64,000 nucleotides of DNA from Jatrophihabitans cynanchi (lineage in GTDB: Bacteria; Actinomycetota; Actinomycetes; Mycobacteriales; Jatrophihabitantaceae), in contig NZ_CP097463.1 in assembly GCF_027247405.1 (NCBI RefSeq), positions 1,116,001 through 1,180,000 on the forward strand, in the 5' to 3' direction. How positions within the stretch are numbered: position 1 is the stretch's first letter; every line of letters begins with the position of its first letter. A program made the translations under genes and the position numbers. Below, in pieces: positions 1 through 64,000 of the stretch. The notes beneath the pieces were generated by a model, which was not told where the DNA came from, made no database searches, and was given only the letters and a program-made list of their open reading frames with translations.

Positions 1-794
1 CCGCGGCCGGGGCGTTCAACGTGGTGACGCTCGAGCACGCCGAGGCGATCGTGCAGGCGGCCGAGGACGCCGACGTTGCGGTGATCTTGCAGCTCAGCGA
101 GAACGCGGTCCGCTTCCACCGCGGCGCAGCCGGGCCGATCGCCGCGGCATGCGGGGTGTTGGCGCGCGAGTCGAGCACGCCGGTGGCCCTGCACCTGGAC
201 CACGTCACCGACGATGCGCTTGCCGGACAAGCCGAATCGTGCGGCTTCAGCTCGCTGATGTTCGATGCGGGCGCACTCGCGTACGGCGAGAACGTCCGGC
301 GCACCAAGGCAGCGGCCGAGCGGGCGCACGCTGCCGGGCTCTGGCTCGAGGCCGAACTGGGTTATGTCGGCGGCAAACCGGATGCGCCACGCAGTGCGCA
401 CTCCCCCGGCGTGCGCACCGATCCGGACGAGGCCGTCGGCTACGTCCGCGCCACCGGCGTCGATGCGCTCGCCGTCGCGGTGGGCAGCTCGCACGCGATG
501 ACCGCGCAGACCGCCACGCTGGACGTCGAACTGATCGCCCGGCTGCGTGAGCGGCTCGACGTCCCGCTGGTGCTGCACGGCTCGTCCGGCGTTCCGGACG
601 AGGCGCTGCGTGCCGCGGTTCGCGCGGGCATCGCGAAGGTCAACGTCGGGACCGCGCTCGGCCAGGCGATGACGGCGGCCATCCGGCGGAGCCTCGACGC
701 CGACCCGGCGCTGGTGGATCCACGCAAGTTCCTGGCGCCGGCGCGTGATGCGATCGCCGGCGCCGTCCGGCACATCCTGAACGTGCTCGGCTGA
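1..794 (+). CDS. Class II aldolase (fructose-bisphosphate/tagatose-bisphosphate type), 5' end outside window
   Basis: The frame is already open at the left edge (first whole codon at base 3) and reads AAGAFNVVT, the GAFNV strand near the start of class II aldolases, so only about 10-15 N-terminal residues are missing. Class II aldolases are zinc enzymes that split or join ketose bisphosphates to dihydroxyacetone phosphate and an aldehyde. Visible landmarks are LHLDHV (metal-binding His), the Glu of AELGYVGG, and LHGSSGVP (second metal His plus the phosphate loop), with the later phosphate-binding segment KVNVGTAL. At about 270 residues it resembles the shorter KbaY/GatY-type aldolases more than the roughly 340-residue actinobacterial housekeeping Fba. 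Sequence alone does not settle which ketose bisphosphate is used. It ends 1 bp before the convergent end of the 2-oxoadipate dioxygenase gene. Confidence 0.9.
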   Translation, partial: AAGAFNVVTLEHAEAIVQAAEDADVAVILQLSENAVRFHRGAAGPIAAACGVLARESSTPVALHLDHVTDDALAGQAESCGFSSLMFDAGALAYGENVRRTKAAAERAHAAGLWLEAELGYVGGKPDAPRSAHSPGVRTDPDEAVGYVRATGVDALAVAVGSSHAMTAQTATLDVELIARLRERLDVPLVLHGSSGVPDEALRAAVRAGIAKVNVGTALGQAMTAAIRRSLDADPALVDPRKFLAPARDAIAGAVRHILNVLG

Positions 795-795
795 T

Positions 796-2166
796 TCAGC
801 GCGCGCCCGCGGTGGCCGCGTCCAGCGACGCCTGCTGCTGCGCGGCGTACAGCGCGATCGGGTCAGCCACCTGGCGCCCGATCACGTCCGAGAGCCAGCC
901 GGCGTCCCGGCGAGCCGCGGCGAGCGCATCGTCACGGCTGCCGTCGTCGGTGAGGTTCGACTGGAAGATGCCGGCCGCCGAACGCGGCAGGAAGTCCTCG
1001 TAGACGATCGGCGTCGCGGTGAGCGAGCCGGACTCGACCAGGTCGGCCAGGTCGGCCAGGTCGGCACCCGGCGCCGGTGCCCCGGTCGCCGCGAACGTGA
1101 AAAAGCCGAGGCCTTCGCGCAGCAGACCGAGTTCGGTGGCCGGCAGTCGCTCGCGCCACACCGAGGCGGCCACCTCGGCACGCGTGCCGCCGTCAGTCGC
1201 GAGCCGCCGGTCGACCTCGGCGAGCATGGCGTCGTACCGGTCACGCCCGGCCTCGGTGAGCGCGATGCCGCGCGCCTCTACCTCGCCGAAGCGGACCCGG
1301 AGCGATCCGGGTGCGATCGTCCCGTCCACGCCGCGGAACAGCCGTTCCTCGGCAAGCGCACGGAAGGACGTCTGGCGCAGCAGCACGTCCGGCCCGTCCC
1401 AGCGCGGTGGGCCTTGGATGGTGTCGATCATCGTGACGCCACGCCCCTCCATCCGCCGGTACAGCTCGTCGATGTCCAGCACTCGCGGCGTCAGGTGGTT
1501 GATGTGGGTGGACGTCACGCCGCCGATGTCCGCCGCGACCGCGGACACCGCCTCGAGTTCGGCGTACCAGGCGCGGTCGACCGGCTCGGGCGAGAGTTCG
1601 AACGCCGCGGTAGCCAGCTTGAGGAACGCCTCCGCGTCCTCCCCGGCGAGCCCGCCGTCGGCGATCGCCTTGTCGGCAAGGGTGATCAGCTCAGGGCTGA
1701 ACAGCACCCGCCGGGCCAGGAACGCATCCAGGCGGCGCTGCAGGTCGGCCGGGAAGAACCGCCGATCGTCGGTCACCAACATCGAGGTGAACATGCGGAA
1801 CGGGTTGCGCGCCAGCTCGTCGGCACTCACCGGGCGGAACGCGGTGCTGATCACGGGGACGGCCGCCCGGGCCGCCTCGCGCAGGTCGTAGAAGCCGACC
1901 GGATACATGCCGAATGCCGCGAAGACGCGCGCGACCTGTGCCAGCTCGGTGGGCGTGCCGACCCGGATCGCGCCGTGCCGCTCGGCGGTGACCCGGTGCA
2001 GCGAGCCCAGTCGCTGCGCTGCGGCGCCCTCACGCGCGGCGACCTCGGCGTTGACCGCCGACGCCACCTCGACCAACGTGGTGTACGCGGGCACCTCACG
2101 TCCGTACAGCTCGGCCATCCGCGCCGCGAACGCCGAGCGCAGCTCCCAGGTCGCCCAGTTGCGCAT
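796..2166 (-). CDS. hglS: 2-oxoadipate dioxygenase/decarboxylase (DUF1338, HglS family)
   Basis: This 456-residue protein belongs to the DUF1338 family. Characterised members are Fe(II) enzymes that convert 2-oxoadipate to D-2-hydroxyglutarate in lysine degradation. The N-terminus NWATWELRSAFAARMAELYG, the TAERHGAIRVGTP segment (His64), THINHLTPR (His221 and His224) and the GEVEARGIALT strand (Glu295/297) are family hallmarks and hold the candidate metal ligands. The ATG at 2166 is chosen because upstream codons lie inside the lat gene. It starts 3 bp downstream of the lat stop codon, so the two genes are almost certainly co-transcribed and translationally coupled. That context, a lysine 6-aminotransferase directly upstream, independently supports a role at the end of the aminoadipate route. 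The enzymes for the steps between them are not in this window. Confidence 0.88.
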   Translation of the reverse strand: MRNWATWELRSAFAARMAELYGREVPAYTTLVEVASAVNAEVAAREGAAAQRLGSLHRVTAERHGAIRVGTPTELAQVARVFAAFGMYPVGFYDLREAARAAVPVISTAFRPVSADELARNPFRMFTSMLVTDDRRFFPADLQRRLDAFLARRVLFSPELITLADKAIADGGLAGEDAEAFLKLATAAFELSPEPVDRAWYAELEAVSAVAADIGGVTSTHINHLTPRVLDIDELYRRMEGRGVTMIDTIQGPPRWDGPDVLLRQTSFRALAEERLFRGVDGTIAPGSLRVRFGEVEARGIALTEAGRDRYDAMLAEVDRRLATDGGTRAEVAASVWRERLPATELGLLREGLGFFTFAATGAPAPGADLADLADLVESGSLTATPIVYEDFLPRSAAGIFQSNLTDDGSRDDALAAARRDAGWLSDVIGRQVADPIALYAAQQQASLDAATAGAR

Positions 2167-2168
2167 GA

Positions 2169-3500
2169 TCAGGCGAGCGCGCCGAGCACGCGGTCGAGTG
2201 CCGCCAGCCCCTGGTCCAGCTCGTCCGTCGAGATCGTCAGCGCCGGGCGGAAGCGCAGTGCCGCCTCGCCGCAGCCGAGCACCAGCACGTGCTCGTCCTC
2301 GCGCAGCCGGCGGATCACCTCGTTGCGCAGTTCGGCCGTGGGCAGCGTGAAGGCGCACATCAGCCCGCGTCCGCGCACCTCGGTGACGATCGGATGCCTC
2401 GCGGCGAGCGCCGTCAAGCCGTCGAGCAGGTAGCTGCCGAGTTCGGCGGCGCGGGCGATCAGGCCGTCAGCTTCGATGACCTCCAGGATGCGGCGGGCGC
2501 GGACCATGTCGGTGAGGTTGCCACCCCAGGTGGAGTTGATCCGCGAGGACACCGCGAACACGTTGTCCGCAACCTCGTCGACGCGGCCGCCGGCCATCAC
2601 GCCGCAGACCTGCGCCTTCTTGCCGAAGGCGACGACGTCCGGCTGCACGCCCAGCTGCTGGTAGGCCCATGCGGTGCCGGTCATGCCGACGCCGGTCTGC
2701 ACCTCGTCCATGATGAACAGCGCGTCGAACTCGCGGCACAGCGCCTGCATCGCCTGCAGGAACTGCGGGCGGAAGTGGTTGTCGCCGCCCTCGCCCTGGA
2801 TCGGCTCGGCGATGAAGCAGGCGATGTCGTGCGGGTGCTGCTCGAACGCGGCGCGCGCTGCGGCGAGGGTCTCCCGCTCGGAGGCCGCGACGTCGGCGTT
2901 GCCGTTGATCGACGGCGACGGGATGCGCGGCCAGTCGAACTTGGGGAAGCGCGCGACCTTGTTCGGGTCGGTGTTGGTCAGGCTCATCGTGTAGCCGGTG
3001 CGGCCGTGGAACGCCTTCTGCAGGTGCAGCACCTTGGTGCCCAGGTCGGCGTCGATGCCGTGCGCCTCGTTCCACCGCGACTTCCAGTCGAACGCGATCT
3101 TGAGGGCGTTCTCGACCGCGAGCGCGCCGCCGTCGATGAAGAACAGGTGCGGCAGCGCCGGGTCGCCCAGCACGCGCGCGAAGGTGTCCACGAAGCGCGC
3201 CATCGGCACGGTGTAGATGTCGGAGTTGGACGGCTTGTTGACGGCGACCCGGCCGAGCTCGGCGAGGAACTCGCTGTCGTCGGCGAGCGCGGGGTGGTTC
3301 ATGCCCAACGCGGACGAGGCGAAGAAGGTGAACAGGTCGAGGTAGCGGCTGCCGTCGCGCGCGTCGACCAGTTCGGCGCCGTGCGACTTGTCCAGGTCGA
3401 GCACCAGCTCGAAGCCGTCGACGAGCATGTGGGCGGCAATGGTCTCGTGGACCTGGGCGGGGCTGAGGGCGCGCAGCGCGGCCGGAGTCGACGTCGTCAT
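2169..3500 (-). CDS. lat: L-lysine 6-aminotransferase (lysine epsilon-aminotransferase)
   Basis: This 443-residue class III PLP aminotransferase moves the epsilon-amino group of L-lysine to 2-oxoglutarate, giving aminoadipate semialdehyde, which cyclises to piperideine-6-carboxylate. Diagnostic segments are the LHLQKAFHGRTGYTMSLTNT loop, EPIQGEGGDNHFR (the Glu that gates substrate specificity in this subfamily), FIMDEVQTGVGMTG (the Asp that holds the PLP ring nitrogen) and AFGKKAQVCGVMAGG, with the Schiff-base lysine at about residue 294. Length matches mycobacterial LAT (about 449). The Lrp-type regulator lies immediately upstream in the same direction, the same arrangement as Rv3291c-Rv3290c, and hglS follows after 2 bp. 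The order lrp-lat-hglS makes a lysine-degrading or stationary-phase role likely rather than beta-lactam biosynthesis, where LAT is also used. Confidence 0.93.
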   Translation of the reverse strand: MTTSTPAALRALSPAQVHETIAAHMLVDGFELVLDLDKSHGAELVDARDGSRYLDLFTFFASSALGMNHPALADDSEFLAELGRVAVNKPSNSDIYTVPMARFVDTFARVLGDPALPHLFFIDGGALAVENALKIAFDWKSRWNEAHGIDADLGTKVLHLQKAFHGRTGYTMSLTNTDPNKVARFPKFDWPRIPSPSINGNADVAASERETLAAARAAFEQHPHDIACFIAEPIQGEGGDNHFRPQFLQAMQALCREFDALFIMDEVQTGVGMTGTAWAYQQLGVQPDVVAFGKKAQVCGVMAGGRVDEVADNVFAVSSRINSTWGGNLTDMVRARRILEVIEADGLIARAAELGSYLLDGLTALAARHPIVTEVRGRGLMCAFTLPTAELRNEVIRRLREDEHVLVLGCGEAALRFRPALTISTDELDQGLAALDRVLGALA

Positions 3501-3531
3501 GCCGCGAGTCTACCGGAATAGTTCCTGCGAT

Positions 3532-4008
3532 CTAGCCGCTTCCGCCGGAACTTTTACCGTCAGCGATCGGATGTGGACGAGCCTCGAAGAATGTCTGCAG
3601 CACCACCGTGGTCCTGGTGGACACGTTCGCGCGGCGGCGGATCTCGCGGATCAGGCCTTCGAGCGCACCCGGCGTCGCGACCCGCACGTAAAGGACGAAG
3701 CTGTCCTCGCCGGCCACCGAATGGCACGCCTCGATCGCGCTGAGCCCGGTGAGTCGCTCGGGGATGTCGTAGTCGTGCTCGGGATCTAGCGGACTGATCG
3801 CGATGAACGCCGCCAGCGGCAACCCCAGGGCCTCCGGGTCGACGCGCGCGGTGTACCCGGCGATCGTGCCGTCCGTCTCGAGCCGGCGCACCCGCGCCTG
3901 GACCGCCGAGACCGACAGGCCGGTTGCCGCGGCCAGGTTCTTCAACGTGCTGCGCCCGTCGCGCACCAGCGCCGCAGCGATCAGCCGGTCGATCGGGTCC
4001 TCCAGCAC
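3532..4008 (-). CDS. Lrp/AsnC-family transcriptional regulator, likely controls lat
   Basis: This 158-residue Lrp/AsnC protein has an N-terminal helix-turn-helix (residues about 5-60, TLKNLAAATGLSVSAVQARV) and a C-terminal RAM ligand-binding domain (about 75-150). Family members form octamers or larger discs that sense amino acids. The chosen start is GTG at 4008, giving the normal family length. It lies 31 bp upstream of lat in the same orientation, the conserved mycobacterial lrpA-lat order, so lysine or a related amino acid is the expected effector (inference). The upstream side is a 412-bp repeat-rich gene-free region that must hold its promoter. Confidence 0.88.
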   Translation of the reverse strand: MLEDPIDRLIAAALVRDGRSTLKNLAAATGLSVSAVQARVRRLETDGTIAGYTARVDPEALGLPLAAFIAISPLDPEHDYDIPERLTGLSAIEACHSVAGEDSFVLYVRVATPGALEGLIREIRRRANVSTRTTVVLQTFFEARPHPIADGKSSGGSG

Positions 4009-4103
4009 GCAAGCAGGCTAGCGCCCGCCTGCGCGCCGGATCGCTTCCGCCGCCCGTCCCCGGATCGCTCCCGTCGCCCGTCGCCCGTCGCCGTCCCGGG
4101 GCC

Positions 4104-4300
4104 GCTTCCCCCACGCTCAGACCAAACCTGCCCCGCTCCCCCCACGCCGTCGCGGCAGCTTCCCCGACCCGTCCCGGACCGCTTCCCCCACGCTCAGACC
4201 AAACCTGCCCCGCTCCCCCCACCGAGTGACGAGATCCGGGCGCCCGTTTTCGTAACCTGATGGGGGAAGGCGGGCAGCGATCGTCAGACGGTGGGGGAAG
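4104..4300. repeat. Cluster of CTTCCCCCA / TGGGGGAAG intergenic repeats
   Basis: This is part of the 412-bp gene-free stretch 4009-4420. A unit of about 42 bp beginning GCTTCCCCCACGCTCAGACC occurs at 4104-4146 and again at 4181-4222 (period 77 bp, near identical). The 9-mer CTTCCCCCA thus appears at 4105 and 4182, and its reverse complement TGGGGGAAG at 4261 and 4292. The segment 4213-4269 (CCCCCACCGAGTG ... CCTGATGGGGGAAG) closely matches a second-locus copy at 24887-24940, so this is a dispersed, palindrome-ended family. No open frame with coding character crosses it. Terminator, REP-like or small mobile repeat are all possible. Confidence 0.75.
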
Positions 4301-4320
4301 CGGGCGCGGCGCTGAGTTGG

Positions 4321-4425
4321 AGCGCGGACGCCGGGAGCGCGGACGCCGGGAGCGCGGACGCCGGGAGCGCGGAAGCCGAGAGAGCGGACGCCGGGAGCGC
4401 GGACGCCGGGAGCGCGGAAGCTAGA
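4321..4425. repeat. Seven tandem 15-bp units abutting the gpx stop codon
   Basis: The unit AGCGCGGACGCCGGG repeats at 4321, 4336, 4351, 4366, 4381, 4396 and 4411. Four copies are exact and three carry one to a few substitutions (for example GGAAGCCGAG in the fourth). The last unit runs into the gpx stop codon at 4421-4423. Since 15 is a multiple of 3, read in the minus direction outside the gpx frame it would encode repeats of Ala-Leu-Pro-Ala-Ser, but no initiation signal supports such a peptide. Best read as a short tandem repeat in the 3' flank, probably variable between strains. Confidence 0.85.
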
Positions 4426-4909
4426 GGACGGACTCGATCGCGGCGCGCACCTCGGGGGCGTCCGGCTCGGTGCGCGGCCGGAACCGGCCCACCACGCGGC
4501 CGTCCGGCGCGACCAGGAACTTCTCGAAGTTCCACTGGATGTCGCCGGCCTCGCCGTCGGCGTCCGGCACCGCGGTCAGCGCGGCGTACACCGGGTCGCG
4601 GTCGGCGCCGTTGACGTCGATCTTGGCCGTCATCGGGAACGTGACCCCGTAGGTCGCCGAGCAGAACTGCTCGATCTCCTCGGGCGTGCCCGGCTCCTGA
4701 CCGCCGAACTGGTTGCACGGGAAGCCCAGCACGGTGAAGCCGCGACCGGCGAGCTCGGCGTGCAGTGCCTCCAGCTTGCTGTACTGCGGTGTCAGCCCGC
4801 ATTTGCTCGCCACATTGACGACCAGTGCGGCGCGCCCGCCCGTCAGGTCCCCGAACGTGGTGGCCTTGCCCTGCAAGGTGGTGACCGGTAGATCCAGCAG
4901 ATCGCTCAT
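4421..4909 (-). CDS. Glutathione peroxidase-family thiol peroxidase
   Basis: This 162-residue GPx-family protein reduces hydrogen or organic peroxides. Cys-type bacterial members usually draw electrons from thioredoxin rather than glutathione. The peroxidatic residue is Cys37 in VASKCGLTPQY. The family tetrad is completed by the Gln region in GFPCNQFGGQEPG and by Trp/Asn in WNFEKFLVAPDG. The Cys in GFPCNQFGG may be the resolving residue. The start is ATG at 4909, since extending upstream would enter the divergent alkB gene. It is divergently transcribed from alkB with 58 bp between the starts, so both stress-protection genes may share a control region. The 3' end is embedded in a 15-bp tandem repeat. 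Confidence 0.92.
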   Translation of the reverse strand: MSDLLDLPVTTLQGKATTFGDLTGGRAALVVNVASKCGLTPQYSKLEALHAELAGRGFTVLGFPCNQFGGQEPGTPEEIEQFCSATYGVTFPMTAKIDVNGADRDPVYAALTAVPDADGEAGDIQWNFEKFLVAPDGRVVGRFRPRTEPDAPEVRAAIESVL

Positions 4910-4967
4910 GCGCACGAGCCTACCGATGAGGCCGTAATTCGCACGCTCGTTTGATACGCTCGAGGAC

Positions 4968-5594
4968 GTGACCGCAGCGCTGCAGGCCTCGCTGTTCGAC
5001 ACCGGACGACCCGCACCGGGCGAGCTCGACGACCGGGTCCGCCGCGAGCACCTGCGCGGCGGCGCCTGGATCGACGTCCTGCCGGGCTGGCTGAGCGGGG
5101 CGGACGCCCTGTTCGAGACCCTCGCGCGCACGGTCCCGTGGCGCGCCGAACGGCGGCAGATGTACGAGCGGGTCGTCGACGTCCCGCGGCTGCTGTGCTT
5201 CTACGACGAGGGCGACGACCTGCCCGATCCCGCGCTGGTCGCGGCCAGACAGGCGCTCGATCGCCACTACCGCCGCGAGCTCGGCGAGCCGTTCGCCACC
5301 GTCGGGCTGTGCCTGTATCGGGACGGGCGCGACAGCGTCGCCTGGCACGGCGACCGGATCGGGCGTGGCTCCACCGAGGACACCATGGTCGCGATCGTCT
5401 CGGTGGGCGACCCGCGAGCCCTGCTGCTGCGACCGCGCGGGGGCGGCCCGGCGCGCCGCCACGAGTTGGGGCACGGCGACCTGATCGTGATGGGCGGCAG
5501 TTGCCAGCGCACCTGGGAACACGCGATCCCGAAGACCAGCCGCGCGGTCGGGCCCCGGATCAGCATCCAGTTCCGCCCCCGTGGCGTCCGCTGA
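4968..5594 (+). CDS. alkB: AlkB-type 2-oxoglutarate/Fe(II) dioxygenase (alkylated-base repair)
   Basis: This 208-residue AlkB-like protein oxidatively removes alkyl groups such as 1-methyladenine or 3-methylcytosine from DNA or RNA, using Fe(II), oxygen and 2-oxoglutarate. The iron triad is visible as His127-Asp129 in WHGDRIG and His185 in WEHAIPK, and the 2-oxoglutarate-binding arginines lie in RISIQFRPR at the C-terminus. The conserved GLCLYRDGRDSVAWH stretch is typical of the short actinobacterial and plant-like AlkB branch. The start is GTG at 4968, which leaves 58 bp to the divergent peroxidase gene. The gene ends 18 bp before the convergent zinc-ribbon protein. Confidence 0.92.
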   Translation: MTAALQASLFDTGRPAPGELDDRVRREHLRGGAWIDVLPGWLSGADALFETLARTVPWRAERRQMYERVVDVPRLLCFYDEGDDLPDPALVAARQALDRHYRRELGEPFATVGLCLYRDGRDSVAWHGDRIGRGSTEDTMVAIVSVGDPRALLLRPRGGGPARRHELGHGDLIVMGGSCQRTWEHAIPKTSRAVGPRISIQFRPRGVR

Positions 5595-5612
5595 CGTCGG
5601 CCTGGGGGCGCG

Positions 5613-6236
5613 TCATCGCTCCCAGCTGGGCACCGCGACGCCGCACCCGTGCAGGAACCGGTGCCAGGCGTCCAGGCAGCGCTCGGCGAGATCGAGCGCG
5701 TCGTAGCGGACCGGCTTGGCGTCCGGCCGGCGGTAGTCGACCCAGGCGTGCGGCGGTCGGGAGAACGCGACCGGGACCAGCCGCGCAACGCCCCCGCCTG
5801 CCGGCTCCAGGGCCCGGGCTACGCTCAGCGGTTCGATGGCGAAGAGCCGGGCGAGGGCCCCGGGCGTGACGGACACCGGTTCCGGGCCGGCCACCAGCCA
5901 GTCGGCCAGCTCGGCACAGGAGGTGAAGGTCATCAGCGCGGTCTTGCGCAGGCCCTCGGCGGTACCGCCGTCGTCGACGCTGTACACGTGCCGCAGTTGC
6001 TGCACGTTCCAGGTGAACTGCAGGTACTTGACCGTCCAGTCCTTGAACGGGTCGAACCACGGCAACACGCGGTCGCTCACGAGCCGGTACGAATCCTCAG
6101 GGTCCGCGCGCAGCCGGGCCGTGCTGCCGCAGAGGCAGGGCACGCTCGGCGGGCGCAGGCTCGCGTCCCGCCCGCAGTCGGCGCAGCTGTACTGCACCGC
6201 ACCCAACACGCCCGTCACGGACAGCCATCGTGGCAC
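5613..6236 (-). CDS. Uncharacterised protein with N-terminal zinc ribbon
   Basis: A 207-residue protein I do not recognise. Near the N-terminus it carries YSCADCGRD and, 14 residues on, CLCGS: two CxxC/CxC-type pairs spaced like a small zinc ribbon. The remainder is soluble-looking, with an aromatic-rich segment (SDRVLPWFDPFKDWTVKYLQ) and a C-terminal region rich in Trp/Arg, and it has no signal peptide or membrane span. The start GTG at 6236 is uncertain; a GTG six codons later would also keep the zinc ribbon. It is convergent with alkB. Codon use is like its neighbours, so it is likely a genuine resident gene. Confidence 0.6.
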   Translation of the reverse strand: MPRWLSVTGVLGAVQYSCADCGRDASLRPPSVPCLCGSTARLRADPEDSYRLVSDRVLPWFDPFKDWTVKYLQFTWNVQQLRHVYSVDDGGTAEGLRKTALMTFTSCAELADWLVAGPEPVSVTPGALARLFAIEPLSVARALEPAGGGVARLVPVAFSRPPHAWVDYRRPDAKPVRYDALDLAERCLDAWHRFLHGCGVAVPSWER

Positions 6237-6284
6237 GAGCCCGCGTATCGGGGAATGGACAAACCGGTCCGGAGATCATCGAAT

Positions 6285-6479
6285 TCAGAACGTCGGCAGG
6301 GCGAGCACCCCGAGCACCCCGACAACCAGGGCAAACCCCAACGTCACGGCCAGGAACAGCAACTCGGTGCGGTGCGCAGCGGAGGCGTGCACCATCCGAT
6401 TCGCGTACGTTGCCACCTGCACTCCACCGCGTGCGCCGGCGGACTTGAGCCGCTGCGTGGTGACGGTGCTGCTGACCAT
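6285..6479 (-). CDS. Small single-span membrane protein (64 aa)
   Basis: The ATG at 6479 is preceded by a strong Shine-Dalgarno sequence (GAGGAGG, 9 nt upstream), which decides this start over an in-frame upstream ATG at 6536. The product is a short basic N-terminal segment (STVTTQRLKSAGARGG) followed by a C-terminal hydrophobic helix at about residues 40-62 (LLFLAVTLGFALVVGVLGVL), ending in ALPTF. No family is recognised. Neighbours are the zinc-ribbon protein on the same strand downstream and a two-component system on the same strand upstream, but no functional link is evident. Confidence 0.6.
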   Translation of the reverse strand: MVSSTVTTQRLKSAGARGGVQVATYANRMVHASAAHRTELLFLAVTLGFALVVGVLGVLALPTF

Positions 6480-6606
6480 GACGTGATTCCTCCTCGCTCC
6501 GACAATCCGGTGCACTGAGGGTTCCCGATCGGGCACGCTTCACACACATCGGCCACGATTGCGGACATTGCTCACAACCTGCGTCGGGCTCGGCGGGGTC
6601 CGGTGG

Positions 6607-7932
6607 TCAGCCGGGCTGCATCACGATCTCGGCCCGGGTGCCGCCCTCGGGGCCTTGCAGCAGGCAGGCGCTGCCGTGGTCGGTGGCGACGAGGCGGCCC
6701 ACGATCGCCAGTCCCAGACCGGTGCCGCCCCGCCCGCCGCGATCGGTCGCGTAGGCATCGAACGCGCGGGCGCGCTGGGCCGCGCTCATTCCCGGACCGG
6801 TGTCATCGACACGCAGCATCGGACGCGGACCCACGCGGGCGACCGTCACCGTGACCCGGCCGCCGAACGGGACGGCGTCGAGGGCGTTCGCGAGCAGGTT
6901 GTCCAGCACCTGCTCGAGGTGGCCGGGCGTGAGCGCGGCGAGCACGCCGGACTCGGCGGCGTGCAGGTCCAAGCTGACATCGCGCTCGGCAGCCACCGGT
7001 TCCCATGCCCGCAGCCGCTCGCTCACACTCGTCACGAGGTCGGTGCTGACCGGCGCGTACTCCGTCGCCTCGGCCCGGGCGATCGCGAGCAGGCCGTCGA
7101 CGAGGCGGGCCAGCCGATCGACCTCGGTGAGCATCGCCGTCGCCTCGACGCGGGCGTCGCCGGTCACGTCCTCGGCCAGCAGTTCGAGCCGGAGCCGCAG
7201 CGCCGACAGTGGGGTCCGCAACTGGTGCGAGACTTCGGCCGTCATCCCGCGCTGGTTCTGCAGCAGCGCGCCGACCCGGTCCGCCATCTCGTTGAAGGCG
7301 TGCGCGACCTCGCGGACGTCGGCCGGCCCGGACCCCTCGTCGGCGCGGGCGTGTGACTGGCCGGCACCGATGCTCCGAGCCGCAGCGTGCAGGCTGCGCA
7401 GTGGCCGAGCGATCCATCGCCCCAGTGACCAACCCACCGCGGCACCGACCACGAGGGCAAGCAACGCTGCAGCGCCCAACGCCAGCCACAGGGCGCGAGC
7501 CCGGTCGTGCAGGCTCGCGGAGTTACGGGCGAGGATGATCGTGCCCACCGACGCGCGGCCGTCACCCACCCGCGCCGTCACCACGACCTCGCCGTCCTGC
7601 GCAGGTACGGGTTGCCCGTCCCGCACGGCAGGCACGACCGCGGCCGGAAGCGGACGGCCGGCCGTCGCGACGACGGTGCCGGCCCTGTCCAGAACCACAA
7701 CGGCGTCCGCATCGCGCACGGCTCTGGACAGCAGCCCGGGCAGGGCCGCGATCGAAGCGCGATCGTCGAGCTGTTCCTCAGCGAGCCCGGCGACGCCTCG
7801 CGCCGCGGTCCGGGCCGAGTCCACGAAGTCCCGACGCTGCTGGCCGGTCACGATCAGCCCGAGCGGGAGGGTGATCGCCGTGATGACGGCGACCAGGACG
7901 GCAAGGAAGCTGGCCAGGATGCGGCGCGTCAT
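6607..7932 (-). CDS. Two-component sensor histidine kinase
   Basis: This 441-residue membrane kinase has an N-terminal helix (residues about 7-30), an extracytoplasmic sensor of about 110 residues, a second helix (about 145-170), a HAMP linker (RWIARPLRSLHAAARSI), a DHp helix with phospho-accepting His236 in EVSHQLRTPLSALRL, and a C-terminal HATPase_c domain with N box DNLLANALDAV, G1 box VDDTGPGM and G2 box GGTGLGLAIV. It overlaps its response regulator by 4 bp (ATGA), so the pair is translated together. The stimulus is not readable from the sequence. The divergently transcribed DoxX-Rieske operon begins about 80 bp from the response regulator start and is a plausible regulatory target (inference). 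Confidence 0.93.
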   Translation of the reverse strand: MTRRILASFLAVLVAVITAITLPLGLIVTGQQRRDFVDSARTAARGVAGLAEEQLDDRASIAALPGLLSRAVRDADAVVVLDRAGTVVATAGRPLPAAVVPAVRDGQPVPAQDGEVVVTARVGDGRASVGTIILARNSASLHDRARALWLALGAAALLALVVGAAVGWSLGRWIARPLRSLHAAARSIGAGQSHARADEGSGPADVREVAHAFNEMADRVGALLQNQRGMTAEVSHQLRTPLSALRLRLELLAEDVTGDARVEATAMLTEVDRLARLVDGLLAIARAEATEYAPVSTDLVTSVSERLRAWEPVAAERDVSLDLHAAESGVLAALTPGHLEQVLDNLLANALDAVPFGGRVTVTVARVGPRPMLRVDDTGPGMSAAQRARAFDAYATDRGGRGGTGLGLAIVGRLVATDHGSACLLQGPEGGTRAEIVMQPG

Positions 7933-8630
7933 GCCTGCTGGTGTGCCGGCCGGCCGAGGCGGAAGCCGCGCCCGTACACGGTCTCGATCAGCTCGAGCGC
8001 CCCGAGCTTGCGGCGGAGCGCGGCGACGTGCACGTCCAGCACCTTGCGTGGGCCGTACCAGTGCTCGTCCCAGACCCGATCGAAGATCTCCTCGCGGCTG
8101 ACGGCACGACCCGGTTCGAGCGCCAGGCAGGCGAGGATGTCGAACTCCTTGCCGGTGAGGTTGATCGGTTCCTCATCGACCCACACCCGGCGCGCGGGCA
8201 GGTCGATCCGGAGCGGGCCGTGCACGATCACGCCCGAGTCCGACCGGGCGCGGCGCAGCACGGCCCGCATCCGCGCGAGCAACTCCTGAAACCCGAACGG
8301 CTTGACGATGTAATCGTCGGCACCGGCGTCCAGCGCGGCCACGCGGTCGGCCTCGGCGCCCCGCGCCGTCACCACGATGAGCGGTGCCGCACTTCGTTGC
8401 CGCAGCCGGCCACACAGTTCCACACCGTCCAGATCGGGCAGGCCCAGATCGAGCAGCACCAGTTCGGCGGGCGCGCAGCGCAGCGCGCTGGTCCCGTCGC
8501 GCACCAGACTGGCCCGGGCGCCCACCCGGGTCAGGCCCTTGACGAGCTGGCCGCCGATCGCTGCGTCGTCCTCGACGATCAGCACCGACAGGCCCGCCAG
8601 GACGGCGTTGCGGGTATCGGCGACGGTCAC
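7929..8630 (-). CDS. OmpR/PhoB-type response regulator
   Basis: This 233-residue two-domain regulator has a receiver domain (residues about 14-128) with acidic pair ED at about 21-22, phospho-accepting Asp61 in LLDLGLPDLDG, the switch Thr in VVTARG and Lys in DDYIVKPFG. A winged-helix DNA-binding domain follows (about 138-228), with the recognition-helix segment GPRKVLDVHVAALRRKLG and the wing ETVYGRGFRL. The start is GTG at 8630. It is the first gene of the pair; the kinase start codon overlaps its stop. It is transcribed away from the DoxX-Rieske operon, and the 79-bp gap between them must hold both promoters. Confidence 0.94.
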   Translation of the reverse strand: MTVADTRNAVLAGLSVLIVEDDAAIGGQLVKGLTRVGARASLVRDGTSALRCAPAELVLLDLGLPDLDGVELCGRLRQRSAAPLIVVTARGAEADRVAALDAGADDYIVKPFGFQELLARMRAVLRRARSDSGVIVHGPLRIDLPARRVWVDEEPINLTGKEFDILACLALEPGRAVSREEIFDRVWDEHWYGPRKVLDVHVAALRRKLGALELIETVYGRGFRLGRPAHQQA

Positions 8631-8709
8631 TGCATCACCGTAGGTCCACGGCTGGCGCGACGGTGAGAGCTGAACCGGTTCTTAGTCACCTGTCGCGAAC
8701 GATCATCAC

Positions 8710-9777
8710 GTGCAGAACACGCGATCACGCTCATGGTTCGAGGCCACGGCGGCGTGGGGGCGGCGGCACCGCGAGCCGGGCTGGCTGCTGCTGCCACTGC
8801 GGCTGTTCCTCGGGGTCACGTTCAGCTTCGCCGGGCTGCAGAAGCTCGCGAACCCCGATTACCTCGACCCGCACAGCCCCGCCTCGGTGGCCGCGCAGAT
8901 GCGGGTGTTCGCGCACACCAGCCCGATCGGCCGGCTGGTCGGGCTGTCCGCCCACGCCCCGACGGCGGTCGGGTTGCTGATCGCGTTCGGCGAGCTCGCG
9001 GTCGGCCTGGGCACCCTGCTCGGGCTCTTCCAGCGCATCGCCGCGCTCGGCGGTGCGCTGCTGTCCCTGACGTTCTTCCTGACCGTCTCGTGGAGCACCA
9101 CGCCGTACTACTACGGCTCGGACATCGTGTTCGCCTTCGCGTGGCTCACGATGCTCGGTTTCGGCTCCCAGGGTGTGCTCACCATCGACCACTGGCTACG
9201 CGAGCCGACGGTGGCGCAGGCCCCGCGGCCAGGGAACCGCAGGCCTGCTGCCCTCGCCGGCGTCGACCGGCGCACCGCGATCCGCGCGGGCGCGGCGGCC
9301 GCGCTCGCCACGGGCGGTGCGCTGGCGCTCGGTGGGGTGACCGCCGCGATCGGCCGCGCCGAGCACGGCACCGCCCACGCGCCTGCGGCGCTCGGGCCCG
9401 GGACGACGTCCCCGCCCGCCCGCCCGCAGGCGCATCGCCCTGCTCGCCCGTCCAGCGGCAGATCGACCGCGGGCACCGTCGTCGGCACCACCGACGAGGT
9501 GCCGGTAGGCCAGGCCCGCGCGTTCACCGACCCGGCCACCGGCAGCCCGGCCTGGATGGTGCACCCCTCGGGAGAGACGTTCGTCGCGTTCAACGCCACC
9601 TGCACGCACGCCGGCTGCCCGGTCCAGTTCGACTCGTCCGGCATGCAGTTCGTCTGCCCCTGCCACGGCGGGGTCTACAACGCGCGCACCGGCGCCGTGC
9701 TGCAGGGGCCGCCACCGGCGCCGCTGCAACCGATAGCAGTGCGGGTCGTGTCCGGACAGCTGCGGGTGGACGGATGA
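8710..9777 (+). CDS. DoxX-type membrane domain fused to a Rieske [2Fe-2S] domain
   Basis: This 355-residue fusion has residues about 20-165 forming a DoxX/TQO-small-subunit-like four-helix membrane domain (LRLFLGVTFSFAGLQKLANP, then three more hydrophobic segments). A further helix with Arg-rich flank (VDRRTAIRAGAAAALATGG, about 178-200) resembles an anchor or Tat-like signal before a Pro/Ala-rich linker. Residues about 255-355 are a Rieske domain with both cluster motifs intact: CTHAGC and CPCHGGVYN. DoxX domains are known from thiosulfate:quinone oxidoreductase, and Rieske domains relay single electrons. The fusion suggests a membrane electron-transfer unit on the outer face. It overlaps the next gene by 4 bp (ATGA). 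The start is GTG at 8710. Confidence 0.85.
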   Translation: MQNTRSRSWFEATAAWGRRHREPGWLLLPLRLFLGVTFSFAGLQKLANPDYLDPHSPASVAAQMRVFAHTSPIGRLVGLSAHAPTAVGLLIAFGELAVGLGTLLGLFQRIAALGGALLSLTFFLTVSWSTTPYYYGSDIVFAFAWLTMLGFGSQGVLTIDHWLREPTVAQAPRPGNRRPAALAGVDRRTAIRAGAAAALATGGALALGGVTAAIGRAEHGTAHAPAALGPGTTSPPARPQAHRPARPSSGRSTAGTVVGTTDEVPVGQARAFTDPATGSPAWMVHPSGETFVAFNATCTHAGCPVQFDSSGMQFVCPCHGGVYNARTGAVLQGPPPAPLQPIAVRVVSGQLRVDG

Positions 9778-10424
9778 GAGCGACCGTCTCGCGCACTGCC
9801 GGCGCCACCGACCAGGCCGGCGGCGTCGAGGGCAACAGCCGGCTCACCGCCGTCAACGGCATGGTGCTGCTGGGGTTGCTGGCGGTGGAAGGCGTCACCG
9901 TGCTCGATGTGGAGGGGCTGATCACCCTGCACATCTACCTCGGGCTGCTGCTCGTCGGGCCGGTGCTGCTCAAGTGCGCCAGCACCGGCTACCGGTTCCT
10001 TCGCTACTACACCGGGGCCGCGCCGTACGTCCGCAAAGGGCCGCCGCACCCGATCCTGCGCATGCTCGGACCGCTGGTCGTCCTGTCCAGCGTGGCCGTG
10101 CTCGGCACCGGGATCGCGCTGGTCTACACCGGCCCCGCGCATCGCGAGCCGATGCTCACGCTGCACCAGGCCAGCTTCGTCGTGTGGTTCGCGGTCACCA
10201 CCGGGCACGTGCTCGGCCACCTCATCGGCGCCGGCAGCACCACCTGGCGCGAACTGCGCGACCCACGGCTCTCACCGGCAGCGCGCAGGCGCAGGTGGCG
10301 CGCCCTCGCCGTGGCGCTCGCGCTGGTCGCGGGCGTGGGGCTCGCCACCGCCGTGCTGCCGTCGGCCACCGCGTTGACCAGCCACCACTACGACGGGTTC
10401 GAGCGGCACGGCGGCGACAACTGA
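9774..10424 (+). CDS. Multi-span membrane protein, cytochrome b561/DUF4405-like
   Basis: This 216-residue protein has about five hydrophobic segments: residues about 26-45, 52-70, 95-117, 127-147 and 172-190. His residues placed within or next to helices (LHIYLGLLLVGPVLLK, LHQASFVVWFAVTTGHVLGH) resemble haem-ligating histidines of b-type cytochrome membrane domains. It is translationally coupled to the DoxX-Rieske protein through an ATGA overlap, so the two likely form one complex in which the Rieske cluster exchanges electrons with a haem or quinone site. The C-terminus ends outside the last helix with a His-containing tail. The assignment to a b561/ferric-reductase-like fold is inferred from pattern only. 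Confidence 0.7.
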   Translation: MRATVSRTAGATDQAGGVEGNSRLTAVNGMVLLGLLAVEGVTVLDVEGLITLHIYLGLLLVGPVLLKCASTGYRFLRYYTGAAPYVRKGPPHPILRMLGPLVVLSSVAVLGTGIALVYTGPAHREPMLTLHQASFVVWFAVTTGHVLGHLIGAGSTTWRELRDPRLSPAARRRRWRALAVALALVAGVGLATAVLPSATALTSHHYDGFERHGGDN

Positions 10425-10510
10425 TCGCCTTCGACCGTCAGCACGCGGCGACTGCGCTCGCGATCCACGTCACCTCCGGCAGCCCGAGGTAACGCTCAGG
10501 TCACGAAGCC

Positions 10511-10553
10511 GGGCGCCGATGGTTTCGGGGTCGGCCCTTCGCCCAGGACCCGA
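10511..10553 (+). promoter_or_regulatory. Structured leader/terminator-like hairpins before the NlpC/P60 gene
   Basis: In the 155-bp gap before the NlpC/P60 gene, GGGCG-CCGA (10511-10519) can pair with TCGG (10531-10534) and CGCCC (10540-10544). The alternative pairing TCGGGGTC (10525-10532) with GGACCCGA (10546-10553) excludes the first fold. This could be the terminator of the upstream operon or an attenuator. NlpC/P60 genes in actinobacteria are often under cyclic-di-AMP riboswitches, but I could not match that consensus here. Confidence 0.3.
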
Positions 10554-10579
10554 GGGGCCAGCCGATCTCTGAGGACGCC

Positions 10580-11908
10580 GTGACCAGTCACACCCTTGCC
10601 CGCCCGGTGCGCCGGCTGCCGCTGCTGCTGACCGTGCTCGCCGCCGTGCTCGGCTGCCTCACGCTCGCCCCCGCCGAGGCGCACGCGACACCGGCGACGC
10701 CCGCCACCGGCGCCACGGGGGTCGCGGGCGCCACGGGCGCCACGGGCGCCACGGCCCACCGTGCCAAGCAGGTGGCTGATCACTCGGTCGCGTCCCTGCG
10801 CAAGCGGATCGCGGCGACGTCCCGCTCGCTCGCCCGGCTCTCGGCAGCGGCATCGGGCGCCGAGAACGACTACCTGGCCCAACTCGCCGCCCAGCAGCGC
10901 GCGACAGCCGCGGAGGCCGAGGCGGCCACGGCCGCCGCGGCGGCACAACACGCTTACGATCAGGCGCGCAGCGACCTGGTCGCGGTCGTCGTCTCGTACT
11001 ACGAATCCGGCGGTGAGGCCGGCAACTCGGTCGGCGCCACCTCCGCCGCGAGCCTGTTCACCGCACCGGATCCGGGCGCGGTGATCCAGGCGGGCGCCGA
11101 TCGCGAGATGATCACCCGCTTCCAGTCGCAGGTCGCCGCACAGCTGAACGGCGCGCTCGCCGCGCGCAACGTGGCCGAGAGCCGGCACCGCCAGGCGCTC
11201 GCGCAGATGGCGGCGCAGACCCGCGCGCTGGCCACGATCCGGCAGCGTGCGAACGCCGCCCTGCAACGCGCGCGCACCGAACTGGCCGGGCTGCAGCACG
11301 ACCTGCGGGCCGCGAAGCTGACCCAGGCGCAGGCCGATGCGGCGCTCTCGTCCTTCCTGGGCGGGTGGGCGGTCTCGGACGGGCGGCGCGCCGCCGCCCT
11401 CGACTCCAGTTACCGCCGGCTGGCCCGGCTGGTGCAGCACCAGCGCCCTGCGCCGAGCCACGGCCGGTGGACGCCGGCCGTAGGGCAGACCGCGGCGAAC
11501 CGCGCGATCCAGTGGATCGGGACGCCGTACGCCTGGGCCGGCGGCAGCAGCCACGGCCCGACCCGCGGCAGCTGCGCAGGCGGGGACGCGGCGCAGGACT
11601 GCAAGGTCGTCGGCTTCGACTGTTCCGGGCTGGCGATCTTCGGCTGGGCGCCGTACCTGTCGATGGCGCACTTCGCCGCGACCCAGTACACCCAGGCCGG
11701 CCGGCTGCACCCCGCGGTACGCGCGCTACGTCCGGGGGACCTGGTGTTCTGGAGCAGCAACCACTCGGTCACCGGCATCCATCACGTCGCGGTGTACGTC
11801 GGCAACGGCAACGTGGTGCAGGCACCGCAGAGCGGCGACATCGTGCGCATCACCCCGCTGGGCCGCGTCTCGTCCGGCTACTTCGGCGCCACCCGGCCGC
11901 TCACCTGA
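10580..11908 (+). CDS. Secreted NlpC/P60 peptidoglycan endopeptidase with coiled-coil
   Basis: This 442-residue exported protein starts with a signal peptide (about 1-36, hydrophobic LPLLLTVLAAVLGCLTLAP, cleavage near AEAHA). A Gly/Ala/Thr-rich GATGATGA stretch follows, then a long Ala/Gln-rich coiled coil (about 65-270). The C-terminal NlpC/P60 domain (about 305-440) has catalytic Cys in VGFDCSGLAIFG, His in GIHHVAVYVG and the third polar position near VVQAPQSGD. Family members cleave the D-Glu to diaminopimelate bond of peptidoglycan stem peptides, as mycobacterial RipA-type proteins do at the septum. The start is GTG at 10580 with GAGGA just upstream. Its 3' end overlaps the convergent SRPBCC gene by 8 bp. 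Confidence 0.9.
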   Translation: MTSHTLARPVRRLPLLLTVLAAVLGCLTLAPAEAHATPATPATGATGVAGATGATGATAHRAKQVADHSVASLRKRIAATSRSLARLSAAASGAENDYLAQLAAQQRATAAEAEAATAAAAAQHAYDQARSDLVAVVVSYYESGGEAGNSVGATSAASLFTAPDPGAVIQAGADREMITRFQSQVAAQLNGALAARNVAESRHRQALAQMAAQTRALATIRQRANAALQRARTELAGLQHDLRAAKLTQAQADAALSSFLGGWAVSDGRRAAALDSSYRRLARLVQHQRPAPSHGRWTPAVGQTAANRAIQWIGTPYAWAGGSSHGPTRGSCAGGDAAQDCKVVGFDCSGLAIFGWAPYLSMAHFAATQYTQAGRLHPAVRALRPGDLVFWSSNHSVTGIHHVAVYVGNGNVVQAPQSGDIVRITPLGRVSSGYFGATRPLT

Positions 11909-12386
11909 GCAATGCGTCCAGCTTCTCGTAGCCCTCGATCACGCCGGTGTCCATCCCGCTGGACAGGATCGAGTCCCGCAACTGCATCGACTCGACGACC
12001 GACAGGCAGCTCACCGACGTGCGTCCGTCGCCCAGATCGGTGAACGTCGCGGTCTCCAGCGAGACGCCGTCGGGGTAGCCCTCGTACGTGAACGTCTGCA
12101 CGAGCCGCTCGTCGGGACGCACCTCGTGGAACGAACCGTAGAACGAGGCGACCTGGCCACCGTCGGCATCAGTGACCGAGTACCGCCAGTGGCCGCCGGT
12201 GCGGGCGTCCCACTCGGCGATGCTCGTGCGCCGGTCGCGGGGGCCGATCCAGCGGGCGAACAGCTCGGGGTCGGTCCAGGCGCGGAAGACCCGCTCGACG
12301 GGGGCGTCGAACTCGCGCTCGATCCGGATCGTCGGCAGGTTCGGATCCGCCGTGATGGTGGTCTGCCGGGTACTCGTGCCGTTCAT
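11901..12386 (-). CDS. SRPBCC/AHSA1-domain protein
   Basis: This 161-residue START/SRPBCC-fold protein of the activator-of-Hsp90-like (AHSA1) family has the opening signature RIEREFDAPVERVFRAWTDP followed by WIGPRD, and continues through GHWRYSV and the C-terminal helix TGVIEGYEKLDALL. These proteins bind hydrophobic ligands in a cavity and in bacteria are nearly always paired with an ArsR-type regulator. Here the ATG at 12386 overlaps the stop of such a regulator by 4 bp. Function beyond ligand binding is unknown. Possible roles are ligand sequestration or sensing with the regulator. Confidence 0.88.
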   Translation of the reverse strand: MNGTSTRQTTITADPNLPTIRIEREFDAPVERVFRAWTDPELFARWIGPRDRRTSIAEWDARTGGHWRYSVTDADGGQVASFYGSFHEVRPDERLVQTFTYEGYPDGVSLETATFTDLGDGRTSVSCLSVVESMQLRDSILSSGMDTGVIEGYEKLDALLR

Positions 12387-12775
12387 GACGCTGCTCCTTG
12401 TGCTCGGGGACGGTCTTGTGCTCGGGGACGGTCTTGTGCGCTGGGACGGTCCTCCAGTTCGGCGAGCACCTCGTCGAGGCGGCTGAACCGCTCCTCGGCC
12501 TGGGCCCGGTACCTCTCGATCCACGCGGTCATCAGGTCGAACACCTCGGCCTGCAGGTGCCGCGGACGACGCTGAGCGTCACGCGCGCTGCTGACCAGGC
12601 CGGCATTCTCGAGCACTTTGAGGTGCTTGGAGATCGCCTGCGTGGATACCTGGTGCGGTTCGGCCAGCTGGCCCACGGTCGCGTCGCCGGTCGACAGCCG
12701 CGCCACGATGTCGCGCCGGATCGGGTCGGCCAGGGCGGCGAACACCAGGGACAGTCGGTCGGACACGGTCGCCAC
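12383..12775 (-). CDS. ArsR-family winged-helix repressor paired with SRPBCC protein
   Basis: This 130-residue ArsR-type regulator has a winged helix at residues about 8-90 with recognition helix STQAISKHLKVLENAGLV. The Cys metal-binding box of metal sensors (ELCVC) is absent, so it belongs to the non-metal class typical of ArsR-SRPBCC pairs. The last about 20 residues are a low-complexity tail made by an 18-bp tandem duplication (two exact copies at 12403-12438) giving repeats of DRPRAQ. The start is GTG at 12775 with AAAGGTG upstream. Two identical-arm palindromes (CAACCA-NN-TGGTTG) just upstream are the likely autoregulatory operators. Confidence 0.88.
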   Translation of the reverse strand: MATVSDRLSLVFAALADPIRRDIVARLSTGDATVGQLAEPHQVSTQAISKHLKVLENAGLVSSARDAQRRPRHLQAEVFDLMTAWIERYRAQAEERFSRLDEVLAELEDRPSAQDRPRAQDRPRAQGAAS

Positions 12776-12781
12776 CTTTCA

Positions 12782-12841
12782 CAACCAGTTGGTTGCCAAC
12801 AACGCTAACCAGCCGTCGCCGTATTGTCAACCAAGTGGTTG
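12782..12841 (-). promoter_or_regulatory. Promoter and twin CAACCA-NN-TGGTTG operators of the ArsR-SRPBCC operon
   Basis: Two palindromes with the same perfect 6-bp arms lie at 12782-12795 (spacer GT) and 12828-12841 (spacer AG), with centres 46 bp apart. On the minus strand the distal one overlaps a consensus -35 TTGACA (12831-12826). A -10-like TAGCGT follows after 17 bp (12808-12803), and the proximal palindrome lies downstream of that, next to the ribosome-binding site. This is the layout expected of an autorepressor blocking its own promoter. The operator assignment to this ArsR protein is inference from position. Confidence 0.75.
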
Positions 12842-12917
12842 CAGAAGGGAGGTCGTAGGCCACGCGCAGCACGCCCGGCAGCCTGGACGCGCCGCGCCCG
12901 CCGCCTAGGGTGAGTGG

Positions 12918-14834
12918 GTGAAACCGACCGACATCGCGCAGCTGATCACCCTGAGCCCACCAGCCCTCTCACCCGACGGGCGCACCGCCGCCTTCGCCAC
13001 CAGCCGAGCGGACGTCGCGGCGAACGAGTACCGCGGCCAGATCTGGATCGCTCCGGTCGACGCCGGCGCGCCACCACGCCCGCTCACGAACGGACCACGC
13101 GACTCCGCGCCGCGCTTCTCCCCGGACGGCACCCGACTGGCGTTCCTGCGCACCGAGCCGGGCGGCAAACCGCAGCTGCACGTGCTCCCGCTCGACGGCG
13201 GCGAACCGCGCCGGATCACCGACCTGCCGGGCGGGGCGGGCGCCGCCGCCTGGTCACCGGACTCGCGCTCGATCGCCTTCTGCGCCCGCGTCCCCGAGAG
13301 CGGCCGGTACGGCACCGACGAGAAGGTCAGCCCGGAGCAGGAGGCGCCGCGGCGGATCACCGGGCTGCAGTACCGGCGCGACAACGTCGGGTTCCTCGCG
13401 GACCGGCGCGAGCACGTCTTCGTGCTCGGCCTGGACGGCTCGGGCGAACCGGTACAGCTCACCGAGGGCGACCACGACGACAGCGACGTCACCTGGAGCC
13501 CGGACGGGCAGTGGCTCGCGTTCACCTCGGCCCGGCACCAGGAGCGCGAGCACGACGAGATCCGCGACGTGTTCGTGATCCGCGCCGACGGCAGCGGGAC
13601 CCGGCAGCTGACCGACGGAACGCTCGCGCTCTCCGCCCCGGCGTTCACGCCCGACGGCGCGCGAATACTGGCGATCGGCTGCGATCACGGACCCGGCAGG
13701 GACAGGTGGGTCGCCCGCAACGACGGCCTGTTCGCCATCGGCACGGACGGGCCGGCGCGGCCGAACCGGCTGACCGAGGCCGAGACGATCCAGGTGGTGT
13801 CCGAGCGGCTGGTGCTCGACGGCGACCGGGTGCTCGTGCTGGCCGCGAACCGTGGCGCGGTCGACCTGCTCGCCGTCCCGCTCGACGGGACCGGACCGCA
13901 GGTGCTCTCGGCCGGCCCCCGCCAGCTCACCGGGGTGGCCAGCGCACAGGGCCGCACGGTCGTCACGTACACCGACGCCGGCACACCGGGCGAGCTCGCG
14001 GCGCTGCGCTCCGGCGGCGAGCCGGCACCCCTGACCGCCTTCGCTGCCGAACTGGGGGCAGCGGTGTCGACGGTCGCGCTGAGCGAGGTGAACACGGCGG
14101 CGCCCGACGGCTACCCGGTGCACGGCTTCCTCGCCTTGCCCGACGGGCCCGGTCCGCATCCGGTGCTGCTCATGGTCCACGGCGGCCCGTACGCCCAGTA
14201 CGGCTGGACGCTCTTCGACGAGGCACAGGTGTACGCGGGTGCCGGATACGCCGTCGTGTACGGCAATCCGCGCGGCTCGTCCGGGTACGGCCAGGCGCAC
14301 GGCGCGGCGATCCTGGGCGACGTCGGCGAGCGTTCGGCGGTCGACCTGTACGCCCTGCTGGACGCGGCGCTGGAGCGGCCGGAGCTGGACGCATCGCGGG
14401 TCGGCGTGCTCGGCGGCTCGCACGGCGGATTCATGACGAGCTGGCTGATCGGCCACGGGGACCGGTTCGGCGCCGCGGTCAGCGAGCGGGCCGTGAACGC
14501 GATCGACTCGTTCACCGGTTCGAGCGACATCGGCTGGAACTTCGCGCGCGACCTGTACGGCCCCGACGTCGAGGCACAGCGGCGGCAGAGCCCGCTGACG
14601 TACGCCGACGCGATCACCACGCCGCTACTGATCATCCACTCCGAGCAGGACTGGCGTTGCCCGCTCGAGCAGGCGCAGCGGCTGTACGTCGCGTTGCGTT
14701 CGCGCGACGCGACCGTGGAACTCCTCCTGTTCCCCGGCGAGGGGCACGAGCTGTCGCGCAGCGGCTTGCCGCAGCACCGGGTGGCGCGGTTCGAGGCGAT
14801 CCTGGACTGGTTCGACCGGTACCTACGCCCCTGA
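12918..14834 (+). CDS. S9-family serine peptidase (acylaminoacyl-peptidase/prolyl oligopeptidase type)
   Basis: This 638-residue cytoplasmic peptidase has the S9C architecture: an N-terminal WD40-like/PD40 beta-propeller (about 1-370, with repeats such as FSPDGTRLAFLRT, WSPDSRSIAFCAR, WSPDGQWLAFTSA) and a C-terminal alpha/beta-hydrolase domain. The catalytic triad is visible as Ser501 in GGSHGGFMTSW, Asp578 in HSEQDWRCPLEQ and His610 in FPGEGHELSRSG. Such enzymes cleave short peptides or remove acylated N-terminal residues. No signal peptide is seen. The gene stands alone, starts 77 bp past the ArsR operators, and is followed by a strong 16-bp-arm hairpin shared with the convergent GH31 gene. 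Confidence 0.93.
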   Translation: MKPTDIAQLITLSPPALSPDGRTAAFATSRADVAANEYRGQIWIAPVDAGAPPRPLTNGPRDSAPRFSPDGTRLAFLRTEPGGKPQLHVLPLDGGEPRRITDLPGGAGAAAWSPDSRSIAFCARVPESGRYGTDEKVSPEQEAPRRITGLQYRRDNVGFLADRREHVFVLGLDGSGEPVQLTEGDHDDSDVTWSPDGQWLAFTSARHQEREHDEIRDVFVIRADGSGTRQLTDGTLALSAPAFTPDGARILAIGCDHGPGRDRWVARNDGLFAIGTDGPARPNRLTEAETIQVVSERLVLDGDRVLVLAANRGAVDLLAVPLDGTGPQVLSAGPRQLTGVASAQGRTVVTYTDAGTPGELAALRSGGEPAPLTAFAAELGAAVSTVALSEVNTAAPDGYPVHGFLALPDGPGPHPVLLMVHGGPYAQYGWTLFDEAQVYAGAGYAVVYGNPRGSSGYGQAHGAAILGDVGERSAVDLYALLDAALERPELDASRVGVLGGSHGGFMTSWLIGHGDRFGAAVSERAVNAIDSFTGSSDIGWNFARDLYGPDVEAQRRQSPLTYADAITTPLLIIHSEQDWRCPLEQAQRLYVALRSRDATVELLLFPGEGHELSRSGLPQHRVARFEAILDWFDRYLRP

Positions 14835-14841
14835 CCGGGCA

Positions 14842-14876
14842 GCGGTGGCCTCCCGGGGCGCCCGGGAGGCCACCGC
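14842..14876. terminator. Bidirectional hairpin between S9 peptidase and GH31 genes
   Basis: The arms 14842-14857 (GCGGTGGCCTCCCGGG) and 14861-14876 are perfect 16-bp complements around a GCG loop. It sits in the 50-bp gap between two convergent stop codons. There is no T-run on either side, as is common for high-G+C actinobacterial terminators. Its position and stability make a two-way terminator the best reading. Confidence 0.85.
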
Positions 14877-14884
14877 CCTCGCTC

Positions 14885-17800
14885 TCAGCGATAGTCGACC
14901 ACGGCGCCGCGGTGTACCGATCGGGTCGGCACGTCCACCGTCAGCGTGCGGGTCGCCGCGTCGTACCGCCACTGCGCCGACCGGCCGTCCACCGACACGC
15001 GGTGCGGCGAGTCGGCGTTGCCGAACTGCACCGTCCACTGCCGCTGCGTGACCTGGCCCGCGAACCTCCCCCGCGCCGGGGCGATCCGCAGCTGATGGTC
15101 GCCGCCGCGCTCGCGGTAGTCCACGGACGTGGTCGCCGACCGCGCCGGGTCAGTGGTCGACCCGTCGTCCTCGTACAGCGAGTAGTGCCCGTCGGCGCCG
15201 CCGGCCACGGTCAGCGTCACCTTCGTCAACGGGTTCTGGACGTCGTTGGTGACATCGTCCGTACGCGTGGGCACGATGCCTCCCGCCTTGAGGAACACCG
15301 GCATCGTGTCGAGGTCGGTGCGCACCTGTTGCGTCGTCCCGCCGCGGTACGTCTTGCCGGTGAAGTAGTCCGTCCAGTCGCTGCCGGCCGGGAACCAGAC
15401 CGTTGTCGTGGCGCTCGTCCCGGGCGTGGTGACCGGTGCGACCAGCACGTCCGGACCGTAGAAGTACTCGGAGTCGGCGTGCTGGTACGCAGCCTCCTGG
15501 TCCGGATACTCCAGGTAGGTCGCCCGCACTGCGGGGATGCCGGTGTCGTTGGCCTGCTTGGCCAGCGAGTAGGTGTACGGCACCAGGTTCTCCCGCAGGT
15601 TCAGGAACTTCTCGGCGGACGTGCGCGCTGCGTCGCCGTACTGCCAGGGCAGCCGATCGCTGTGGTTGCCGTGCAGCCGCAGGATCGGCTGGAACGCGCC
15701 GAACTGCACCCAGCGCGCGTAGAGGTCATCGGCCTCCTTGGTGCTGCCCGGGTCGGCGCCCTTAGCCTGCGTGCCGTCGTTGTTGAAACCGCCGATGTCG
15801 TGACTCACCGCCGACAGCCCCGTCGACCCGGATTCACCGGGTGTGTAGCCGACCTCGAAGGCAAGGGTCTGCCAGTTCGAGGTGGTGTCGCCGGTGAAGT
15901 GCGCGGTGGTGCGCTTGTCGGCCCACGGGCCGGTGGGTACGCCGGCCTGGCCGCTGTACCCACCGGCCTGCAGCGATCCGAACGCACGGGAGAACGCGAA
16001 GCCACGGCCGATGTTCTTGGCGGTGTCGTCGGCGTACTGCTGGTTGATCCACGCGTCCGGAGTGACATCCGGGAGCGAGGAGTACGAGTTGTCGCAGCAC
16101 CAGTCCAGCCACCAGAAGTCGGCCCCCGCCTGCTCCATCGTCTGGTGCAGGTCCAGATACGCCTTGAGCTGGTCGGGATCGCCCCAGTCGAAGACGTAGT
16201 TCGAGCCGCTCGTGGCGAGCTTGCCGTTCGCGGTGGCCTGCGCCTGAGGGAGCTGCGGGTCGTCCGGCCCGATGCTCGGGTGGATGTTCAGCGTGTTGTG
16301 CAGGCCCATCGATGCCGCCCAGTCGAAGAAGGCCTTCGGATCGGGGAACTTCGCCGCATCCATCTCCCAGCCGTCCCACGTGCTCGGCGACTTGAAGTCG
16401 GTATCGGTCACCAGCACGTCGACCGGCACGCCTTCTGAGCGGAACTTGGGCAGGATCGTGTTCTCGTAGTCCGCGGCCGTGTAGTCGTAGTACTCGGAGA
16501 ACCACACGCCGTAGGCCCATCGCGGCAGCAGCTCGGACGGGCCGGTGAGGGTCGCCAGGTCGGCGAGCCCCTGCTTGTAGTCCTGCCCATACCCGAACAG
16601 GTAGCCGTCCTGGTACGCCGCACCGTCATGGCTCGGCCGTGGCGTCACGGTCTTGCCGTCCCACAAGGCAGATTGCGTGTCGTCGAGCAGGTACCAGCCG
16701 TCCCGGTACAGCAGGCCGGGCGTCGTGACCGCGCTGCCGTTCACGCCGTCCAGACCGCGCCGGTAACCGCCCAACGGAGCGTGAGCGAGCAGGATCGGCG
16801 ACTGCAGCGGGGTGATCGCCACCGTGTCGAGATTGACATGGCAGCTGTCCGCCGTGGGGCAGCCGATCGCCACCGTGTCCTGACCCTTCGACAGGGTCAC
16901 CGGGGTAGTCACGGTCGACCACGTGTCCCAGTCGGCGGTCGGCGGGAGGGCGACGCTGGTCGCGGTGCCCCCGTCCACGGTGACAGAAGCAGTGCGCGGC
17001 GGAGTGGTGTTGGCGTTGGCATAGCGCAGCTGCAGTTGATACGTGCCGTCGGCGGGAACCCCGGTGACGGTGGTCGTGTCGGTGGCACCGACCCGTTCGA
17101 GGCCGGCGGCGAATCCGGCACCGGAGTAGCCGTTGTGGTCGCTGGCCAGGTGCGCGCCGCCGGTGAGCGCGCCGCCCTCCGCCTCGCACACCGTGCCGTA
17201 TGCGCACGGCGTCGTGGTGGTGGCGGGCGCCGGGTAGTCCGCGCCCGGCGGCGTCACCGCGAGGCTGTCGATGTTGACGTTGCCCGAGTCGTTCGCGGCG
17301 CGGGAGACGACGAGGGTGTGCGTGCCGGCCGCCAGCGAGATCGACGGGACGGTGGCGATCGCCCAGTCGTCCCAGCTCGGCGTCGGGGGCAGCGTGATCG
17401 TGCCGGCTGTACCGCCGTCGATCGATTCACTCAGGGTGCGGGTGGTGTCCTGGCCGTCGCCGCCGCGGGCGTTCGCGTACCGCAGCCGCAGGGTGTACTC
17501 GCCGGCCGCCGGCACGTCGAGCCGGTAGGTGAGTGCCGCGCCGACGGACGTGAAGCCGGCCGCGAAGCCGGTTCCGGTGAACCCGGAGTGATCGGAGGCG
17601 ACGCTCACGCCGCCCGTGAGCGCAGCCTGCTCGCCCTCGCACAGGCTGCCGAGAGCGCAGTGCGGAGCCGACGGGAACGCCGGGTGCGCCGTGACATCCT
17701 GGTCGCCGGTGCGGAGCTTCAGGGAGACGTTGTCGGCCGTGAACTCGCCGGAGCCGACCTTGTAGCGCAGGTCCATCCGTCCGGTGTCGATCGTGAGCCA

Positions 17801-18082
17801 GCCGTCTCGTACCCGGCTCGTGAAGTGCGTGGGCCGGAAGTCGTCGCGCCCGACGGCGTTGAAGGTCCCGGCGTCGGTGAAGTTCCCGTCGCCGGCGTAC
17901 TCCATGCGGATCAGCGTCGGCGAGAGCACCTCGAAACGGGCGTCACCCGAGCGCACCGCGTGCCGATCGGCGCGGTTGTGCGCCGGCGTCGCGCCGGCCC
18001 GGGGGGTTGTCGCAACCACAGCGGCGGCGCAGGTGACCGCCGTCGCGACCGCGAGCAATGACCTGCTGCGTCGTCGTCTCAT
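14885..18082 (-). CDS. Secreted GH31 alpha-glycosidase with two inserted CBM35-like modules
   Basis: This 1065-residue exported enzyme has a signal peptide at about 1-31 (RSLLAVATAVTCAAAVVATT), then the first part of the GH31 N-terminal beta-sandwich. Two CBM6/35-like modules follow (about 141-290 and 292-426, each with a CEGEQ/CEAEGG-type start and a SGNVNIDSLAV/CHVNLDTVAI-type end). The N-terminal domain then resumes (LGGYRRGLDGVNG) into the GH31 barrel. The catalytic nucleophile is Asp660 in FWWLDWCCDN and the acid/base is Asp732 in HFTGDTTSNW. The barrel is followed by the proximal and distal beta-domains (MPVFLKAGGIVP, YSLYEDDG). GH31 enzymes release alpha-linked glucose, xylose or similar sugars; the exact specificity is not evident. 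The start ATG overlaps the ROK regulator stop by 4 bp. Confidence 0.92.
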   Translation of the reverse strand: MRRRRSRSLLAVATAVTCAAAVVATTPRAGATPAHNRADRHAVRSGDARFEVLSPTLIRMEYAGDGNFTDAGTFNAVGRDDFRPTHFTSRVRDGWLTIDTGRMDLRYKVGSGEFTADNVSLKLRTGDQDVTAHPAFPSAPHCALGSLCEGEQAALTGGVSVASDHSGFTGTGFAAGFTSVGAALTYRLDVPAAGEYTLRLRYANARGGDGQDTTRTLSESIDGGTAGTITLPPTPSWDDWAIATVPSISLAAGTHTLVVSRAANDSGNVNIDSLAVTPPGADYPAPATTTTPCAYGTVCEAEGGALTGGAHLASDHNGYSGAGFAAGLERVGATDTTTVTGVPADGTYQLQLRYANANTTPPRTASVTVDGGTATSVALPPTADWDTWSTVTTPVTLSKGQDTVAIGCPTADSCHVNLDTVAITPLQSPILLAHAPLGGYRRGLDGVNGSAVTTPGLLYRDGWYLLDDTQSALWDGKTVTPRPSHDGAAYQDGYLFGYGQDYKQGLADLATLTGPSELLPRWAYGVWFSEYYDYTAADYENTILPKFRSEGVPVDVLVTDTDFKSPSTWDGWEMDAAKFPDPKAFFDWAASMGLHNTLNIHPSIGPDDPQLPQAQATANGKLATSGSNYVFDWGDPDQLKAYLDLHQTMEQAGADFWWLDWCCDNSYSSLPDVTPDAWINQQYADDTAKNIGRGFAFSRAFGSLQAGGYSGQAGVPTGPWADKRTTAHFTGDTTSNWQTLAFEVGYTPGESGSTGLSAVSHDIGGFNNDGTQAKGADPGSTKEADDLYARWVQFGAFQPILRLHGNHSDRLPWQYGDAARTSAEKFLNLRENLVPYTYSLAKQANDTGIPAVRATYLEYPDQEAAYQHADSEYFYGPDVLVAPVTTPGTSATTTVWFPAGSDWTDYFTGKTYRGGTTQQVRTDLDTMPVFLKAGGIVPTRTDDVTNDVQNPLTKVTLTVAGGADGHYSLYEDDGSTTDPARSATTSVDYRERGGDHQLRIAPARGRFAGQVTQRQWTVQFGNADSPHRVSVDGRSAQWRYDAATRTLTVDVPTRSVHRGAVVDYR

Positions 18083-19320
18083 CTCACTCCTTCTGCGTGG
18101 AAAGCGGTGCCGTCGCCGAACCGCGACGGCTGGGTCAACACGAGGGCGAGCGCACCGAGCAGCGACGCACGACGGCCGAGTGACGAGCTGCTGACCGCGA
18201 CCTCGCCGCTGCGCGCGACGAACGAGTAGCGGGCGAGCTCGTCGCGCATCGGGTCGAGCAGGAGGGGCGCGAGCCGGGACAGTTCACCGCCGACGACGAC
18301 GTGCTGCGGGTCGACCAGGTTCACCAGTGCGGCCACACCGCGACCGAGGTGACGCGCGGCGGCCCGCACCGCGGCGATCACCTCCGCGTCACCGCCCAGC
18401 GCGGCGTCGATCATCGCCTCGAGACCGCCGCGGTCGTCGTCGTAGCCGCTCAGGCCGCGCAGGATCGCGCCACCGCCGGCGTAGAGCTCCAGGCATCCCC
18501 TGCTGCCGCACCAGCACACGGGGCCGTCCGGATCCACGGTGAGATGCCCCAACTCACCGGCCAGACCGGCATGTCCGCGATACACGGCACCGTCCAGGAC
18601 CAGACCGACGCCGACCCGGCTCGCCAGCTTGATGTACGCGAGGCTTCGGGCGCCGGCGTGTGCTCCCCAGATCGTCTCGCCGAGCGCTCCCAGGGCGGCG
18701 TCGTTGTCGATCGCGACAGGGATGGCCAGTTCCGCGGCAAGCGCCTCCGCCAGTTGCGCACCCGTCCAGCCCGGGAGCACCGCGGGCTCGGCAATCGTCT
18801 GGTCCGCCGCGTAGATCGGGGCGGCGATGCTGACGGCGGCGCCGATGAGCCGCTCGCGTTCGGCGTTCGCCTCGCGCAGCGCAGTGGCCACCGAGGTGAG
18901 CACGGTCGCGATTCCCTCCGGCGCGCTGTGCCCGGCGGGCTCGGACCACCAGCGCTCCGCGTGGACGGTGCGGGACAGGTCGCCCACCGCGACGGCCAGG
19001 TGGCGCACCCCGATGTCGATGCCGATCCCGAGTCCGCCGGACCGGTCGAGCGTGAGAACCGTCGGCGGGCGCCCACCCGATCGCGCCAAGGCGCTGGGAC
19101 GCTCGACGAGCAGGCCGCGCGCGGCGAGCTCGCCGACCAGCGCCGAGACGGTGGACCGGGACAGGCCGGTGAGCGTGCACAGCTCTGCCCGGGTCGCTCG
19201 CCCGTTCCGGCGCAGCACATCCACGATGGCCGCGCGGTTGGCCGAGCGGATCGCGCTGCTGGTCCTACCGTTCGCCCGTCCGGGGTGCTGGCTGGCAAGC
19301 GGCATGATCACGGCACACAC
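18079..19320 (-). CDS. ROK-family transcriptional regulator
   Basis: This 413-residue NagC/XylR-type repressor has an N-terminal winged helix (residues about 25-85, TRAELCTLTGLSRSTVSALV) and a ROK sugar-kinase-like domain. The latter holds the zinc motif CWCGSRGCLE and the IDNDAALGALGE segment that contacts sugar. The start is written as GTG at 19320; in-frame GTG at 19311 or ATG at 19305 are alternatives because the nearest Shine-Dalgarno (GAGG) is best spaced for 19311. It lies directly upstream of, and overlaps, the GH31 gene, so it likely controls its own operon in response to the sugar released (inference). Confidence 0.88.
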   Translation of the reverse strand: MCAVIMPLASQHPGRANGRTSSAIRSANRAAIVDVLRRNGRATRAELCTLTGLSRSTVSALVGELAARGLLVERPSALARSGGRPPTVLTLDRSGGLGIGIDIGVRHLAVAVGDLSRTVHAERWWSEPAGHSAPEGIATVLTSVATALREANAERERLIGAAVSIAAPIYAADQTIAEPAVLPGWTGAQLAEALAAELAIPVAIDNDAALGALGETIWGAHAGARSLAYIKLASRVGVGLVLDGAVYRGHAGLAGELGHLTVDPDGPVCWCGSRGCLELYAGGGAILRGLSGYDDDRGGLEAMIDAALGGDAEVIAAVRAAARHLGRGVAALVNLVDPQHVVVGGELSRLAPLLLDPMRDELARYSFVARSGEVAVSSSSLGRRASLLGALALVLTQPSRFGDGTAFHAEGVR

Positions 19321-19361
19321 CCTCGCGGCGCCCTGCCGCTAATGTCAATACTTCGACAGAT

Positions 19362-20387
19362 CTAGACGGTTTCGTCCAAATGCGCAGGTCGGCGTTCGCC
19401 GGAGCCGCGCGGGACGAGCCGGGTCGGCAGCAGGACGCGCCGCGCCGGCCCGTCGTCGCCGGCGAGCCGGGTGACGATGAGCTCGGCGCCCAGCTCGCCC
19501 ATCCGCTCGGGGTCGTGCGCGATCACGCTGACGCCGAGCAGGTCGGCCAGGTCGAAGTCGTCGAACCCCACCAGCGCCGGCGGCGCCGCCAGTTCGCGGA
19601 GCACGCGCAACGCGCCGGTGGTGATCCGGTTGTTGGTCGTGATCAACGCGGTGGGCGCCGGGGTGAGCGCGAGCAGCTCGCGCACTGCACGCTCAGCCGC
19701 GGGGACGTCATGCGAGTCGGCCCGCACATACCGTTGCCAGTCGCCGGCGCCGGCCGCGGTCAGCGCCGCGCCGAACGCGGCAACCCGCTCGCGGTGCGTC
19801 GACAGCCGGCCGAGGTCACCGACCAGGCCGATCCGCCGATGCCCTTGCCTCACCAGGTGATCCACGCCCTGGCGCACCCCGCGCTCGTTGTCGATCACGA
19901 TGGTGTCGGCGACGATGTCCTGCGGCGCGCGATCGAGGAACACGACGGGCAGCCCGAGCCGGCGCTCGGCATCGAGGTAGGCGTGCTCGGCCGCGCTGGA
20001 GACCACCAGCAGCGCGCTCACCCGCCGTTCGAGCATCTCGGCGATCAGCCGCTGCTCGAGCTGCGGATCCTCCTCGCTGCTCGCGGTGATCAGCGGCAGA
20101 CCGCTACTGCGCAGCCGCCGCTCGGCCCCACGGGCGAGCCGCGAGTAGAACGGGTTCGCCAGGTCCCCGATGATCAACCCGACCAGCGTCGAGCGTGCTC
20201 CGGCCCGAAGATCGCGCGCTATCGCGTTGCGGCGAAAGCCCAGCTGTTCGGCCGCGGCACGCACCTTCGCGGCCGTCGCCGCGGACACGTACGGCTCGGC
20301 GTTGAGTGCACGCGAGGCCGTCTTGACGCTCACACCGGACAGCGCCGCGACCTGCCGCAGCGTTGGGCGATTCGTCCGAGCAACCAT
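19362..20387 (-). CDS. LacI-family regulator of the GH92 gene
   Basis: This 341-residue LacI/GalR protein has an N-terminal HTH with hinge (PTLRQVAALSGVSVKTASRAL, residues about 8-60) and a periplasmic-binding-protein-like effector domain (about 65-335) with the usual VGLIIGDLANPFYS opening. It is divergent from the large secreted GH92 gene, with 210 bp between starts, and is followed after about 40 bp by the ROK gene on the same strand. A TGACA-TCGT-TGTCA palindrome in the divergent region (20548-20561), and a repeat of its CGTTGTCAG half beside this gene's own start codon (20389-20397), suggest control of both genes. The effector is presumably a mannose-containing sugar (inference). Confidence 0.9.
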   Translation of the reverse strand: MVARTNRPTLRQVAALSGVSVKTASRALNAEPYVSAATAAKVRAAAEQLGFRRNAIARDLRAGARSTLVGLIIGDLANPFYSRLARGAERRLRSSGLPLITASSEEDPQLEQRLIAEMLERRVSALLVVSSAAEHAYLDAERRLGLPVVFLDRAPQDIVADTIVIDNERGVRQGVDHLVRQGHRRIGLVGDLGRLSTHRERVAAFGAALTAAGAGDWQRYVRADSHDVPAAERAVRELLALTPAPTALITTNNRITTGALRVLRELAAPPALVGFDDFDLADLLGVSVIAHDPERMGELGAELIVTRLAGDDGPARRVLLPTRLVPRGSGERRPAHLDETV

Positions 20388-20597
20388 CTGACAACGCTAA
20401 CCTTCCCGCGTCCCCCGCCACGGCAGCCGCGCAGTCTCGGCCCGTGCCGTGCCGGCGCATCTTCTCCACGTTTAGTGACAAATGCAAGGCGCGAACCGGA
20501 CTCTTGACGCTATTCACGCGTCGGTGGTAAGCCTGCAGAGCAACTCTTGACATCGTTGTCAGACCCCCCGCTGATGCGCGCCTCAGGAGGCAGTCCC
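20388..20597. promoter_or_regulatory. Divergent control region with LacI-type operator
   Basis: This is the 210-bp gap between the divergent LacI and GH92 genes. The palindrome TGACA-TCGT-TGTCA (20548-20561) overlaps a TTGACA hexamer on the plus strand. The 9-mer CGTTGTCAG from its right half recurs, on the minus strand, at 20397-20389 immediately before the LacI start codon. A second TTGACG hexamer lies upstream. An AGGAGG ribosome-binding site at 20585-20590, 7 nt before GTG 20598, fixes the GH92 start. Confidence 0.6.
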
Positions 20598-23500
20598 GTG
20601 ACGGTTCGACACAGCACCCTCAACACTCGCCGGCCCGCCCTGGTGGCGGCGCTCTCCGCCGCCCTGCTCGTTGGCGGGTTGCTCGCGGCAACACCGGCCG
20701 CGGCCGGTCCGGCCCCGAGCCCGTCCGGCAGCAGCACCGCCAGTCCGGGTGCGCCCGCCCCGTCCGGGCCCGCTCCGCAGCCACAGGCGCGGACCGCGCC
20801 GGGCAGCCGAGCGCACCACCCGGCGGTGTGCACGCGCGGCACCGACGGGCGTCCGGTCGACTGCCCGCAGGCCGTGCCGCGCGCGAAGATGCCGTCCGGC
20901 GCGAAGAACACCACGACGCTGGCCCAGCCGGTCACCGACCTGGCCGCCCTCGTCGACACCCGCACCTGGACGACCGGCGGCGGCAACACCTTCCCCGGTG
21001 CGGACGTCCCGTTCGGGATGACGCAGTGGAGCCCGGACACGATGCCCAACCGCAGCGCCGGCGGCGGCTACAGCTTCGGCGACACCTCCCTCACCGGCTA
21101 CTCGCTCACGCATGTCAGCGGCCCCGGCTGCGGCGCAGCGGGTGACGTGCCGATCCTGCCGATGACCGGCGCGCTGCCGTCCGGCGACCCGAACGACGTG
21201 ACCACCGCCTTCAGCAATGACGGCGAGATCGCGCAGGCCGGCTACTACTCCGCGCACAGCAACCAGCCGGACACGATCACGAGCGAGTTCACCGCGACCG
21301 CGCACACGGCGATGGGTCGGTTCACCTTCCCGGCCACCACCCAGGCCGACGTCCTGGTCAAGCTGATGGACAGCCAGAACGGCGACTGGGGCGAGACCGC
21401 GCGCGTCGTCAACGACCACGAGATCGTCGGCTCGGACACCAGCGGCCACTTCTGCGGCGAGCAGGTCAACGACGGCCAGAAGCAGGAGTACACCGTCCAC
21501 TTCGACCTGGTCTTCGACCACCCGTTCACCGCCTCGCAGATCCTGACGCAGAACGGCGACCCGTCCGCCGTGTTCCTGACTTTCGACACCACGGCCGCAC
21601 AGACCGTGCAGGCGAAGGTCGCCACCTCCTACGTCAGCGATGCGAACGCGCAGCTGGACGTGCAGACCGAGAACCCGGGCTGGGATTTCGGCGCCGTCAA
21701 GACCGCAGCCCAGAACGAGTGGAACCGTTTGCTCGGCGAGATCCAGATCGCGGGCGGCAGCTACGCGCAGACGCAGGAGTTCTACAGCGCGCTCTACAAG
21801 GACTTCATGCAGCCGAACATCAGCAGCGACGTGAACGGCCAGTACATGGGCGCGGACATGGCGGTGCACACGGTCAGCGGCGGGCAGCACGATCAGTACG
21901 GGACGTTCTCCGGCTGGGACATCTACCACTCGCTCTCGCAGTTGCAGGCGATGCTCGACCCGGAGGCCGCCGGTGATCAGGCGCAGTCGCTGGTGAACTA
22001 CTACGAGCAGGACCAGATCCTGCAGCAGTGGGGCTACTTGAACCTGAACAACTATGTGATGGTGGGCGATCCGGCGCAGTCGATCATCGCTGACTACTAC
22101 GCGTTCGGCGCGCACAACTTCAACACCTCCCAGGCGCTGGCCGACATGCTCAAGCAGGCGACGACCGTCAACGACGTGCGCCCGGGTGAGGCCCTGGAGC
22201 AGAAGTACGGCTACCTGCCCGAGGACGGCCGCTACGGTTGCTGCAACGCGCACGGCCAGGTGTCGACGTTGGAGGAGTACGACAGCAACGACCTGGCGCT
22301 GGCGATGTTCGCCTCCGCACTGGGCGATCACCAGAACGCCGCGATGCTGCAGGAGCGCGCGAACAACTGGCAGAACGTCTTCAACCCCGGCAACGGGCTG
22401 TTGACACCGCGCAACGCCGACGGTTCGTTCATTCCCGGCGTCACCGGCACGACCACTGACCGGTACGTCGAAGGGGACGCCTACGAGTACCTGTGGAACA
22501 CGCCGAACAACTACGCCGCGCTGTTCAACCTGCTCGGTGGCAAGGCGAAGGTCGCGCCGATGCTGCGCAAGTACCTGTCCAAGCCGAACGGCTTCGGCAT
22601 GTACGCGCAGCTGACCAACGAGTTCGGCTTCGGCGAGCAGTACGCGCTGAACTACGCGGGCGACCCGGCCGGTACGCAGCAGGCGGTCGCGAACATCCGC
22701 AACACGATGTACCCGCCGGGGCCGAGCCTGGACAACAACGACGACCTCGGCGCCAACAGCTCGGCGTTCGTGTGGGAGATGCTCGGCATGTACCCGGAGA
22801 ACTCCGGCTCGGACAACCTGGTCTTCAACTCCCCCGGCTTCCCGCACGCCCAGATCACGCCGCCGCACGGCAGGACGATCACGATCAACGCCCCGGCCGC
22901 GTCGGCCGATACGTACTACGTGCAGAACCTGAAGCTCAACGGGAGTCCGTACCAGAAGCTGTACGTCTCGTACTCGACGCTGGCACGCGGCGCCCAGCTC
23001 GACTGGAAGCTCGGAACGACACCCTCGACGTGGGGCACCGCGCCGCAGGACGCGCCGCCGTCCTACGGCGCAGGCACCGAGCCGGTCGTCGGCTACCTGT
23101 CCGACCCGCAGGTGACGGTGGCGCCCGGCGGGACGGCCACGGTGACCCTCGGCGCGCAGAACGCGACGACCCGACCGCAGCAGGTGATCGCCTCGGTGAC
23201 GGCGCCGGACTCGCTCACGGTCTCGCCCACGTCCGGAACGTTGCGGGTGCCGCCGGCCGGCAGCGGGACGATGACCCTGACCGTGCATGCGGATGCGTCG
23301 GCGGCCCAGACGTTCTACTCGGTCCCGATCGCACTGTCCGACGGTGACGCGGTGCTGCCCGAGGTGACGCTGACCGTGCTCGTCGCCCAGCCGGGCAGCC
23401 TGCTCGCCGCGTTCGACAACCGCGGCATCTCCGACGACACGGCCGTGGCTGCGGGCAACTTCGACGGCGGCGGCCGCAGCTACTCGGCGCAGGCGCTGGC

Positions 23501-24869
23501 GGCGGCCGGGCTCACCGCCGGGCAGCCGGTGACCGCGGGCGGTATCAGCTACGGCTGGCCGCTGCCCGCGCCGGGCTACCCGGACAACGCGATCGCGGCC
23601 GGGCAGGCGATCACGCTCGACGCGCCGTCCGGAACCGCGCAGGTCGGCGTTCTGGGTGCGGCGTCGAACGGTCCGAGCCAGGGCATCGCGACACTCACCT
23701 ACGCCGACGGCAGCACCGACCGGTACTGGCTCGGCCTCAGCGACTGGACGCTGAACGGCGGCAGTGCCCATCCGTCGTACGGCAACCTGGTCGCCGCGCG
23801 CACCACGTACCGCAACTGCGCGGGGTGCAGCGGCGGGCGGGACTCGGTGGACACCGACATCTTCGCGACGTCGCTGCCCGCCGACCCGGCCAAGACCCTG
23901 ACGTCGCTGACGCTGCCGTCCGGCACGACGCGCGGACAGTTGCACGTCTTCGCGATCGGGACGTCGACGTCGGCCTCGTCCGGACCGGTGATCACCAAGG
24001 TGACGCCGGCAACGGCCGGTGCGGGTGACACGGTGACGATCAGCGGTTCGGGTTTCGGCGCGGCACGGGGCAACGGCTACGTGGCGTTCAGCGATCGCGG
24101 CACGAACTGGGGCGCGCCCGACAACGGCGCCTCGCTCTCCGTGACGTCGTGGTCGGACACCGCGATCACGTTCACCGTGCCGACGCCTTCCGGGCCGGGT
24201 GGCGCGTGGCGGGTGTGGCCCGGCACGCCCGCCGCGGTGACCGTGGTGAACGACGCCGGCCAGGTCTCCGACAGCGCGGTCGAGCAGATCACGCCGACGT
24301 CCGATCCGGCCGACTACTACGACAATGTCGGCATCAGCGCCGACGCCGACGAGACCTGCGCGAACCTGGACGGTGTCGGGTTCAGCCTGTCCGCCGACGC
24401 GCTGGCCGACGCCGGGGTGCACCCGGGCGGGGCGGTGACCGCCGGTGGCGTCGGCTTCACCTGGCCGGACGTGCAGCCGTGCACCGCGGACAACATGCTC
24501 GCGGCCGGACAGACGATCCTGCTGCCGGCGCACCCCGGTGCGAGCACGCTCGGGCTGCTCGGCACGTCGACGAACGGTGACTCGTCCGGCACCGCGACCG
24601 TCACCTACACCGACGGGACGAGCACGTCGGCGCCGGTCACCTTCACCGACTGGGCGGGGTCGGCGACGCCGCCCGAGGTGCTCGCTGTGGCGACCGCGTA
24701 CCGGAACTCGACGGACGGCACCTCGCAGGCCCTGCCGGTGAACGTGTTCGAGGTGAACATCCCGCTCGACGCCGGCAAGACCGCCGCCTCGCTCACCCTG
24801 CCGAGCGTGGGCTATCAGGTCGGCAGCGGCCGCAACGGGATGCACGTGTTCGCCATCGGCGAGAGCTGA
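20598..24869 (+). CDS. Secreted GH92 alpha-mannosidase, multidomain (1423 aa)
   Basis: This large exported enzyme has a signal peptide at about 1-38 and a Pro/Ser linker. The GH92 catalytic region spans about 118-812, with VDTRTW..GGGNTFPGADVPFGM, SGPGCGAAGDVPILP, FSGWDIYHSLSQLQ, LTNEFGFGEQYALNYAGDP and the acidic DDLGANSSAFVWEMLGMYP segment. GH92 enzymes are calcium-dependent exo-alpha-mannosidases acting on mannans and N-glycans. Downstream come a NEW3/FN3-like domain (about 830-930), a roughly 190-residue module (about 934-1124), an IPT/TIG domain (about 1130-1232, ITKVTPATAGAGDTVTISG) and a second copy of the roughly 190-residue module (about 1238-1422). The start is GTG 20598 with AGGAGG 7 nt upstream, rather than the in-frame GTG/TTG codons further up. 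It is divergent from the LacI gene. Confidence 0.92.
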   Translation: MTVRHSTLNTRRPALVAALSAALLVGGLLAATPAAAGPAPSPSGSSTASPGAPAPSGPAPQPQARTAPGSRAHHPAVCTRGTDGRPVDCPQAVPRAKMPSGAKNTTTLAQPVTDLAALVDTRTWTTGGGNTFPGADVPFGMTQWSPDTMPNRSAGGGYSFGDTSLTGYSLTHVSGPGCGAAGDVPILPMTGALPSGDPNDVTTAFSNDGEIAQAGYYSAHSNQPDTITSEFTATAHTAMGRFTFPATTQADVLVKLMDSQNGDWGETARVVNDHEIVGSDTSGHFCGEQVNDGQKQEYTVHFDLVFDHPFTASQILTQNGDPSAVFLTFDTTAAQTVQAKVATSYVSDANAQLDVQTENPGWDFGAVKTAAQNEWNRLLGEIQIAGGSYAQTQEFYSALYKDFMQPNISSDVNGQYMGADMAVHTVSGGQHDQYGTFSGWDIYHSLSQLQAMLDPEAAGDQAQSLVNYYEQDQILQQWGYLNLNNYVMVGDPAQSIIADYYAFGAHNFNTSQALADMLKQATTVNDVRPGEALEQKYGYLPEDGRYGCCNAHGQVSTLEEYDSNDLALAMFASALGDHQNAAMLQERANNWQNVFNPGNGLLTPRNADGSFIPGVTGTTTDRYVEGDAYEYLWNTPNNYAALFNLLGGKAKVAPMLRKYLSKPNGFGMYAQLTNEFGFGEQYALNYAGDPAGTQQAVANIRNTMYPPGPSLDNNDDLGANSSAFVWEMLGMYPENSGSDNLVFNSPGFPHAQITPPHGRTITINAPAASADTYYVQNLKLNGSPYQKLYVSYSTLARGAQLDWKLGTTPSTWGTAPQDAPPSYGAGTEPVVGYLSDPQVTVAPGGTATVTLGAQNATTRPQQVIASVTAPDSLTVSPTSGTLRVPPAGSGTMTLTVHADASAAQTFYSVPIALSDGDAVLPEVTLTVLVAQPGSLLAAFDNRGISDDTAVAAGNFDGGGRSYSAQALAAAGLTAGQPVTAGGISYGWPLPAPGYPDNAIAAGQAITLDAPSGTAQVGVLGAASNGPSQGIATLTYADGSTDRYWLGLSDWTLNGGSAHPSYGNLVAARTTYRNCAGCSGGRDSVDTDIFATSLPADPAKTLTSLTLPSGTTRGQLHVFAIGTSTSASSGPVITKVTPATAGAGDTVTISGSGFGAARGNGYVAFSDRGTNWGAPDNGASLSVTSWSDTAITFTVPTPSGPGGAWRVWPGTPAAVTVVNDAGQVSDSAVEQITPTSDPADYYDNVGISADADETCANLDGVGFSLSADALADAGVHPGGAVTAGGVGFTWPDVQPCTADNMLAAGQTILLPAHPGASTLGLLGTSTNGDSSGTATVTYTDGTSTSAPVTFTDWAGSATPPEVLAVATAYRNSTDGTSQALPVNVFEVNIPLDAGKTAASLTLPSVGYQVGSGRNGMHVFAIGES

Positions 24870-24878
24870 CCTCGCTCG

Positions 24879-24945
24879 CGCCGCCTCCCCCACCCAGTGC
24901 CGAAAATCCGGGCTGAGATCCGGTTACTGGATGGGGGAAGCGGCG
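24879..24945. repeat. Palindromic TGGGGGAAG element, possible GH92 terminator
   Basis: The arms 24879-24898 and 24926-24945 are 20 bp long and complementary except for two mismatches. They enclose a 27-nt loop, 9 bp after the GH92 stop. The segment 24887-24940 matches the intergenic element at 4213-4269 over both ends (CCCCCACC.AGTG.CGA and GGATGGGGGAAG/TGATGGGGGAAG) and in the inner ATCCGGGC. It is therefore both a terminator-like hairpin and a member of a dispersed repeat family. Confidence 0.75.
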
Positions 24946-24964
24946 TAGCGGGTATGCGATCGGC

Positions 24965-25144
24965 ATGACCGATCTGATGCCGGGTTCGGGCGAGGACCGT
25001 CCCGAGGACCCGCTGCCCCAGGACGACCCGAACGCGCCCCAGGAGCCACAGGCGCCGACCACCCCGGCGACGACCGAGGCGCCGCCCGGGCACGACAGAC
25101 CCGCCGAGAAGCACGGCAAGTACTCGCCGCGACATCGCGGCTGA
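24965..25144 (+). CDS. Small Pro/Glu/Asp-rich protein (59 aa), hypothetical
   Basis: The ATG at 24965 opens a 59-codon frame ending at 25142-25144. The product is acidic and proline-rich (MTDLMPGSGEDRPEDPLPQD, then PQEPQAPTTPATTEAPPG) and ends in a basic KHGKYSPRHRG tail. Third codon positions are almost all G or C, as in neighbouring genes, which supports a coding role. No membrane span or signal peptide is present and it is probably disordered. The Shine-Dalgarno is weak. No function can be given. Confidence 0.5.
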   Translation: MTDLMPGSGEDRPEDPLPQDDPNAPQEPQAPTTPATTEAPPGHDRPAEKHGKYSPRHRG

Positions 25145-25252
25145 GACCGCCCTGCCGCGGGTCACCTGAGTCACACTCCGGGCCGCCCCGGAACGTTACC
25201 GACGCACTGTTCGTAACATAACGACAGGACGTCGATAAATCGGAGGCGGTAC

Positions 25253-26344
25253 ATGTTCTTGGCGCTGCGCGATCTTCGACGCGCCTGGCGGCGCTTCAGC
25301 CTGGTCGGGCTGGTGGTGGCGCTCGTCGCAGTTCTCGCCACCGTCCTCGCCGGCCTCGCCGACGGCCTGGTGCAGCAGGGCACCTCCGGGTTGCGGGCGC
25401 TGCCGTTCGACCACCTCGCGTTCCAGCCTGGGGCGCAGGCGGTGTTCAGCCGCTCGACGCTCAAGGACCCGGCGCTGCAGCAGTGGCAGCGGCAACCGGG
25501 CGTGAAGGCGTCGCCGATCGGCGTGTCGTTCGTGAACGCCGCGCCCGACGGCGGCGGACCGAGCATCGACCTGGCCCTGTTCGGCGTGCAGTCCGACAGC
25601 TTCCTGGTACAGCGACCCGACGCGCGCGCCGCACTCGCCGGTCGACCGGGCCTGGTGCTCGCCGACGAACTGCGCGCCAAGGGCGTCACGGTCGGGCAGC
25701 GCTACCGGCTCGGCGGCTCGGACGTCGCGCTGCCGGTACTGGGCTTCACCTTCGCCGGCTCGTACGGGCACGTCGACATCGCCTACACCTCGCTCGCGAC
25801 GTGGCAGTCGATCGCGTACGGCAGCGGCGGGGTCGGGCGCTTCTCGGCAGTCGCGCTGGACATCCCGTCCGGCACCGACGTGGCAGCTGTCGACAAGGCC
25901 GCCGGTACCGAGACCAAGACCAAGCAGCAGGCCTACGACGGCTCGCCCGGCTTCACCGCCGAGACGCAGACGATGACGCTGATCCGCGCCTTCCTGCTGG
26001 CGATCTCGGCCCTGATCGTCGGCGCGTTCTTCACCGTGCTCGCGGTCCAGCGCACCAAGCAGATCGGTCTGCTCAAGGCGATGGGCGCGTCGAGTTGGTA
26101 CGTGCTGCGCGACGGGATCGCCCAGATGGCGCTGGTAGTGCTCGCCGCGACCGCGGTCGGCGCGGGCGCGGGCGCCGCGATCGTGGCGCTGCTCGACGGC
26201 GGCACGGTACCGGTTGCCCTCGCGCCGGGCAGCGTCCTGACCACGGCCGGACTGATCGTGCTCACCGGGATCCTCGGCAGCCTCGCCGCGTTCCGCCGCA
26301 TCACCCGGGTCGAACCGGCCGTCGCATTGGGAGTGTCGCAATGA
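25253..26344 (+). CDS. ABC transporter permease, FtsX/MacB-like
   Basis: This 363-residue permease has an N-terminal membrane helix (about 18-40), a large extracytoplasmic domain of about 200 residues, and three C-terminal helices (about 240-265, 285-315, 328-350) of the FtsX fold. The family motif region is QRTKQIGLLKAMGASSWYVL. This is the DevC/MacB-like layout used in export or mechanotransmission rather than sugar import. It is preceded by a GGAGG-type site at about 25241 and overlaps its ATPase gene by 4 bp (ATGA). A TetR gene follows the pair 4 bp later and probably regulates it. The substrate is unknown. Confidence 0.88.
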   Translation: MFLALRDLRRAWRRFSLVGLVVALVAVLATVLAGLADGLVQQGTSGLRALPFDHLAFQPGAQAVFSRSTLKDPALQQWQRQPGVKASPIGVSFVNAAPDGGGPSIDLALFGVQSDSFLVQRPDARAALAGRPGLVLADELRAKGVTVGQRYRLGGSDVALPVLGFTFAGSYGHVDIAYTSLATWQSIAYGSGGVGRFSAVALDIPSGTDVAAVDKAAGTETKTKQQAYDGSPGFTAETQTMTLIRAFLLAISALIVGAFFTVLAVQRTKQIGLLKAMGASSWYVLRDGIAQMALVVLAATAVGAGAGAAIVALLDGGTVPVALAPGSVLTTAGLIVLTGILGSLAAFRRITRVEPAVALGVSQ

Positions 26345-27027
26345 GTGCCCTGTCACTGCGCGGTGTGTACGCCGCCTACCCGGACGGCGCGGGCGTACGC
26401 GTGCTGCTCGATCACGTGGACCTCGACGTCGCGCCGGGCGAGGTGGTGGTCGTGACCGGGGCGTCCGGGTCGGGCAAGTCGACGCTGCTCGCGCTGGCCG
26501 GACTGCTGCGCCGGCCGGCGGACGGGGACGTGCTCATCGCTGGGACGTCCACCGCGCGGCTGTCCGAACGCAAGCGAACCGCCTTGCGGGCCGAGCGGAT
26601 CGGGCTGATTTACCAGTCCGCGAACCTGGTGCCCACGTTGACCGCGCGCGAGCAGCTCGAGCTCGTCGGTCACATCGCCGGGGCGCCCCGGGCGGCGACC
26701 CGGGCGCGCGCCGATGACCTGCTCGCCGAACTCGGACTCACCACGCGCGCGGGCGCCCTGCCGGCTCAGCTGTCCGGTGGTGAGCGGCAGCGGGTCGGCA
26801 TCGCGCGGGCGCTGATGGGCCGGCCGCAGGTGTTGCTGGCCGACGAACCGACGGCATCGCTCGATCCGGCGCTCGCCGAAGAGGTCGCGACGATGCTCGC
26901 CGTGCAGACCCGCAAGCATCAGCTCGCCACGGTGATCGTCACGCACGACGACGCGCCCAGGCGGCACGCAGACCGGCACCTCGCGCTGCGCGGCGGGACC
27001 GTTCAGGAACTCGCCCTATCATCGTGA
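26341..27027 (+). CDS. ABC transporter ATPase, LolD/MacB-like
   Basis: This 228-residue ATPase energises the FtsX-type permease that overlaps it by 4 bp. All motifs are present: Walker A GASGSGKST, Q-loop in LIYQSANLVP, signature LSGGERQRVGIARAL, Walker B VLLADEPTASLD and switch His in IVTHDD. ATG 26341 is preferred, as upstream in-frame codons lie within the permease gene. It is followed after 4 bp by the TetR regulator. Confidence 0.92.
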   Translation: MSALSLRGVYAAYPDGAGVRVLLDHVDLDVAPGEVVVVTGASGSGKSTLLALAGLLRRPADGDVLIAGTSTARLSERKRTALRAERIGLIYQSANLVPTLTAREQLELVGHIAGAPRAATRARADDLLAELGLTTRAGALPAQLSGGERQRVGIARALMGRPQVLLADEPTASLDPALAEEVATMLAVQTRKHQLATVIVTHDDAPRRHADRHLALRGGTVQELALSS

Positions 27028-27031
27028 GACC

Positions 27032-27634
27032 ATGCCCAAGATCAAGGCCGGCAGCGTGGCCGAACACGTGGCCCGGCAAGAAGCCGCCGTCTTCGACGCA
27101 GCGATCACGTTGTTCACCGAGCGTGGCTTCGACGCGGTGAGCCTGGGCGACATCGCCGCGGCGGTCGGGCTGGCACGCAATTCGCTGTACCGCTACTTCC
27201 CGGACAAGGCGCACATCCTGTTGCGCTGGTTCGCGCGCGAGCTGCCGGCCGAGGTGCAGCGCTCGCGCGAGTTGCTGTCCGGGCCGGAGCCGGCGCGCGA
27301 GCGCATCTGGCGCTGGGCGGTCGCGCGGCTCGACTATGCCAAGACGCCGGAGCACGCGCTGATCGCGAACCTGTCGTCCGTCGTGCCCGAGCTGGACGAC
27401 GCCGCGCGCGCCGAACTCGCCGACTCGCACCGGCAACTGCAGGCACCGCTGGACGCGGCGCTGCGCGACGCGGGTATCCGGCGGCCCGCCGACCGCACCG
27501 TGATCGCCGAACTGATCGGCGCGCTCGTGCTCGCCACCGCGCAGCAGGAGGCGGCGCGCGACGGTATGGGGCGGGCGAACCACGCGGCGCGCACCCATCT
27601 GCGCCGGGCGATCGACGGCCTGCTCGCCGGCTGA
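27032..27634 (+). CDS. TetR-family regulator of the ABC exporter
   Basis: This 200-residue TetR protein has an N-terminal HTH (about 15-60, AITLFTERGFDAVSLGDIAA followed by VGLARNSLYRYFPDKAHILL) and a helical ligand-binding domain. It is the third gene of the FtsX permease-ATPase-TetR unit, only 4 bp after the ATPase stop codon, so it is likely a substrate-responsive autoregulator of the exporter (inference). Confidence 0.9.
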   Translation: MPKIKAGSVAEHVARQEAAVFDAAITLFTERGFDAVSLGDIAAAVGLARNSLYRYFPDKAHILLRWFARELPAEVQRSRELLSGPEPARERIWRWAVARLDYAKTPEHALIANLSSVVPELDDAARAELADSHRQLQAPLDAALRDAGIRRPADRTVIAELIGALVLATAQQEAARDGMGRANHAARTHLRRAIDGLLAG

Positions 27635-27789
27635 GCCCGCTGCGCGACCGCCACGCCTAGAGGTACTACTCGTGGGAGTCGAGCAGCAGAATGTTGCCGG
27701 CGCCATGCCACTATCGCGTGTCGCCGCTGCCGGAGGGCGCGAAACCGCTACCTTCGGGGGTCGTCAGAGCGACTGATCGGGGCAGTGGA

Positions 27790-28134
27790 ATGGGCATCGC
27801 CATCGGGGTGTGCGCGCTGTCCTGCCTGTGCCTCGTGGCGATGATGCTGCTCGCTTACCAGCGCCGTGTGGATGAGGAGTACGACGACCTGAACGACGGC
27901 CTGAACGACGACGTAGAGTTCGCGGACGAGCAGGCCGAGCTGGCCGCCGCCGAGGAGGACGTCGTGTTCGAGGCCGCCGAGTACGTGCGCGAAGAGGATC
28001 GCGTCCGTCCGGCCGTCAGTGCCACCGGCGAGCTGATCTGGGTCGACGAGGACGAGCTGGTGTGGCACGAGATCGTGGCGTGGACCGGGCTGACCGAGGA
28101 CCTGTCGCCCACGCATCGCGTCCTTGGCGCGTGA
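27790..28134 (+). CDS. Small membrane-anchored acidic protein, coupled to RNase HI
   Basis: This 114-residue protein has an N-terminal membrane helix (about 2-22, [20 protein letters not shown]) followed by a strongly acidic cytoplasmic region ([20 protein letters not shown] and onward) and a more hydrophobic C-terminus with [17 protein letters not shown]. The ATG at 27790 is selected because it places the helix at the N-terminus; the frame is open 33 codons further upstream. Its stop overlaps the GTG start of the RNase HI gene by 4 bp. No family is recognised. Confidence 0.6.
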
Positions 28135-28571
28135 GCACCGAACCTGTCGTCATCTACACCGACGGCGCGTGCAAGGGCAATCCCGGACCGGGTGGGTGGG
28201 GCGTGTGGCTGCGCAGCGGCACGCACGAGAAGGAGTTGTACGGCGGGGAGCCGTTGACCACCAACAACCGGATGGAACTCACTGCGGTGATCGAGGCGCT
28301 CAACGCGCTGACCCGCCCGTGCGAAGTCACCCTGTTCACCGACAGCGTGTACGTGCGCGACGGCATCACCAAGTGGATCCACAACTGGAAGCGCCGTGGC
28401 TGGGTCACGTCCGACAAGAAGCCGGTGAAGAACGCCGATCTCTGGCAGCGGCTGGACGAGGCGGCCGCGCGGCACCGTGTCGACTGGCGCTGGGTGCGCG
28501 GGCACACCGGTGATATCGGCAATGAGCGCGCCGATGCCTTGGCGAACGCCGGCTGTGCGCGGTACCTCTGA
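28131..28571 (+). CDS. rnhA: Ribonuclease HI
   Basis: This 146-residue RNase HI cleaves the RNA strand of RNA:DNA hybrids in R-loops and primer remnants. The carboxylates are all in place: Asp11 ([14 protein letters not shown]), Glu49 ([13 protein letters not shown]), Asp71 (FTDSVYV) and Asp135, with His125 in [14 protein letters not shown]. The basic handle region ([20 protein letters not shown]) present in E. coli RNase HI is kept. The start GTG at 28131 overlaps the previous stop codon. Confidence 0.95.
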
Positions 28572-28619
28572 AGCTTCGTCGAAGGACTACCCAAGCATGG
28601 TCGCGGCGTTGCCTCTGAC

Positions 28620-28991
28620 ATGACCGAACTGACCGAACCACAGATCGCGTACCTCGCAAGTCAACGCCTGGGCCGGATCGCCACGGCCGGCGCCGATCAC
28701 AAGCCGCATGTGGTGCCGACGTCGTACCGGTACAACCCCGAGCTCGGCACGGTCGATGTGGGCGGCCACCATGTGGGCACGACGAAGAAGTTCCGCGACG
28801 TGCAGGCCAACGGATGGGCAGCCATCGTCATCGACGACCTGGTCTCGACCGATCCGTGGACGCCACGCATGCTGGAGATCCGCGGGCGTGCCGAACCGAT
28901 CGTGACAGGCGGATCGGCGCTCGGGCCGGGCTTCGGCGAGGCATTCATCCGCATCCACCCCGAGAAGATCAACAGCTACGGCATCGAGTAG
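28620..28991 (+). CDS. PPOX-class (flavin/F420) split-barrel protein
   Basis: This 123-residue single-domain protein of the pyridoxamine-5'-phosphate-oxidase-like split-barrel class has the characteristic opening YLASQRLGRIATAGADHKPH followed by VVPTSYRYNPELG. Members bind FMN or F420 and reduce diverse substrates. The short length and C-terminal IRIHPEKINSYGIE match the actinobacterial PPOX class of F420-dependent type. Which cofactor it uses cannot be read from the sequence. It stands alone 48 bp after rnhA. Confidence 0.85.
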   Translation: MTELTEPQIAYLASQRLGRIATAGADHKPHVVPTSYRYNPELGTVDVGGHHVGTTKKFRDVQANGWAAIVIDDLVSTDPWTPRMLEIRGRAEPIVTGGSALGPGFGEAFIRIHPEKINSYGIE

Positions 28992-29019
28992 TCAGCCGCT
29001 CACCGCCCGCTCTGTCAGA

Positions 29020-30181
29020 TCAGAACGGTGGTGGTTGGTCGTTGGGGTCGGGTCCGGTCTGCTTCGGTGGTTCGGGTTCGGGTTGGGGTATGGGTAGTTC
29101 GGGTGGTCGGTAGTGGTAGTGGTGTCGGGTTGCCGAGGTCCAGTGGTAGGTGCCGTCGGGGGTGCGGGTGAGGGTCCAGCCGGCGTGGTGTTTGAGGTCG
29201 TGGTGCCTTTTGCAGAGGGGTTCGAGGTTGGTCACGCTGGTGGGGCCGTCAGGCCAGGGCCGGCGGTGATCGAGTTCGCAGTTGTGGGCGCGGCGGCGGC
29301 AGCCGGGCATGATGCAGTGTTGGTCGCGGGTGATGACGTGTCGGGTGATCGTGGTGGTGGGCTGGTAGCGGTGGGTGATCAGGCTGCTGTCGATCCCGGG
29401 CCGGTTCGGGGTCGGCGGTGCGCTGGTCTTGCCGGCTGGTCTTCGTGCCCCAGGCGTTGACGGCGGTCCATACGGTTTCGATGCCGTCGGCGGGCGCGAA
29501 CAGGGTGAGCCAGCCCATCCCGTCCTCGACCTGCTCTTTGCGCACGTGCCGTTGCGCGGCCGCAGCGCGGTGTTTCTCGTTCTGGGTCTTGGCGTGGTGT
29601 TTGGCGATTGCGCGGCGGACGGCGGCGCGGAACTCACCGGGTGTCTGTCCGGGTGCCCGCTTCAGGACCTGTGCCTGGACTTTCGCGGCCGCCGGATCGG
29701 GTAGGTCGACGGTGGCGGTGGCCAGGATGCGGGCGTGCACCGCGGACAGGTGCCCCGAGCGCAGCAGGTCGAGCGTGTCCCACAACCGCCCGCTCAGTTC
29801 GCTGGCGCACTGGAGGCGGTCCTGGGTGGTGGCCGGCGGCAGGTGCAGCGCGAGCGCCGCCTCCTCGCGCAGGAACTGCTCACCGTCACGGTCGCGGTGG
29901 GCGAGTTCGGCGAGCAGTTCGCTCTGTTTGGCATCCACCAGCGCACGGAGCCGGTCACAGGCGGTGAGGGCGTCGATCAGGCCGGTGTCCGAGAGCCGGC
30001 CCGGCAGCAGCGACTCCATCGCGGTCAGGACCGCACCGGACGGGTGCAGCACGCTCGCCGCGCCGGCGGCCTGGTCGGGCCGGTGCAGCACGTCCGACGC
30101 GGTGGGTAGTGGGGTGCATTGGGTGGGGTCGACCAGGTCGACGGTGATCCCGTCGACCATGATCTGGTCGGATTCGCCCAT
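29020..30181 (-). pseudogene. Decayed DUF222/HNH endonuclease (13E12-type), frameshifted with internal loss
   Basis: Two overlapping minus frames together make one broken gene. The 5' part (from ATG 30181) encodes a DUF222 domain (SELLAELAHRDRDGEQFL onward to IETVWTAVNAWGTKTSRQDQ, near 29450). The 3' part, in another frame, encodes the C-terminal HNH nuclease (CIMPGCRRRAHNCELDHRRP followed by LEPLCKRHHDLKH). In intact relatives about 80-100 residues separate the WTAVNAWG element from the HNH; here they are nearly adjacent and in different frames, implying deletion plus frameshift around 29410-29450. The family is the actinobacterial 13E12 repeat group. The sequence is unusually rich in GGT/GTG runs compared with neighbours. 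Confidence 0.85.
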
Positions 30182-30738
30182 GCGTCTGATTCTACAGCAC
30201 CGGCTTGACTTGTCAACACTTGAGGATGGACTTTCGCCTTATTTTATCGGCTGATCCCGACAGAACCACAGCGGAAGGCGACCCGGCAGCGGAAGCCGAC
30301 CGAGAGCGGGTCCCCGTCGCCGCGCTCTTCGACGGACAGCAACCGAGACCAGCAGCGACCCAGCATCACAAGCTCGACCCACAGTGGGTCGAGCCGCGTC
30401 TTTGACGGAGCGCAACCACGACCGGACCGCGACCCAGCGGCGCAAACCCGGCCGAGCACCCAGCTCCTCGTCGCCGCGCAATTCGACGCGGCGCAACCAG
30501 AGCGAGAGCCAGCCCGGCGGCGCAACGCGACCAACAGCGAGTCCCCCGTCGCCGCGCTCGTCAACGCGTAGCGGCCAGCCGAGGCAAACCCAGCAACGGC
30601 AACCGACAGAGAGCCGCTGAGGCTGGCTCGGTTTGCGCACGCGACGCACAGCAACCCGGCCCAGCGCCAAGCTCGCCGCCCGCTCCGCAACCCCAGAGCG
30701 ACCGGGGCGACTCAGCACCGCCACCTCGCCGACCGAGC
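30182..30738. other. Gene-free, degenerate repeat region with a 23-bp palindrome
   Basis: These 557 bp lack a convincing gene on either strand. Imperfect copies of a roughly 35-bp block (core CGTCGCCGCGCTCNTCNACG) lie at about 30315, 30468 and 30546, with a partial copy at about 30394. A perfect palindrome GCTCGACCCAC-A-GTGGGTCGAGC occupies 30372-30394. The left end (30190-30250) is locally A/T-rich (CTTGACTTGTCAACACTTGA), unlike the surrounding DNA, and could hold the promoter of the decayed DUF222/HNH gene. The region separates that pseudogene from the 3' end of the ten-gene operon. Confidence 0.6.
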
Positions 30739-31554
30739 TCAGGGTGCGGCGCGGTCGATCACCGAGCGTGCCTGCCGGATCAGCGCCGGGTCGATCATGC
30801 GGCCGTCCTCGAGCGCGATCACGCCTGCGTCGGGCTCTCGTGCGAAGGCCTCGATCACCGCGCGCGCGTCGGCGACGTCAGCCTCGGACGGCCGGAACAC
30901 CTCGGCGATCACGGGAACCTGGCGCGGATGGATCGCGGCGCGCCCGAGGAAGCCCAGCCGACGCCCGGCGAGCGAGCCGGCACGCAGCCCGGTCAGGTCG
31001 GTCACGTTCGGATAGACCGACAAGACGGGCGCCGGCAGGCCGGCCGCCCGGGCAGCGACGACGACCCGCGAACGGCACCAGGCCAATCCCGCCGCGTCGC
31101 TGACGCCGAGGTCGGCGGCCAGGTCCGCCTCGCCGAGCCCGATCGCCGTCACCCGCGGTGACGACGCGATCTCGTAGGCGGCCTCGACACCGCGGGCCGA
31201 CTCGATCAGGCAGTGCAGCCCGCACCGCACCGCGCCGAGCAACGCCACTGCGGCGGCGACGTCTGCCACCGACTGCACCTTCGGCAACCGGACCGCGCGC
31301 AGCGCCGGAACGTCGCTCAGCGCACGCAGATCGTCCTGCGCCCACGGCGTGTCCAGCGCGTTGACGCGTACCTCGACGCTGCCGGGCGCCGCCGTACCCA
31401 GCCAGCGCACTGCGGTCGCGCGCGCCTCGGTCTTGTGCGCCGGGACGACGGCGTCCTCGAGATCGAGGATCACCACGTCGGCGCCGGACGCGACCGCCTT
31501 GGCGTACCGGTCCGGCCGGTCGGCGGGCACGTACAGCCAGGTCACCGGCAGCAC
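30739..31554 (-). CDS. CitE/HpcH-HpaI-type CoA-ester lyase
   Basis: This 271-residue TIM-barrel lyase of the citrate-lyase-beta/malyl-CoA-lyase family has the N-terminal LYVPADRPDRYAKAVASGAD, then VILDLEDAV, the LPKVQS strand, CLIESARGVEAAYEIA (metal/general-base Glu) and GEADLAADLG (metal Asp). These enzymes cleave or form a C-C bond in beta-hydroxyacyl-CoA substrates such as malyl-, citramalyl- or beta-methylmalyl-CoA using Mg2+. The stand-alone form is not a citrate lyase subunit. It is the last gene of the minus-strand operon; its GTG start follows the CoA-transferase stop with a 1-bp gap. Together the two suggest activation and cleavage of an organic acid. Confidence 0.88.
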   Translation of the reverse strand: MLPVTWLYVPADRPDRYAKAVASGADVVILDLEDAVVPAHKTEARATAVRWLGTAAPGSVEVRVNALDTPWAQDDLRALSDVPALRAVRLPKVQSVADVAAAVALLGAVRCGLHCLIESARGVEAAYEIASSPRVTAIGLGEADLAADLGVSDAAGLAWCRSRVVVAARAAGLPAPVLSVYPNVTDLTGLRAGSLAGRRLGFLGRAAIHPRQVPVIAEVFRPSEADVADARAVIEAFAREPDAGVIALEDGRMIDPALIRQARSVIDRAAP

Positions 31555-31555
31555 G

Positions 31556-32743
31556 TCAGATCACCTGCGCGGCGCGGAGTTTGTCGATCTCCTCCGCGGT
31601 GCGGCCGAGTTCGGCGAGTACCGCGTCGGTGTCCGCACCGTGAGCCCGCCCCGTCCAGCGGATCCGGCCCGGCGTCTCGGACAGGCGGAACAGCACGTTC
31701 TGCATCTTGACCGGGCCGAGGTCCGCGTCCGAAACGGTCGAGATCGTCCCTAGCGCGGCGAACTGCGGGTCGGTCACGATGCCGCTCGCGTCGTACACAG
31801 GCGCGATGGCCGCCTGCGCCCGCTCGAACGCGGCCAGCACGTCGGACGCGTCGCGCTCGGCGATCCAGCCACCTACCGCGGCGTCCAGCTCGTCGGCGTG
31901 CGCCGCGCGGCCGCCACCGGTGGCGAACCATGGCTCGCCGATCACCTCGTCGCGCCCGACCAGGCGCATCACCCGTTCGGCGATGTTCTGCGAACTAGTC
32001 GAGACCGCCAGCCATGCCCCGTCACGGCTGCGATAGGTGTTGCGCGGCGCGTTGTTCGCCGACCGGTTGCCCAGGCGCGGCGCGACGGTTCCGAGCTGGT
32101 CGTACACGGTGACCTGGCCGCCGAGCATCGACAGCATCGGCTCGATGATCGCCATGTCGATCACCTGACCGCGCCCGGTACGGTCGCGTTCGCGCAACGC
32201 CGTCATGATCGCGAACGCGGTGGCCAGCGCAGTGATGCCGTCGGCCAGCCCGAACGGGGGCAGCGTGGGCGGCCCGTCCGGCTGACCGGTGACCGCGGCG
32301 AACCCGCTCATCGCCTCGGCCAGTGACCCGAAGCCGGGACGCGCCGAATAGGGACCGAACTGCCCGAACGCGGTCACCCGCGCCAGGACGAGGCCGGGGT
32401 TGCACGCGAGCAACCGATCGGTGGCGAGGTTCCAGCGTTCCAGCGTGCCGGGACGGAAGTTCTCGATCAGCACGTCGGCACGCTCGGCAAGCTCGAGCAG
32501 CACGTCCTGCCCCTCCGGTTGCGACAGGTCGAGCGTGGCCATCCGCTTGTTGCGTCCGATCGTCTTCCACCACAGCCCGACGCCGTCCTTGCTGGCCCCG
32601 TGGCCGCGCGCGGCGTCCGGCTTGGTGGGGTGCTCGATCTTGAGCACGTCGGCACCGAAGTCGCCCAGGTGCGTCGCGGCGAGCGGGCCGGCGAACAGCG
32701 TGGCCGTCTCCAGGACACGGATGCCGCGCAACGGCGCGCTCAT
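31556..32743 (-). CDS. CaiB/BaiF-type (class III) CoA-transferase
   Basis: This 395-residue class III CoA-transferase has the opening MSAPLRGIRVLETATLFAGP, then ADVLKIEHP, NKRMATLDL, ADVLIENFRPGTLERW and the catalytic-aspartate strand GRGQVIDMAIIEPMLS. Family enzymes move CoA between carboxylic acids, for example succinyl-CoA to a catabolic acid. The ATG at 32743 overlaps the preceding gene by 4 bp. Downstream lies the CitE-type lyase. The acid substrate is unknown; in this operon it would be the aglycone or an oxidation product of the imported compound (inference). Confidence 0.9.
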   Translation of the reverse strand: MSAPLRGIRVLETATLFAGPLAATHLGDFGADVLKIEHPTKPDAARGHGASKDGVGLWWKTIGRNKRMATLDLSQPEGQDVLLELAERADVLIENFRPGTLERWNLATDRLLACNPGLVLARVTAFGQFGPYSARPGFGSLAEAMSGFAAVTGQPDGPPTLPPFGLADGITALATAFAIMTALRERDRTGRGQVIDMAIIEPMLSMLGGQVTVYDQLGTVAPRLGNRSANNAPRNTYRSRDGAWLAVSTSSQNIAERVMRLVGRDEVIGEPWFATGGGRAAHADELDAAVGGWIAERDASDVLAAFERAQAAIAPVYDASGIVTDPQFAALGTISTVSDADLGPVKMQNVLFRLSETPGRIRWTGRAHGADTDAVLAELGRTAEEIDKLRAAQVI

Positions 32744-34695
32744 CGCTCGTCCACCGGCACGGCGCAGCGGAACCCGATCGACGGCGAGCGGAACACCAGC
32801 GCGCCGGCGACCAGGTACTTCGCCGATACGTCCGGGGGCTTCGGGCCACCCTCGAAGTACCAGTCGGACGCGGTGTTGACGTAGTCGGCGCCGCCTTTGA
32901 GGATGCAGAACCGGGTGCGGCCGTCGGTGTGCTCGCTCTCGGTCAGGTTCCACACCAGCGGCCGCGCACGCTCGATCACGCCGGCGGCCGCGGCCACCTG
33001 CCACTCGTCCTCGGTGGGCAGGCGCATCCCGGCCCAGGCGGCGTAGGCACGCGCATCGGTGAGGTCGACGTAGCTGACCGGCGCGTCGCCGGTGCCGGGC
33101 GCGGGCCGACCGTCGACCCAACCGGCGAGGAACCGCTCCGCGCGCCGCGGCCGGTAGCCGGTCTCGGTGAGGAACCGTGCGTACTGCGCGTTGCTCACCT
33201 CGTGCCGCTCGATCGCGAAGCGTTGCAGGCGCGCGGTGCGCAGCAGCGTGCCGGTGTGGTGCAGCCGCGGCGGCAGCGGCTTCCACTCCTCGACGAACGG
33301 TGTCTCGCCGTACAGCCCGGTCTCGCGCGCGCGGTGGTGCACGGTGAGCTCGTACCGCCCGCCCGCAACGACTGCTGTCCCGGCAGGCGGTTCGGGCACC
33401 GGCGGCGCCAGGTGCACGATGCGCTCGGCGATGCGGGCGGGGAACGATGCGTCCGGGTCGTGCGGCGTACGGCCAGGCTCAGGTCGATCGGCAGCCGTGG
33501 TGGCGAGCACGGCCGCGATCCCGCCGGCGGGCAGGTCGCCACTCACGACGCGCGCACCGCCCTCGCCGCTGACGACCAGTTCGATGCCGGACGTGAGCTC
33601 GGTGAACATCGCGGCACCCCGCACCCGCAGCAGTGGCCCGCTGTAGTCCTCGGCGCTGCGATTCACCAGCGTCCACAAGGCGATTCCGTCATGCTCCCAT
33701 CGCGAGGCGTACACCGGACAGTCGCCACCGGGGTGATCCGCGAGCGGCGTCCAGGTCTCGGTGCGTAGCCAGGGCGCGTACTCGCGATGCACCCGCCGCA
33801 TCGCGCGCAGCACCGATCGGTCGCGCGCGTTCCACCCGACCCAGACGCCGAACACGCTTTCCCAGACGAGAATTCCGGCGCCGTTGAGCCACGCCGACTG
33901 CAGCTCCTCCAGATGGCTGCGGTTCCACCGGCGCACGTGGTGCGGTATGTGCCTTCGCTCGAACCACTTGGCCCGCATCACTCCCGGGACGGTCGAGTCG
34001 GCGTACCACTGCGCCCACGACATCGTGTGGTCGGCGAGCCGGTTGGCCGGCAGCCGCGATTCGGCCTCCATGCTGATGCCCGGCCGCAGCTCGTCCAGTT
34101 CCTTGCGAACCTCGGCCGCGCCCTCCTTGACGCTGTCGAAGAACGCGCCGTCGGCGCCGGTCCACTCGACGAGCGCGCGCACGTCGGCCGGCTCGCTGGA
34201 CTCCCACGGGTAGATGACGACATACACGCGCACGGCGCGGTCCTGCAGTTGCCGTACGAGCATGGGGAGTTCGGGTACGTCGCGGTAGTAGGCGTACTGG
34301 TCGCGGTCGTCGACACCCTCGATCGGGTAGGCGTGCCAGAGCAGCACGCCGTCGAAGCCACCGAACTCGCGCTCGGCGTGCTCGAGGTACTTGTCGACGG
34401 TGAACTTGCCGGCGTCGTGGTCGTACAGCAGTTCGTCCCACAGCCACGCGACGTCCATCACGAAGCAGTCGCCGCGCTCGGTGTCGTAGCGCGTTCCGTC
34501 GTAGGCCAGCCGCTGCCGCGCGCCGTCGCGCCACCGCTTCAGCTGTTCCCGCCAGCGCGGCCATTGCGCGGGATCGCTCGGTGGCGCAAGGATCTTCGCG
34601 TCGTCGAGCACGGACAGGTCAGCGCCGGGCTCCAGCGGCACCTCGGTGAACAGGTCGAGCGCGCGCGGCACGTACGGGTTCAGGAATGGGCTCAC
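32740..34695 (-). CDS. Two-domain protein: glycoside-hydrolase-like barrel plus FGE/SUMF1-like domain
   Basis: This 651-residue protein combines two folds not usually seen together. Residues about 60-330 look like a glycosidase-type TIM barrel (FVMDVAWLWDELLYDHD, FDGVLLWHAYPIEG, VRVYVVIYPWESSE, DGAFFDSVKEG, ISMEAESRLP, ILVWESVFGVWVGWN), with candidate acidic residues after the strands, and a beta domain follows. Residues about 490-648 are a formylglycine-generating-enzyme-like domain (FAIERHEVSNAQYARFLTET, MRLPTEDEWQVAAAAG, FCILKGGADYVN, SIGFRCAVP). The paired active-site cysteines of true FGE are not seen, so it may be a binding rather than an oxidising domain. No signal peptide. It overlaps genes on both sides by 4 bp. 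The barrel family is not identified. Confidence 0.7.
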   Translation of the reverse strand: MSPFLNPYVPRALDLFTEVPLEPGADLSVLDDAKILAPPSDPAQWPRWREQLKRWRDGARQRLAYDGTRYDTERGDCFVMDVAWLWDELLYDHDAGKFTVDKYLEHAEREFGGFDGVLLWHAYPIEGVDDRDQYAYYRDVPELPMLVRQLQDRAVRVYVVIYPWESSEPADVRALVEWTGADGAFFDSVKEGAAEVRKELDELRPGISMEAESRLPANRLADHTMSWAQWYADSTVPGVMRAKWFERRHIPHHVRRWNRSHLEELQSAWLNGAGILVWESVFGVWVGWNARDRSVLRAMRRVHREYAPWLRTETWTPLADHPGGDCPVYASRWEHDGIALWTLVNRSAEDYSGPLLRVRGAAMFTELTSGIELVVSGEGGARVVSGDLPAGGIAAVLATTAADRPEPGRTPHDPDASFPARIAERIVHLAPPVPEPPAGTAVVAGGRYELTVHHRARETGLYGETPFVEEWKPLPPRLHHTGTLLRTARLQRFAIERHEVSNAQYARFLTETGYRPRRAERFLAGWVDGRPAPGTGDAPVSYVDLTDARAYAAWAGMRLPTEDEWQVAAAAGVIERARPLVWNLTESEHTDGRTRFCILKGGADYVNTASDWYFEGGPKPPDVSAKYLVAGALVFRSPSIGFRCAVPVDER

Positions 34696-35582
34696 GGATG
34701 ATCCTTCAGGAACTGGTCGATCTCGGTGCGGTACGGGATGGCGGCGGACGCGCCGGTACGCCCCACGCTCAGCGCTGCGGCGGCGGCCGCGCGGCGCACA
34801 CCGGCGCGCACATCGCTCGTGCCGGCCGCGGCGAGCGCACCCACGAACGTGTCGCCCGCCGCGGTGGTGTCGACGACGGGGACGGGGAACGCGGGCGCCG
34901 CGAACGAGTCACCCGCGCCGAAGCAGCGGCAGCCGTCGGCGCCGAGGGTGATCACGACGTCGCAGCCGTACCGCTGCAGCGCTCGCCCGGCGGCCTCGAC
35001 GTCGGTCAACCCGGTCAGTGCGGCGGCCTCGTGCTGGTTGGGGACGAGCAGGTCGACGTCGGCGAGCAGGCTGTCCGGCAGTGCGGTGACGGGTGCCGGT
35101 GTGAGCACCGTGCGCACGCCGGCACCCCGCGCGAAGGACGCCGCCTGGGCGATCGCCTCCACCGGCAGTTCCAGTTGCAGCAGCAGCACGTCCGCCGCGG
35201 CGATGCGCTCGCGATGGGCGTCGGTGAGCGAACGCACCGTGCCGTTCGCGCCCGGCACGACGACGATGGAGTTCTCACCGCCGTCCTCGACCAGGATGTG
35301 CGCGGTGCCGCTCGGCCCGGGTACTCGGACCAGCCCGGACACGTCGATGCCCTCGTCGGCGAGCAGCGTGCGGAGCCGCACGCCGTACGCGTCGTCGCCC
35401 ACGGCGCCGAGGAAGCTCACCGTGCCGCCGGCCCGGGCCGCGGCGAGCGCCTGGTTGGCGCCCTTGCCGCCGGGCACCGTGCTGAACGACCTGCCGGTGA
35501 CCGTCTCACCGGGCTTCGGGGCACGCAGCACGCGTACCACCAGATCCATGTTGGCGCTGCCGAGTACGGCGATCCGGGTCAT
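34692..35582 (-). CDS. rbsK: Ribokinase (PfkB family)
   Basis: This 296-residue PfkB-family kinase of ribokinase type has IAVLGSANMDLVVRV at the N-terminus, the PfkB signature region FSTVPGGKGANQALAAARAG, and the C-terminal ATP/anion-hole motif DTTAAGDTFVGALAA with the catalytic Asp. Ribokinases phosphorylate D-ribose at O5. Closely related family members act on deoxyribose or pseudouridine, so substrate should be checked. It overlaps both neighbours by 4 bp. Sitting next to two ADP-ribosylglycohydrolase-family genes, ribose released from a ribosyl conjugate is the natural substrate (inference). Confidence 0.87.
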   Translation of the reverse strand: MTRIAVLGSANMDLVVRVLRAPKPGETVTGRSFSTVPGGKGANQALAAARAGGTVSFLGAVGDDAYGVRLRTLLADEGIDVSGLVRVPGPSGTAHILVEDGGENSIVVVPGANGTVRSLTDAHRERIAAADVLLLQLELPVEAIAQAASFARGAGVRTVLTPAPVTALPDSLLADVDLLVPNQHEAAALTGLTDVEAAGRALQRYGCDVVITLGADGCRCFGAGDSFAAPAFPVPVVDTTAAGDTFVGALAAAGTSDVRAGVRRAAAAAALSVGRTGASAAIPYRTEIDQFLKDHP

Positions 35583-36909
35583 CGGGTGTCCCGCAGCCGG
35601 TCGGCGAGCGCGGCGGTACGGCGGGCGAGTTCGTCGATGGCGATGCCGTCGAAGCCGGGCAGCGTGCTCGCGATCCGGTTCTCCAGCGGGCCGACGAACT
35701 GCTGCGGCAGCGCCGACGCGCCGGCGAGCGCGCCGCAGATCGCGCCGGTCGTCGCGCCCGCGGAGTCGGTGTCCCAGCCGCCCATCACGGCGATGCCGAC
35801 GGCTTCGACGAACTGGCCGCCGCTGGCGGACAGCGCGTACGCGATGAGCGCCGCGTTGTTCACGGCGTGCACCCAGTGCAGGCCCCCGTACGCGGCGTGC
35901 AGGTCGTCGAGCGCGTCGTCCAGCGGCCGGCCCGAGCGCCCGAGGGCCTGACCGCGCCGCACCGCCGCGGCGAGCGCACAGTCGGCCGGGATGACGGACA
36001 GTCCGGCCTCGAGCACGGCATCGACGTTGTCGGCGACGACCGCGGAGGCACTCGTCGCCGCGGCCCACAGCGCGCCGTACAGCCCGTTGCGGCGGTGGCT
36101 CAGCCAGGCGTCCGGGTACACGCTGCGCGCGGCCGCGGCCGGGTCGCCCGGGTGTGCCCAGCCGTGGACGTCGGCACGGATCAGCGCGCCGATCCACTCG
36201 CGGAACGGGTTGCGCACCAGGGCGGCCCGCTCCGGTTCGACCCCGTCGAGCAGGTTGCGGTACGCGGCCCGCTCGGCGGTGAACACCCGCCCGGCGGGCA
36301 GTTCGGTGAGCCAGGCCTGCGCGACGTCCTCGGTGCGCAACGCGGTGCCGTGCCGCTCGAGCAGCGCGAGCGCGAGCATGGCGAAGTTGAGGTCGTCGTC
36401 CTCGGGCATGCCGGCGATGTTCTCGACGAGGCTGGTGGGCCGGCTGCGACGGTTCCACGGCCACTGCTCCGCGATCCCGGCGGGCAGGCCGACTTCGGTG
36501 AAGTAGCCACGCACCGGCCAGTTCCCGGTGGCCTCGGCGATGGCGCGGATCCTTCGCGCGGGATCTTCTCCACCGGCTTGCCGAGCAGGCATCCGGCGGC
36601 GCGCCCGAGCCAGCCGCCGAGGACGCGCTGGAAGTCCACTCTCCCGCCGGCTGTCCGGTCATCGCTCGCGGAACTCGGAATGTCCGGGGCGGGTGCGGTG
36701 CGGCGGTCGATCTCGTCGAGCAGCTCGGCGGCGAGCGGACGCAGCGCGGCCAGCGCGGCGTCCTCGGACGCGCCGCTCACCTCTGGCTCGAGCGGGCCAC
36801 CGGCGGCGGTCCAGCGCTGCGCGACGTCCTCGACCCCGACGCCCTCGGCAGCAGCCTGCACGAGAGCGTGCGGGAGCAGGTCCTCCGGGCGGCTCCAGGT
36901 GAGTCTCAT
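35579..36909 (-). pseudogene. ADP-ribosylglycohydrolase-family protein with single-base frameshift
   Basis: From ATG 36909 the frame reads MRLTWSRPEDLLPHALVQAA and onward to GCLLGKPVEKIPREG, then goes out of phase. The family sequence resumes in the -1-shifted frame as IRAIAEATGNWPVRGYFTEV and continues to the stop at 35579. At 36550-36552 the text is GAAGG|ATC where GAAGGNATC would restore Glu-Gly-Ile, so one base is missing. Rejoined, the product is about 443 residues with metal motifs EDDDLNFAMLALALLE and GWDTDSAGATTGAICGA intact. The absence of any other damage suggests a sequencing error, very recent mutation or programmed event rather than old decay. It starts 8 bp after the related upstream gene and overlaps ribokinase. 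Confidence 0.85.
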
Positions 36910-36917
36910 CGGTCCGC

Positions 36918-38060
36918 TCAGCCGGCGTCCGTCAGCTTGTCCAGCGCAGCGGCACGCTCGGCGGCCCGGCGCGCATCCTGCTGGTGCAGCTCGACCGCGA
37001 GCGCGGCGAGCACCCGGCCGGGCTCTTCGATGTCGATGCGGCTCGCGGTCGCGACGTCCGTGCGCCACTGGGCCGGCACGGTGGCCAGCCCGCCGAGCGC
37101 GCCGCACACCGCGCCGGCCATGGTGGCGATCGAGTCCGCGTCCCGGCCGTAGTTGACCGCGCCGAGCACCGCGTCCGGATAGCTGCCGCCGGCCAGCAGC
37201 ACGAAGCCGAGCGCGACGGGCAACTCCTCGATCGCCTTGGTCCGGCTCGGGCGGCGCGCGTCCATGCCCGGCGCGCGGTAGTCGGGGCCGACCGTGTCGT
37301 ACGGCGCGACCGCCGCGCGCAGTTGCGGGATCGCGGCCCGCCAGTCGGGCTGGGTGCGCGCCACCGTGCACACCGCCTCGATGGCCTCGCGCGTGCCGTC
37401 GTGGGCGTGCTCGAGCGCGGCACTCACGGCCGACTCCGCGGTGGCGTCCGGTGCCATCGCCGCCGCGACCGCCGCGGCGAACACGCCGGCCGCCTCGCGC
37501 CCGTAGCTGGACTGGTGCGCGCCGGCGATGTCGATCGCCTCGGCGTACGCGCCGGCGGGGTCCGCCGCGTTCACCACGCCGACCGGCGTCATGTACATCG
37601 CGGCGCCGCAGTTCACGATGTTGCCGACACCCGCCTCGCGCGGGTCGACGTGCCCGTAGTGCAGCCGCGCGACCAGCCACTTCTCGGCCAGGAAGATCCG
37701 GCTGAGCAGCAGCGACTCGGCCTCCAGTTCCGGCACCCAGCGCTTGTCCTGGATCAGCAACGGCACCAGGTCGGACGCGATGGCGTACGCGTCCAGGTGG
37801 CTGCGCCGCGCGGCGTACACGTCCACCAGCGCCCGGGTCATCAGGGTGTCGTCGGTGACGTGCCCGTCGCCCTTGTGGTACGGCGCGATCGGCCGGGCGT
37901 CCTGCCAGTTCGCGTAGAACGGGCCGACGATGCCGGTCACCCAGCCGCCGTGCCGTTCGCGGATCTGCTCGGGCGTCCAGCCCTCGGTGGCACCACCGAG
38001 TGCATCACCGACGGCGGCTCCGGCCATCGCGCCGACTGCCTTGTCCTGCAGGAGACTCAC
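36918..38060 (-). CDS. ADP-ribosylglycohydrolase-family hydrolase
   Basis: This 380-residue all-helical DraG/ARH-type protein has the N-terminal GAMAGAAVGDALGGATEG, then the first metal motif GHVTDDTLMTRALVD and the second NYGRDADSIATMAGAVCGAL, which together hold two Mg2+ ions in this fold. Characterised members remove ADP-ribose from proteins or small molecules; many relatives in sugar operons have no assigned substrate. It lies 26 bp after a stable hairpin downstream of the binding-protein gene and 8 bp before a second, frameshifted family member. The operon context points to hydrolysis of a ribosyl or other N-glycosyl bond in an imported compound rather than to protein deADP-ribosylation. 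Confidence 0.87.
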   Translation of the reverse strand: MSLLQDKAVGAMAGAAVGDALGGATEGWTPEQIRERHGGWVTGIVGPFYANWQDARPIAPYHKGDGHVTDDTLMTRALVDVYAARRSHLDAYAIASDLVPLLIQDKRWVPELEAESLLLSRIFLAEKWLVARLHYGHVDPREAGVGNIVNCGAAMYMTPVGVVNAADPAGAYAEAIDIAGAHQSSYGREAAGVFAAAVAAAMAPDATAESAVSAALEHAHDGTREAIEAVCTVARTQPDWRAAIPQLRAAVAPYDTVGPDYRAPGMDARRPSRTKAIEELPVALGFVLLAGGSYPDAVLGAVNYGRDADSIATMAGAVCGALGGLATVPAQWRTDVATASRIDIEEPGRVLAALAVELHQQDARRAAERAAALDKLTDAG

Positions 38061-38086
38061 GTCTGCTCTCCATCATCTCGCCGGCC

Positions 38087-38116
38087 GGGGCGGCCCGGGG
38101 ATCGCCGGGCCGCCCC
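38087..38116 (-). terminator. Intra-operon hairpin after the binding-protein gene
   Basis: The arms 38087-38098 (GGGGCGGCCCGG) and 38105-38116 are perfect 12-bp complements with a 6-nt loop. They lie in the 65-bp gap between the solute-binding-protein stop and the first hydrolase start. Such hairpins downstream of binding-protein genes in sugar operons stabilise the upstream message or partly terminate transcription. Either would raise the binding protein relative to the downstream enzymes. Confidence 0.75.
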
Positions 38117-38125
38117 GCCGAGCGG

Positions 38126-39406
38126 CTACTGGTTGACCTGAGTCCAGCCGTCGGACAACTTCTTGTCGAGGCCATCCAGGCTGATCTTGTCGGCCAGGTA
38201 CTGCTGGAACGCCGGTGTGGCGATCTGGTCCTTCCAGCGCGGGTAGTTCGTCGCGCTCTGGAACGGGGCCGACACCATGTACTGCGCCCCCGCCAGGGTC
38301 TGCGTCCAGCCGCTGGCGCCGCCGGTCGCCTTCTGCACCGCCTGGCGCGCGGCATCGGTCGTCGGGATCAGCCAGTCGCCCTGGGCGACCGACGCGAGGT
38401 TGTCCGCCGACATGAAGTAGTCGATGAACTGCGCCGCCTGCTTGGCGTGCTTGCTCGCCTGCGACACCGCGAGCACCTGCGGGTCGGCGGCCTGGTTGGC
38501 CGACGTTCCGGACAGCGGCGGCAGGACGGCCCAGTGGAAGTTCTTCGGGGCCTGCTCGCTGATCTGCTGGGCGACGTAGTTGCCGCCCACCACCATGGCG
38601 ACCTTGCCGGCGTAGAACGTCGGAAGCACATCGGTGCCGGACTGCGTCAGCGACGTCGGGTCGATCGACTTGTCGTCGTAGGCCATCGCGTGAATGCGTT
38701 GCGGCACCTGGTTCTCGTTGTCGCCGACGTTGATCTTCACGTCCTGGCCGCTGCCGCTGAAGTACGTTCCGTCGAAGTTCAGGCCCAGCGTCATCATGGT
38801 CGCGGTGGGCGACTTCAGCCCCCAGCCGAGGCCGTGCGCCCCGCCGGTCGTGGCCTGCTTGGCGATCGACTGCAGGTCGTCCCAGCTGAGCGTGTCACCG
38901 GACGGGACGGTGATTTTGTCGGCCTTGAGCAGGTCGGTGTTCGCGAACACGACGTAGCTCTGCAGCAGGGTCGGTGCGGCGTAGATCTTGCCGTCGTTGC
39001 TCACCGTGTCCCAGACACCCTTCGGCACCGACTTCTTCACCTCGCTCGACAGCTTGTCGCTCAGGTCGGCGAGGTAGCCCTGCTGGATGAAGCCGGCGAT
39101 GTCGGCGGCGTCGTCGTGGATGATGTCCGGTGCCGTGCCGCCCTCGAACTGGGTGACCAGCTGGTCGTGCACGGAGTCCCAGCTGCCTTGGTCGAGCTTG
39201 ACCTGGATGTTCGGGTGGTCCTTGTTCCACGTCTCGACGATCTTCGCCACAGCGGCGACGGTCGGCTTCTGGAAGGCGAGGCTCTGGAAGCGGAGCGTCA
39301 CCTTGTCGTTGTTGCTGCCGCCGCCCCCGCTGGAGCTGCAGGCGCTCATCAGCGCCGCCGCGGTGGCCGCAACCACCGCGAGCGCGGCGGTCCTTCTCGT
39401 TCTCAT
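38126..39406 (-). CDS. Sugar-type ABC transporter solute-binding lipoprotein
   Basis: This 426-residue extracellular binding protein of the family-1 (sugar, CUT1) class has a lipoprotein signal peptide with lipobox LMSAC (Cys about 23) followed by a Ser/Gly linker. Mature-part features include TLRFQSLAFQKPTVAAVAKI, FEGGTAPDIIHDDAADIAGF, PTLLQSYVVFANTDLLK and a C-terminal AAQFIDYFMSADNLASVAQG. AAGGAGCTC lies just upstream of the ATG. It sits 42 bp after two permease genes; no ATPase gene is present, as is usual in actinobacteria where a shared MsiK-type ATPase serves several CUT1 systems. Confidence 0.93.
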   Translation of the reverse strand: MRTRRTAALAVVAATAAALMSACSSSGGGGSNNDKVTLRFQSLAFQKPTVAAVAKIVETWNKDHPNIQVKLDQGSWDSVHDQLVTQFEGGTAPDIIHDDAADIAGFIQQGYLADLSDKLSSEVKKSVPKGVWDTVSNDGKIYAAPTLLQSYVVFANTDLLKADKITVPSGDTLSWDDLQSIAKQATTGGAHGLGWGLKSPTATMMTLGLNFDGTYFSGSGQDVKINVGDNENQVPQRIHAMAYDDKSIDPTSLTQSGTDVLPTFYAGKVAMVVGGNYVAQQISEQAPKNFHWAVLPPLSGTSANQAADPQVLAVSQASKHAKQAAQFIDYFMSADNLASVAQGDWLIPTTDAARQAVQKATGGASGWTQTLAGAQYMVSAPFQSATNYPRWKDQIATPAFQQYLADKISLDGLDKKLSDGWTQVNQ

Positions 39407-39448
39407 CTGAGCTCCTTCGGTGCGGATTCCTCTAGTGGGTTGGGCTGG

Positions 39449-40303
39449 TCATCCCTTGACGGCGCCGGCGAGCAGCCCGGAGGTGAGCCGCCGTTGGATG
39501 AGCGCGAACACGAGCAGGCTCGGGATCGTGGCCAGGACCGACCCGGCCGCCAGTGGCCCGAGGCTGACCTGGCCCTCGGAGCCGACGAACCGGGCGAGCG
39601 TCAAGGGAAGGGTGCGGGTGCTGCCACGCAGCAGCACGAGGGCGAAGAAGAACTCGTTCCACGAGGAGATGAAGGCGAACATCGCGGTCGCGACGATGCC
39701 CGGACGCAGCAGCGGCAACACGATGCTCACGAGCACCCGCAAGCGGCCGGCGCCGTCGACGGCGGCAGCCTCCTCCAGGTCGACCGGCAGACCGGCGACG
39801 TATCCACGCAGCATCCACAGCGCGAACGGCAGCGTCCACACCAGGTACACCAGGGTCAGCCCGAGCAGCGAGTTGAGCAGGTGCAGCGAGCGCAGGATCA
39901 TGAACAGCGGGATGACGATGAGCACGACCGGGAACAGCTGGCTGACCAGGATCCAGCCGGTGGCGATGCCACGCAGCCGGGTCTTGAACCGCCCGAGCGC
40001 GTACGCCGCCGGCAGCGACACGGCGATCGTGAGCAGCGTGGCGCCGACCGCGACGATCGTGCTGTTGAGCGCCGAACGCAACAGCCCCTGCGCCTCGAGC
40101 GCGTCGTGGTAGTTGCTCCACTGGAAGTGGTGCGGGATCAGGCTGGGCGCGATCGAGGCGAGCTCGCGCGGCGTCTTGAGCGAGATCGACAGCAGCCACA
40201 GCAGCGGGAAGCCGAGGAAGATCAGGTAGGCGGCGAGCGCCACGTATTGCGCCGCCTTGGTGGCCGGTCGCCTGCGCACTACCCCTCGCCGGGCGCCCTT
40301 CAC
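39449..40303 (-). CDS. Sugar ABC transporter permease, MalG type
   Basis: This 284-residue inner permease has six predicted membrane segments and the cytoplasmic EAA loop VDLEEAAAVDGAGRLRVLVS, which docks the ATPase. The C-terminal segment LLVFALIQRRLTSGLLAGAV and the KG end are typical of MalG homologues. It overlaps the other permease by 4 bp (start 40303, stop of neighbour 40300) and precedes the binding-protein gene. Confidence 0.93.
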   Translation of the reverse strand: MKGARRGVVRRRPATKAAQYVALAAYLIFLGFPLLWLLSISLKTPRELASIAPSLIPHHFQWSNYHDALEAQGLLRSALNSTIVAVGATLLTIAVSLPAAYALGRFKTRLRGIATGWILVSQLFPVVLIVIPLFMILRSLHLLNSLLGLTLVYLVWTLPFALWMLRGYVAGLPVDLEEAAAVDGAGRLRVLVSIVLPLLRPGIVATAMFAFISSWNEFFFALVLLRGSTRTLPLTLARFVGSEGQVSLGPLAAGSVLATIPSLLVFALIQRRLTSGLLAGAVKG

Positions 40304-41238
40304 GTGGCGTCCCGACGCAGGCCGGCCCGCAGGTAAAGGCCGAGGAAGAGCACGACGAGCACCACCATCACGTCGCCCATCGCGGCAGCGCGGCCGAACT
40401 GCCCGTACCGGAAAGCCTCGTTGTAGGCGAACAGCATCGGCAGCATCGTCTTGCCGCCCGGTCCGCCTGCGGTCAGCACGTAGACGAGGCCGAAGGAGTT
40501 GAAGTTCCAGATGAAGTCGAGCGAGGTGATGGCGAAGATCACCGGTCGCAGGTGCGGCAGGGTGATGTGCACGAACCGGTGCCAGGTGGTGGCACCGTCG
40601 ACCATCGCGGCCTCGTGCAGTTCTGCCGGGATGCCCTGCAGCCCGGCCAGCAGCGTGATCGTCGTCTGCGGCATGCCCACCCAGACGCCGACCACGATCA
40701 CCGCGGGCAGCGCGGTGTTGAAGTCACCCAGCCAGTTGATGTGCGTCTGGCTCAACTTCAGCTTGTTCAGCGTCTCGTCGATCGGGCCGACGGTGGGGCT
40801 CAGCAACAGTCGCCACATGATCGCGACGATCACCGGCGGCATCGCCCACGGGACGAGCGCGAGCGTGCGGGCCAGCCAGCGCAGGTGCAGGTCCTCGTTG
40901 AGCAGCAGGGCCAGGCCCAGCCCGAGCACGAACTGGATCACCGTCACCGACACCGCCCAGACCAGGCCGATGCGGAACGACTCGAGGAACAGGCTGTTGT
41001 GCAACAGCCGGGTGAAGTTGTCGAAGCCGACGAAGTGGGTGGGGATGCCCAATCCCGCGCGCGAGTCGGTGAACCCCAGGTAGACGCCGCGGGCGAGTGG
41101 CACGACGCTCAGGGCCAGAACGGGCAGCAGCGCGGGCAGCACCAGCAGCCAGGCGTCGCGATCACCCCTGCCGCGCCGTCTGCGGCGCGGCGCGGTGGTC
41201 GGCTGCGCCGCTGTCGACGGCGCTTCGACGGTGGTCAC
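40300..41238 (-). CDS. Sugar ABC transporter permease, MalF/UgpA type
   Basis: This 312-residue permease has a basic cytoplasmic N-terminus (APRRRRRGRGDRDAWLLV), six membrane helices and the EAA loop PAELHEAAMVDGATTWHRFV. It forms the heterodimeric pore with the MalG-type partner. The start GTG at 41238 overlaps the LacI stop codon (GTGA), so the regulator and transporter are one transcription unit. Confidence 0.93.
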   Translation of the reverse strand: MTTVEAPSTAAQPTTAPRRRRRGRGDRDAWLLVLPALLPVLALSVVPLARGVYLGFTDSRAGLGIPTHFVGFDNFTRLLHNSLFLESFRIGLVWAVSVTVIQFVLGLGLALLLNEDLHLRWLARTLALVPWAMPPVIVAIMWRLLLSPTVGPIDETLNKLKLSQTHINWLGDFNTALPAVIVVGVWVGMPQTTITLLAGLQGIPAELHEAAMVDGATTWHRFVHITLPHLRPVIFAITSLDFIWNFNSFGLVYVLTAGGPGGKTMLPMLFAYNEAFRYGQFGRAAAMGDVMVVLVVLFLGLYLRAGLRRDAT

Positions 41239-42284
41239 GGCTGCTTGCGCTTCCGCGGCGACGACGCAGGTGGCGCGACCGGGTCGCTGGATGCGCGCAC
41301 GACGAGCCGCGGCGACACGGACGCACGCTGGGGCGGCCGGCCCCGTTCGCCGAGCCGGTCCAGCAGCATCGCGGCGGCGATCCGGCCGCGCTCCTCCGAG
41401 CCGAGCGAGACGCTGGTCAGGGCGGGCGTCGCCAGCTCGGCCAGCTCGGTGTTGTCGATGCCCACCACCGCGACGTCGTCGGGCACGCGCAGGCCGGCGG
41501 CGCGCAACGCGCGCAGCGCGCCGATCGCGAGCAGGTCGTTCGCGCAGATCAGCGCGTCGGGCCGGTAGCGCGCGAGCAGGTCGGTCGTCGCCTTGTCACC
41601 GGCGTCATGGGTGAAGTCCGTCGCGCCGACCGTCTGGCCGTCGGCGACAGCCAGCCCGGCGGCCTGCATCGCCTTGCCGAAGCCCTTGGCGCGGGCGGCG
41701 CCGGGAACGGTGTCCTGCGGCCCGTTCACGAACGCGATCGAGCGGCGGCCGCCGTCGACCAGGTGCGCGACCGCGAGCCCGACACCGCGCGCGGAGTTGG
41801 TACGGACGTTGTCGATGCCGGTGCTCGCCGGCAGCGTGCCGATCACGACCACCGGCACCCGCGCGCGCCGGATCTCGGTGACCACCTCGTCGGTGATCCG
41901 GATCGGGCTGACGATCAGGCCGTCGGCATAGCCGCGGTTGATGCCGCGGATCACCTCGACCTCCATCTGCGGGTCGGCACCTGTGGCCGAGACGACGAGC
42001 CGGTAGCCGGCCGCCCGGACCACGCCCTCGATCGCGCGCATCATCGCCACGTACACCGGGTTGCCCAGGTCGGCGACCGCGAACGCGAGCTGCTCGGTGC
42101 GGCGCACCTTGAGCGACCGGGCCGACGCGTCCGGCACGTAGCCGAGTTCGGCGGCCGCGCGCCGCACCGCCTCGACCATCTTCGGGCTGGCCGACGCACC
42201 GGACAACGCGCGCGAGGCCGAGGCCACCGACACCCCGGCGGCAGCTGCCACCTCGACGAGGGTCGGGTGCTGCGGCGGCTGCAC
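41235..42284 (-). CDS. LacI-family regulator, first gene of the ten-gene operon
   Basis: This 349-residue LacI/GalR regulator has the HTH PTLVEVAAAAGVSVASASRAL and effector domain from about residue 60 (LAFAVADLGNPVYVAMMRAI onward). GTG 42284 is chosen: GAGAGG lies 8 nt upstream. The further-upstream in-frame ATG at 42344 falls inside the operator palindrome 42316-42345, so it is an unlikely start. It likely represses its own operon and is released by the imported ligand. The next gene, a MalF-type permease, overlaps its stop. Confidence 0.92.
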   Translation of the reverse strand: MQPPQHPTLVEVAAAAGVSVASASRALSGASASPKMVEAVRRAAAELGYVPDASARSLKVRRTEQLAFAVADLGNPVYVAMMRAIEGVVRAAGYRLVVSATGADPQMEVEVIRGINRGYADGLIVSPIRITDEVVTEIRRARVPVVVIGTLPASTGIDNVRTNSARGVGLAVAHLVDGGRRSIAFVNGPQDTVPGAARAKGFGKAMQAAGLAVADGQTVGATDFTHDAGDKATTDLLARYRPDALICANDLLAIGALRALRAAGLRVPDDVAVVGIDNTELAELATPALTSVSLGSEERGRIAAAMLLDRLGERGRPPQRASVSPRLVVRASSDPVAPPASSPRKRKQP

Positions 42285-42315
42285 GCGCTGATCCTCTCGC
42301 CGGGGCCACACGGAC

Positions 42316-42345
42316 TTTGGAAACGTTCTTGCAATCGTTTCCAAA
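42316..42345 (-). promoter_or_regulatory. LacI-type operator palindrome upstream of the ten-gene operon
   Basis: The arms TTTGGAAACG (42316-42325) and CGTTTCCAAA (42336-42345) are perfect 10-bp complements around a 10-bp centre. Each arm contains the GGAAACG half-site common to LacI-family operators. It lies 31 bp upstream of the LacI GTG start and 124 bp from the divergent GGDEF/EAL gene start, so it is well placed to repress the operon. Confidence 0.85.
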
Positions 42346-42468
42346 TATCTTGGAGGCGACCGGCCACCGCTGTCAAGACCCGTACCGCGCAGTGCGCGCT
42401 CAGTTTTGTCCCCCTCGTGCCGATTGGACCTGTCGGAGGTCCACGACGGCGCTACGGAGGCAACGCAG

Positions 42469-45400
42469 GTGTTCCCTTACGGCCCTGTGCCGCCCGAACC
42501 CGATCTCGCACAGTCGCATCCCGGGCTGCTGCCGTTCGTCGAGGCGGGCACCGGCGCCGACGCCATGCTCGCCTACCTGCAAGGCCTGCTCACCTGCGCC
42601 GGCGGCGTCATGTACGTCCGCGACCTGTCCGGACGGATGCTGCTGGCCAACCACGGCTTCGAGCAGCTCGTCGGCCGGCCGGTGTCCGAGATCGTCGGGC
42701 GCACCTCGTCGGATCTCTTCGGTGCCGAGATCGGCGAGGCCCACCTCGCGACCGATCGTCTCGTGCTCCGCGGCGAGCGCGCGTACATCACCACCGAGAC
42801 GGCGCTCGACGCGACCGGGTCCGTGCGGCAGTTCGTCTCGCACAAGTTCCCGCTGATCGACCCGGACGGCGTTGCGTTCGCGATCGGCGGGCTGTCGATC
42901 GACACGACCGAATTGCAGGACGAGCGCCGCGCCGGCCGCGAAGCGCGGTTCGAGTCCGAGACGCGGTTCCGCGGCGTCTTCGAGCACGCACCGATGGGCC
43001 AGGTCTTCGTCGGCATGGACCGGCTGATCGAGTCGGTGAACGAGCCGATGGCCGCCATGGCCGGCTACACGGTGCAGGAGATGATCGGGCGCCCGATCAC
43101 CGACTTCGTCCCCCCGCAGTTCCACCAGACGCTGCGCGAGGAGGCCGAGGCGCTGCTGGCCGGCCGGCTGGTGCGGGTCAGCGTGGTACGCGCCCTGCAG
43201 CACCGCGACGGGCACTGGGTGCCGATCCGGGTCACCAGTGCGCTGCTGCCCGGCGCCGACGGCGCGCCGCGCTGGTGGGTGACGATGGTCGTGGACATCA
43301 CCGACGAGGAACGTGCCCGCGTCGAGCTGCAACGGGCACACGACGGGGCGCTCGAGGCCGCCGATCGGCTTCGCCTGCTGCATTCCATCGCCACCGCGGC
43401 GAACGAGTCCGGAACGCTCGACGAGCTCGTCCCGCACCTGATCGAGACGGTCTGCGCCCACTTCGGCTGGACCGGCGGCGCGCTCGTGCAGTGGCCCAGC
43501 CGCGGCGCCGGCCGGCCGAGCTGCCGGCACGAGACCGATGGGGCCGGTCTGAGCGCCGCGGCGGCCGCTCTCGCCGCGCCGCGCGGTGAGGAGCCGGCCC
43601 TGCTGGCCGACGGACCGCGCCCGCTCGTCGTGGTGCCGCTCGGCGGCGACGACCCGCGTGGCCGGCTGGCGCTCCTGTTCGCCGTGGGCGACAGCGACGA
43701 AGCGTGGCACCCCGACCTGCTGGCACTCGTCGGCGGAGAGTGTGCCCGGGTGATCGAGCGCGATGCCGCGGCGCGGCGGTTGCGCCAGAGCGAGGCCCGG
43801 TTCCGCTCGGTGTTCGACTCCTCGCCGCTGGCGATGGGGCTCACCGTCGGCGACGAGGGCACCTACCGCGACGTCAACGAGGCACTGTGCCAGCTGCTCG
43901 GCCGCACCCGCGAGCAGCTCGTCGGCGCCGCGGCGCGCGACATCGTGCACCCCGACGACGCCGGACTCATCGACGCGGCGGGGGCGGCAGCCGCCGCCGC
44001 TACCGACGGGCGGCACTGCCGCGAGCTACGGCTGCTGCACTCGTCCGGGGCGACCGTCATCGCACAGGTGACCCTGGTCTGGATGGACGGCTCGGAGGGC
44101 TCGCGGGTGCTGCTGGCTCAGATCGAGGACATCACCGCGCGGCGTACCGCGGAGGCGGCGCTGCGCCAGCAGGCCGAACGCGACGGGCTCACCGGGCTGG
44201 CCAACCGCACGTTCCTCGCCCGCGAACTCGCGGCGATGGGTGCGGCGGACTCCAGCTGCGCCGTCCTGTTCATCGACCTGGACGGGTTCAAGCTGATCAA
44301 CGACACGCGCGGGCACGATGTCGGTGACGAGGTGCTGGTCGAGGTCGCCGCGCGGCTGCGTGCGGCGGTGCGCCCGTCCGACCTCGTCGCACGCTTCGGC
44401 GGCGACGAGTTCGTGGTCCTCTGCCGCACCACCGGGCACCCGGACGGCGGCGAGGTCTACGCGACGGCCCGGCGGGTCGCCGACCGGATCGAGAGCTCGC
44501 TTACGGTGCCGATCACGACCAAGTCGGGAGCCGCGCAGGTGACCGCGAGCATCGGCATCTCCGGCGGCCAGGTCCACGCCGAATCGCCGCAGGAGCTGTT
44601 GCAGCGCGCGGACACCGCTATGTACCAGGCGAAACGGCTCGGCAAGGACCGGCACGCCGTGTACGACGAGCACCTGCACGAGCAGACCGTCGAGTACCAG
44701 CGCACCGAGGCCGCGCTCCGCAACGCCCTCGACGAGCAGCGCCTCGCGGTGTACTTCCAGCCGATAGTCGACCTCGCCGACGACCACGTGGTCGGCTTCG
44801 AGGCCCTCGTCCGGTTGCGCGACGAGACGGGCCGCATCGTGACGGCGGACCGGTTCATCGCGGTCGCCGAACAGAGCGGGCTCATCGTGCCGATAGGCAC
44901 CTGGGTGCTGCAGGAGAGCTGCCGCACCATCGCGGCACTGCGGCACCGGACCGGTCGCCCGCTGACCGTCGCGGTGAACCTGGCCGCGCAGCAGGCCAGC
45001 CGGGCCGACCTCGCCGACACCGTGCTGCACGCCCTGGGCGACACCGGCCTGCCCACCGAGGCCCTGACCCTGGAGCTCACCGAGTCCGCGCTGCTCGAGG
45101 CCGACGACGCGACGCTGGAGCAACTGGTCCGGCTCAGCGAACTCGGCGTGGTGATCGGGCTGGACGACTTCGGCACCGGGTACTCGTCACTGACCTACCT
45201 GCGGCGCTTCCCCGTCTCGCACCTGAAGGTGGATCGCTCGTTCGTCAGCGGGATGACCTCCGACAGCGGCGATTCGACGATCGTGCGCGCCGTCGTCAGG
45301 CTGGCGTCCGATCTGGGCCTCGAGTGGATCGCCGAGGGCGTCGAGACGAGCGAGCAGCGCCGGGAGCTGGCGGCGATGGGGCCCGGCTACGCGCAGGGCT

Positions 45401-45510
45401 ACCTGTTCAGCCGGCCGGTGCCCGCCGACCAGCTCCCGGGGCTGCTCGACCGCGGATGCGAGCTCGGGCACCGCCCGCTGGACGCCGGCCCGCTGGGCCG
45501 TACCGCCTGA
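42469..45510 (+). CDS. PAS-PAS-GAF-PAS-GGDEF-EAL cyclic-di-GMP protein
   Basis: This 1013-residue soluble signalling protein has PAS domains at about 45-150 and 170-290, a GAF-like region at about 310-440, a third PAS at about 450-570, GGDEF at about 580-740 and EAL at about 750-1000. Diguanylate cyclase residues are intact (RFGGDEFVVLC). The EAL domain retains FEALVRL, ELTESALLE, LDDFGTGYSSL, LKVDRSF and EGVET, so both synthesis and hydrolysis of c-di-GMP are chemically possible. The start is GTG at 42469 because GGAGG lies 8 nt upstream; the frame is open upstream to a TTG. No membrane span. Divergent from the ten-gene operon. Confidence 0.92.
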   Translation: MFPYGPVPPEPDLAQSHPGLLPFVEAGTGADAMLAYLQGLLTCAGGVMYVRDLSGRMLLANHGFEQLVGRPVSEIVGRTSSDLFGAEIGEAHLATDRLVLRGERAYITTETALDATGSVRQFVSHKFPLIDPDGVAFAIGGLSIDTTELQDERRAGREARFESETRFRGVFEHAPMGQVFVGMDRLIESVNEPMAAMAGYTVQEMIGRPITDFVPPQFHQTLREEAEALLAGRLVRVSVVRALQHRDGHWVPIRVTSALLPGADGAPRWWVTMVVDITDEERARVELQRAHDGALEAADRLRLLHSIATAANESGTLDELVPHLIETVCAHFGWTGGALVQWPSRGAGRPSCRHETDGAGLSAAAAALAAPRGEEPALLADGPRPLVVVPLGGDDPRGRLALLFAVGDSDEAWHPDLLALVGGECARVIERDAAARRLRQSEARFRSVFDSSPLAMGLTVGDEGTYRDVNEALCQLLGRTREQLVGAAARDIVHPDDAGLIDAAGAAAAAATDGRHCRELRLLHSSGATVIAQVTLVWMDGSEGSRVLLAQIEDITARRTAEAALRQQAERDGLTGLANRTFLARELAAMGAADSSCAVLFIDLDGFKLINDTRGHDVGDEVLVEVAARLRAAVRPSDLVARFGGDEFVVLCRTTGHPDGGEVYATARRVADRIESSLTVPITTKSGAAQVTASIGISGGQVHAESPQELLQRADTAMYQAKRLGKDRHAVYDEHLHEQTVEYQRTEAALRNALDEQRLAVYFQPIVDLADDHVVGFEALVRLRDETGRIVTADRFIAVAEQSGLIVPIGTWVLQESCRTIAALRHRTGRPLTVAVNLAAQQASRADLADTVLHALGDTGLPTEALTLELTESALLEADDATLEQLVRLSELGVVIGLDDFGTGYSSLTYLRRFPVSHLKVDRSFVSGMTSDSGDSTIVRAVVRLASDLGLEWIAEGVETSEQRRELAAMGPGYAQGYLFSRPVPADQLPGLLDRGCELGHRPLDAGPLGRTA

Positions 45511-45607
45511 GCACCGGCGCTTGCCCGGACCGCCGCCGCGGGTCAGGATCTGGGGCGAGCGATGAGTTTCGGGCCGCCCGCGCGTCTGAACCTGAAGGAG
45601 GTGGCGT

Positions 45608-46723
45608 ATGAGTGGAGTACGCGTCCTGGTCGGCACCCGCAAGGGAGCGTTCGTGCTGACGTCGGACGAGAAGCGACAGGCGTGGGACGTGAGTGGCCCG
45701 CACTTCCCGGGTTGGGAGGTGTACCACGTCGCCGGTTCGCCGGCCGATCCCGACCGGGTCTACGCGGCCCCGTCCGGCGGCTGGTTCGGGCAGGTCATCC
45801 AACGATCCGACGACGGCGGCGCCAGCTGGAACACGGTCGGCAACGACTTCACGTACGCGGGCGTGCCGGGCAACCATCAGTGGTACGACGGGACGCTGCG
45901 GCCGTGGGAGTTCACCCGGGTCTGGCACCTGGAGCCGTCCGCGACCGATCCGGACACCGTCTACGCGGGCGTCCAGGACGCGGCGCTGTTCAAGACCGTG
46001 GACGGCGGGACGTCCTGGACCGAACTGGAGGGCCTGCGCGAACACGGGTCCGGCCCGCAGTGGCAACCCGGTGCCGGCGGCATGTGCCTGCACACGATCA
46101 TCGTCGACCCGGCCGACGAGGACCGCATCTACGTCGCGATCTCGGCGGCCGGCGTGTTCCGCACCGAGGACGGCGGCAAGTCCTGGCAGCCGGTCAACGC
46201 CGGCCTGCTCTCCGACGGCATCCCCTCCCCCGCGGCGCAGGTCGGCCACTGCGTGCACAACCTGGCGATGCACCCGTCCCGGCCGCGGACCCTGTTCATG
46301 CAGAAGCACTGGGACGTCATGCGCAGTGACGACGGCGCGGACAGCTGGACCGAGATCAGCGGCGACCTGCCGACCGACTTCGGCTTCCCGATCGCGGTGC
46401 ACGCGCACGAGCCGGACACCGTGTACGTCGTCCCGATCACCAGCGACTCGCACCACTTCGTGCCGGACGGCAAGCTTCGGGTGTACCGCAGCCGCAGCGG
46501 CGGCAACGAGTGGGAACCGCTCACCGCCGGGCTGCCGCAGGAGAACTGCTACGTGAACGTGCTGCGCGATGCGATGGCGGTCGACTCGCTGGACTCCTGC
46601 GGCATCTACTTCGGCACGACCGGCGGCCAGGTGTACGCGTCGGCGGACTCCGGCGAACACTGGGCGCCGATCGTGCGCGACCTGCCGGCCGTGCTCTCGG
46701 TCGAGGTGCAGACGCTGCCATGA
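45608..46723 (+). CDS. BNR/Asp-box beta-propeller protein (sialidase-like fold)
   Basis: This 371-residue protein has five Asp-box-like repeats ([59 protein letters not shown]), indicating a sialidase/VPS10-type propeller. No signal peptide is present, so it is cytoplasmic, and the arginine triad of true sialidases is not apparent. The Shine-Dalgarno AAGGAGGTG (45595-45603) is near perfect. It overlaps by 4 bp with a MoaD/ThiS-like gene. This pairing suggests a shared, undescribed role rather than glycan hydrolysis. Confidence 0.85.
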
Positions 46724-47010
46724 TCCGGGTTCTGCTGCCGGCGCACCTGCGTCAACTCGCCCACTGCGAACGCGAGATCGCCGTGGACGCGGCGGCGACC
46801 CAGCGGGCGGTGCTCGACGCGATCGAGCAGCAGTACCCGGCGCTGCGCGGCACGATCCGTGACCCGCGGACCGGGCTGCGCCGCCCGTTCGTCCGGTTCT
46901 TCGCGTGCGAGGAGGACCTGTCGCACGAGTCGCCGGACACACCGCTGCCCGCGGCGGTCGCCGAGGGACGTGAACCGTACCTGGTGATCGGCGCCATGGC
47001 CGGCGGCTGA
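46720..47010 (+). CDS. MoaD/ThiS-like ubiquitin-fold protein ending in Gly-Gly
   Basis: This 96-residue beta-grasp protein has [20 protein letters not shown] at the N-terminus, [16 protein letters not shown] (the MoaD-type helix) and [12 protein letters not shown]. The C-terminus AMAGG ends in the diglycine that in MoaD, ThiS and ubiquitin-like sulfur carriers is adenylated and thiocarboxylated. It is translationally coupled to the BNR propeller gene, with no molybdopterin or thiamine gene nearby. Its activating E1-like enzyme is not in this window. Confidence 0.85.
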
Positions 47011-47012
47011 CG

Positions 47013-47975
47013 TCAGCCGGGCAGGTGCGTGGGCAGGCCGAACTGCGCGAACTGCCGGCCGTCGTCCAGGAAGGTGTGGATCTCGCAGATCCGGCCGTCG
47101 GAGACGTCGAGCACGTGCAGACCCCACGGCCTGAACCCGCCCTGCGGGTCGATGCGGTACTGGGCTGCCGCCGGGGACCCGTTGGCGGACGTGGTGATGA
47201 GCCGCGATCCCTCGCACCCGGCACCGACCCCGCGCATCCAGGCGCCGATGTCCGCGGCGCCGCGCAGCCACATCGCGAACGGAGGCATCGACTGGATCGC
47301 GTCCTCGTGCAGCAACTCGATGAACGCGTCGATGTCGTAGCGCTCGAACGCGTCGACGTAGCGCGCGAGCAGGTCGGACTGGTCGCGGTCCAACTCCGGC
47401 TGGCCGGCCTGGACGTCCGCGAGGGTCGCCCGCGCCCGCTGCAGCGCGCTGTTCACCGCGGCGACGCTCGTGTCGAGCAGGGCGGCGACCTCGCTCGCCT
47501 GCCAGCGCAGCACCTCGCACAGGATCAGCGTGGCGCGTTGGCGTGGCGGCAGGTGCTGCAGCGCCGCGACGAAGGCGAGCCGGATGCTCTCGCGCCGCTC
47601 GAACAGTTCCGCCGGGTCCGACTCCGGCGGTAGCACCCGCTCGTCGGCGATCGGCGAGACCCACGACCCCTCCGGCAGCACCCCCGCCAGTGACTCCTCG
47701 ACCGGCGGGCAGGCCGGACCGAGTTCGACCGGCGCCGCGCGGCGCTTGCGGCCGCGCAGCATGTCCAGGCAGACGTTCGTGGCGATCCGGTAGAGCCACG
47801 AGCGCACGCTCGAGCGGCCCTCGAAGCGTCCACTCGCCTCCCAGGAGCGGATCATCGTCTCCTGCACGGCGTCCTCGGCGTCGTACGCCGAGCCGAGCAT
47901 CCGGTAGCAGTACCCGGTCAGCTCCCGCCGGTGCAGTTCCAGTTCATCGCTCGTGGGCGCCTGGCTCAGCGTCAT
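47013..47975 (-). CDS. ECF sigma factor with C-terminal SnoaL-like domain
   Basis: This 320-residue sigma-70-family factor has region 2 at about 15-85 (YRMLGSAYDAEDAVQETMIR), region 4 at about 135-185 (LPPRQRATLILCEVLRWQAS through TSVAAVNSALQRARATL), then a SnoaL/NTF2-like domain of about 120 residues (DLLARYVDAFERYDIDAF onward). The layout matches the SigG/SigJ-type extracytoplasmic factors, in which the fused NTF2-like domain replaces an anti-sigma factor. It is convergent with the MoaD-like gene (2 bp between stops) and divergent from the small frameshifted secreted protein. Confidence 0.9.
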   Translation of the reverse strand: MTLSQAPTSDELELHRRELTGYCYRMLGSAYDAEDAVQETMIRSWEASGRFEGRSSVRSWLYRIATNVCLDMLRGRKRRAAPVELGPACPPVEESLAGVLPEGSWVSPIADERVLPPESDPAELFERRESIRLAFVAALQHLPPRQRATLILCEVLRWQASEVAALLDTSVAAVNSALQRARATLADVQAGQPELDRDQSDLLARYVDAFERYDIDAFIELLHEDAIQSMPPFAMWLRGAADIGAWMRGVGAGCEGSRLITTSANGSPAAAQYRIDPQGGFRPWGLHVLDVSDGRICEIHTFLDDGRQFAQFGLPTHLPG

Positions 47976-48096
47976 GCGGGGATGGTACGTGCCGGTCCGG
48001 ACAAGCGCCCGTGAACCGACCCGGCCGCCGGCCCGTGACCGTGGTCGACGGCGCCTGCGAGCAGCGCGGCGCCGCTCGCCGGAAGGGGCGTCAATC

Positions 48097-48385
48097 ATGC
48101 GGATGTCGAAGACTCGGACGGCCGTGACCGCACTCGCTGCCGGGGCCGCGGTCGCTGCGCTGGTGACCGCACCGGCCGCAGGCGCGCACACCGACCAGCA
48201 CCCCCGCGCTCGTGCCAGTGCTGGCGCAGCGCACGCAGGCCGTCGACGCCGCACTGGCCGCACTGGTCCCGCAGGTCCGCGCCCGCGGCGTGAGCGCGTC
48301 GAACGCCGCGGGCTGGGGCGCCGGGCGGGCAGCCGCCGACCTGGCCCGCCTCGATGTCCGGCAGCGGCTCGATCGCGCCGGCTGA
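48097..48385 (+). pseudogene. Small secreted protein, frameshifted at a C5 run
   Basis: ATG 48097 opens with a clean signal peptide (MRMSKTRTAVTALAAGAAVA then ALVTAPAAGAHTD). Directly after it the coding character jumps one base. Deleting one C from the CCCCC run at 48201-48205 gives AHTDQHPALVPVLAQRTQAV and a continuous helical, Ala-rich tail to a TGA at 48383 (about 95 residues in total). Left as is, the frame becomes an Arg-rich nonsense translation. The product family is not recognised. A sequencing error or a phase-variable homopolymer are both possible. It is divergent from the sigma-factor gene. Confidence 0.6.
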
Positions 48386-48525
48386 CGACCGGTGACGGCC
48401 GGACGCGTGGCCGACCACACCCGCCCTCCGGGAGCAGCACGCGCTCCCGGCACCACGGCCTCAGCTTCGGCCACGAGCAGCCGATTGTCTGCTGACGCGT
48501 CGGGGCGAGAAGACGGGACAGGCAG

Positions 48526-51500
48526 GTGCACAGCAGGCTGGCCGTCCGCTGGGTGCCATGGTTGGCACCCCTCGAGCTCGCTGCTGCCGTCGCGCTGATG
48601 GGCCAAGTTGCCCTGCGCCTGCTCTCGCATCCGGGAACGGCGACCGAGGCGTGGTGGCCGGCCGCCGGCATCGCCGTCGCGGTGCTGGCGCGTTCGCCGC
48701 GCCGTCGCTGGCCGGTGTTGCTCGTCGCGATCACCGCGGGCAACACGGTGAGCAACCTGTGGTCCGGGCTGTCGCTGAGCGCCACCGTCGGCTTCGTCTT
48801 CGCCGACATCCTGTGCTGCGCCGTCGCCGCCGCGGTCCTGACCGGCCGTGGCCGCCGCTCGGTACTGCTGTCGAGCATCGGTGACGGGGTGCGGCTGCTC
48901 GTCGCGATCGGGGCCGCGATGGGCGGCGTCGGCGCGAGCGTCGCCGTGCGCTGCGCGATCGACGGCACACCGTGGCTGCCGGCGACGCGAGGCTACATGC
49001 TCAGCAACGGGTTGGGCCTGGTCATGATGACCCCGCTGCTCCTGCTGCCGCTCGGCCACCTCGCCTGGACCGAACTGCGTGATCGCCGCCGCAACGTCGA
49101 GTGGGTTGCGCAGCTGGCCGCGACGATGCTCATCACCGCGGCCAGCTGCGCAGTCCCCGGTATGGGGATCTGGCCGTTCCTGCTGTTCCTGCCCGTGCTC
49201 TGGGGCGCGGCGCGGCTCGGCCCGCTGCGCGCGATGCTGGGCGTCGTCGTGATCGGGCTCGTGACCACGCCGATCGCACTCGCCGGCCATGGCTCGTTCG
49301 CCGTCTTCGGCGACATCGCCCATCGCCAGTGGTCCATCCAGGCGCTGCTCGCCTCGCTATCGGTCGCCACGCTCGTGATGGTGCTCAGCGCGCAGGCGCA
49401 CGACAGTGCGATGGCCGCGATCATCGACCGCGAGAACCTGTTGAGCGAGGCCGAGCGCCTCGCCCAGCTCGGTTCCTGGACATGGGCCGTCGGCGACGAC
49501 GAGGTCATGTGGTCACGGCAGATGTACCGGCTGCTGGGCCTGGAGCCCGCCGACGGCGAGGCGGCCGGCGGGCACGCGCCCAGCACGGCGAACTTCATGC
49601 ATCTGGTGCACGAGGACGATCGGCCCGCGCTGCGGACCGCGATCCGGACCGCATCGGACACCGGCGAACCGTACGGCCTCGACGTCCGGATGATGCGCAG
49701 CGACGGCGAGCTGCGTTACGTGCACGCCCGTGGGCGCGCCGAGTTCGACTCAGCCGGCAAACTCACTCGGCTGCGCGGCACGTCGCAGGACGTCACCGAC
49801 GCCCGCCTCGCCGAGCGCGAGCTGGCGGCCGCGCGAGACCTGTACCGCAGCGTGCTCAGCGCGGTGCGAGAGCAGGCGATCGTCGGGACCGACCTCGACG
49901 GGCTGGTCACCGTGTTCAACGCCGGCGCCGAGAAGATGTTCGGCTACCGGGCGGAGGAGATGATCGGCAAGAGCGCCACGCTCATCCACGAGCCGGACGA
50001 GCTGACCGCGCGGGTCCAGGAGTACGGCGTCGACCCGCAGCGGCCGGTGCTTGCCCTGCTCGCGGGGGTGCAGCGCTCCAAGAGCCGCACCGTGCCGTGG
50101 ACGTACTGCACGCGCGACGGCCGGCGGCTGTCCTGCCTGCTCACGATCAGCGAGATGCGCGACAACGATGGCGAACTGTCCGGCTTCCTCGGCGTGATCA
50201 GCGACGTGACCGCGCAGCGCAAGGCCGAGGCGCAGCTGCGCGAGAGCGAGCAGCGCTTCCGGCTGGCCTTCGACGCAGCCTCGGTCGGCATGTACCTGAC
50301 GAGCCTCGCGCCCGAGAACCGCGGACGGATCCTGAAGGTCAACGCCGCGATGTGCGACTACCTCGGCCGTGACGAGTCGGAGATCCTCGCCGGCGACGTC
50401 TTCGCGATCTCCCATCCCGACGACGCCGTGAACATCGACGCAGTGCTGGCGGCGCAGGCGGGCGACGAGCTGCCGCAGATGCGACGCGAGAAGCAGTACC
50501 GGCACGCCAACGGCACCATGGTGTGGGGCATGCTCTCGTGCGCGGTCGTGCACCCCACCGACGGCAGCACGCCGTACGGCATCTCGCTCGTCGAGGACAT
50601 CACGGCACGCAAGGAGGCCGAGGAGCGGCTCAAGCACCTCGCGCTGCACGACTCGCTCACCGGGCTGCCCAACCGGGCACTGCTGATAGACCGGCTCGAG
50701 CACGCGCTCGCCGGCGCCGGCCGGTCGGGACGCCAGGTCGGCCTGCTGTACCTGGACCTCGACGGCTTCAAGCAGGTCAACGACAGCGCCGGTCACGTGG
50801 CCGGCGACGAGCTGCTGGTGCAAGCGGCGGTGCGGCTGCAGGACGCGGTGCGCCAGGGCGACACCGTCGGCCGGCTGGGCGGGGACGAGTTCGCGATCAT
50901 CTGCACCGACATTCACGATCACACCGATCTCGAGGTGGTCGCCGCGCGCTCGCTCGCCGCGTTGCGCTCGCCGTTCCAGTTGCAGGCCGGCATGTTCACG
51001 ATCAGCGCGAGCATCGGGCTCGCCCTGGTGGGACACGGGCGTGCAACCACCGCCGACGCGTTCCTGCACGAGGCCGACACCGCCATGTACACGGCGAAGC
51101 GGGCCGGCAAGGACCGCATCGGGGTCGCGGACGCGGGCGAACGGGCCCGCGCCGCGCGGGACACCCGGCTGCGTCCGGAACTGGAGACGGCGCTGGCGGG
51201 CAACGACCTGCTGATGTACGGGCAACCGGTCGTCGACCTGAGCGACGGGTCGGTCGTCGGTGTCGAGACGTTGCTGCGCTGGAACCACCCGCGCCGCGGG
51301 ATCCTGACGCCGGGCGACTTCCTGGACGTCGCCGAGGCGAGCCCGCTGATGGTGCCGATCGGACGCCGGGTGCTGGACGAGTCGTGCCGGATGGCCGCAA
51401 CCTGGATGCGCCGGCTCGGCGACCGCGCGCCGGACGTGCACGTCAACGTCTCGGGCCGCCAGCTCGAATCCGGCCAGCTGATCACCGACGTGCGCCGTGC

Positions 51501-51942
51501 GCTCGAGCGGCACCAGCTGCCGCCGGACCGGCTCGTCCTGGAGCTCACCGAGACGCACATGCCGCTGATCGCGGATTCGCTGCGCTCGGACCTGAATCGG
51601 CTGCGCGACAGGGGCGTGCGCATCGCGATCGACGACATCGGCACCGGCTACAGCAGCCTGGCGCGCATCACCGAGCTCCCCGTGGACATGCTCAAGATAG
51701 ATCTGAAGTTCGTGAGCGGTCTCGGGTCCGACCCCAGCTGCGAAGCCGTGGTGCGGGCGGTTCTCGAGATCGGGCGCGCCCTCGGCATCGCGGTCGTCGC
51801 CGAGGGCGTCGAGACCGAGGAGCAGGCGCGGTTGCTCGCCGACTACGGCTGCGAGACGGCGCAGGGGTACCTGTACAGCCGGCCGCACCCGGAGGCCCTG
51901 CTCAGCCGGCAGTTGCTGCGCGGCGTGCAGGCCAGCGCCTGA
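48526..51942 (+). CDS. MASE1-like membrane PAS-GGDEF-EAL protein
   Basis: This 1138-residue membrane c-di-GMP protein has an N-terminal MASE1-like sensor of about eight helices (residues about 10-300), three PAS/PAC units (about 310-430, 435-560 and 565-690), GGDEF (about 700-865) with RLGGDEFAIIC intact, and an EAL domain (about 880-1130). The EAL signature reads VETLLRW, a change of the middle Ala, while ELTETHMPL, IDDIGTGYSSL, LKIDLKF and EGVETEEQ keep the metal ligands, so hydrolase activity remains possible. The start is GTG at 48526 with only a weak ribosome-binding site. It is the second large c-di-GMP protein in 10 kb. Confidence 0.9.
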   Translation: MHSRLAVRWVPWLAPLELAAAVALMGQVALRLLSHPGTATEAWWPAAGIAVAVLARSPRRRWPVLLVAITAGNTVSNLWSGLSLSATVGFVFADILCCAVAAAVLTGRGRRSVLLSSIGDGVRLLVAIGAAMGGVGASVAVRCAIDGTPWLPATRGYMLSNGLGLVMMTPLLLLPLGHLAWTELRDRRRNVEWVAQLAATMLITAASCAVPGMGIWPFLLFLPVLWGAARLGPLRAMLGVVVIGLVTTPIALAGHGSFAVFGDIAHRQWSIQALLASLSVATLVMVLSAQAHDSAMAAIIDRENLLSEAERLAQLGSWTWAVGDDEVMWSRQMYRLLGLEPADGEAAGGHAPSTANFMHLVHEDDRPALRTAIRTASDTGEPYGLDVRMMRSDGELRYVHARGRAEFDSAGKLTRLRGTSQDVTDARLAERELAAARDLYRSVLSAVREQAIVGTDLDGLVTVFNAGAEKMFGYRAEEMIGKSATLIHEPDELTARVQEYGVDPQRPVLALLAGVQRSKSRTVPWTYCTRDGRRLSCLLTISEMRDNDGELSGFLGVISDVTAQRKAEAQLRESEQRFRLAFDAASVGMYLTSLAPENRGRILKVNAAMCDYLGRDESEILAGDVFAISHPDDAVNIDAVLAAQAGDELPQMRREKQYRHANGTMVWGMLSCAVVHPTDGSTPYGISLVEDITARKEAEERLKHLALHDSLTGLPNRALLIDRLEHALAGAGRSGRQVGLLYLDLDGFKQVNDSAGHVAGDELLVQAAVRLQDAVRQGDTVGRLGGDEFAIICTDIHDHTDLEVVAARSLAALRSPFQLQAGMFTISASIGLALVGHGRATTADAFLHEADTAMYTAKRAGKDRIGVADAGERARAARDTRLRPELETALAGNDLLMYGQPVVDLSDGSVVGVETLLRWNHPRRGILTPGDFLDVAEASPLMVPIGRRVLDESCRMAATWMRRLGDRAPDVHVNVSGRQLESGQLITDVRRALERHQLPPDRLVLELTETHMPLIADSLRSDLNRLRDRGVRIAIDDIGTGYSSLARITELPVDMLKIDLKFVSGLGSDPSCEAVVRAVLEIGRALGIAVVAEGVETEEQARLLADYGCETAQGYLYSRPHPEALLSRQLLRGVQASA

Positions 51943-51985
51943 GCGCGGTCCACGCGAACGCGCTCGAGAAGCGGCGATCGGAGCC

Positions 51986-52804
51986 TCAGGTGCCGGGTGA
52001 CGTCGCCTCGGCCGCCCCGCGGTCCGCGGTCCGGCCGCGGGCTCGCGGCCCGGCGGCCGGGTCCGCACGCCCAGCCGTCGTGGACGACCCGAGCCGCATG
52101 ACCACGACCGAGCCGAGCAGCACAACGCCGACGCTGACCAGCTGGATCAGCGGGGCCAGTACCGGGGCGTGGTCGGCCAGCGCGGCGGCGACCACGGCGC
52201 CGACCACGAGCGAACCCAGGATCTGCAGGCTGTCGGCGACGTCCCGCAATCGGTGACCGGACGTCAGCCGGACGATCATGGTGGTCAGCGTGCCGGTCAT
52301 GTACGTCGTGGACAGCCCGCTGACACCGAAGCGCTGAACGCTGCTGCTCTGCACGCCGAGGGCGAGCGCGTTGACGGCGAGCAGTCCGAGCTGCACGCTC
52401 CCGGTCGGGGCCGAGCCGGCCAGCCACCACCCGGTCGCGTAGGCGGCGAAGATGACGAACTCCACGCTCAGCGCCACGGTGACCGCCCGCGGCCAGACCG
52501 GTTGGTCACCGGCCGGAGTCCCCGCCAGCCGGCCGCCGAGGACGCAGCCGGCGATGTAGCAGAGCACGGCGGTGAGGATGTGTCGAGCCAACGACGCATC
52601 GCCCTCGGCGGCCGAGATGCCGAACAGCACCAGGTTGCCGGTCATGACGCTGGTGAAGGCACCGCCGAGCGCCAGGAACCCGATCGCGTCCGTCGCCCCG
52701 GCGTTCAGGGTCAGGACGACGACCAGGGCGTGCCGCAGCGCGATCCCCCGGTCCGCGGCGCCCGCCGGATCACGGTCCCTGCGCGCGAAAAGCATGTCGC
52801 TCAC
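51986..52804 (-). CDS. YoaK/DUF1275-type membrane protein
   Basis: This 272-residue protein has six or seven membrane segments, with family hallmarks VLTLNAGATDAIGFLALGGA, TSVMTGNLVLFG and STTYMTGTLTTMIVRL. The family function is not established. The start is uncertain: GTG 52804 is used here, ATG 52795 is an equally good alternative, and the frame runs open to 52846. A Pro/Gly/Arg-rich tail follows the last helix. It is convergent with the MASE1 protein and divergent from the oxidase cluster. Confidence 0.82.
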   Translation of the reverse strand: MSDMLFARRDRDPAGAADRGIALRHALVVVLTLNAGATDAIGFLALGGAFTSVMTGNLVLFGISAAEGDASLARHILTAVLCYIAGCVLGGRLAGTPAGDQPVWPRAVTVALSVEFVIFAAYATGWWLAGSAPTGSVQLGLLAVNALALGVQSSSVQRFGVSGLSTTYMTGTLTTMIVRLTSGHRLRDVADSLQILGSLVVGAVVAAALADHAPVLAPLIQLVSVGVVLLGSVVVMRLGSSTTAGRADPAAGPRARGRTADRGAAEATSPGT

Positions 52805-52896
52805 TATGGCAACGCGGTGCTGGCGTTGACCCCGTGCTGTATGCACAACTATTCGCGCCGTTCGATGTGCGTCTTGTCCGTGGCTCGGGGTTACCG

Positions 52897-52949
52897 GCGT
52901 GCTTAGCGTGAAGCACGCCCGGGGCGCCGTCAGGCGACCGTCCCCGGGC
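52897..52949 (+). promoter_or_regulatory. Two consecutive hairpins in the leader of the oxidase/Rieske cluster
   Basis: GCGTGCTT (52897-52904) pairs perfectly with AAGCACGC (52911-52918) around a 6-nt loop. Overlapping its end, GCCCGGGG (52917-52924) pairs perfectly with CCCCGGGC (52942-52949). The two lie 60-110 bp before the ATG of the first cluster gene, which has an AGGAGG site. They may be an operator for the regulator, an attenuator or an RNA-stability element. Confidence 0.45.
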
Positions 52950-53010
52950 CGATGACCAGCCGACGACCAGAACTGTTCACGGGTCTTCTCACAGGAGGAA
53001 AGCGATCACG

Positions 53011-53724
53011 ATGACCGAGCTGCTCTCGAAGGACGAGTTCCGCAGTGCGCTCGAGGATGCCATCAAGGGCCGCGAGGCGAAGAACGCCTCGTTCAGCTTG
53101 GCGTGGGCCGAGGGCAAGCTGCAGCGGCACCATTTCGCGCGGTGGGCCGAGAATCACTACCAGTACGTCGGCCCGTTCGCGGACTACCTCGGCTACATCT
53201 ACGGCAACACCCCGGACCAGTACACCGAGGCGAAGGACTTCCTGCTGCAGAACATGTACGAGGAGGAGCTCGCCGACATCCGGCACACCGACCTGCTCGT
53301 CCGGTTCGCCGAGGCCTGCGGCACCACGCGCGAGCGGGTGATGGACCCGAACAATGCCAACGCCGTCACACGCGGCCTGCAGGCGTGGTGCTACGCCACG
53401 TCGATGCGGGAGCACTTCACGGTCGCCACGGCGGCGATGGTGGTCGGCCTGGAGTCGCAGGTGCCGAGCATCTACAAGAAGCAGATCATTCCGCTGCGCG
53501 AGGTCTACGGCTTCACCGAGGACGAGATCGAGTTCTTCGACCTGCACATCACCTCCGATGTGGTGCACGGCGAGCGCGGCTTCCAGATCGTGCTCGAGAA
53601 CGCCGACACCGTCGAACTGCAGCAGCGCTGCCTGCAGTTCGTGCGCTGGGGAGCCGAGATGCGGTACTCCTACACGCGATCGCTCTACGACACCTACGTC
53701 GCGCCCGACATGGTCGCCGCCTGA
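53011..53724 (+). CDS. Haem-oxygenase-like di-metal oxidase (HDO), PqqC/TenA fold
   Basis: This 237-residue helical protein looks like PqqC/TenA at first sight but keeps a full set of six metal ligands arranged as in the HDO enzyme CADD: Glu85 and His92 (YEEELADIRHTD), Glu148 (VVGLESQVPS), His179, Asp183 and His186 (LHITSDVVHGER). HDOs use a di-iron or Fe/Mn centre and oxygen to oxidise amino acids, fatty acids or related amines, so the cluster's first step is likely an oxygen-dependent cleavage or hydroxylation. It is the first gene of the plus-strand cluster (AGGAGG before ATG), followed by a Rieske protein and a ferredoxin reductase that could supply electrons. Confidence 0.85.
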   Translation: MTELLSKDEFRSALEDAIKGREAKNASFSLAWAEGKLQRHHFARWAENHYQYVGPFADYLGYIYGNTPDQYTEAKDFLLQNMYEEELADIRHTDLLVRFAEACGTTRERVMDPNNANAVTRGLQAWCYATSMREHFTVATAAMVVGLESQVPSIYKKQIIPLREVYGFTEDEIEFFDLHITSDVVHGERGFQIVLENADTVELQQRCLQFVRWGAEMRYSYTRSLYDTYVAPDMVAA

Positions 53725-53820
53725 GGATCCACACGCGGGCGTCGGGCGGGCCGGCTGCTGTGGATCGAACCCGTCCGACGAACCGCCGGGATCCGGCATC
53801 TCTGTGTTGAGGAGCACCCT

Positions 53821-54186
53821 GTGGCTGACTGGCTCGCTGTGACCGAACTGTCCGAACTGGCCCGTCGCAAGAAGAAGCAGGTCGAGGTGAACGGTGAGCC
53901 GGTCGCGCTGTTCCTGATCGGTGCCGACGTCTTCGCCCTGGCCGACACCTGCATCCACAAACAGCGATCGCTCAGCAAGGGTGTACTGCTCAACGGCTGT
54001 ATCGTCTGCCCCGGTCATCAGTGGGAGTTCGACCCGGCGACCGGCTATGAGGCGACGCAGGACAGATATCAGCCCTCCTACGACGTGCGGATCGAGGACG
54101 GAACCGTGTATGTCGCGACGCAACCGCGGTCGGGCACTGAGACCGCGGCCCGCCGCGCGGTGGTCGCCGGCACGGTGACTCCATGA
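53821..54186 (+). CDS. Small Rieske-type [2Fe-2S] ferredoxin
   Basis: This 121-residue protein is a single Rieske domain with motifs CIHKQRSL (Cys-x-His) and CPGHQWEFD (Cys-x2-His). No membrane anchor is present, so it is a soluble ferredoxin. GAGGAG precedes the GTG start. It overlaps the FAD reductase gene by 4 bp (ATGA), the usual arrangement of a ferredoxin/ferredoxin-reductase pair serving an oxygenase, here presumably the HDO. Confidence 0.9.
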   Translation: MADWLAVTELSELARRKKKQVEVNGEPVALFLIGADVFALADTCIHKQRSLSKGVLLNGCIVCPGHQWEFDPATGYEATQDRYQPSYDVRIEDGTVYVATQPRSGTETAARRAVVAGTVTP

Positions 54187-55409
54187 CGACGTACGCGATC
54201 ATCGGCGCGGGTCAGACCGCCGCCGTGGCCGCGCGAACGCTGCGGCGGCGCGGTTTCGACGGGCGCATCGAGCTGATCGGAGCGGAGCCGCATCCGCCCT
54301 ACCAGCGTCCTCCGCTGACCAAGGAGTACCTGGCCGCCGGGCCGGACGGCTCGGACGACGAGCTGTTCCTGCTGGACGAGCAGTGGTGCGCCGCGAACGA
54401 CGTGCACCTGCGCCTGGGGCAGCGGGCGGTTCGCATCCGGCCTGCCGAATGGGCCGTCGACCTGGCCGACGGAACCCAGGTCCGCGCCGACAAGGTGCTC
54501 GTCGCGACCGGTGGTGCCGCCCGCAAGCTGCCGGGTGTGCGCGGCGAGCGGGTGCACTACCTGCGCACCCTCGACGACGCGAACACCCTGCGCAGGCTCA
54601 TCGGACCCGGGGTCCGGCTGATCGTCATCGGCGCGGGCTTCATCGGTTCGGAGGTCGCGGCGACCGCGCACTGCAAGGGTGCCGAGGTCACCGTGATCGA
54701 CACGCTGGACGCGCCGCTGCAACGGATACTCGGCCGCGAGCTGGGCGCCGTCTGCGCGACGATTCACCGCAGCAACGGCGTCACTGTTCGGCTGGGCGAG
54801 CCGGTGGAGTCGGTGGTCGAGCACGAGGACGCCGTCATCGTGAAGACCGGCCGGGCGCGCCTCGAAGGCGATCTGGTGGTCGTCGGTGTCGGCATCACAC
54901 CGAACATCGAGGTCGCGCAACGGTCCGGCGTCACCGTCGACAACGGCATCCTCGTCGACGAGTACTGCCGGACGAACGTGCCGAACATCTTCGCGGCAGG
55001 GGACGTCGCCAATCACTACCACCCGTTGTTCGACGAGCTGATCCGGGTCGAGCACTTCGACAACGCGACCAAGCACGGCGCGGCCGCGGCGAACAACATG
55101 CTCGGCAACGCCACGATCTTCGACGACCCGCACTGGTTCTGGTCGGACCAGTACGAGCTGAACATCCAGCACACCGGCCACGCCCGCGGCTGGGACGAAC
55201 TCGTGATCCGCGGTTCGGTGGACGAGTTGGACTTCTGCGCCTTCTACCTTCGCGAAAGCCGGGTTCGGGCCGCGTTCGCCGTGGATCGCGGCGCCGACAT
55301 CGCGATCGCGAAAGAGCTGATCTCGGGGCGGGTCCACGTCGCGGCGCACCGGCTCAAGGACGAGGACGTCGACCTGGCCGACCTGCTCGAGACGGAGCAG
55401 GCGTGGTAG
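54183..55409 (+). CDS. FAD-dependent ferredoxin reductase
   Basis: This 408-residue two-dinucleotide-domain reductase has FAD-binding GAGQTA near the N-terminus (YAIIGAGQTAAVAARTLRRR), the YQRPPLTKEYL segment typical of oxygenase ferredoxin reductases, NAD-binding IVIGAGFIGSEVAATA, and NIFAAGDVANHYH for the second FAD contact. It oxidises NAD(P)H and reduces the small Rieske protein encoded just upstream. It overlaps the aldehyde dehydrogenase gene by 7 bp if that gene starts at GTG 55403. Confidence 0.92.
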   Translation: MTTYAIIGAGQTAAVAARTLRRRGFDGRIELIGAEPHPPYQRPPLTKEYLAAGPDGSDDELFLLDEQWCAANDVHLRLGQRAVRIRPAEWAVDLADGTQVRADKVLVATGGAARKLPGVRGERVHYLRTLDDANTLRRLIGPGVRLIVIGAGFIGSEVAATAHCKGAEVTVIDTLDAPLQRILGRELGAVCATIHRSNGVTVRLGEPVESVVEHEDAVIVKTGRARLEGDLVVVGVGITPNIEVAQRSGVTVDNGILVDEYCRTNVPNIFAAGDVANHYHPLFDELIRVEHFDNATKHGAAAANNMLGNATIFDDPHWFWSDQYELNIQHTGHARGWDELVIRGSVDELDFCAFYLRESRVRAAFAVDRGADIAIAKELISGRVHVAAHRLKDEDVDLADLLETEQAW

Positions 55410-56863
55410 CCGCGATGACGGGGACCCGGCGGCGGAACTACCTCGGCGGCGAGTGGTCCGACGCAGCGGATGGGCGCGGGCGTGAGCGGCACAACCCGGC
55501 CGACATCCGCGAGGTGGTGGCCGTGGCCGCCGATTCGGATGCGGAGGAGGTCCGCGCCGCCGTCACCGCGGTCGCCGCCGGGTACCAGGAGTGGGCCGAG
55601 CGGGCGCCGGAGGCCCGCGCGGACGTCCTCAACCGGGCCGCCGACATTCTCGCCGGCCGGGCCGACGAACTGGCCCGCGAGCTGGTGCAGGAGGAGGGCA
55701 AGACCCTCGCCGAGGCGCTCAACGAGACGCGCCGTACCCCGCTGAACCTGCGCTTCTACGCCAGCGAGGCGTTGCGGCTGACCGGCCAGACGTTCCCGAC
55801 CGGCGACGGCTCGATGGTGTTGACCACCCGCGCGCCGGTCGGCGTGGTCGCGGCGATCACGCCGTGGAACTTCCCGCTCAACATCCCGTCCCGGAAGCTG
55901 GCCCCGGCCCTCGCGGCCGGCAACGGGGTCGTGTTCAAGCCCAGCGAACTGACGCCGAGCACCGCCGAGGCGCTCGTCCGGGCCCTGCTCGAGGCGGGGT
56001 TGCCCGCCGGGGCGATCGCGCTGGTCCATGGTGGCGCCGCGGCGGGTTCGGCGCTGGTGAGCGACCCGCGGGTGAGCGCGATCACCTTCACCGGCTCGTC
56101 GGCGGTCGGCCTGGCGATCCATCGCGCCACCACTCCCCGCCAGCGTTGCCAGCTGGAGATGGGGGGCAAGAACCCCATGGTGGTCCTGGCCGATGCCGAC
56201 CTCGATCGGGCCGCCGCACTGATCATTCGAGGCGCGTTCGGCCTCAGCGGGCAGGCGTGCACCGGCACCAGCCGGGTGGTGGTCGAGGACGCCGTGCACG
56301 ATGCGCTGGTCGAGCGGCTGGTGGCGGCGGCCCGCGCGCGCCGGGTGGGCAACGGCCTCGTCGACGGAGTCGAGATGGGCCCGCTGGCCTCGTCCGCCCA
56401 GCTGGCCAAGGTGGCCGAGCACGTCGGCGCGGCGATCGCGGACGGAGCCACGCTGCGGGCAGGCGACGAACCGCTGCCGACCGGGTGCGAGCACGGCCAC
56501 TTCATGCGTCCGGTCGTGCTGACCGATGTCGCGCCGGACTCCGCCCTGGCCCAGCAGGAGACGTTCGGGCCGGTGCTCGCCGTGCTGCGGGTCGGCTCGT
56601 ACGACGAGGCCGTCGCGGTCGCGAACAACACCGAGTACGGCCTGTCGGCCGGAATCGTGACCAGCGATATCGGCCGGGCGATCGACTTCTCGCGGCGCGT
56701 GGACAGCGGCGTGGTGAAGGTGAACCTGCCGACGACCGGGGTGGCGATGAACGCTCCGTTCGGCGGCATCAAGAACTCCAGTACGCAGACGTTCAAGGAA
56801 CAGGCAGGGGACACGATGATGCACTTCTACACCGTCGACAAGACCGTCTACCTCTCCGCGTGA
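55403..56863 (+). CDS. NAD(P)-dependent aldehyde dehydrogenase
   Basis: This 486-residue ALDH has the catalytic Cys286 in GLSGQACTGTSR, general base Glu252 in LEMGGKNPM, ITPWNFPLNIPSRKLAPALA for cofactor binding, and ITFTGSSAVG as the Rossmann glycine motif. It oxidises an aldehyde to an acid, likely the product of the HDO or of a later amine step. GTG 55403 is preferred because of GGAG upstream; ATG 55415 is possible. It overlaps the second Rieske gene by 4 bp. In overall sequence it is closest to aliphatic and semialdehyde dehydrogenases, but substrate is unknown. Confidence 0.92.
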   Translation: MVAAMTGTRRRNYLGGEWSDAADGRGRERHNPADIREVVAVAADSDAEEVRAAVTAVAAGYQEWAERAPEARADVLNRAADILAGRADELARELVQEEGKTLAEALNETRRTPLNLRFYASEALRLTGQTFPTGDGSMVLTTRAPVGVVAAITPWNFPLNIPSRKLAPALAAGNGVVFKPSELTPSTAEALVRALLEAGLPAGAIALVHGGAAAGSALVSDPRVSAITFTGSSAVGLAIHRATTPRQRCQLEMGGKNPMVVLADADLDRAAALIIRGAFGLSGQACTGTSRVVVEDAVHDALVERLVAAARARRVGNGLVDGVEMGPLASSAQLAKVAEHVGAAIADGATLRAGDEPLPTGCEHGHFMRPVVLTDVAPDSALAQQETFGPVLAVLRVGSYDEAVAVANNTEYGLSAGIVTSDIGRAIDFSRRVDSGVVKVNLPTTGVAMNAPFGGIKNSSTQTFKEQAGDTMMHFYTVDKTVYLSA

Positions 56864-57288
56864 GCGCACCGGAGACGGATCCGCAGCCGAGCGAGTTCGG
56901 ACTCGAGCCGGAGTACGTGTACGTGGCTCGCTCCGGGCAACTGCCCGATGGCTACGTGCGGCGCTTCTACCCGCGCGGGCTCGAGCTGTGCCTGGCCCGC
57001 AACCACGGCACGGCGTACGCGGTGTCCAACACCTGCACGCACATGGCCTGTCTCCTCTCGGCAGGCAAGGTGGTCGAGGACGGCATCGGCTGTTCCTGTC
57101 ACGGCAGCATCTTCGACCTGGACACCGGCGAGGCGATCTATCCGCCTGCCACCAAACCGATCGCGACCTACCCGGTGGCCGAGGTCGAGGGCAAGCTGTT
57201 CGTTCGGGTCACCGAGCAGGACGCCCTCGAGGGTGCGGCCCGCAAGCGCGAACTGGAAGAGGCGCGGCGCCGGGCCGCGTCCAGCTAG
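56860..57288 (+). CDS. Second Rieske [2Fe-2S] domain protein
   Basis: This 142-residue protein has Rieske motifs CTHMACLL and CSCHGSIFD and a charged C-terminal helix (KRELEEARRRAASS). The cluster-binding loops differ from those of the other small Rieske protein in the cluster and more resemble the NirD/phenylpropionate-dioxygenase-type ferredoxins. Start GTG 56860 overlaps the ALDH stop. Two distinct Rieske proteins in one operon suggest two oxidative steps or a relay. Confidence 0.88.
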   Translation: MSAPETDPQPSEFGLEPEYVYVARSGQLPDGYVRRFYPRGLELCLARNHGTAYAVSNTCTHMACLLSAGKVVEDGIGCSCHGSIFDLDTGEAIYPPATKPIATYPVAEVEGKLFVRVTEQDALEGAARKRELEEARRRAASS

Positions 57289-57290
57289 GC

Positions 57291-58895
57291 ATGAGCGAAC
57301 CCGCCGATCCGCCGCGCGCCGCTTCGCTGTCGAGCGAGGCGATGGTGGTCGCCAACCATCCCGCTGTCAGTTCGGCCGGGCTGGCCGTGCTGCGCCAGGG
57401 CGGCAACGCGATCGACGCGACCCTGGCGATGGCCGCCGTGTGCTGGCTGACGCTGCCCGGCCAGTGCGGCGTAGGTGGCGACGCGTTCGCGGTCCTGCGC
57501 GAGCCGGACGGGCGGGTCTGGTCGATCGGGGCCAGCGGGTTCGGGCCAGACGGCGGCGTACCGGACTTCTACCGCGCCCGGGGACTGAGCACGATTCCGC
57601 TGTCCGGCCCGCTCGCCGTCGCCGGAGCGGGGACGATCGCGGCCATCGCGGACCTGCACGCCGCGGGCGCCACGCGCTCGCTCGCCGAGCTCTGGGCCCC
57701 GGCCCTCGCGCTGGCGGCACACGGGGTGCCCTGCTCGGCCAAGACCCGAGGCGACATCCTCGAACACGAGGCGGAACTGCGCGCGGACGAGGGTCTGGCC
57801 GCGATGTTCCTGCCGGCGGGCCGGGCACCCCGCGTCGGCGAGCGACTGACCTACCCGCAGCTGGCGCGCACGATTCGCCTGCTCGCCGACGATCCCGCCG
57901 GCCTCTACCGCGGCGAGTTGGCCGAGCGCGCGGTGTCCGAACTGGTGCGCGCGGGTGCGCCGTTCAGCGGCGAGGAGTGGTCCGCCTCGGGCACCGTGCT
58001 GCGCGGCCCGGCGATCTCGCACCGTTACGGCCCGCTCACCGTGCACGCGACGCTGCCGCCGAGTCCGGGCTGGATGCTGCTGCAGCAGGCCGCGATCTGT
58101 GACGGGCGGCTGACCGAGCCGTCCTGGCCGGGTGTCGAGGCCGTCGGCGTCCTGGCCGGCGCGGCCCGCCATGCGTTCCGGGACCGGTACGCGCGCTGCG
58201 GCGGGGACACCGACCGGTGGCGCGAACTGCTCGAACCGGCTGCGATCAGCGCCGCGCGGGCCGGTCTGCTGGACGTCGACCTGACCGCAAGCGGCGTCGG
58301 CCGCGACGGGGACACGACCTCCACCGTGGTCGTCGATGCGGACGGTCGCGCGGTCAGCTTCATCCAGTCCCTGGCGTTGACGTTCGGCGCGCACCGGACG
58401 GTGCCGGGCACCGGGATCGCGTTGAACAACCGGCTCGGCCGCGGCGCCTACCTGATCCCGGGGCACCCCAACGAGGTTCGCCCCCGTCGCCGGCCACTGC
58501 ACACGCTCAACGCCTGGGTAGCGACCGATGCGAGCGGCCGGCTCGTGCACGCCGGCAACACCCCGGGCGGTGACGGCCAGGTGCAGTGGAACATGCAACT
58601 GCTCTCGCACCTGGTCGACCACGGCCTGGACCCGCAGCAGGCCGTGAACGCTCCCCGCTTCACCATCTATCCCGGCAGCGACGCGAACGTCGTCGGCGAG
58701 CCGGACGAACTGCGCTGCGAGTCGCGGCTCGGGGCGCCGGTGCTGCAGGGCCTGGCCGAAGCCGGGCACCGGGTACGCGCGCTCGGGCCGTGGGACGCCG
58801 GTGGCGGGGCGTTGGTCATCTCGCTCGATCACCGGCTCGGCTACCTCGCCGGCGGCGCGGACCCACGGCAGGACGGGGTGGCCCTCGGTGTCTGA
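57291..58895 (+). CDS. Gamma-glutamyltransferase/gamma-glutamyl hydrolase family
   Basis: This 534-residue Ntn-hydrolase precursor of the GGT family is self-cleaved before a Thr. The candidate nucleophile is Thr342 in RDGDTTSTVVVDADGRAVSF, with downstream HRTVPGTGIALNNRLG and NTPGGDGQVQWNMQ as typical substrate and oxyanion elements. No clear signal peptide is present, unlike periplasmic GGTs, so it probably acts inside the cell. GGT homologues also include cephalosporin acylases and gamma-glutamyl-amide hydrolases. In this cluster it could remove a gamma-glutamyl tag from an amine (inference). It starts 2 bp after the second Rieske gene. Confidence 0.88.
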   Translation: MSEPADPPRAASLSSEAMVVANHPAVSSAGLAVLRQGGNAIDATLAMAAVCWLTLPGQCGVGGDAFAVLREPDGRVWSIGASGFGPDGGVPDFYRARGLSTIPLSGPLAVAGAGTIAAIADLHAAGATRSLAELWAPALALAAHGVPCSAKTRGDILEHEAELRADEGLAAMFLPAGRAPRVGERLTYPQLARTIRLLADDPAGLYRGELAERAVSELVRAGAPFSGEEWSASGTVLRGPAISHRYGPLTVHATLPPSPGWMLLQQAAICDGRLTEPSWPGVEAVGVLAGAARHAFRDRYARCGGDTDRWRELLEPAAISAARAGLLDVDLTASGVGRDGDTTSTVVVDADGRAVSFIQSLALTFGAHRTVPGTGIALNNRLGRGAYLIPGHPNEVRPRRRPLHTLNAWVATDASGRLVHAGNTPGGDGQVQWNMQLLSHLVDHGLDPQQAVNAPRFTIYPGSDANVVGEPDELRCESRLGAPVLQGLAEAGHRVRALGPWDAGGGALVISLDHRLGYLAGGADPRQDGVALGV

Positions 58896-59361
58896 CGCAG
58901 TGGTCCCCGACGGTGGCGCCCGCGACGCGCTGCCCACCGCTCCGGCACCGCGGGGCCGGTACGTGCCTGTGGTCGTGCACGCCGGAATGGCCTACAGCGC
59001 CGGCATGACGCCGCGGGTGGACGGTGAACTCGTCCGGCGTGGACTCGTCGGCGCCGAGGTGTCGCTCGAGCGTGCTCGTGAGCTCGCCGGGCTGGCGGCG
59101 GCCAACGCACTGTCCGCGATCGTCGACGCAGTCGGCGGCCTGGAGAACATCGAGCGCTGCGTGCGGTTGAGCGTCTACATCGCGGCGGCGGCCGGCTTCA
59201 CGGCGCACACCTCGGTCGCCGACGGCGCATCCGAACGGCTACATGCCGTGTTGGGTGAGCGGGGTGCGGCTGCCCGTTCGGCGATCGGCGTGGCCAGCCT
59301 GCCCTCGGGCGCCCCGCTCGAGGTCGAACTCGTCGCCGCCGTGCGCGGGCCCGGACAGTGA
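58888..59361 (+). CDS. RidA/YjgF-family protein
   Basis: This 157-residue RidA-superfamily protein has GRYVPVVVHAGMAYSAGMTP, AANALSAIVDAVGGLENIER and the C-terminal LPSGAPLEVELVAAV. RidA proteins hydrolyse reactive imines/enamines to ketones and ammonia; operon-embedded relatives often act on specific amine-catabolism intermediates. The Arg of the canonical active site is replaced (LPSGAP rather than LPRGAL-like), so it may not be a classical deaminase. Its GTG start overlaps the GGT stop by 8 bp, marking it as the last gene of the cluster. Confidence 0.85.
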   Translation: MSDAVVPDGGARDALPTAPAPRGRYVPVVVHAGMAYSAGMTPRVDGELVRRGLVGAEVSLERARELAGLAAANALSAIVDAVGGLENIERCVRLSVYIAAAAGFTAHTSVADGASERLHAVLGERGAAARSAIGVASLPSGAPLEVELVAAVRGPGQ

Positions 59362-59375
59362 TCGACAACCGCCGA

Positions 59376-59828
59376 TCACGCGCCGCCCTGCTCGGCGACA
59401 TGCTTGGCGAACGCCTCGAGAGCCGCCGCTCCGACGGCCTTGTCCTGTGCGCCGTTACCGCCGCTGACGCCCACGGCGCCCACGATCTGCCCATCGTGCT
59501 CGATCGGGAAGCCGCCGACGAAGATCGCGAACTTGCCGGGATAGATCATGTTGATGCCGAATGCCTCGTTGCCGGGGAGCGCGGGCCCGTTCGGGGGCTC
59601 GGTGAACTTGTGGGTCGCGCGCTCGTGACCGGCCGCGGTGAACGCCTTCGCCATCGAGATCTCCACTCCGGTGAGGCGTGCGCCCGGGAGGCGGTGCAGT
59701 CCGAGCACATTGCCACCGTCGTCGCAGACGCAAATGGTCTGCTTCACCCCGATCTCCTCGGCTTTGGCCCGGGCCGCGGCCAGCATTGGCAGCGCATCGT
59801 CGAGGGTTATCCGGTAGACCTTGTGCAT
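59376..59828 (-). CDS. GlcG/HbpS-family protein
   Basis: This 150-residue single-domain protein of the GlcG/HbpS family has ALPMLAAARAKAEEIGVKQT, VCDDGGNVLGLHRLPGA, the SMAKAFTAAG segment and the C-terminal VGAVGVSGGNGAQDKAVGAA. Members bind haem (HbpS) or accompany glycolate and other oxidation operons, and their chemistry is largely unknown. It is convergent with ridA (14 bp between stops) and divergent from the PucR regulator, so it shares the regulator's control region. Confidence 0.87.
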   Translation of the reverse strand: MHKVYRITLDDALPMLAAARAKAEEIGVKQTICVCDDGGNVLGLHRLPGARLTGVEISMAKAFTAAGHERATHKFTEPPNGPALPGNEAFGINMIYPGKFAIFVGGFPIEHDGQIVGAVGVSGGNGAQDKAVGAAALEAFAKHVAEQGGA

Positions 59829-59956
59829 CAGCTACTCCCATCAGCTACGTGCCGTGTACGGACTCCAGGTTTGCCGTTCGGCCCGGCCGCGAGCAAGAGC
59901 CACCATGCAATGGCAATCAGGCAATATGTGTGCACCCTGTCCAAGGAGCCGATCTC

Positions 59957-61681
59957 ATGACAGCGCTATCAACGCCCGCGTCGGGAGTGCTGGACACCCA
60001 GGGCGGGGGCGGCAGCGCGCAGGCCGACGACGAACAGCTGACGGTCGCGGCCCTGCTGCAGGAGCGGATGATGCGGTCAGCGGCGAGCGCGCTCAGCGAC
60101 GCCGAATTCGCCGGCCGGGTGATCGCGTGGTGCCTGCCGTGGGAGCAGGCGCTGGCCAGCAACGACGCGCTCACGGACGTGCTCGTCTACGCCGCGGCGG
60201 GGCAGGTGGACGAGGCTGAGCTGCGCACGCTCGCCCGCCGCCGCGCGGTCGCCGTCGTCGCCGCGGGTGCCGCGCAGACGACCCTGGACGGCCCGGTACC
60301 GGTGCTTGCTGTCGCGGATCGGATCAGTTACCGCGATGTCAACCACCTCGTCGCCAGCCTGGTCCTGGCGCGCGAGACGCATTCGCTGCGTTACGGGATC
60401 ACCGTGCACCGCGTGCTCGCCGAACTGCTCTACCGGGGCGCGGGCCTGGACGCGCTGTGCCACCAGATGAGCAGGCTGTCCGGATGCGCTGCCGCCATCT
60501 TGGACCCGCAGTTCCGGGTGCTCGCCTTCGAGCAGGCGCGCGATCGCACCCTCGAGCCGGCTGCGGTTGCGGCGGCGTTTCGGGAAACGAATCCGACGAC
60601 GCCCGAGAACGACGAGGTGAGCGCGACTCCGCGTGTCTGCGCGCTGCAGATCGAGTCGGCGCCGAGCACGGGCGTGGTCAACGCGATCCTGCTGGCCGGC
60701 CGGCACGACGGCTGGGTGATGGTGATCGAACCCGGTGACGACCCGCACCCGAAGGACATCGCGCAGCACCGGGTCATCGTCGACCAGGCCGCCATGATCG
60801 TGGGCACCGAGCTGCTGCGGATGCGCAGTGTCGAGGAGGCCGAAGAGCGTGCTCGCGGCGACTTCGTCCACGCCTTGCTGCACGGCCGGTTCGCCACCCA
60901 GCACGATCTCGAGGCACGTTCGGCCCATTACGACGTGCCGATCAACGGGACATTCGGCGTTGTCGTCGCCGGCCACCTGAGTGCCGCTGACGGGACGGAG
61001 TCGCTCAACGCGCTGTTCCAGCTGGCCCGCGATGCGGCCCGGCTGGCGCCGGACCCGGGCAACCGGACCCTGGCCACGGTGGTGGGCAACGTCCTGGCCG
61101 TCATCCGTCAGGTCGACAGCCGTCCGGGCAGCGACTCCCCCGACGCCGCAGCCAAGGCGCTGGCCCAGTACGCGCACACGCTGGAACAGGAGCTGGCGCG
61201 GCGTATCCGGCATCCGGTGGCCGTCGGCTACGGGCGGACGGTTCGCGGTGCCGATCACGTCATGGACAGCTACCGCGAAGCACGACTGGCGCTCGGCCTG
61301 CACCACAAGCTGGGGATGAGCGAGTCGTGCGGGTTCCAGGAGCTCCGCGTGTACGCGATCTTGTCCGAACTGGCCAGCAACCCGCAGGCCAAGGCGTTCA
61401 CGGCCGACATCCTCGGTCCGCTGCGCGCCCAGCGGCACGCGGGCGCCGATCTGGAGCAGGCGGTGATGACCTACATCGACGCGGGCGGCAACCTCAATGC
61501 GGCCGCACGGACGTTACACATCCACCGCAACACGATGCTGTACAAGCTGGAGCGCGCATCCCGGGTGCTGCAACTGGACCTACGCCAGGCCGAACACCAG
61601 TTCACCGTGTGGCTCGCCCACAAGCTGGACATTCTGGCCGAGACCACCACCGCGGTCGACCGCGACCTGCACCCGGCGTGA
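59957..61681 (+). CDS. PucR/CdaR-type transcriptional regulator
   Basis: This 574-residue regulator has an N-terminal PucR-like domain (about 25-150), a middle GAF/GGDEF-like region typical of CdaR proteins (about 170-460) and a C-terminal PucR HTH (about 500-560, TYIDAGGNLNAAARTLHIHR followed by NTMLYKLERA). These regulators typically activate catabolic operons for purines, polyamines or sugar acids. AAGGAG lies just upstream of ATG 59957. Its position between the oxidase cluster and the Opp-type transporter makes it a candidate controller of both (inference). Confidence 0.9.
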   Translation: MTALSTPASGVLDTQGGGGSAQADDEQLTVAALLQERMMRSAASALSDAEFAGRVIAWCLPWEQALASNDALTDVLVYAAAGQVDEAELRTLARRRAVAVVAAGAAQTTLDGPVPVLAVADRISYRDVNHLVASLVLARETHSLRYGITVHRVLAELLYRGAGLDALCHQMSRLSGCAAAILDPQFRVLAFEQARDRTLEPAAVAAAFRETNPTTPENDEVSATPRVCALQIESAPSTGVVNAILLAGRHDGWVMVIEPGDDPHPKDIAQHRVIVDQAAMIVGTELLRMRSVEEAEERARGDFVHALLHGRFATQHDLEARSAHYDVPINGTFGVVVAGHLSAADGTESLNALFQLARDAARLAPDPGNRTLATVVGNVLAVIRQVDSRPGSDSPDAAAKALAQYAHTLEQELARRIRHPVAVGYGRTVRGADHVMDSYREARLALGLHHKLGMSESCGFQELRVYAILSELASNPQAKAFTADILGPLRAQRHAGADLEQAVMTYIDAGGNLNAAARTLHIHRNTMLYKLERASRVLQLDLRQAEHQFTVWLAHKLDILAETTTAVDRDLHPA

Positions 61682-61684
61682 TCC

Positions 61685-62389
61685 TCACTCCTCGCGGCTG
61701 CGCTGAGTACCGCTGCGCGCGGGCGTCCGGAGTTCCTCGACGATCCGGGTGAGGAACGGGCCGGTGTTGCCGGAGGCCACCGCCCCCCAGATGCCGACGG
61801 CCAGGTTGCCGAGTGCCGCTTCCCGCGCCTGCGGCGGCAGCCCCAGCTCGTCAAGAGCAGCGACGAGGTCGAGCTGGGCGGCGATCATCCGGCGGGCCAC
61901 CAGGTCATTGACGCGCATGGCGAGCTGCTCGGACCCGTCGATCACGACCCCGACCCGGCCGAGCGCGCTGGCGAGCTGAGCCCGCTCGGTGCCGCTCATG
62001 GCGCCGGCGATCAGTGCGGCGGGGCTGCCCTGCTCGATCTGCGCGCTCTGACCGATGATCTTGCATCCCACCAGGCGCAGCCCGGGGACGGCGATGTTCG
62101 CCGTCGGCAACTCGGTGGCCAGGTTGACGACCAGCGCTGCGCGGTCGACATGCGGAGCAATCCAGGCGGCCGCGGCGGCTACCTCGGGAGCCGGAACCGC
62201 GAGCAGCACGATCGCGCAACCGGACGCTGCCGCGGGGTCCGAACCGACCTGCAGAACGCGGCCCGCACCGTCGGTCACCCGGCCCGGACGCCTCGAGACG
62301 AGCACCACCTCATGCTCGCCGCCCAGGCGCGTGGCCAGCGCCCGCCCCATCCGGCCGGCCCCGACCACACAGACCCGCAGTCGGCTCAC
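61685..62389 (-). CDS. NAD(P)-binding reductase-like protein (F420/ketopantoate-reductase-like)
   Basis: This 234-residue Rossmann protein has [18 protein letters not shown] at the N-terminus, [20 protein letters not shown] (middle strand) and a helical C-terminal dimerisation part with [20 protein letters not shown]. It resembles 6-phosphogluconate-dehydrogenase-like or ketopantoate reductases, but substrate residues cannot be assigned. Its GTG start overlaps the stop of the upstream OppF-like gene by 4 bp, so it belongs to the transporter operon. Confidence 0.75.
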
Positions 62390-63474
62390 GCGCCCGAGGT
62401 GTCGGCCGGTTGCGCGTCCTTCGCGGCGAGTTCTTCGGCGCGAAGGCACGCCGACCAGTGACCGGGCGTGAGCTGCTCGGCGCGCGGCACCAGCTCATGG
62501 CAGCGCTCCACCGCCACCGGGCAGCGGGTGTGGAAGCGGCATCCGGGCGGCGGCTGTGTCGGGTTCGGCAGCTCACCCTTGATCACGATGCGGCGGCGCT
62601 CTCGCTGGGCCGGCGGGTCGGGCACCGGGATCGCCGACAGCAGTGCCCGCGTGTACGGATGCGCGGGGTGCTCGTAGATCTCGGTGCGGTCGGCCATCTC
62701 GACCAGCCGGCCCGCGTACATGATGCCGACCCGGTGCGAGATGTGCCGCACGACCGAGAGGTCGTGGGCGATGAACAGGTACGACAGCCCGAGCTGAGCC
62801 TGCAGGTCCTGGAGCAGGTTGACCACCTGCGCCTGCACCGAGACGTCCAGGGCCGAGACCGGCTCGTCGCAGATCACCAGCTCCGGACGCAGCGCGAGTG
62901 CTCGCGCGATCCCGATCCGTTGCCGCTGGCCGCCGCTGAACGCGTGCGGGTAGCGGTCAGCCGCGTCGGCAGGAAGGCCCACCAGAGTGAGCATCTCCGC
63001 CACCTGCTCGACGGCCTCGGCTGGGCGCTTCACCAGGCCGTGCACCAGCAGCGGCTCGGCCACGATCTCGCCGACCTTCATCCGCGGGTTCAAGCTGGCG
63101 TACGGGTCCTGGAAGACCAGTTGCAGGTTGCGCCGCACGACGCGGCGGTCCCGGGACGACAGATGCGTGATGTCGCGGCCCGCGAAGGTGATCCGCCCTG
63201 CCGTGATCGGCGCCTTGCCGAGGATCGCCCGCCCGGTCGTCGTCTTGCCGGAGCCGGTCTCGCCCACCAGGCCGAGTGTCTCGCCGCGCCGGATCTGGAA
63301 GCTGACGTCGGTGACCGCGTGGGCCAACCGTGCCTGCCGACCCCAGAAGCCGGAGTGGCCGAGCGGGTAGTCGACGGACAGCCCGTCGACGGACAGCAGC
63401 ACGTCAGCGTCCGCACGGTCGCCAGCGATCTGCGACTCGGCCTCCCCCGCGATGGCCTCTACTCGCTGTGCCAA
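62386..63474 (-). CDS. Oligopeptide/dipeptide ABC transporter ATPase, OppF type
   Basis: This 362-residue ATPase has Walker [17 protein letters not shown], signature [15 protein letters not shown], Walker [13 protein letters not shown], switch His in [12 protein letters not shown] and the C-terminal oligo-binding motif [17 protein letters not shown]. The start is TTG at 63474 (or 63477): GGAGG lies 5-8 nt upstream, and the ORF overlaps the OppD stop by about 16 bp. It partners the truncated OppD-type ATPase in importing peptides, nickel or a peptide-like compound. Confidence 0.9.
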
Positions 63475-64000
63475 CAAGCCAGCCTCCTTCCGGTCTCGGC
63501 GTCCAGCAGCAGTGCGGGCGGCTCGGTGAGGCACCGGTCGATCTGCTGCGAGCAGCGTGCTGCGAACGCGCAGCCGGGCGGCGGCGCGTCCATTCTCGGC
63601 GGGCTGCCGGCGATCCCGGTCAGCCGGTGCGCGACGGAGTCCAGCCGCGGCGTCGAGGCGAGCAGGCCACGTGTGTACGGATGCCTGGGGTCGGCGAACA
63701 TCTCGTCGATGGGCCCCTCTTCGACGATCTTGCCGGCGTACATCACGGCCACCCGCTGGCACAGGCCGGCCACGACCCCCAGGTCGTGGGTGATCATCAG
63801 CACCGCCAGCCCCAGGCGATCGCGGATCTCGGCCACCAACTCCAGGATCTGGGCCTGGATCGTCACGTCCAGGGCGGTAGTGGGCTCATCGGCGATGAGC
63901 AGTTCCGGCTCGCAGGCGAGCGCCATCGCGATGAGCGCCCGCTGCCTCATGCCGCCGGAGAACTCGTGCGGGTACTGCCGCAGCCGCTCGCGCGGTGAGG
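63459..64000 (-). CDS. Oligopeptide/dipeptide ABC transporter ATPase, OppD type, 5' end outside window
   Basis: The frame is open beyond the right edge. What remains is the C-terminal half of an OppD-type ATPase: [19 protein letters not shown] (signature), [20 protein letters not shown] (Walker B), [11 protein letters not shown] (switch His) and the C-terminal [18 protein letters not shown]. Walker A and the Q-loop lie off the window, as do the permease and binding-protein genes expected upstream. It overlaps the OppF-type gene. The substrate cannot be told from this half. Confidence 0.9.

Follow-up and report, generated by a model that had tools for sequence, protein, structure and literature searches.

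The window analysed here is a 64,000-nt stretch of Jatrophihabitans cynanchi (contig NZ_CP097463.1), with position 1 as its first letter. As shown in Table 1, seven genes running from a heme-oxygenase-like di-metal oxidase/oxygenase (HDO) to a RidA-family protein lie on the plus strand in an operon-like arrangement, as judged from ORFs and start/stop spacing. The region marked in a preliminary description begins at 52897, 114 bp upstream of the HDO start. The HDO and Rieske 1 genes are separated by a gap of 96 bp, while from Rieske 1 onwards, according to the starts chosen, neighbouring genes overlap by 4–8 bp or are no more than 5 bp apart; the gap before the GGT-family gene becomes 53 bp if its start is 57342. 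This start was preferred by a codon model that scores all seven genes as coding, and since the model was trained on these same genes, its scores are circular for the window, though not for other loci. The earlier claims of seven plus-strand genes packed tightly from the second on, and of their family names, were both borne out, the latter by Pfam profiles (PF14518, 5e-34; Rieske, 2e-14 and 2e-17; Pyr_redox_2 and Reductase_C; Aldedh; G_glu_transpept; Ribonuc_L-PSP, 1e-11).

Table 1. Coordinates of the genes at the HDO locus and in its surroundings.
Feature	Position	Strand	Details
DUF1275 membrane protein	51986-52846	-	divergent from HDO, facultative neighbour; PF06912 9.5e-30
HDO	53011-53724	+	ATG behind AGGAGG; 237 aa; predicted terminal oxygenase
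Rieske 1	53821-54186	+	GTG start; 121 aa; dioxygenase-type [2Fe-2S] ferredoxin; PF00355
FAD-dependent ferredoxin reductase	54183-55409	+	408 aa; putidaredoxin/dioxygenase type; Pyr_redox_2 + Reductase_C
Aldehyde dehydrogenase (ALDH)	55403 (GTG) or 55415 (ATG) to 56863	+	Aldedh 1e-148
Rieske 2	56860-57288	+	142 aa; bc1-type [2Fe-2S] protein by motif; PF00355
GGT-superfamily Ntn hydrolase	57291 (or 57342)-58895	+	oxamate-amidohydrolase-like branch by motif; PF01019 1e-83
RidA-family protein	58888 or 58900 to 59361	+	PF01042
HbpS/GlcG-like protein	59376-59828	-	PF03928 7e-34
PucR-type transcriptional regulator	59957 or 59987 to 61681	+	HTH_30 9e-16
NAD(P)-binding protein	61685-62449	-	F420_oxidored clan; PF03807 5.7e-9
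opp/nik-type ABC transporter, first two genes (ATPases)	62389-63998	-	ORFs of the adjoining stretch; NCBIfam of binding protein and permease
Module MFS transporter	about 68206-69654, past window end		orthologue comparison with locus L007

It was found by alignment to CADD that the HDO carries the 3-His/3-carboxylate ligand set (E85, H92, E148, H179, D183 and H186), so that all six ligands are present as first described, and each is conserved in 82/82 rows except E148 (81/82). The AlphaFold2 model (pLDDT 82, pTM 0.79) has a heme-oxygenase-like helical fold; its best Foldseek match is CtCADD 8va9 (TMq 0.81), and PqqC and UndA are also among the top matches. Judged from its sequence, the protein is predicted to be a di-metal, O2-activating oxygenase, with a metal centre that is probably Fe/Fe.

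Of at least 521 loci, the best 80, with an HDO that is 80–92% identical, were compared; 58 full-length actinobacterial loci come from these. When matches to Rieske 1 and Rieske 2 were counted separately, the genes for Rieske 1, the reductase and Rieske 2 come after the HDO gene on its strand, inside 4.5 kb, in 58/58 full loci, and the search for the HDO-Rieske-reductase triad in other genomes, proposed in the preliminary description, thus found it in all of these. All seven genes occur somewhere in the locus in 54/58; in 47/58 they all share the HDO strand over a span of 7.5 kb, which is not so in the other 11. By our own gene calls, the run HDO-Rieske 1-reductase-(ALDH)-Rieske 2 is unbroken in 70 of 82 loci, 17 of which have no ALDH in between, so that Rieske 2 stands next to the reductase. 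In an even sample of 394 genomes of the class, four genomes besides the window's own have this HDO, each with the seven genes; two of the four are also among the best 80, and the samples therefore partly overlap. Because gene order is conserved in other genomes, chance association is excluded. The module is kept in many soil bacteria and in many actinobacterial genera.

By their motifs, the two Rieske proteins differ in type. Rieske 1 has the dioxygenase-type motif CxH..CxxH in 78/78 rows, the extra Cys of the bc1 type in none, and the CarAc ferredoxin as its best PDB match, whereas Rieske 2, with the motif CxHxxC...CxCH[GN]S, is of the bc1 (disulfide) type: C59, H61, C64, C78, C80, H81 and S83 are found in 71/71 rows, which keeps both extra cysteines (C64 and C80), and residue 82 is G in 62 rows and N in 9. 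The best PDB match of the reductase is putidaredoxin reductase. In genome G054 (locus L004), no match to the window reductase was found, and its Fer2 protein has three of the usual four Cys.

A second form of the module exists in Betaproteobacteria. Three records carry an HDO that is 67–69% identical, alongside ALDH, HbpS and a permease of the same family, and their electron chain consists of a BenC-type reductase (Fer2 + FAD + NAD domains) and two Fer2 ferredoxins unrelated to the actinobacterial chain, so that the HDO keeps an electron supply, but a different one. An ornithine-cyclodeaminase-family protein stands in RidA's place, a match to the Ntn hydrolase was not found in the three records, and only the Caballeronia annotation lists an alpha/beta hydrolase; the imine and amide steps proposed for the module are thus drawn by analogy. 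The strong conservation of the HDO, within the actinobacterial loci and across phyla, suggests one fixed, common substrate.

Beyond the genes first noted, the module includes the HbpS-like protein, the PucR regulator, the MFS transporter and a permease without a family that weakly resembles organic-anion carriers. The HbpS-like gene is present in 56/58 full loci (median identity 80%) and PucR in 57/58. The opp/nik-type ABC transporter leaves the window and ends at about 67929, before the MFS gene, whose product is 52% identical to the L007 orthologue (next best 33%). The HbpS-like gene, the PucR regulator and the module transporter just past the window had been missed in the preliminary description. 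The cluster of the DUF1275 protein is represented in 40 of the 82 clustered loci, and a search with the window's own protein matched 22/58 full loci. The NAD(P)-binding protein, matched in 0/58 full loci, is possibly an imine reductase and is assigned to the module by position only. For ALDH, the best NCBIfam profile is 2,5-dioxovalerate dehydrogenase, below its cut-off; E252 and C286, which we take to be catalytic, are conserved in 73/73 rows. The best PDB match of RidA is PA0814 (4.6e-36), and its Arg126, kept in 65/65 rows, is equated by motif only with R105, presumably the catalytic Arg of the family. At the level of sequence, the components are present, with intact catalytic residues and a conserved gene association.

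From these components, we infer an electron flow, a reaction type and a substrate class. It is fairly probable that the product of the module is a multicomponent HDO monooxygenase through which a small, anionic amine or amide is catabolised, yielding an imine and an aldehyde. Electrons from NADH would pass to the FAD reductase and be handed on singly, with Rieske 1 (Rieske 2 probably as well) as the next carrier, to the di-metal centre; the HDO would oxidise an amine or amide that is small and bears a carboxylate, most likely beside the nitrogen, to an imine or carbinolamine; RidA would hydrolyse the imine; ALDH would oxidise the aldehyde set free; and the Ntn hydrolase may split an amide either ahead of the oxidation step or following it. 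PucR would govern the module genes, and the substrate may enter through the permease or, in the window's genome, the opp-type ABC transporter. The HDO fold with all its ligands and the conserved RidA Arg and ALDH Cys/Glu support this explanation, although both RidA and ALDH belong to widespread families and might deal with side products. The degradation proposed at first, of an amine, amino-acid or gamma-glutamyl compound with release of an aldehyde, stands in so far as amine/imine/aldehyde chemistry is the most economical reading, and falls as regards a gamma-glutamyl substrate. A further proposal is held tentatively, at somewhat less than an even chance: that the HDO is the terminal part of an NADH-driven catabolic monooxygenase, that two unrelated chains were recruited to one HDO with the same substrate, and that a low-potential-type and a bc1-type Rieske protein cooperate.

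It is unlikely that the HDO instead targets an amino acid by N-oxygenation, desaturation or C-C bond cleavage (cf. BesC, SznF, HrmI and UndA), with a pathway that detoxifies or salvages the product and no imine route. According to section 4 of PMC13108848, characterized HDOs mostly N-oxygenate, cleave C-C bonds or desaturate amino or fatty acids, and the EmrB-like MFS transporter found in 53/58 full loci fits export of a toxic intermediate; however, ALDH, the organic-anion-like permease (a weak resemblance) or opp-type ABC importer, and PucR point to catabolism, and biosynthetic enzymes are absent from the clusters present in at least 40 of 82 loci.

Rieske 1 and the reductase are closest to components of aromatic dioxygenases, resembling the carriers of three-component Rieske dioxygenases (e.g., anthranilate AndA) with scores below equivalog cut-offs, and the window's genome holds three Rieske-oxygenase alpha-family matches elsewhere, the nearest PF00848 match about 167 kb away. 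Both Rieske proteins and the reductase might therefore serve a Rieske oxygenase encoded elsewhere, with the HDO using cellular reductants. This is distinctly unlikely, since the chain genes adjoin the HDO in every full locus, one distant alpha gene already has its own neighbouring reductase, and betaproteobacteria have another chain beside the same HDO. Three-component dioxygenases have a ring-hydroxylating alpha/beta subunit, whereas in the module the HDO is in that place: the 12 protein clusters that reach at least 40 of 82 loci include neither an alpha subunit nor another oxygenase, and no other oxygenase was found among the rarer-cluster representatives scanned. The dedicated chain first proposed is thus supported; service to an outside oxygenase, named there as a refuting case, is conceivable in this genome given its alpha-family matches, and, as it has 14 Rieske domains in all, cross-talk with its other Rieske systems is possible.

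In the GGT-family protein, the autocatalytic Thr is present, as the nucleophile in 65/65 rows and in a GDTT motif that aligns with the small-subunit start. At R114, D433, S462 and S463 of E. coli GGT, which we take to hold the glutamyl group, the protein has S, H, H and T, conserved in 64, 64, 61 (N in 3) and 64 of 65 rows. The small-subunit motifs SFIQS, HTLN and GGDGQ are shared with 5hft_B, PDB 5hft being, as we take it, the oxamate amidohydrolase HpxW, which presumably lies in a uric-acid cluster, unlike the GGT-family gene. By these motifs, the protein is of the oxamate-amidohydrolase-type branch, not the gamma-glutamyl type, and HpxW functions as an oxamate amidohydrolase, as cited in PMC5270733. 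The absent gamma-glutamyl-binding residues and these motifs make a gamma-glutamyl substrate unlikely, and it is highly improbable that, as first suggested, the enzyme frees glutamate and an amine from a gamma-glutamylated amine for the HDO to oxidise: the PF01019 match favours this, as does TIGR00066, which scores 206 bits against a cut-off of 358, but all four glutamyl ligands are replaced, a glutamine-synthetase-like gamma-glutamylating enzyme was not found among the cluster representatives scanned, and the betaproteobacterial records offer no match to the protein.

Among solved HDOs, CADD and NePabS are nearest in both sequence and fold, with six identical ligands, and are described in PMC11965152 as p-aminobenzoate synthases with self-sacrificed Tyr and Lys. 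Although CADD and PqqC are the closest named families and folds, a self-sacrificing p-aminobenzoate synthase or a PqqC-type cofactor enzyme is scarcely credible, as Ser29 and Gln158 replace Tyr27 and Lys152 of CADD (82/82 rows each) and the NCBIfam scores are 90 bits for CADD/PabS (cut-off 200) and 45 bits for PqqC (cut-off 240). The Tyr pair linked in the same paper to Mn/Fe use (CADD positions 141 and 170, derived by offset from its NePabS numbers) is L147 and F175 in the HDO (82/82 rows).

According to section 4 of PMC13108848, the HDO superfamily has more than 10,000 members and about a dozen validated ones. Descriptions of HDOs so far come mainly from biosynthesis. If this reading is true, the module would show where an HDO naturally obtains its electrons, would represent a catabolic pathway built on an HDO, and would allow two electron chains feeding one oxygenase to be compared in nature. 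The closest precedent, and the one published case of a dedicated HDO redox partner found in the literature, is MboA/MboB of mangotoxin biosynthesis, an HDO with its own NAD(P)H partner as proposed for the module; it has been reported that MboA requires MboB and that chemical reductants are no substitute (PMC13185094, 2026). However, MboB is a single reductase with flavin and Fe2S2, nearer to the betaproteobacterial reductase than to the actinobacterial chain of separate FAD reductase and two Rieske proteins, and it serves biosynthesis, whereas the module's cluster looks catabolic. In the catabolic system AibH1H2-AibG-AibF with AibE of Rhodococcus wratislaviensis, described in PMC7782822, a non-Rieske dinuclear oxygenase is likewise fed by a Rieske protein (AibG) and a reductase (AibF), and the Aib cluster, with ALDH and permease for O2-dependent amino-acid catabolism, parallels the module; its oxygenase, however, has an amidohydrolase fold instead of that of an HDO, and AibF has FMN and an annotated 2Fe-2S domain.

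The multicomponent HDO module, built around a heme-oxygenase-like di-metal oxidase/oxygenase (HDO), is real and conserved and is undescribed in the literature searched. ORF reading together with Pfam and NCBIfam matches found the seven genes where the preliminary description had put them and, at family level, in the families it had named: HDO, a first Rieske protein (Rieske 1), a FAD reductase, an aldehyde dehydrogenase (ALDH), a second Rieske protein (Rieske 2), a gamma-glutamyltransferase (GGT)-family Ntn hydrolase and RidA. The window is part of a single 4.5-Mb contig. HDO is separated from Rieske 1 by 96 bp, after which the genes overlap by 4–8 bp or lie at most 5 bp apart, so that the tight packing described from the second gene on holds, start choice permitting; the alternative GGT start leaves 53 bp before that gene. 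The positions of the features are collected in the table.

Positions of features in the window and in related HDO loci of other genomes
Feature	Sequence	Position	Strand	Remark
HDO start	window	53011	+	preceded by AGGAGG
GGT alternative start	window	57342		choice of own gene caller
HbpS/GlcG-like protein	window	59376-59828	-	counterparts in L006-L088
PAS/GGDEF/EAL-like signalling protein	window	48526-51942	+	about 1,100 residues, upstream of DUF1275 gene; read by eye
Further Rieske domain	window	9478-9729	+	genome 1125478-1125729; distant from HDO cluster
Fer2 ferredoxin	L004	9136-9498	-	adjoins the divergent HDO; Asp for third cluster cysteine
HDO	L025, Geodermatophilus sabuli	9980-10708		Lys at ligand E148
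Annotated ring-hydroxylating dioxygenase alpha/beta pair	L087, Caballeronia plasmid	2204-3995		about 10 kb from HDO

The collection scan returned at least 521 HDO relatives, the best 80 of which, all actinobacterial, were kept (actinobacterial according to their labels); with the window and the divergent locus L004 they make up 82 loci, L001, L002, L003 and L005 having been left out as copies of the window, L006 or L004. Full length was set at 20,600 bases or more, for which 58 of the 80 qualify, while 22 of the 80 end at contig ends. The HDO–Rieske–reductase set singled out earlier recurs throughout these genomes, with Rieske 1, the reductase and Rieske 2, the two Rieske matches being counted separately, downstream of HDO on the same strand within 4.5 kb in 58/58 full loci, a count that speaks for close relatives (80–92% HDO identity) because the best 80 of at least 521 were kept. 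All seven genes are present in 54 of the 58 full loci; 47 of the 58 have every one of them within 7.5 kb and on the same strand as HDO. The accompanying genes are nearly as constant (PucR regulator 57, HbpS-like protein 56, unfamilied permease 54 and MFS transporter 53 of 58). By gene calls, 70 of the 82 loci have an uninterrupted HDO-Rieske 1-reductase-(ALDH)-Rieske 2 run, 17 of them without the intervening ALDH; alignment row numbers (82, 79, 78, 73, 71 and 65) hinge on the in-house gene caller; tblastn finds some genes that it missed. In an even sample of 394 genomes of the class, HDO was found in five including the source, and all four others, two of which apparently overlap with the 80, carry the seven genes; among 396 genomes of the phylum it was found in two including the source, the other being L004, in which the window's reductase had no match.

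HDO is the most conserved of the window proteins (median 83% identity to the window), followed by the HbpS-like protein (80%), and the electron carriers have medians of 51–56%; the closest HDO, at 92% identity, comes from a genome of the same family as the source. The HbpS-like protein, whose conservation is near that of HDO and which accompanies it in both phyla, may be a catalytic component or an iron deliverer for the HDO cofactor. Cluster representatives 7, 10–16, 18, 20, 24–28, 30–33 and 38 were run through Pfam. According to these representatives, many mycobacterial loci (L049, L052, L061, L065, L066, L069, L070, L081, L083 and others) are flanked by genes for ribosomal proteins and for a sulfatase and its modifying factor, and a common insertion site in that lineage is therefore suggested.

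The HDO matches PF14518 at 5e-34, and its AlphaFold2 model (pLDDT 82; input of 24 sequences, a subset of the 82) has the HDO fold with Chlamydia CADD, a pABA synthase, as the top PDB match. As had been proposed, all six metal ligands are present in the alignment with CADD, and they are kept in 82/82 rows, with one exception: a Geodermatophilus sequence (L025) has Lys at E148, through either a sequence error or the loss of one ligand. The CADD and PqqC NCBIfam profiles both match, under the cut-off. Synthesis of pABA in the manner of CADD/PabS, with which the top structural match would agree, is rejected on that score and on the replacement of the self-sacrificed Tyr27 and Lys152 of CADD by Ser29 and Gln158, each in 82/82 rows, and PQQ synthesis of the PqqC type is rejected on key residues and scores. 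By predicted fold and ligands the module enzyme is thus best described as an HDO which fails both the pABA synthase and the PqqC tests. It has been reported that Mn/Fe use is tied to a tyrosine pair in CADD/PabS-type enzymes (PMC11965152); because L147 and F175 replace this pair in the window HDO, an Fe/Fe cofactor would be likelier.

Rieske 1 carries the dioxygenase-type motif in 78/78 rows, and Rieske 2 has both extra cysteines and the next Ser of bc1-type proteins in 71/71 rows, features that go with a high potential in known proteins. A low-/high-potential Rieske pair may serve one di-metal centre, and HDO probably receives its electrons from the Rieske/reductase chain. Six betaproteobacterial records with an HDO 67–69% identical came out of a protein search against plasmid records, and three of them were analysed: Caballeronia SBC2 (L087, 18 annotated proteins compared), Cupriavidus metallidurans CH34 (megaplasmid) and C. 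campinensis. In all three, HDO stands with an ALDH (46–47.5% identical to that of the window), HbpS, the permease family (Caballeronia 47–48% to the actinobacterial proteins, the other two 50–51% to Caballeronia), a GntR regulator and an ornithine-cyclodeaminase-family protein, and the electron chain consists of two Fer2 ferredoxins and a BenC-type reductase. Neither the two Cupriavidus stretches nor the 18 Caballeronia proteins contained a match to the window's Rieske proteins, reductase, GGT or RidA; an alpha/beta hydrolase annotated in Caballeronia is without a match in the other two records. Each version examined has two small Fe-S proteins beside HDO, namely Rieske 1 and 2, two Fer2, or, in L004, one Rieske and one Fer2 with three of the four usual cysteines. 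Across these betaproteobacterial records and the actinobacterial loci, HDO therefore keeps ALDH, HbpS and the permease as lasting partners, along with an electron supply that is dedicated to it but has exchangeable parts.

A gamma-glutamyl compound, which the earlier reading had offered among possible substrates, is highly improbable: the nucleophile Thr of the GGT homolog is conserved in 65/65 rows, but the active-site alignment shows all four gamma-glutamyl ligands replaced. It shares SFIQS, HTLN and GGDGQ with 5hft_B, the small subunit of the oxamate amidohydrolase HpxW, and would be better called an Ntn amidohydrolase of unassigned specificity. Purine catabolism, evoked by the name PucR, is rejected, with no purine enzyme among the clusters present in at least 40 loci; PucR-type regulators are broad. 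RidA has the Arg expected of imine deaminases in 65/65 rows, and a catabolic pathway with amine/imine chemistry is mildly favoured. In either phylum the top NCBIfam profiles of the ALDH belong to the alpha-ketoglutarate-semialdehyde (2,5-dioxovalerate) type, and since they score under the cut-off, an acid semialdehyde is no more than a lead.

Neither Pfam nor NCBIfam gave a match for the permease; its predicted structure (pLDDT 84; input of 34 sequences, a subset of 66) bears a weak likeness to TRAP/INDY organic-anion carriers, with eight matches (E up to 0.001, TMq 0.40–0.58), the second-ranked being 9a59, titled MLEN-METQ. It had no match in the window's genome, where such an empty search is weak evidence of absence, and an opp/nik-type ABC transporter, flanked by the PucR gene and the MFS gene of the module, apparently stands in its place; the solute-binding protein of this transporter has binders of agrocinopine, nickel, peptides and heme as near relatives. 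Because the permease likeness is weak and the relatives of the binding protein are mixed, what is suggested is held to a small anionic or peptide-like substrate. An amidase-signature enzyme (cluster 16) lies near the module in 12 loci. Together with a second permease-family copy it occurs downstream of RidA or GGT in L057, L064, L068, L078, L080, L081, L083 and L084 and near HbpS in L044 and L048, a recurrence hinting at amide substrates.

A literature search by gene names, with subscription papers mostly outside its coverage, gave no account of this cluster among the titles and abstract openings listed, and for HDO with a Rieske ferredoxin, no "Rieske ferredoxin" stood among the matches listed. 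In the 2026 HDO review (PMC13108848), the word ferredoxin is absent and MboB is named as a redox partner. As the Rhodococcus aib cluster for amino-acid catabolism shows, a dinuclear oxygenase outside the Rieske class can be supplied by a Rieske ferredoxin and a reductase, and an ALDH follows downstream (PMC7782822); more such oxygenases were later found via Rieske neighbourhoods (PMC10811679). The HDO module has a layout similar to that of aib, but its oxygenase is an HDO instead.
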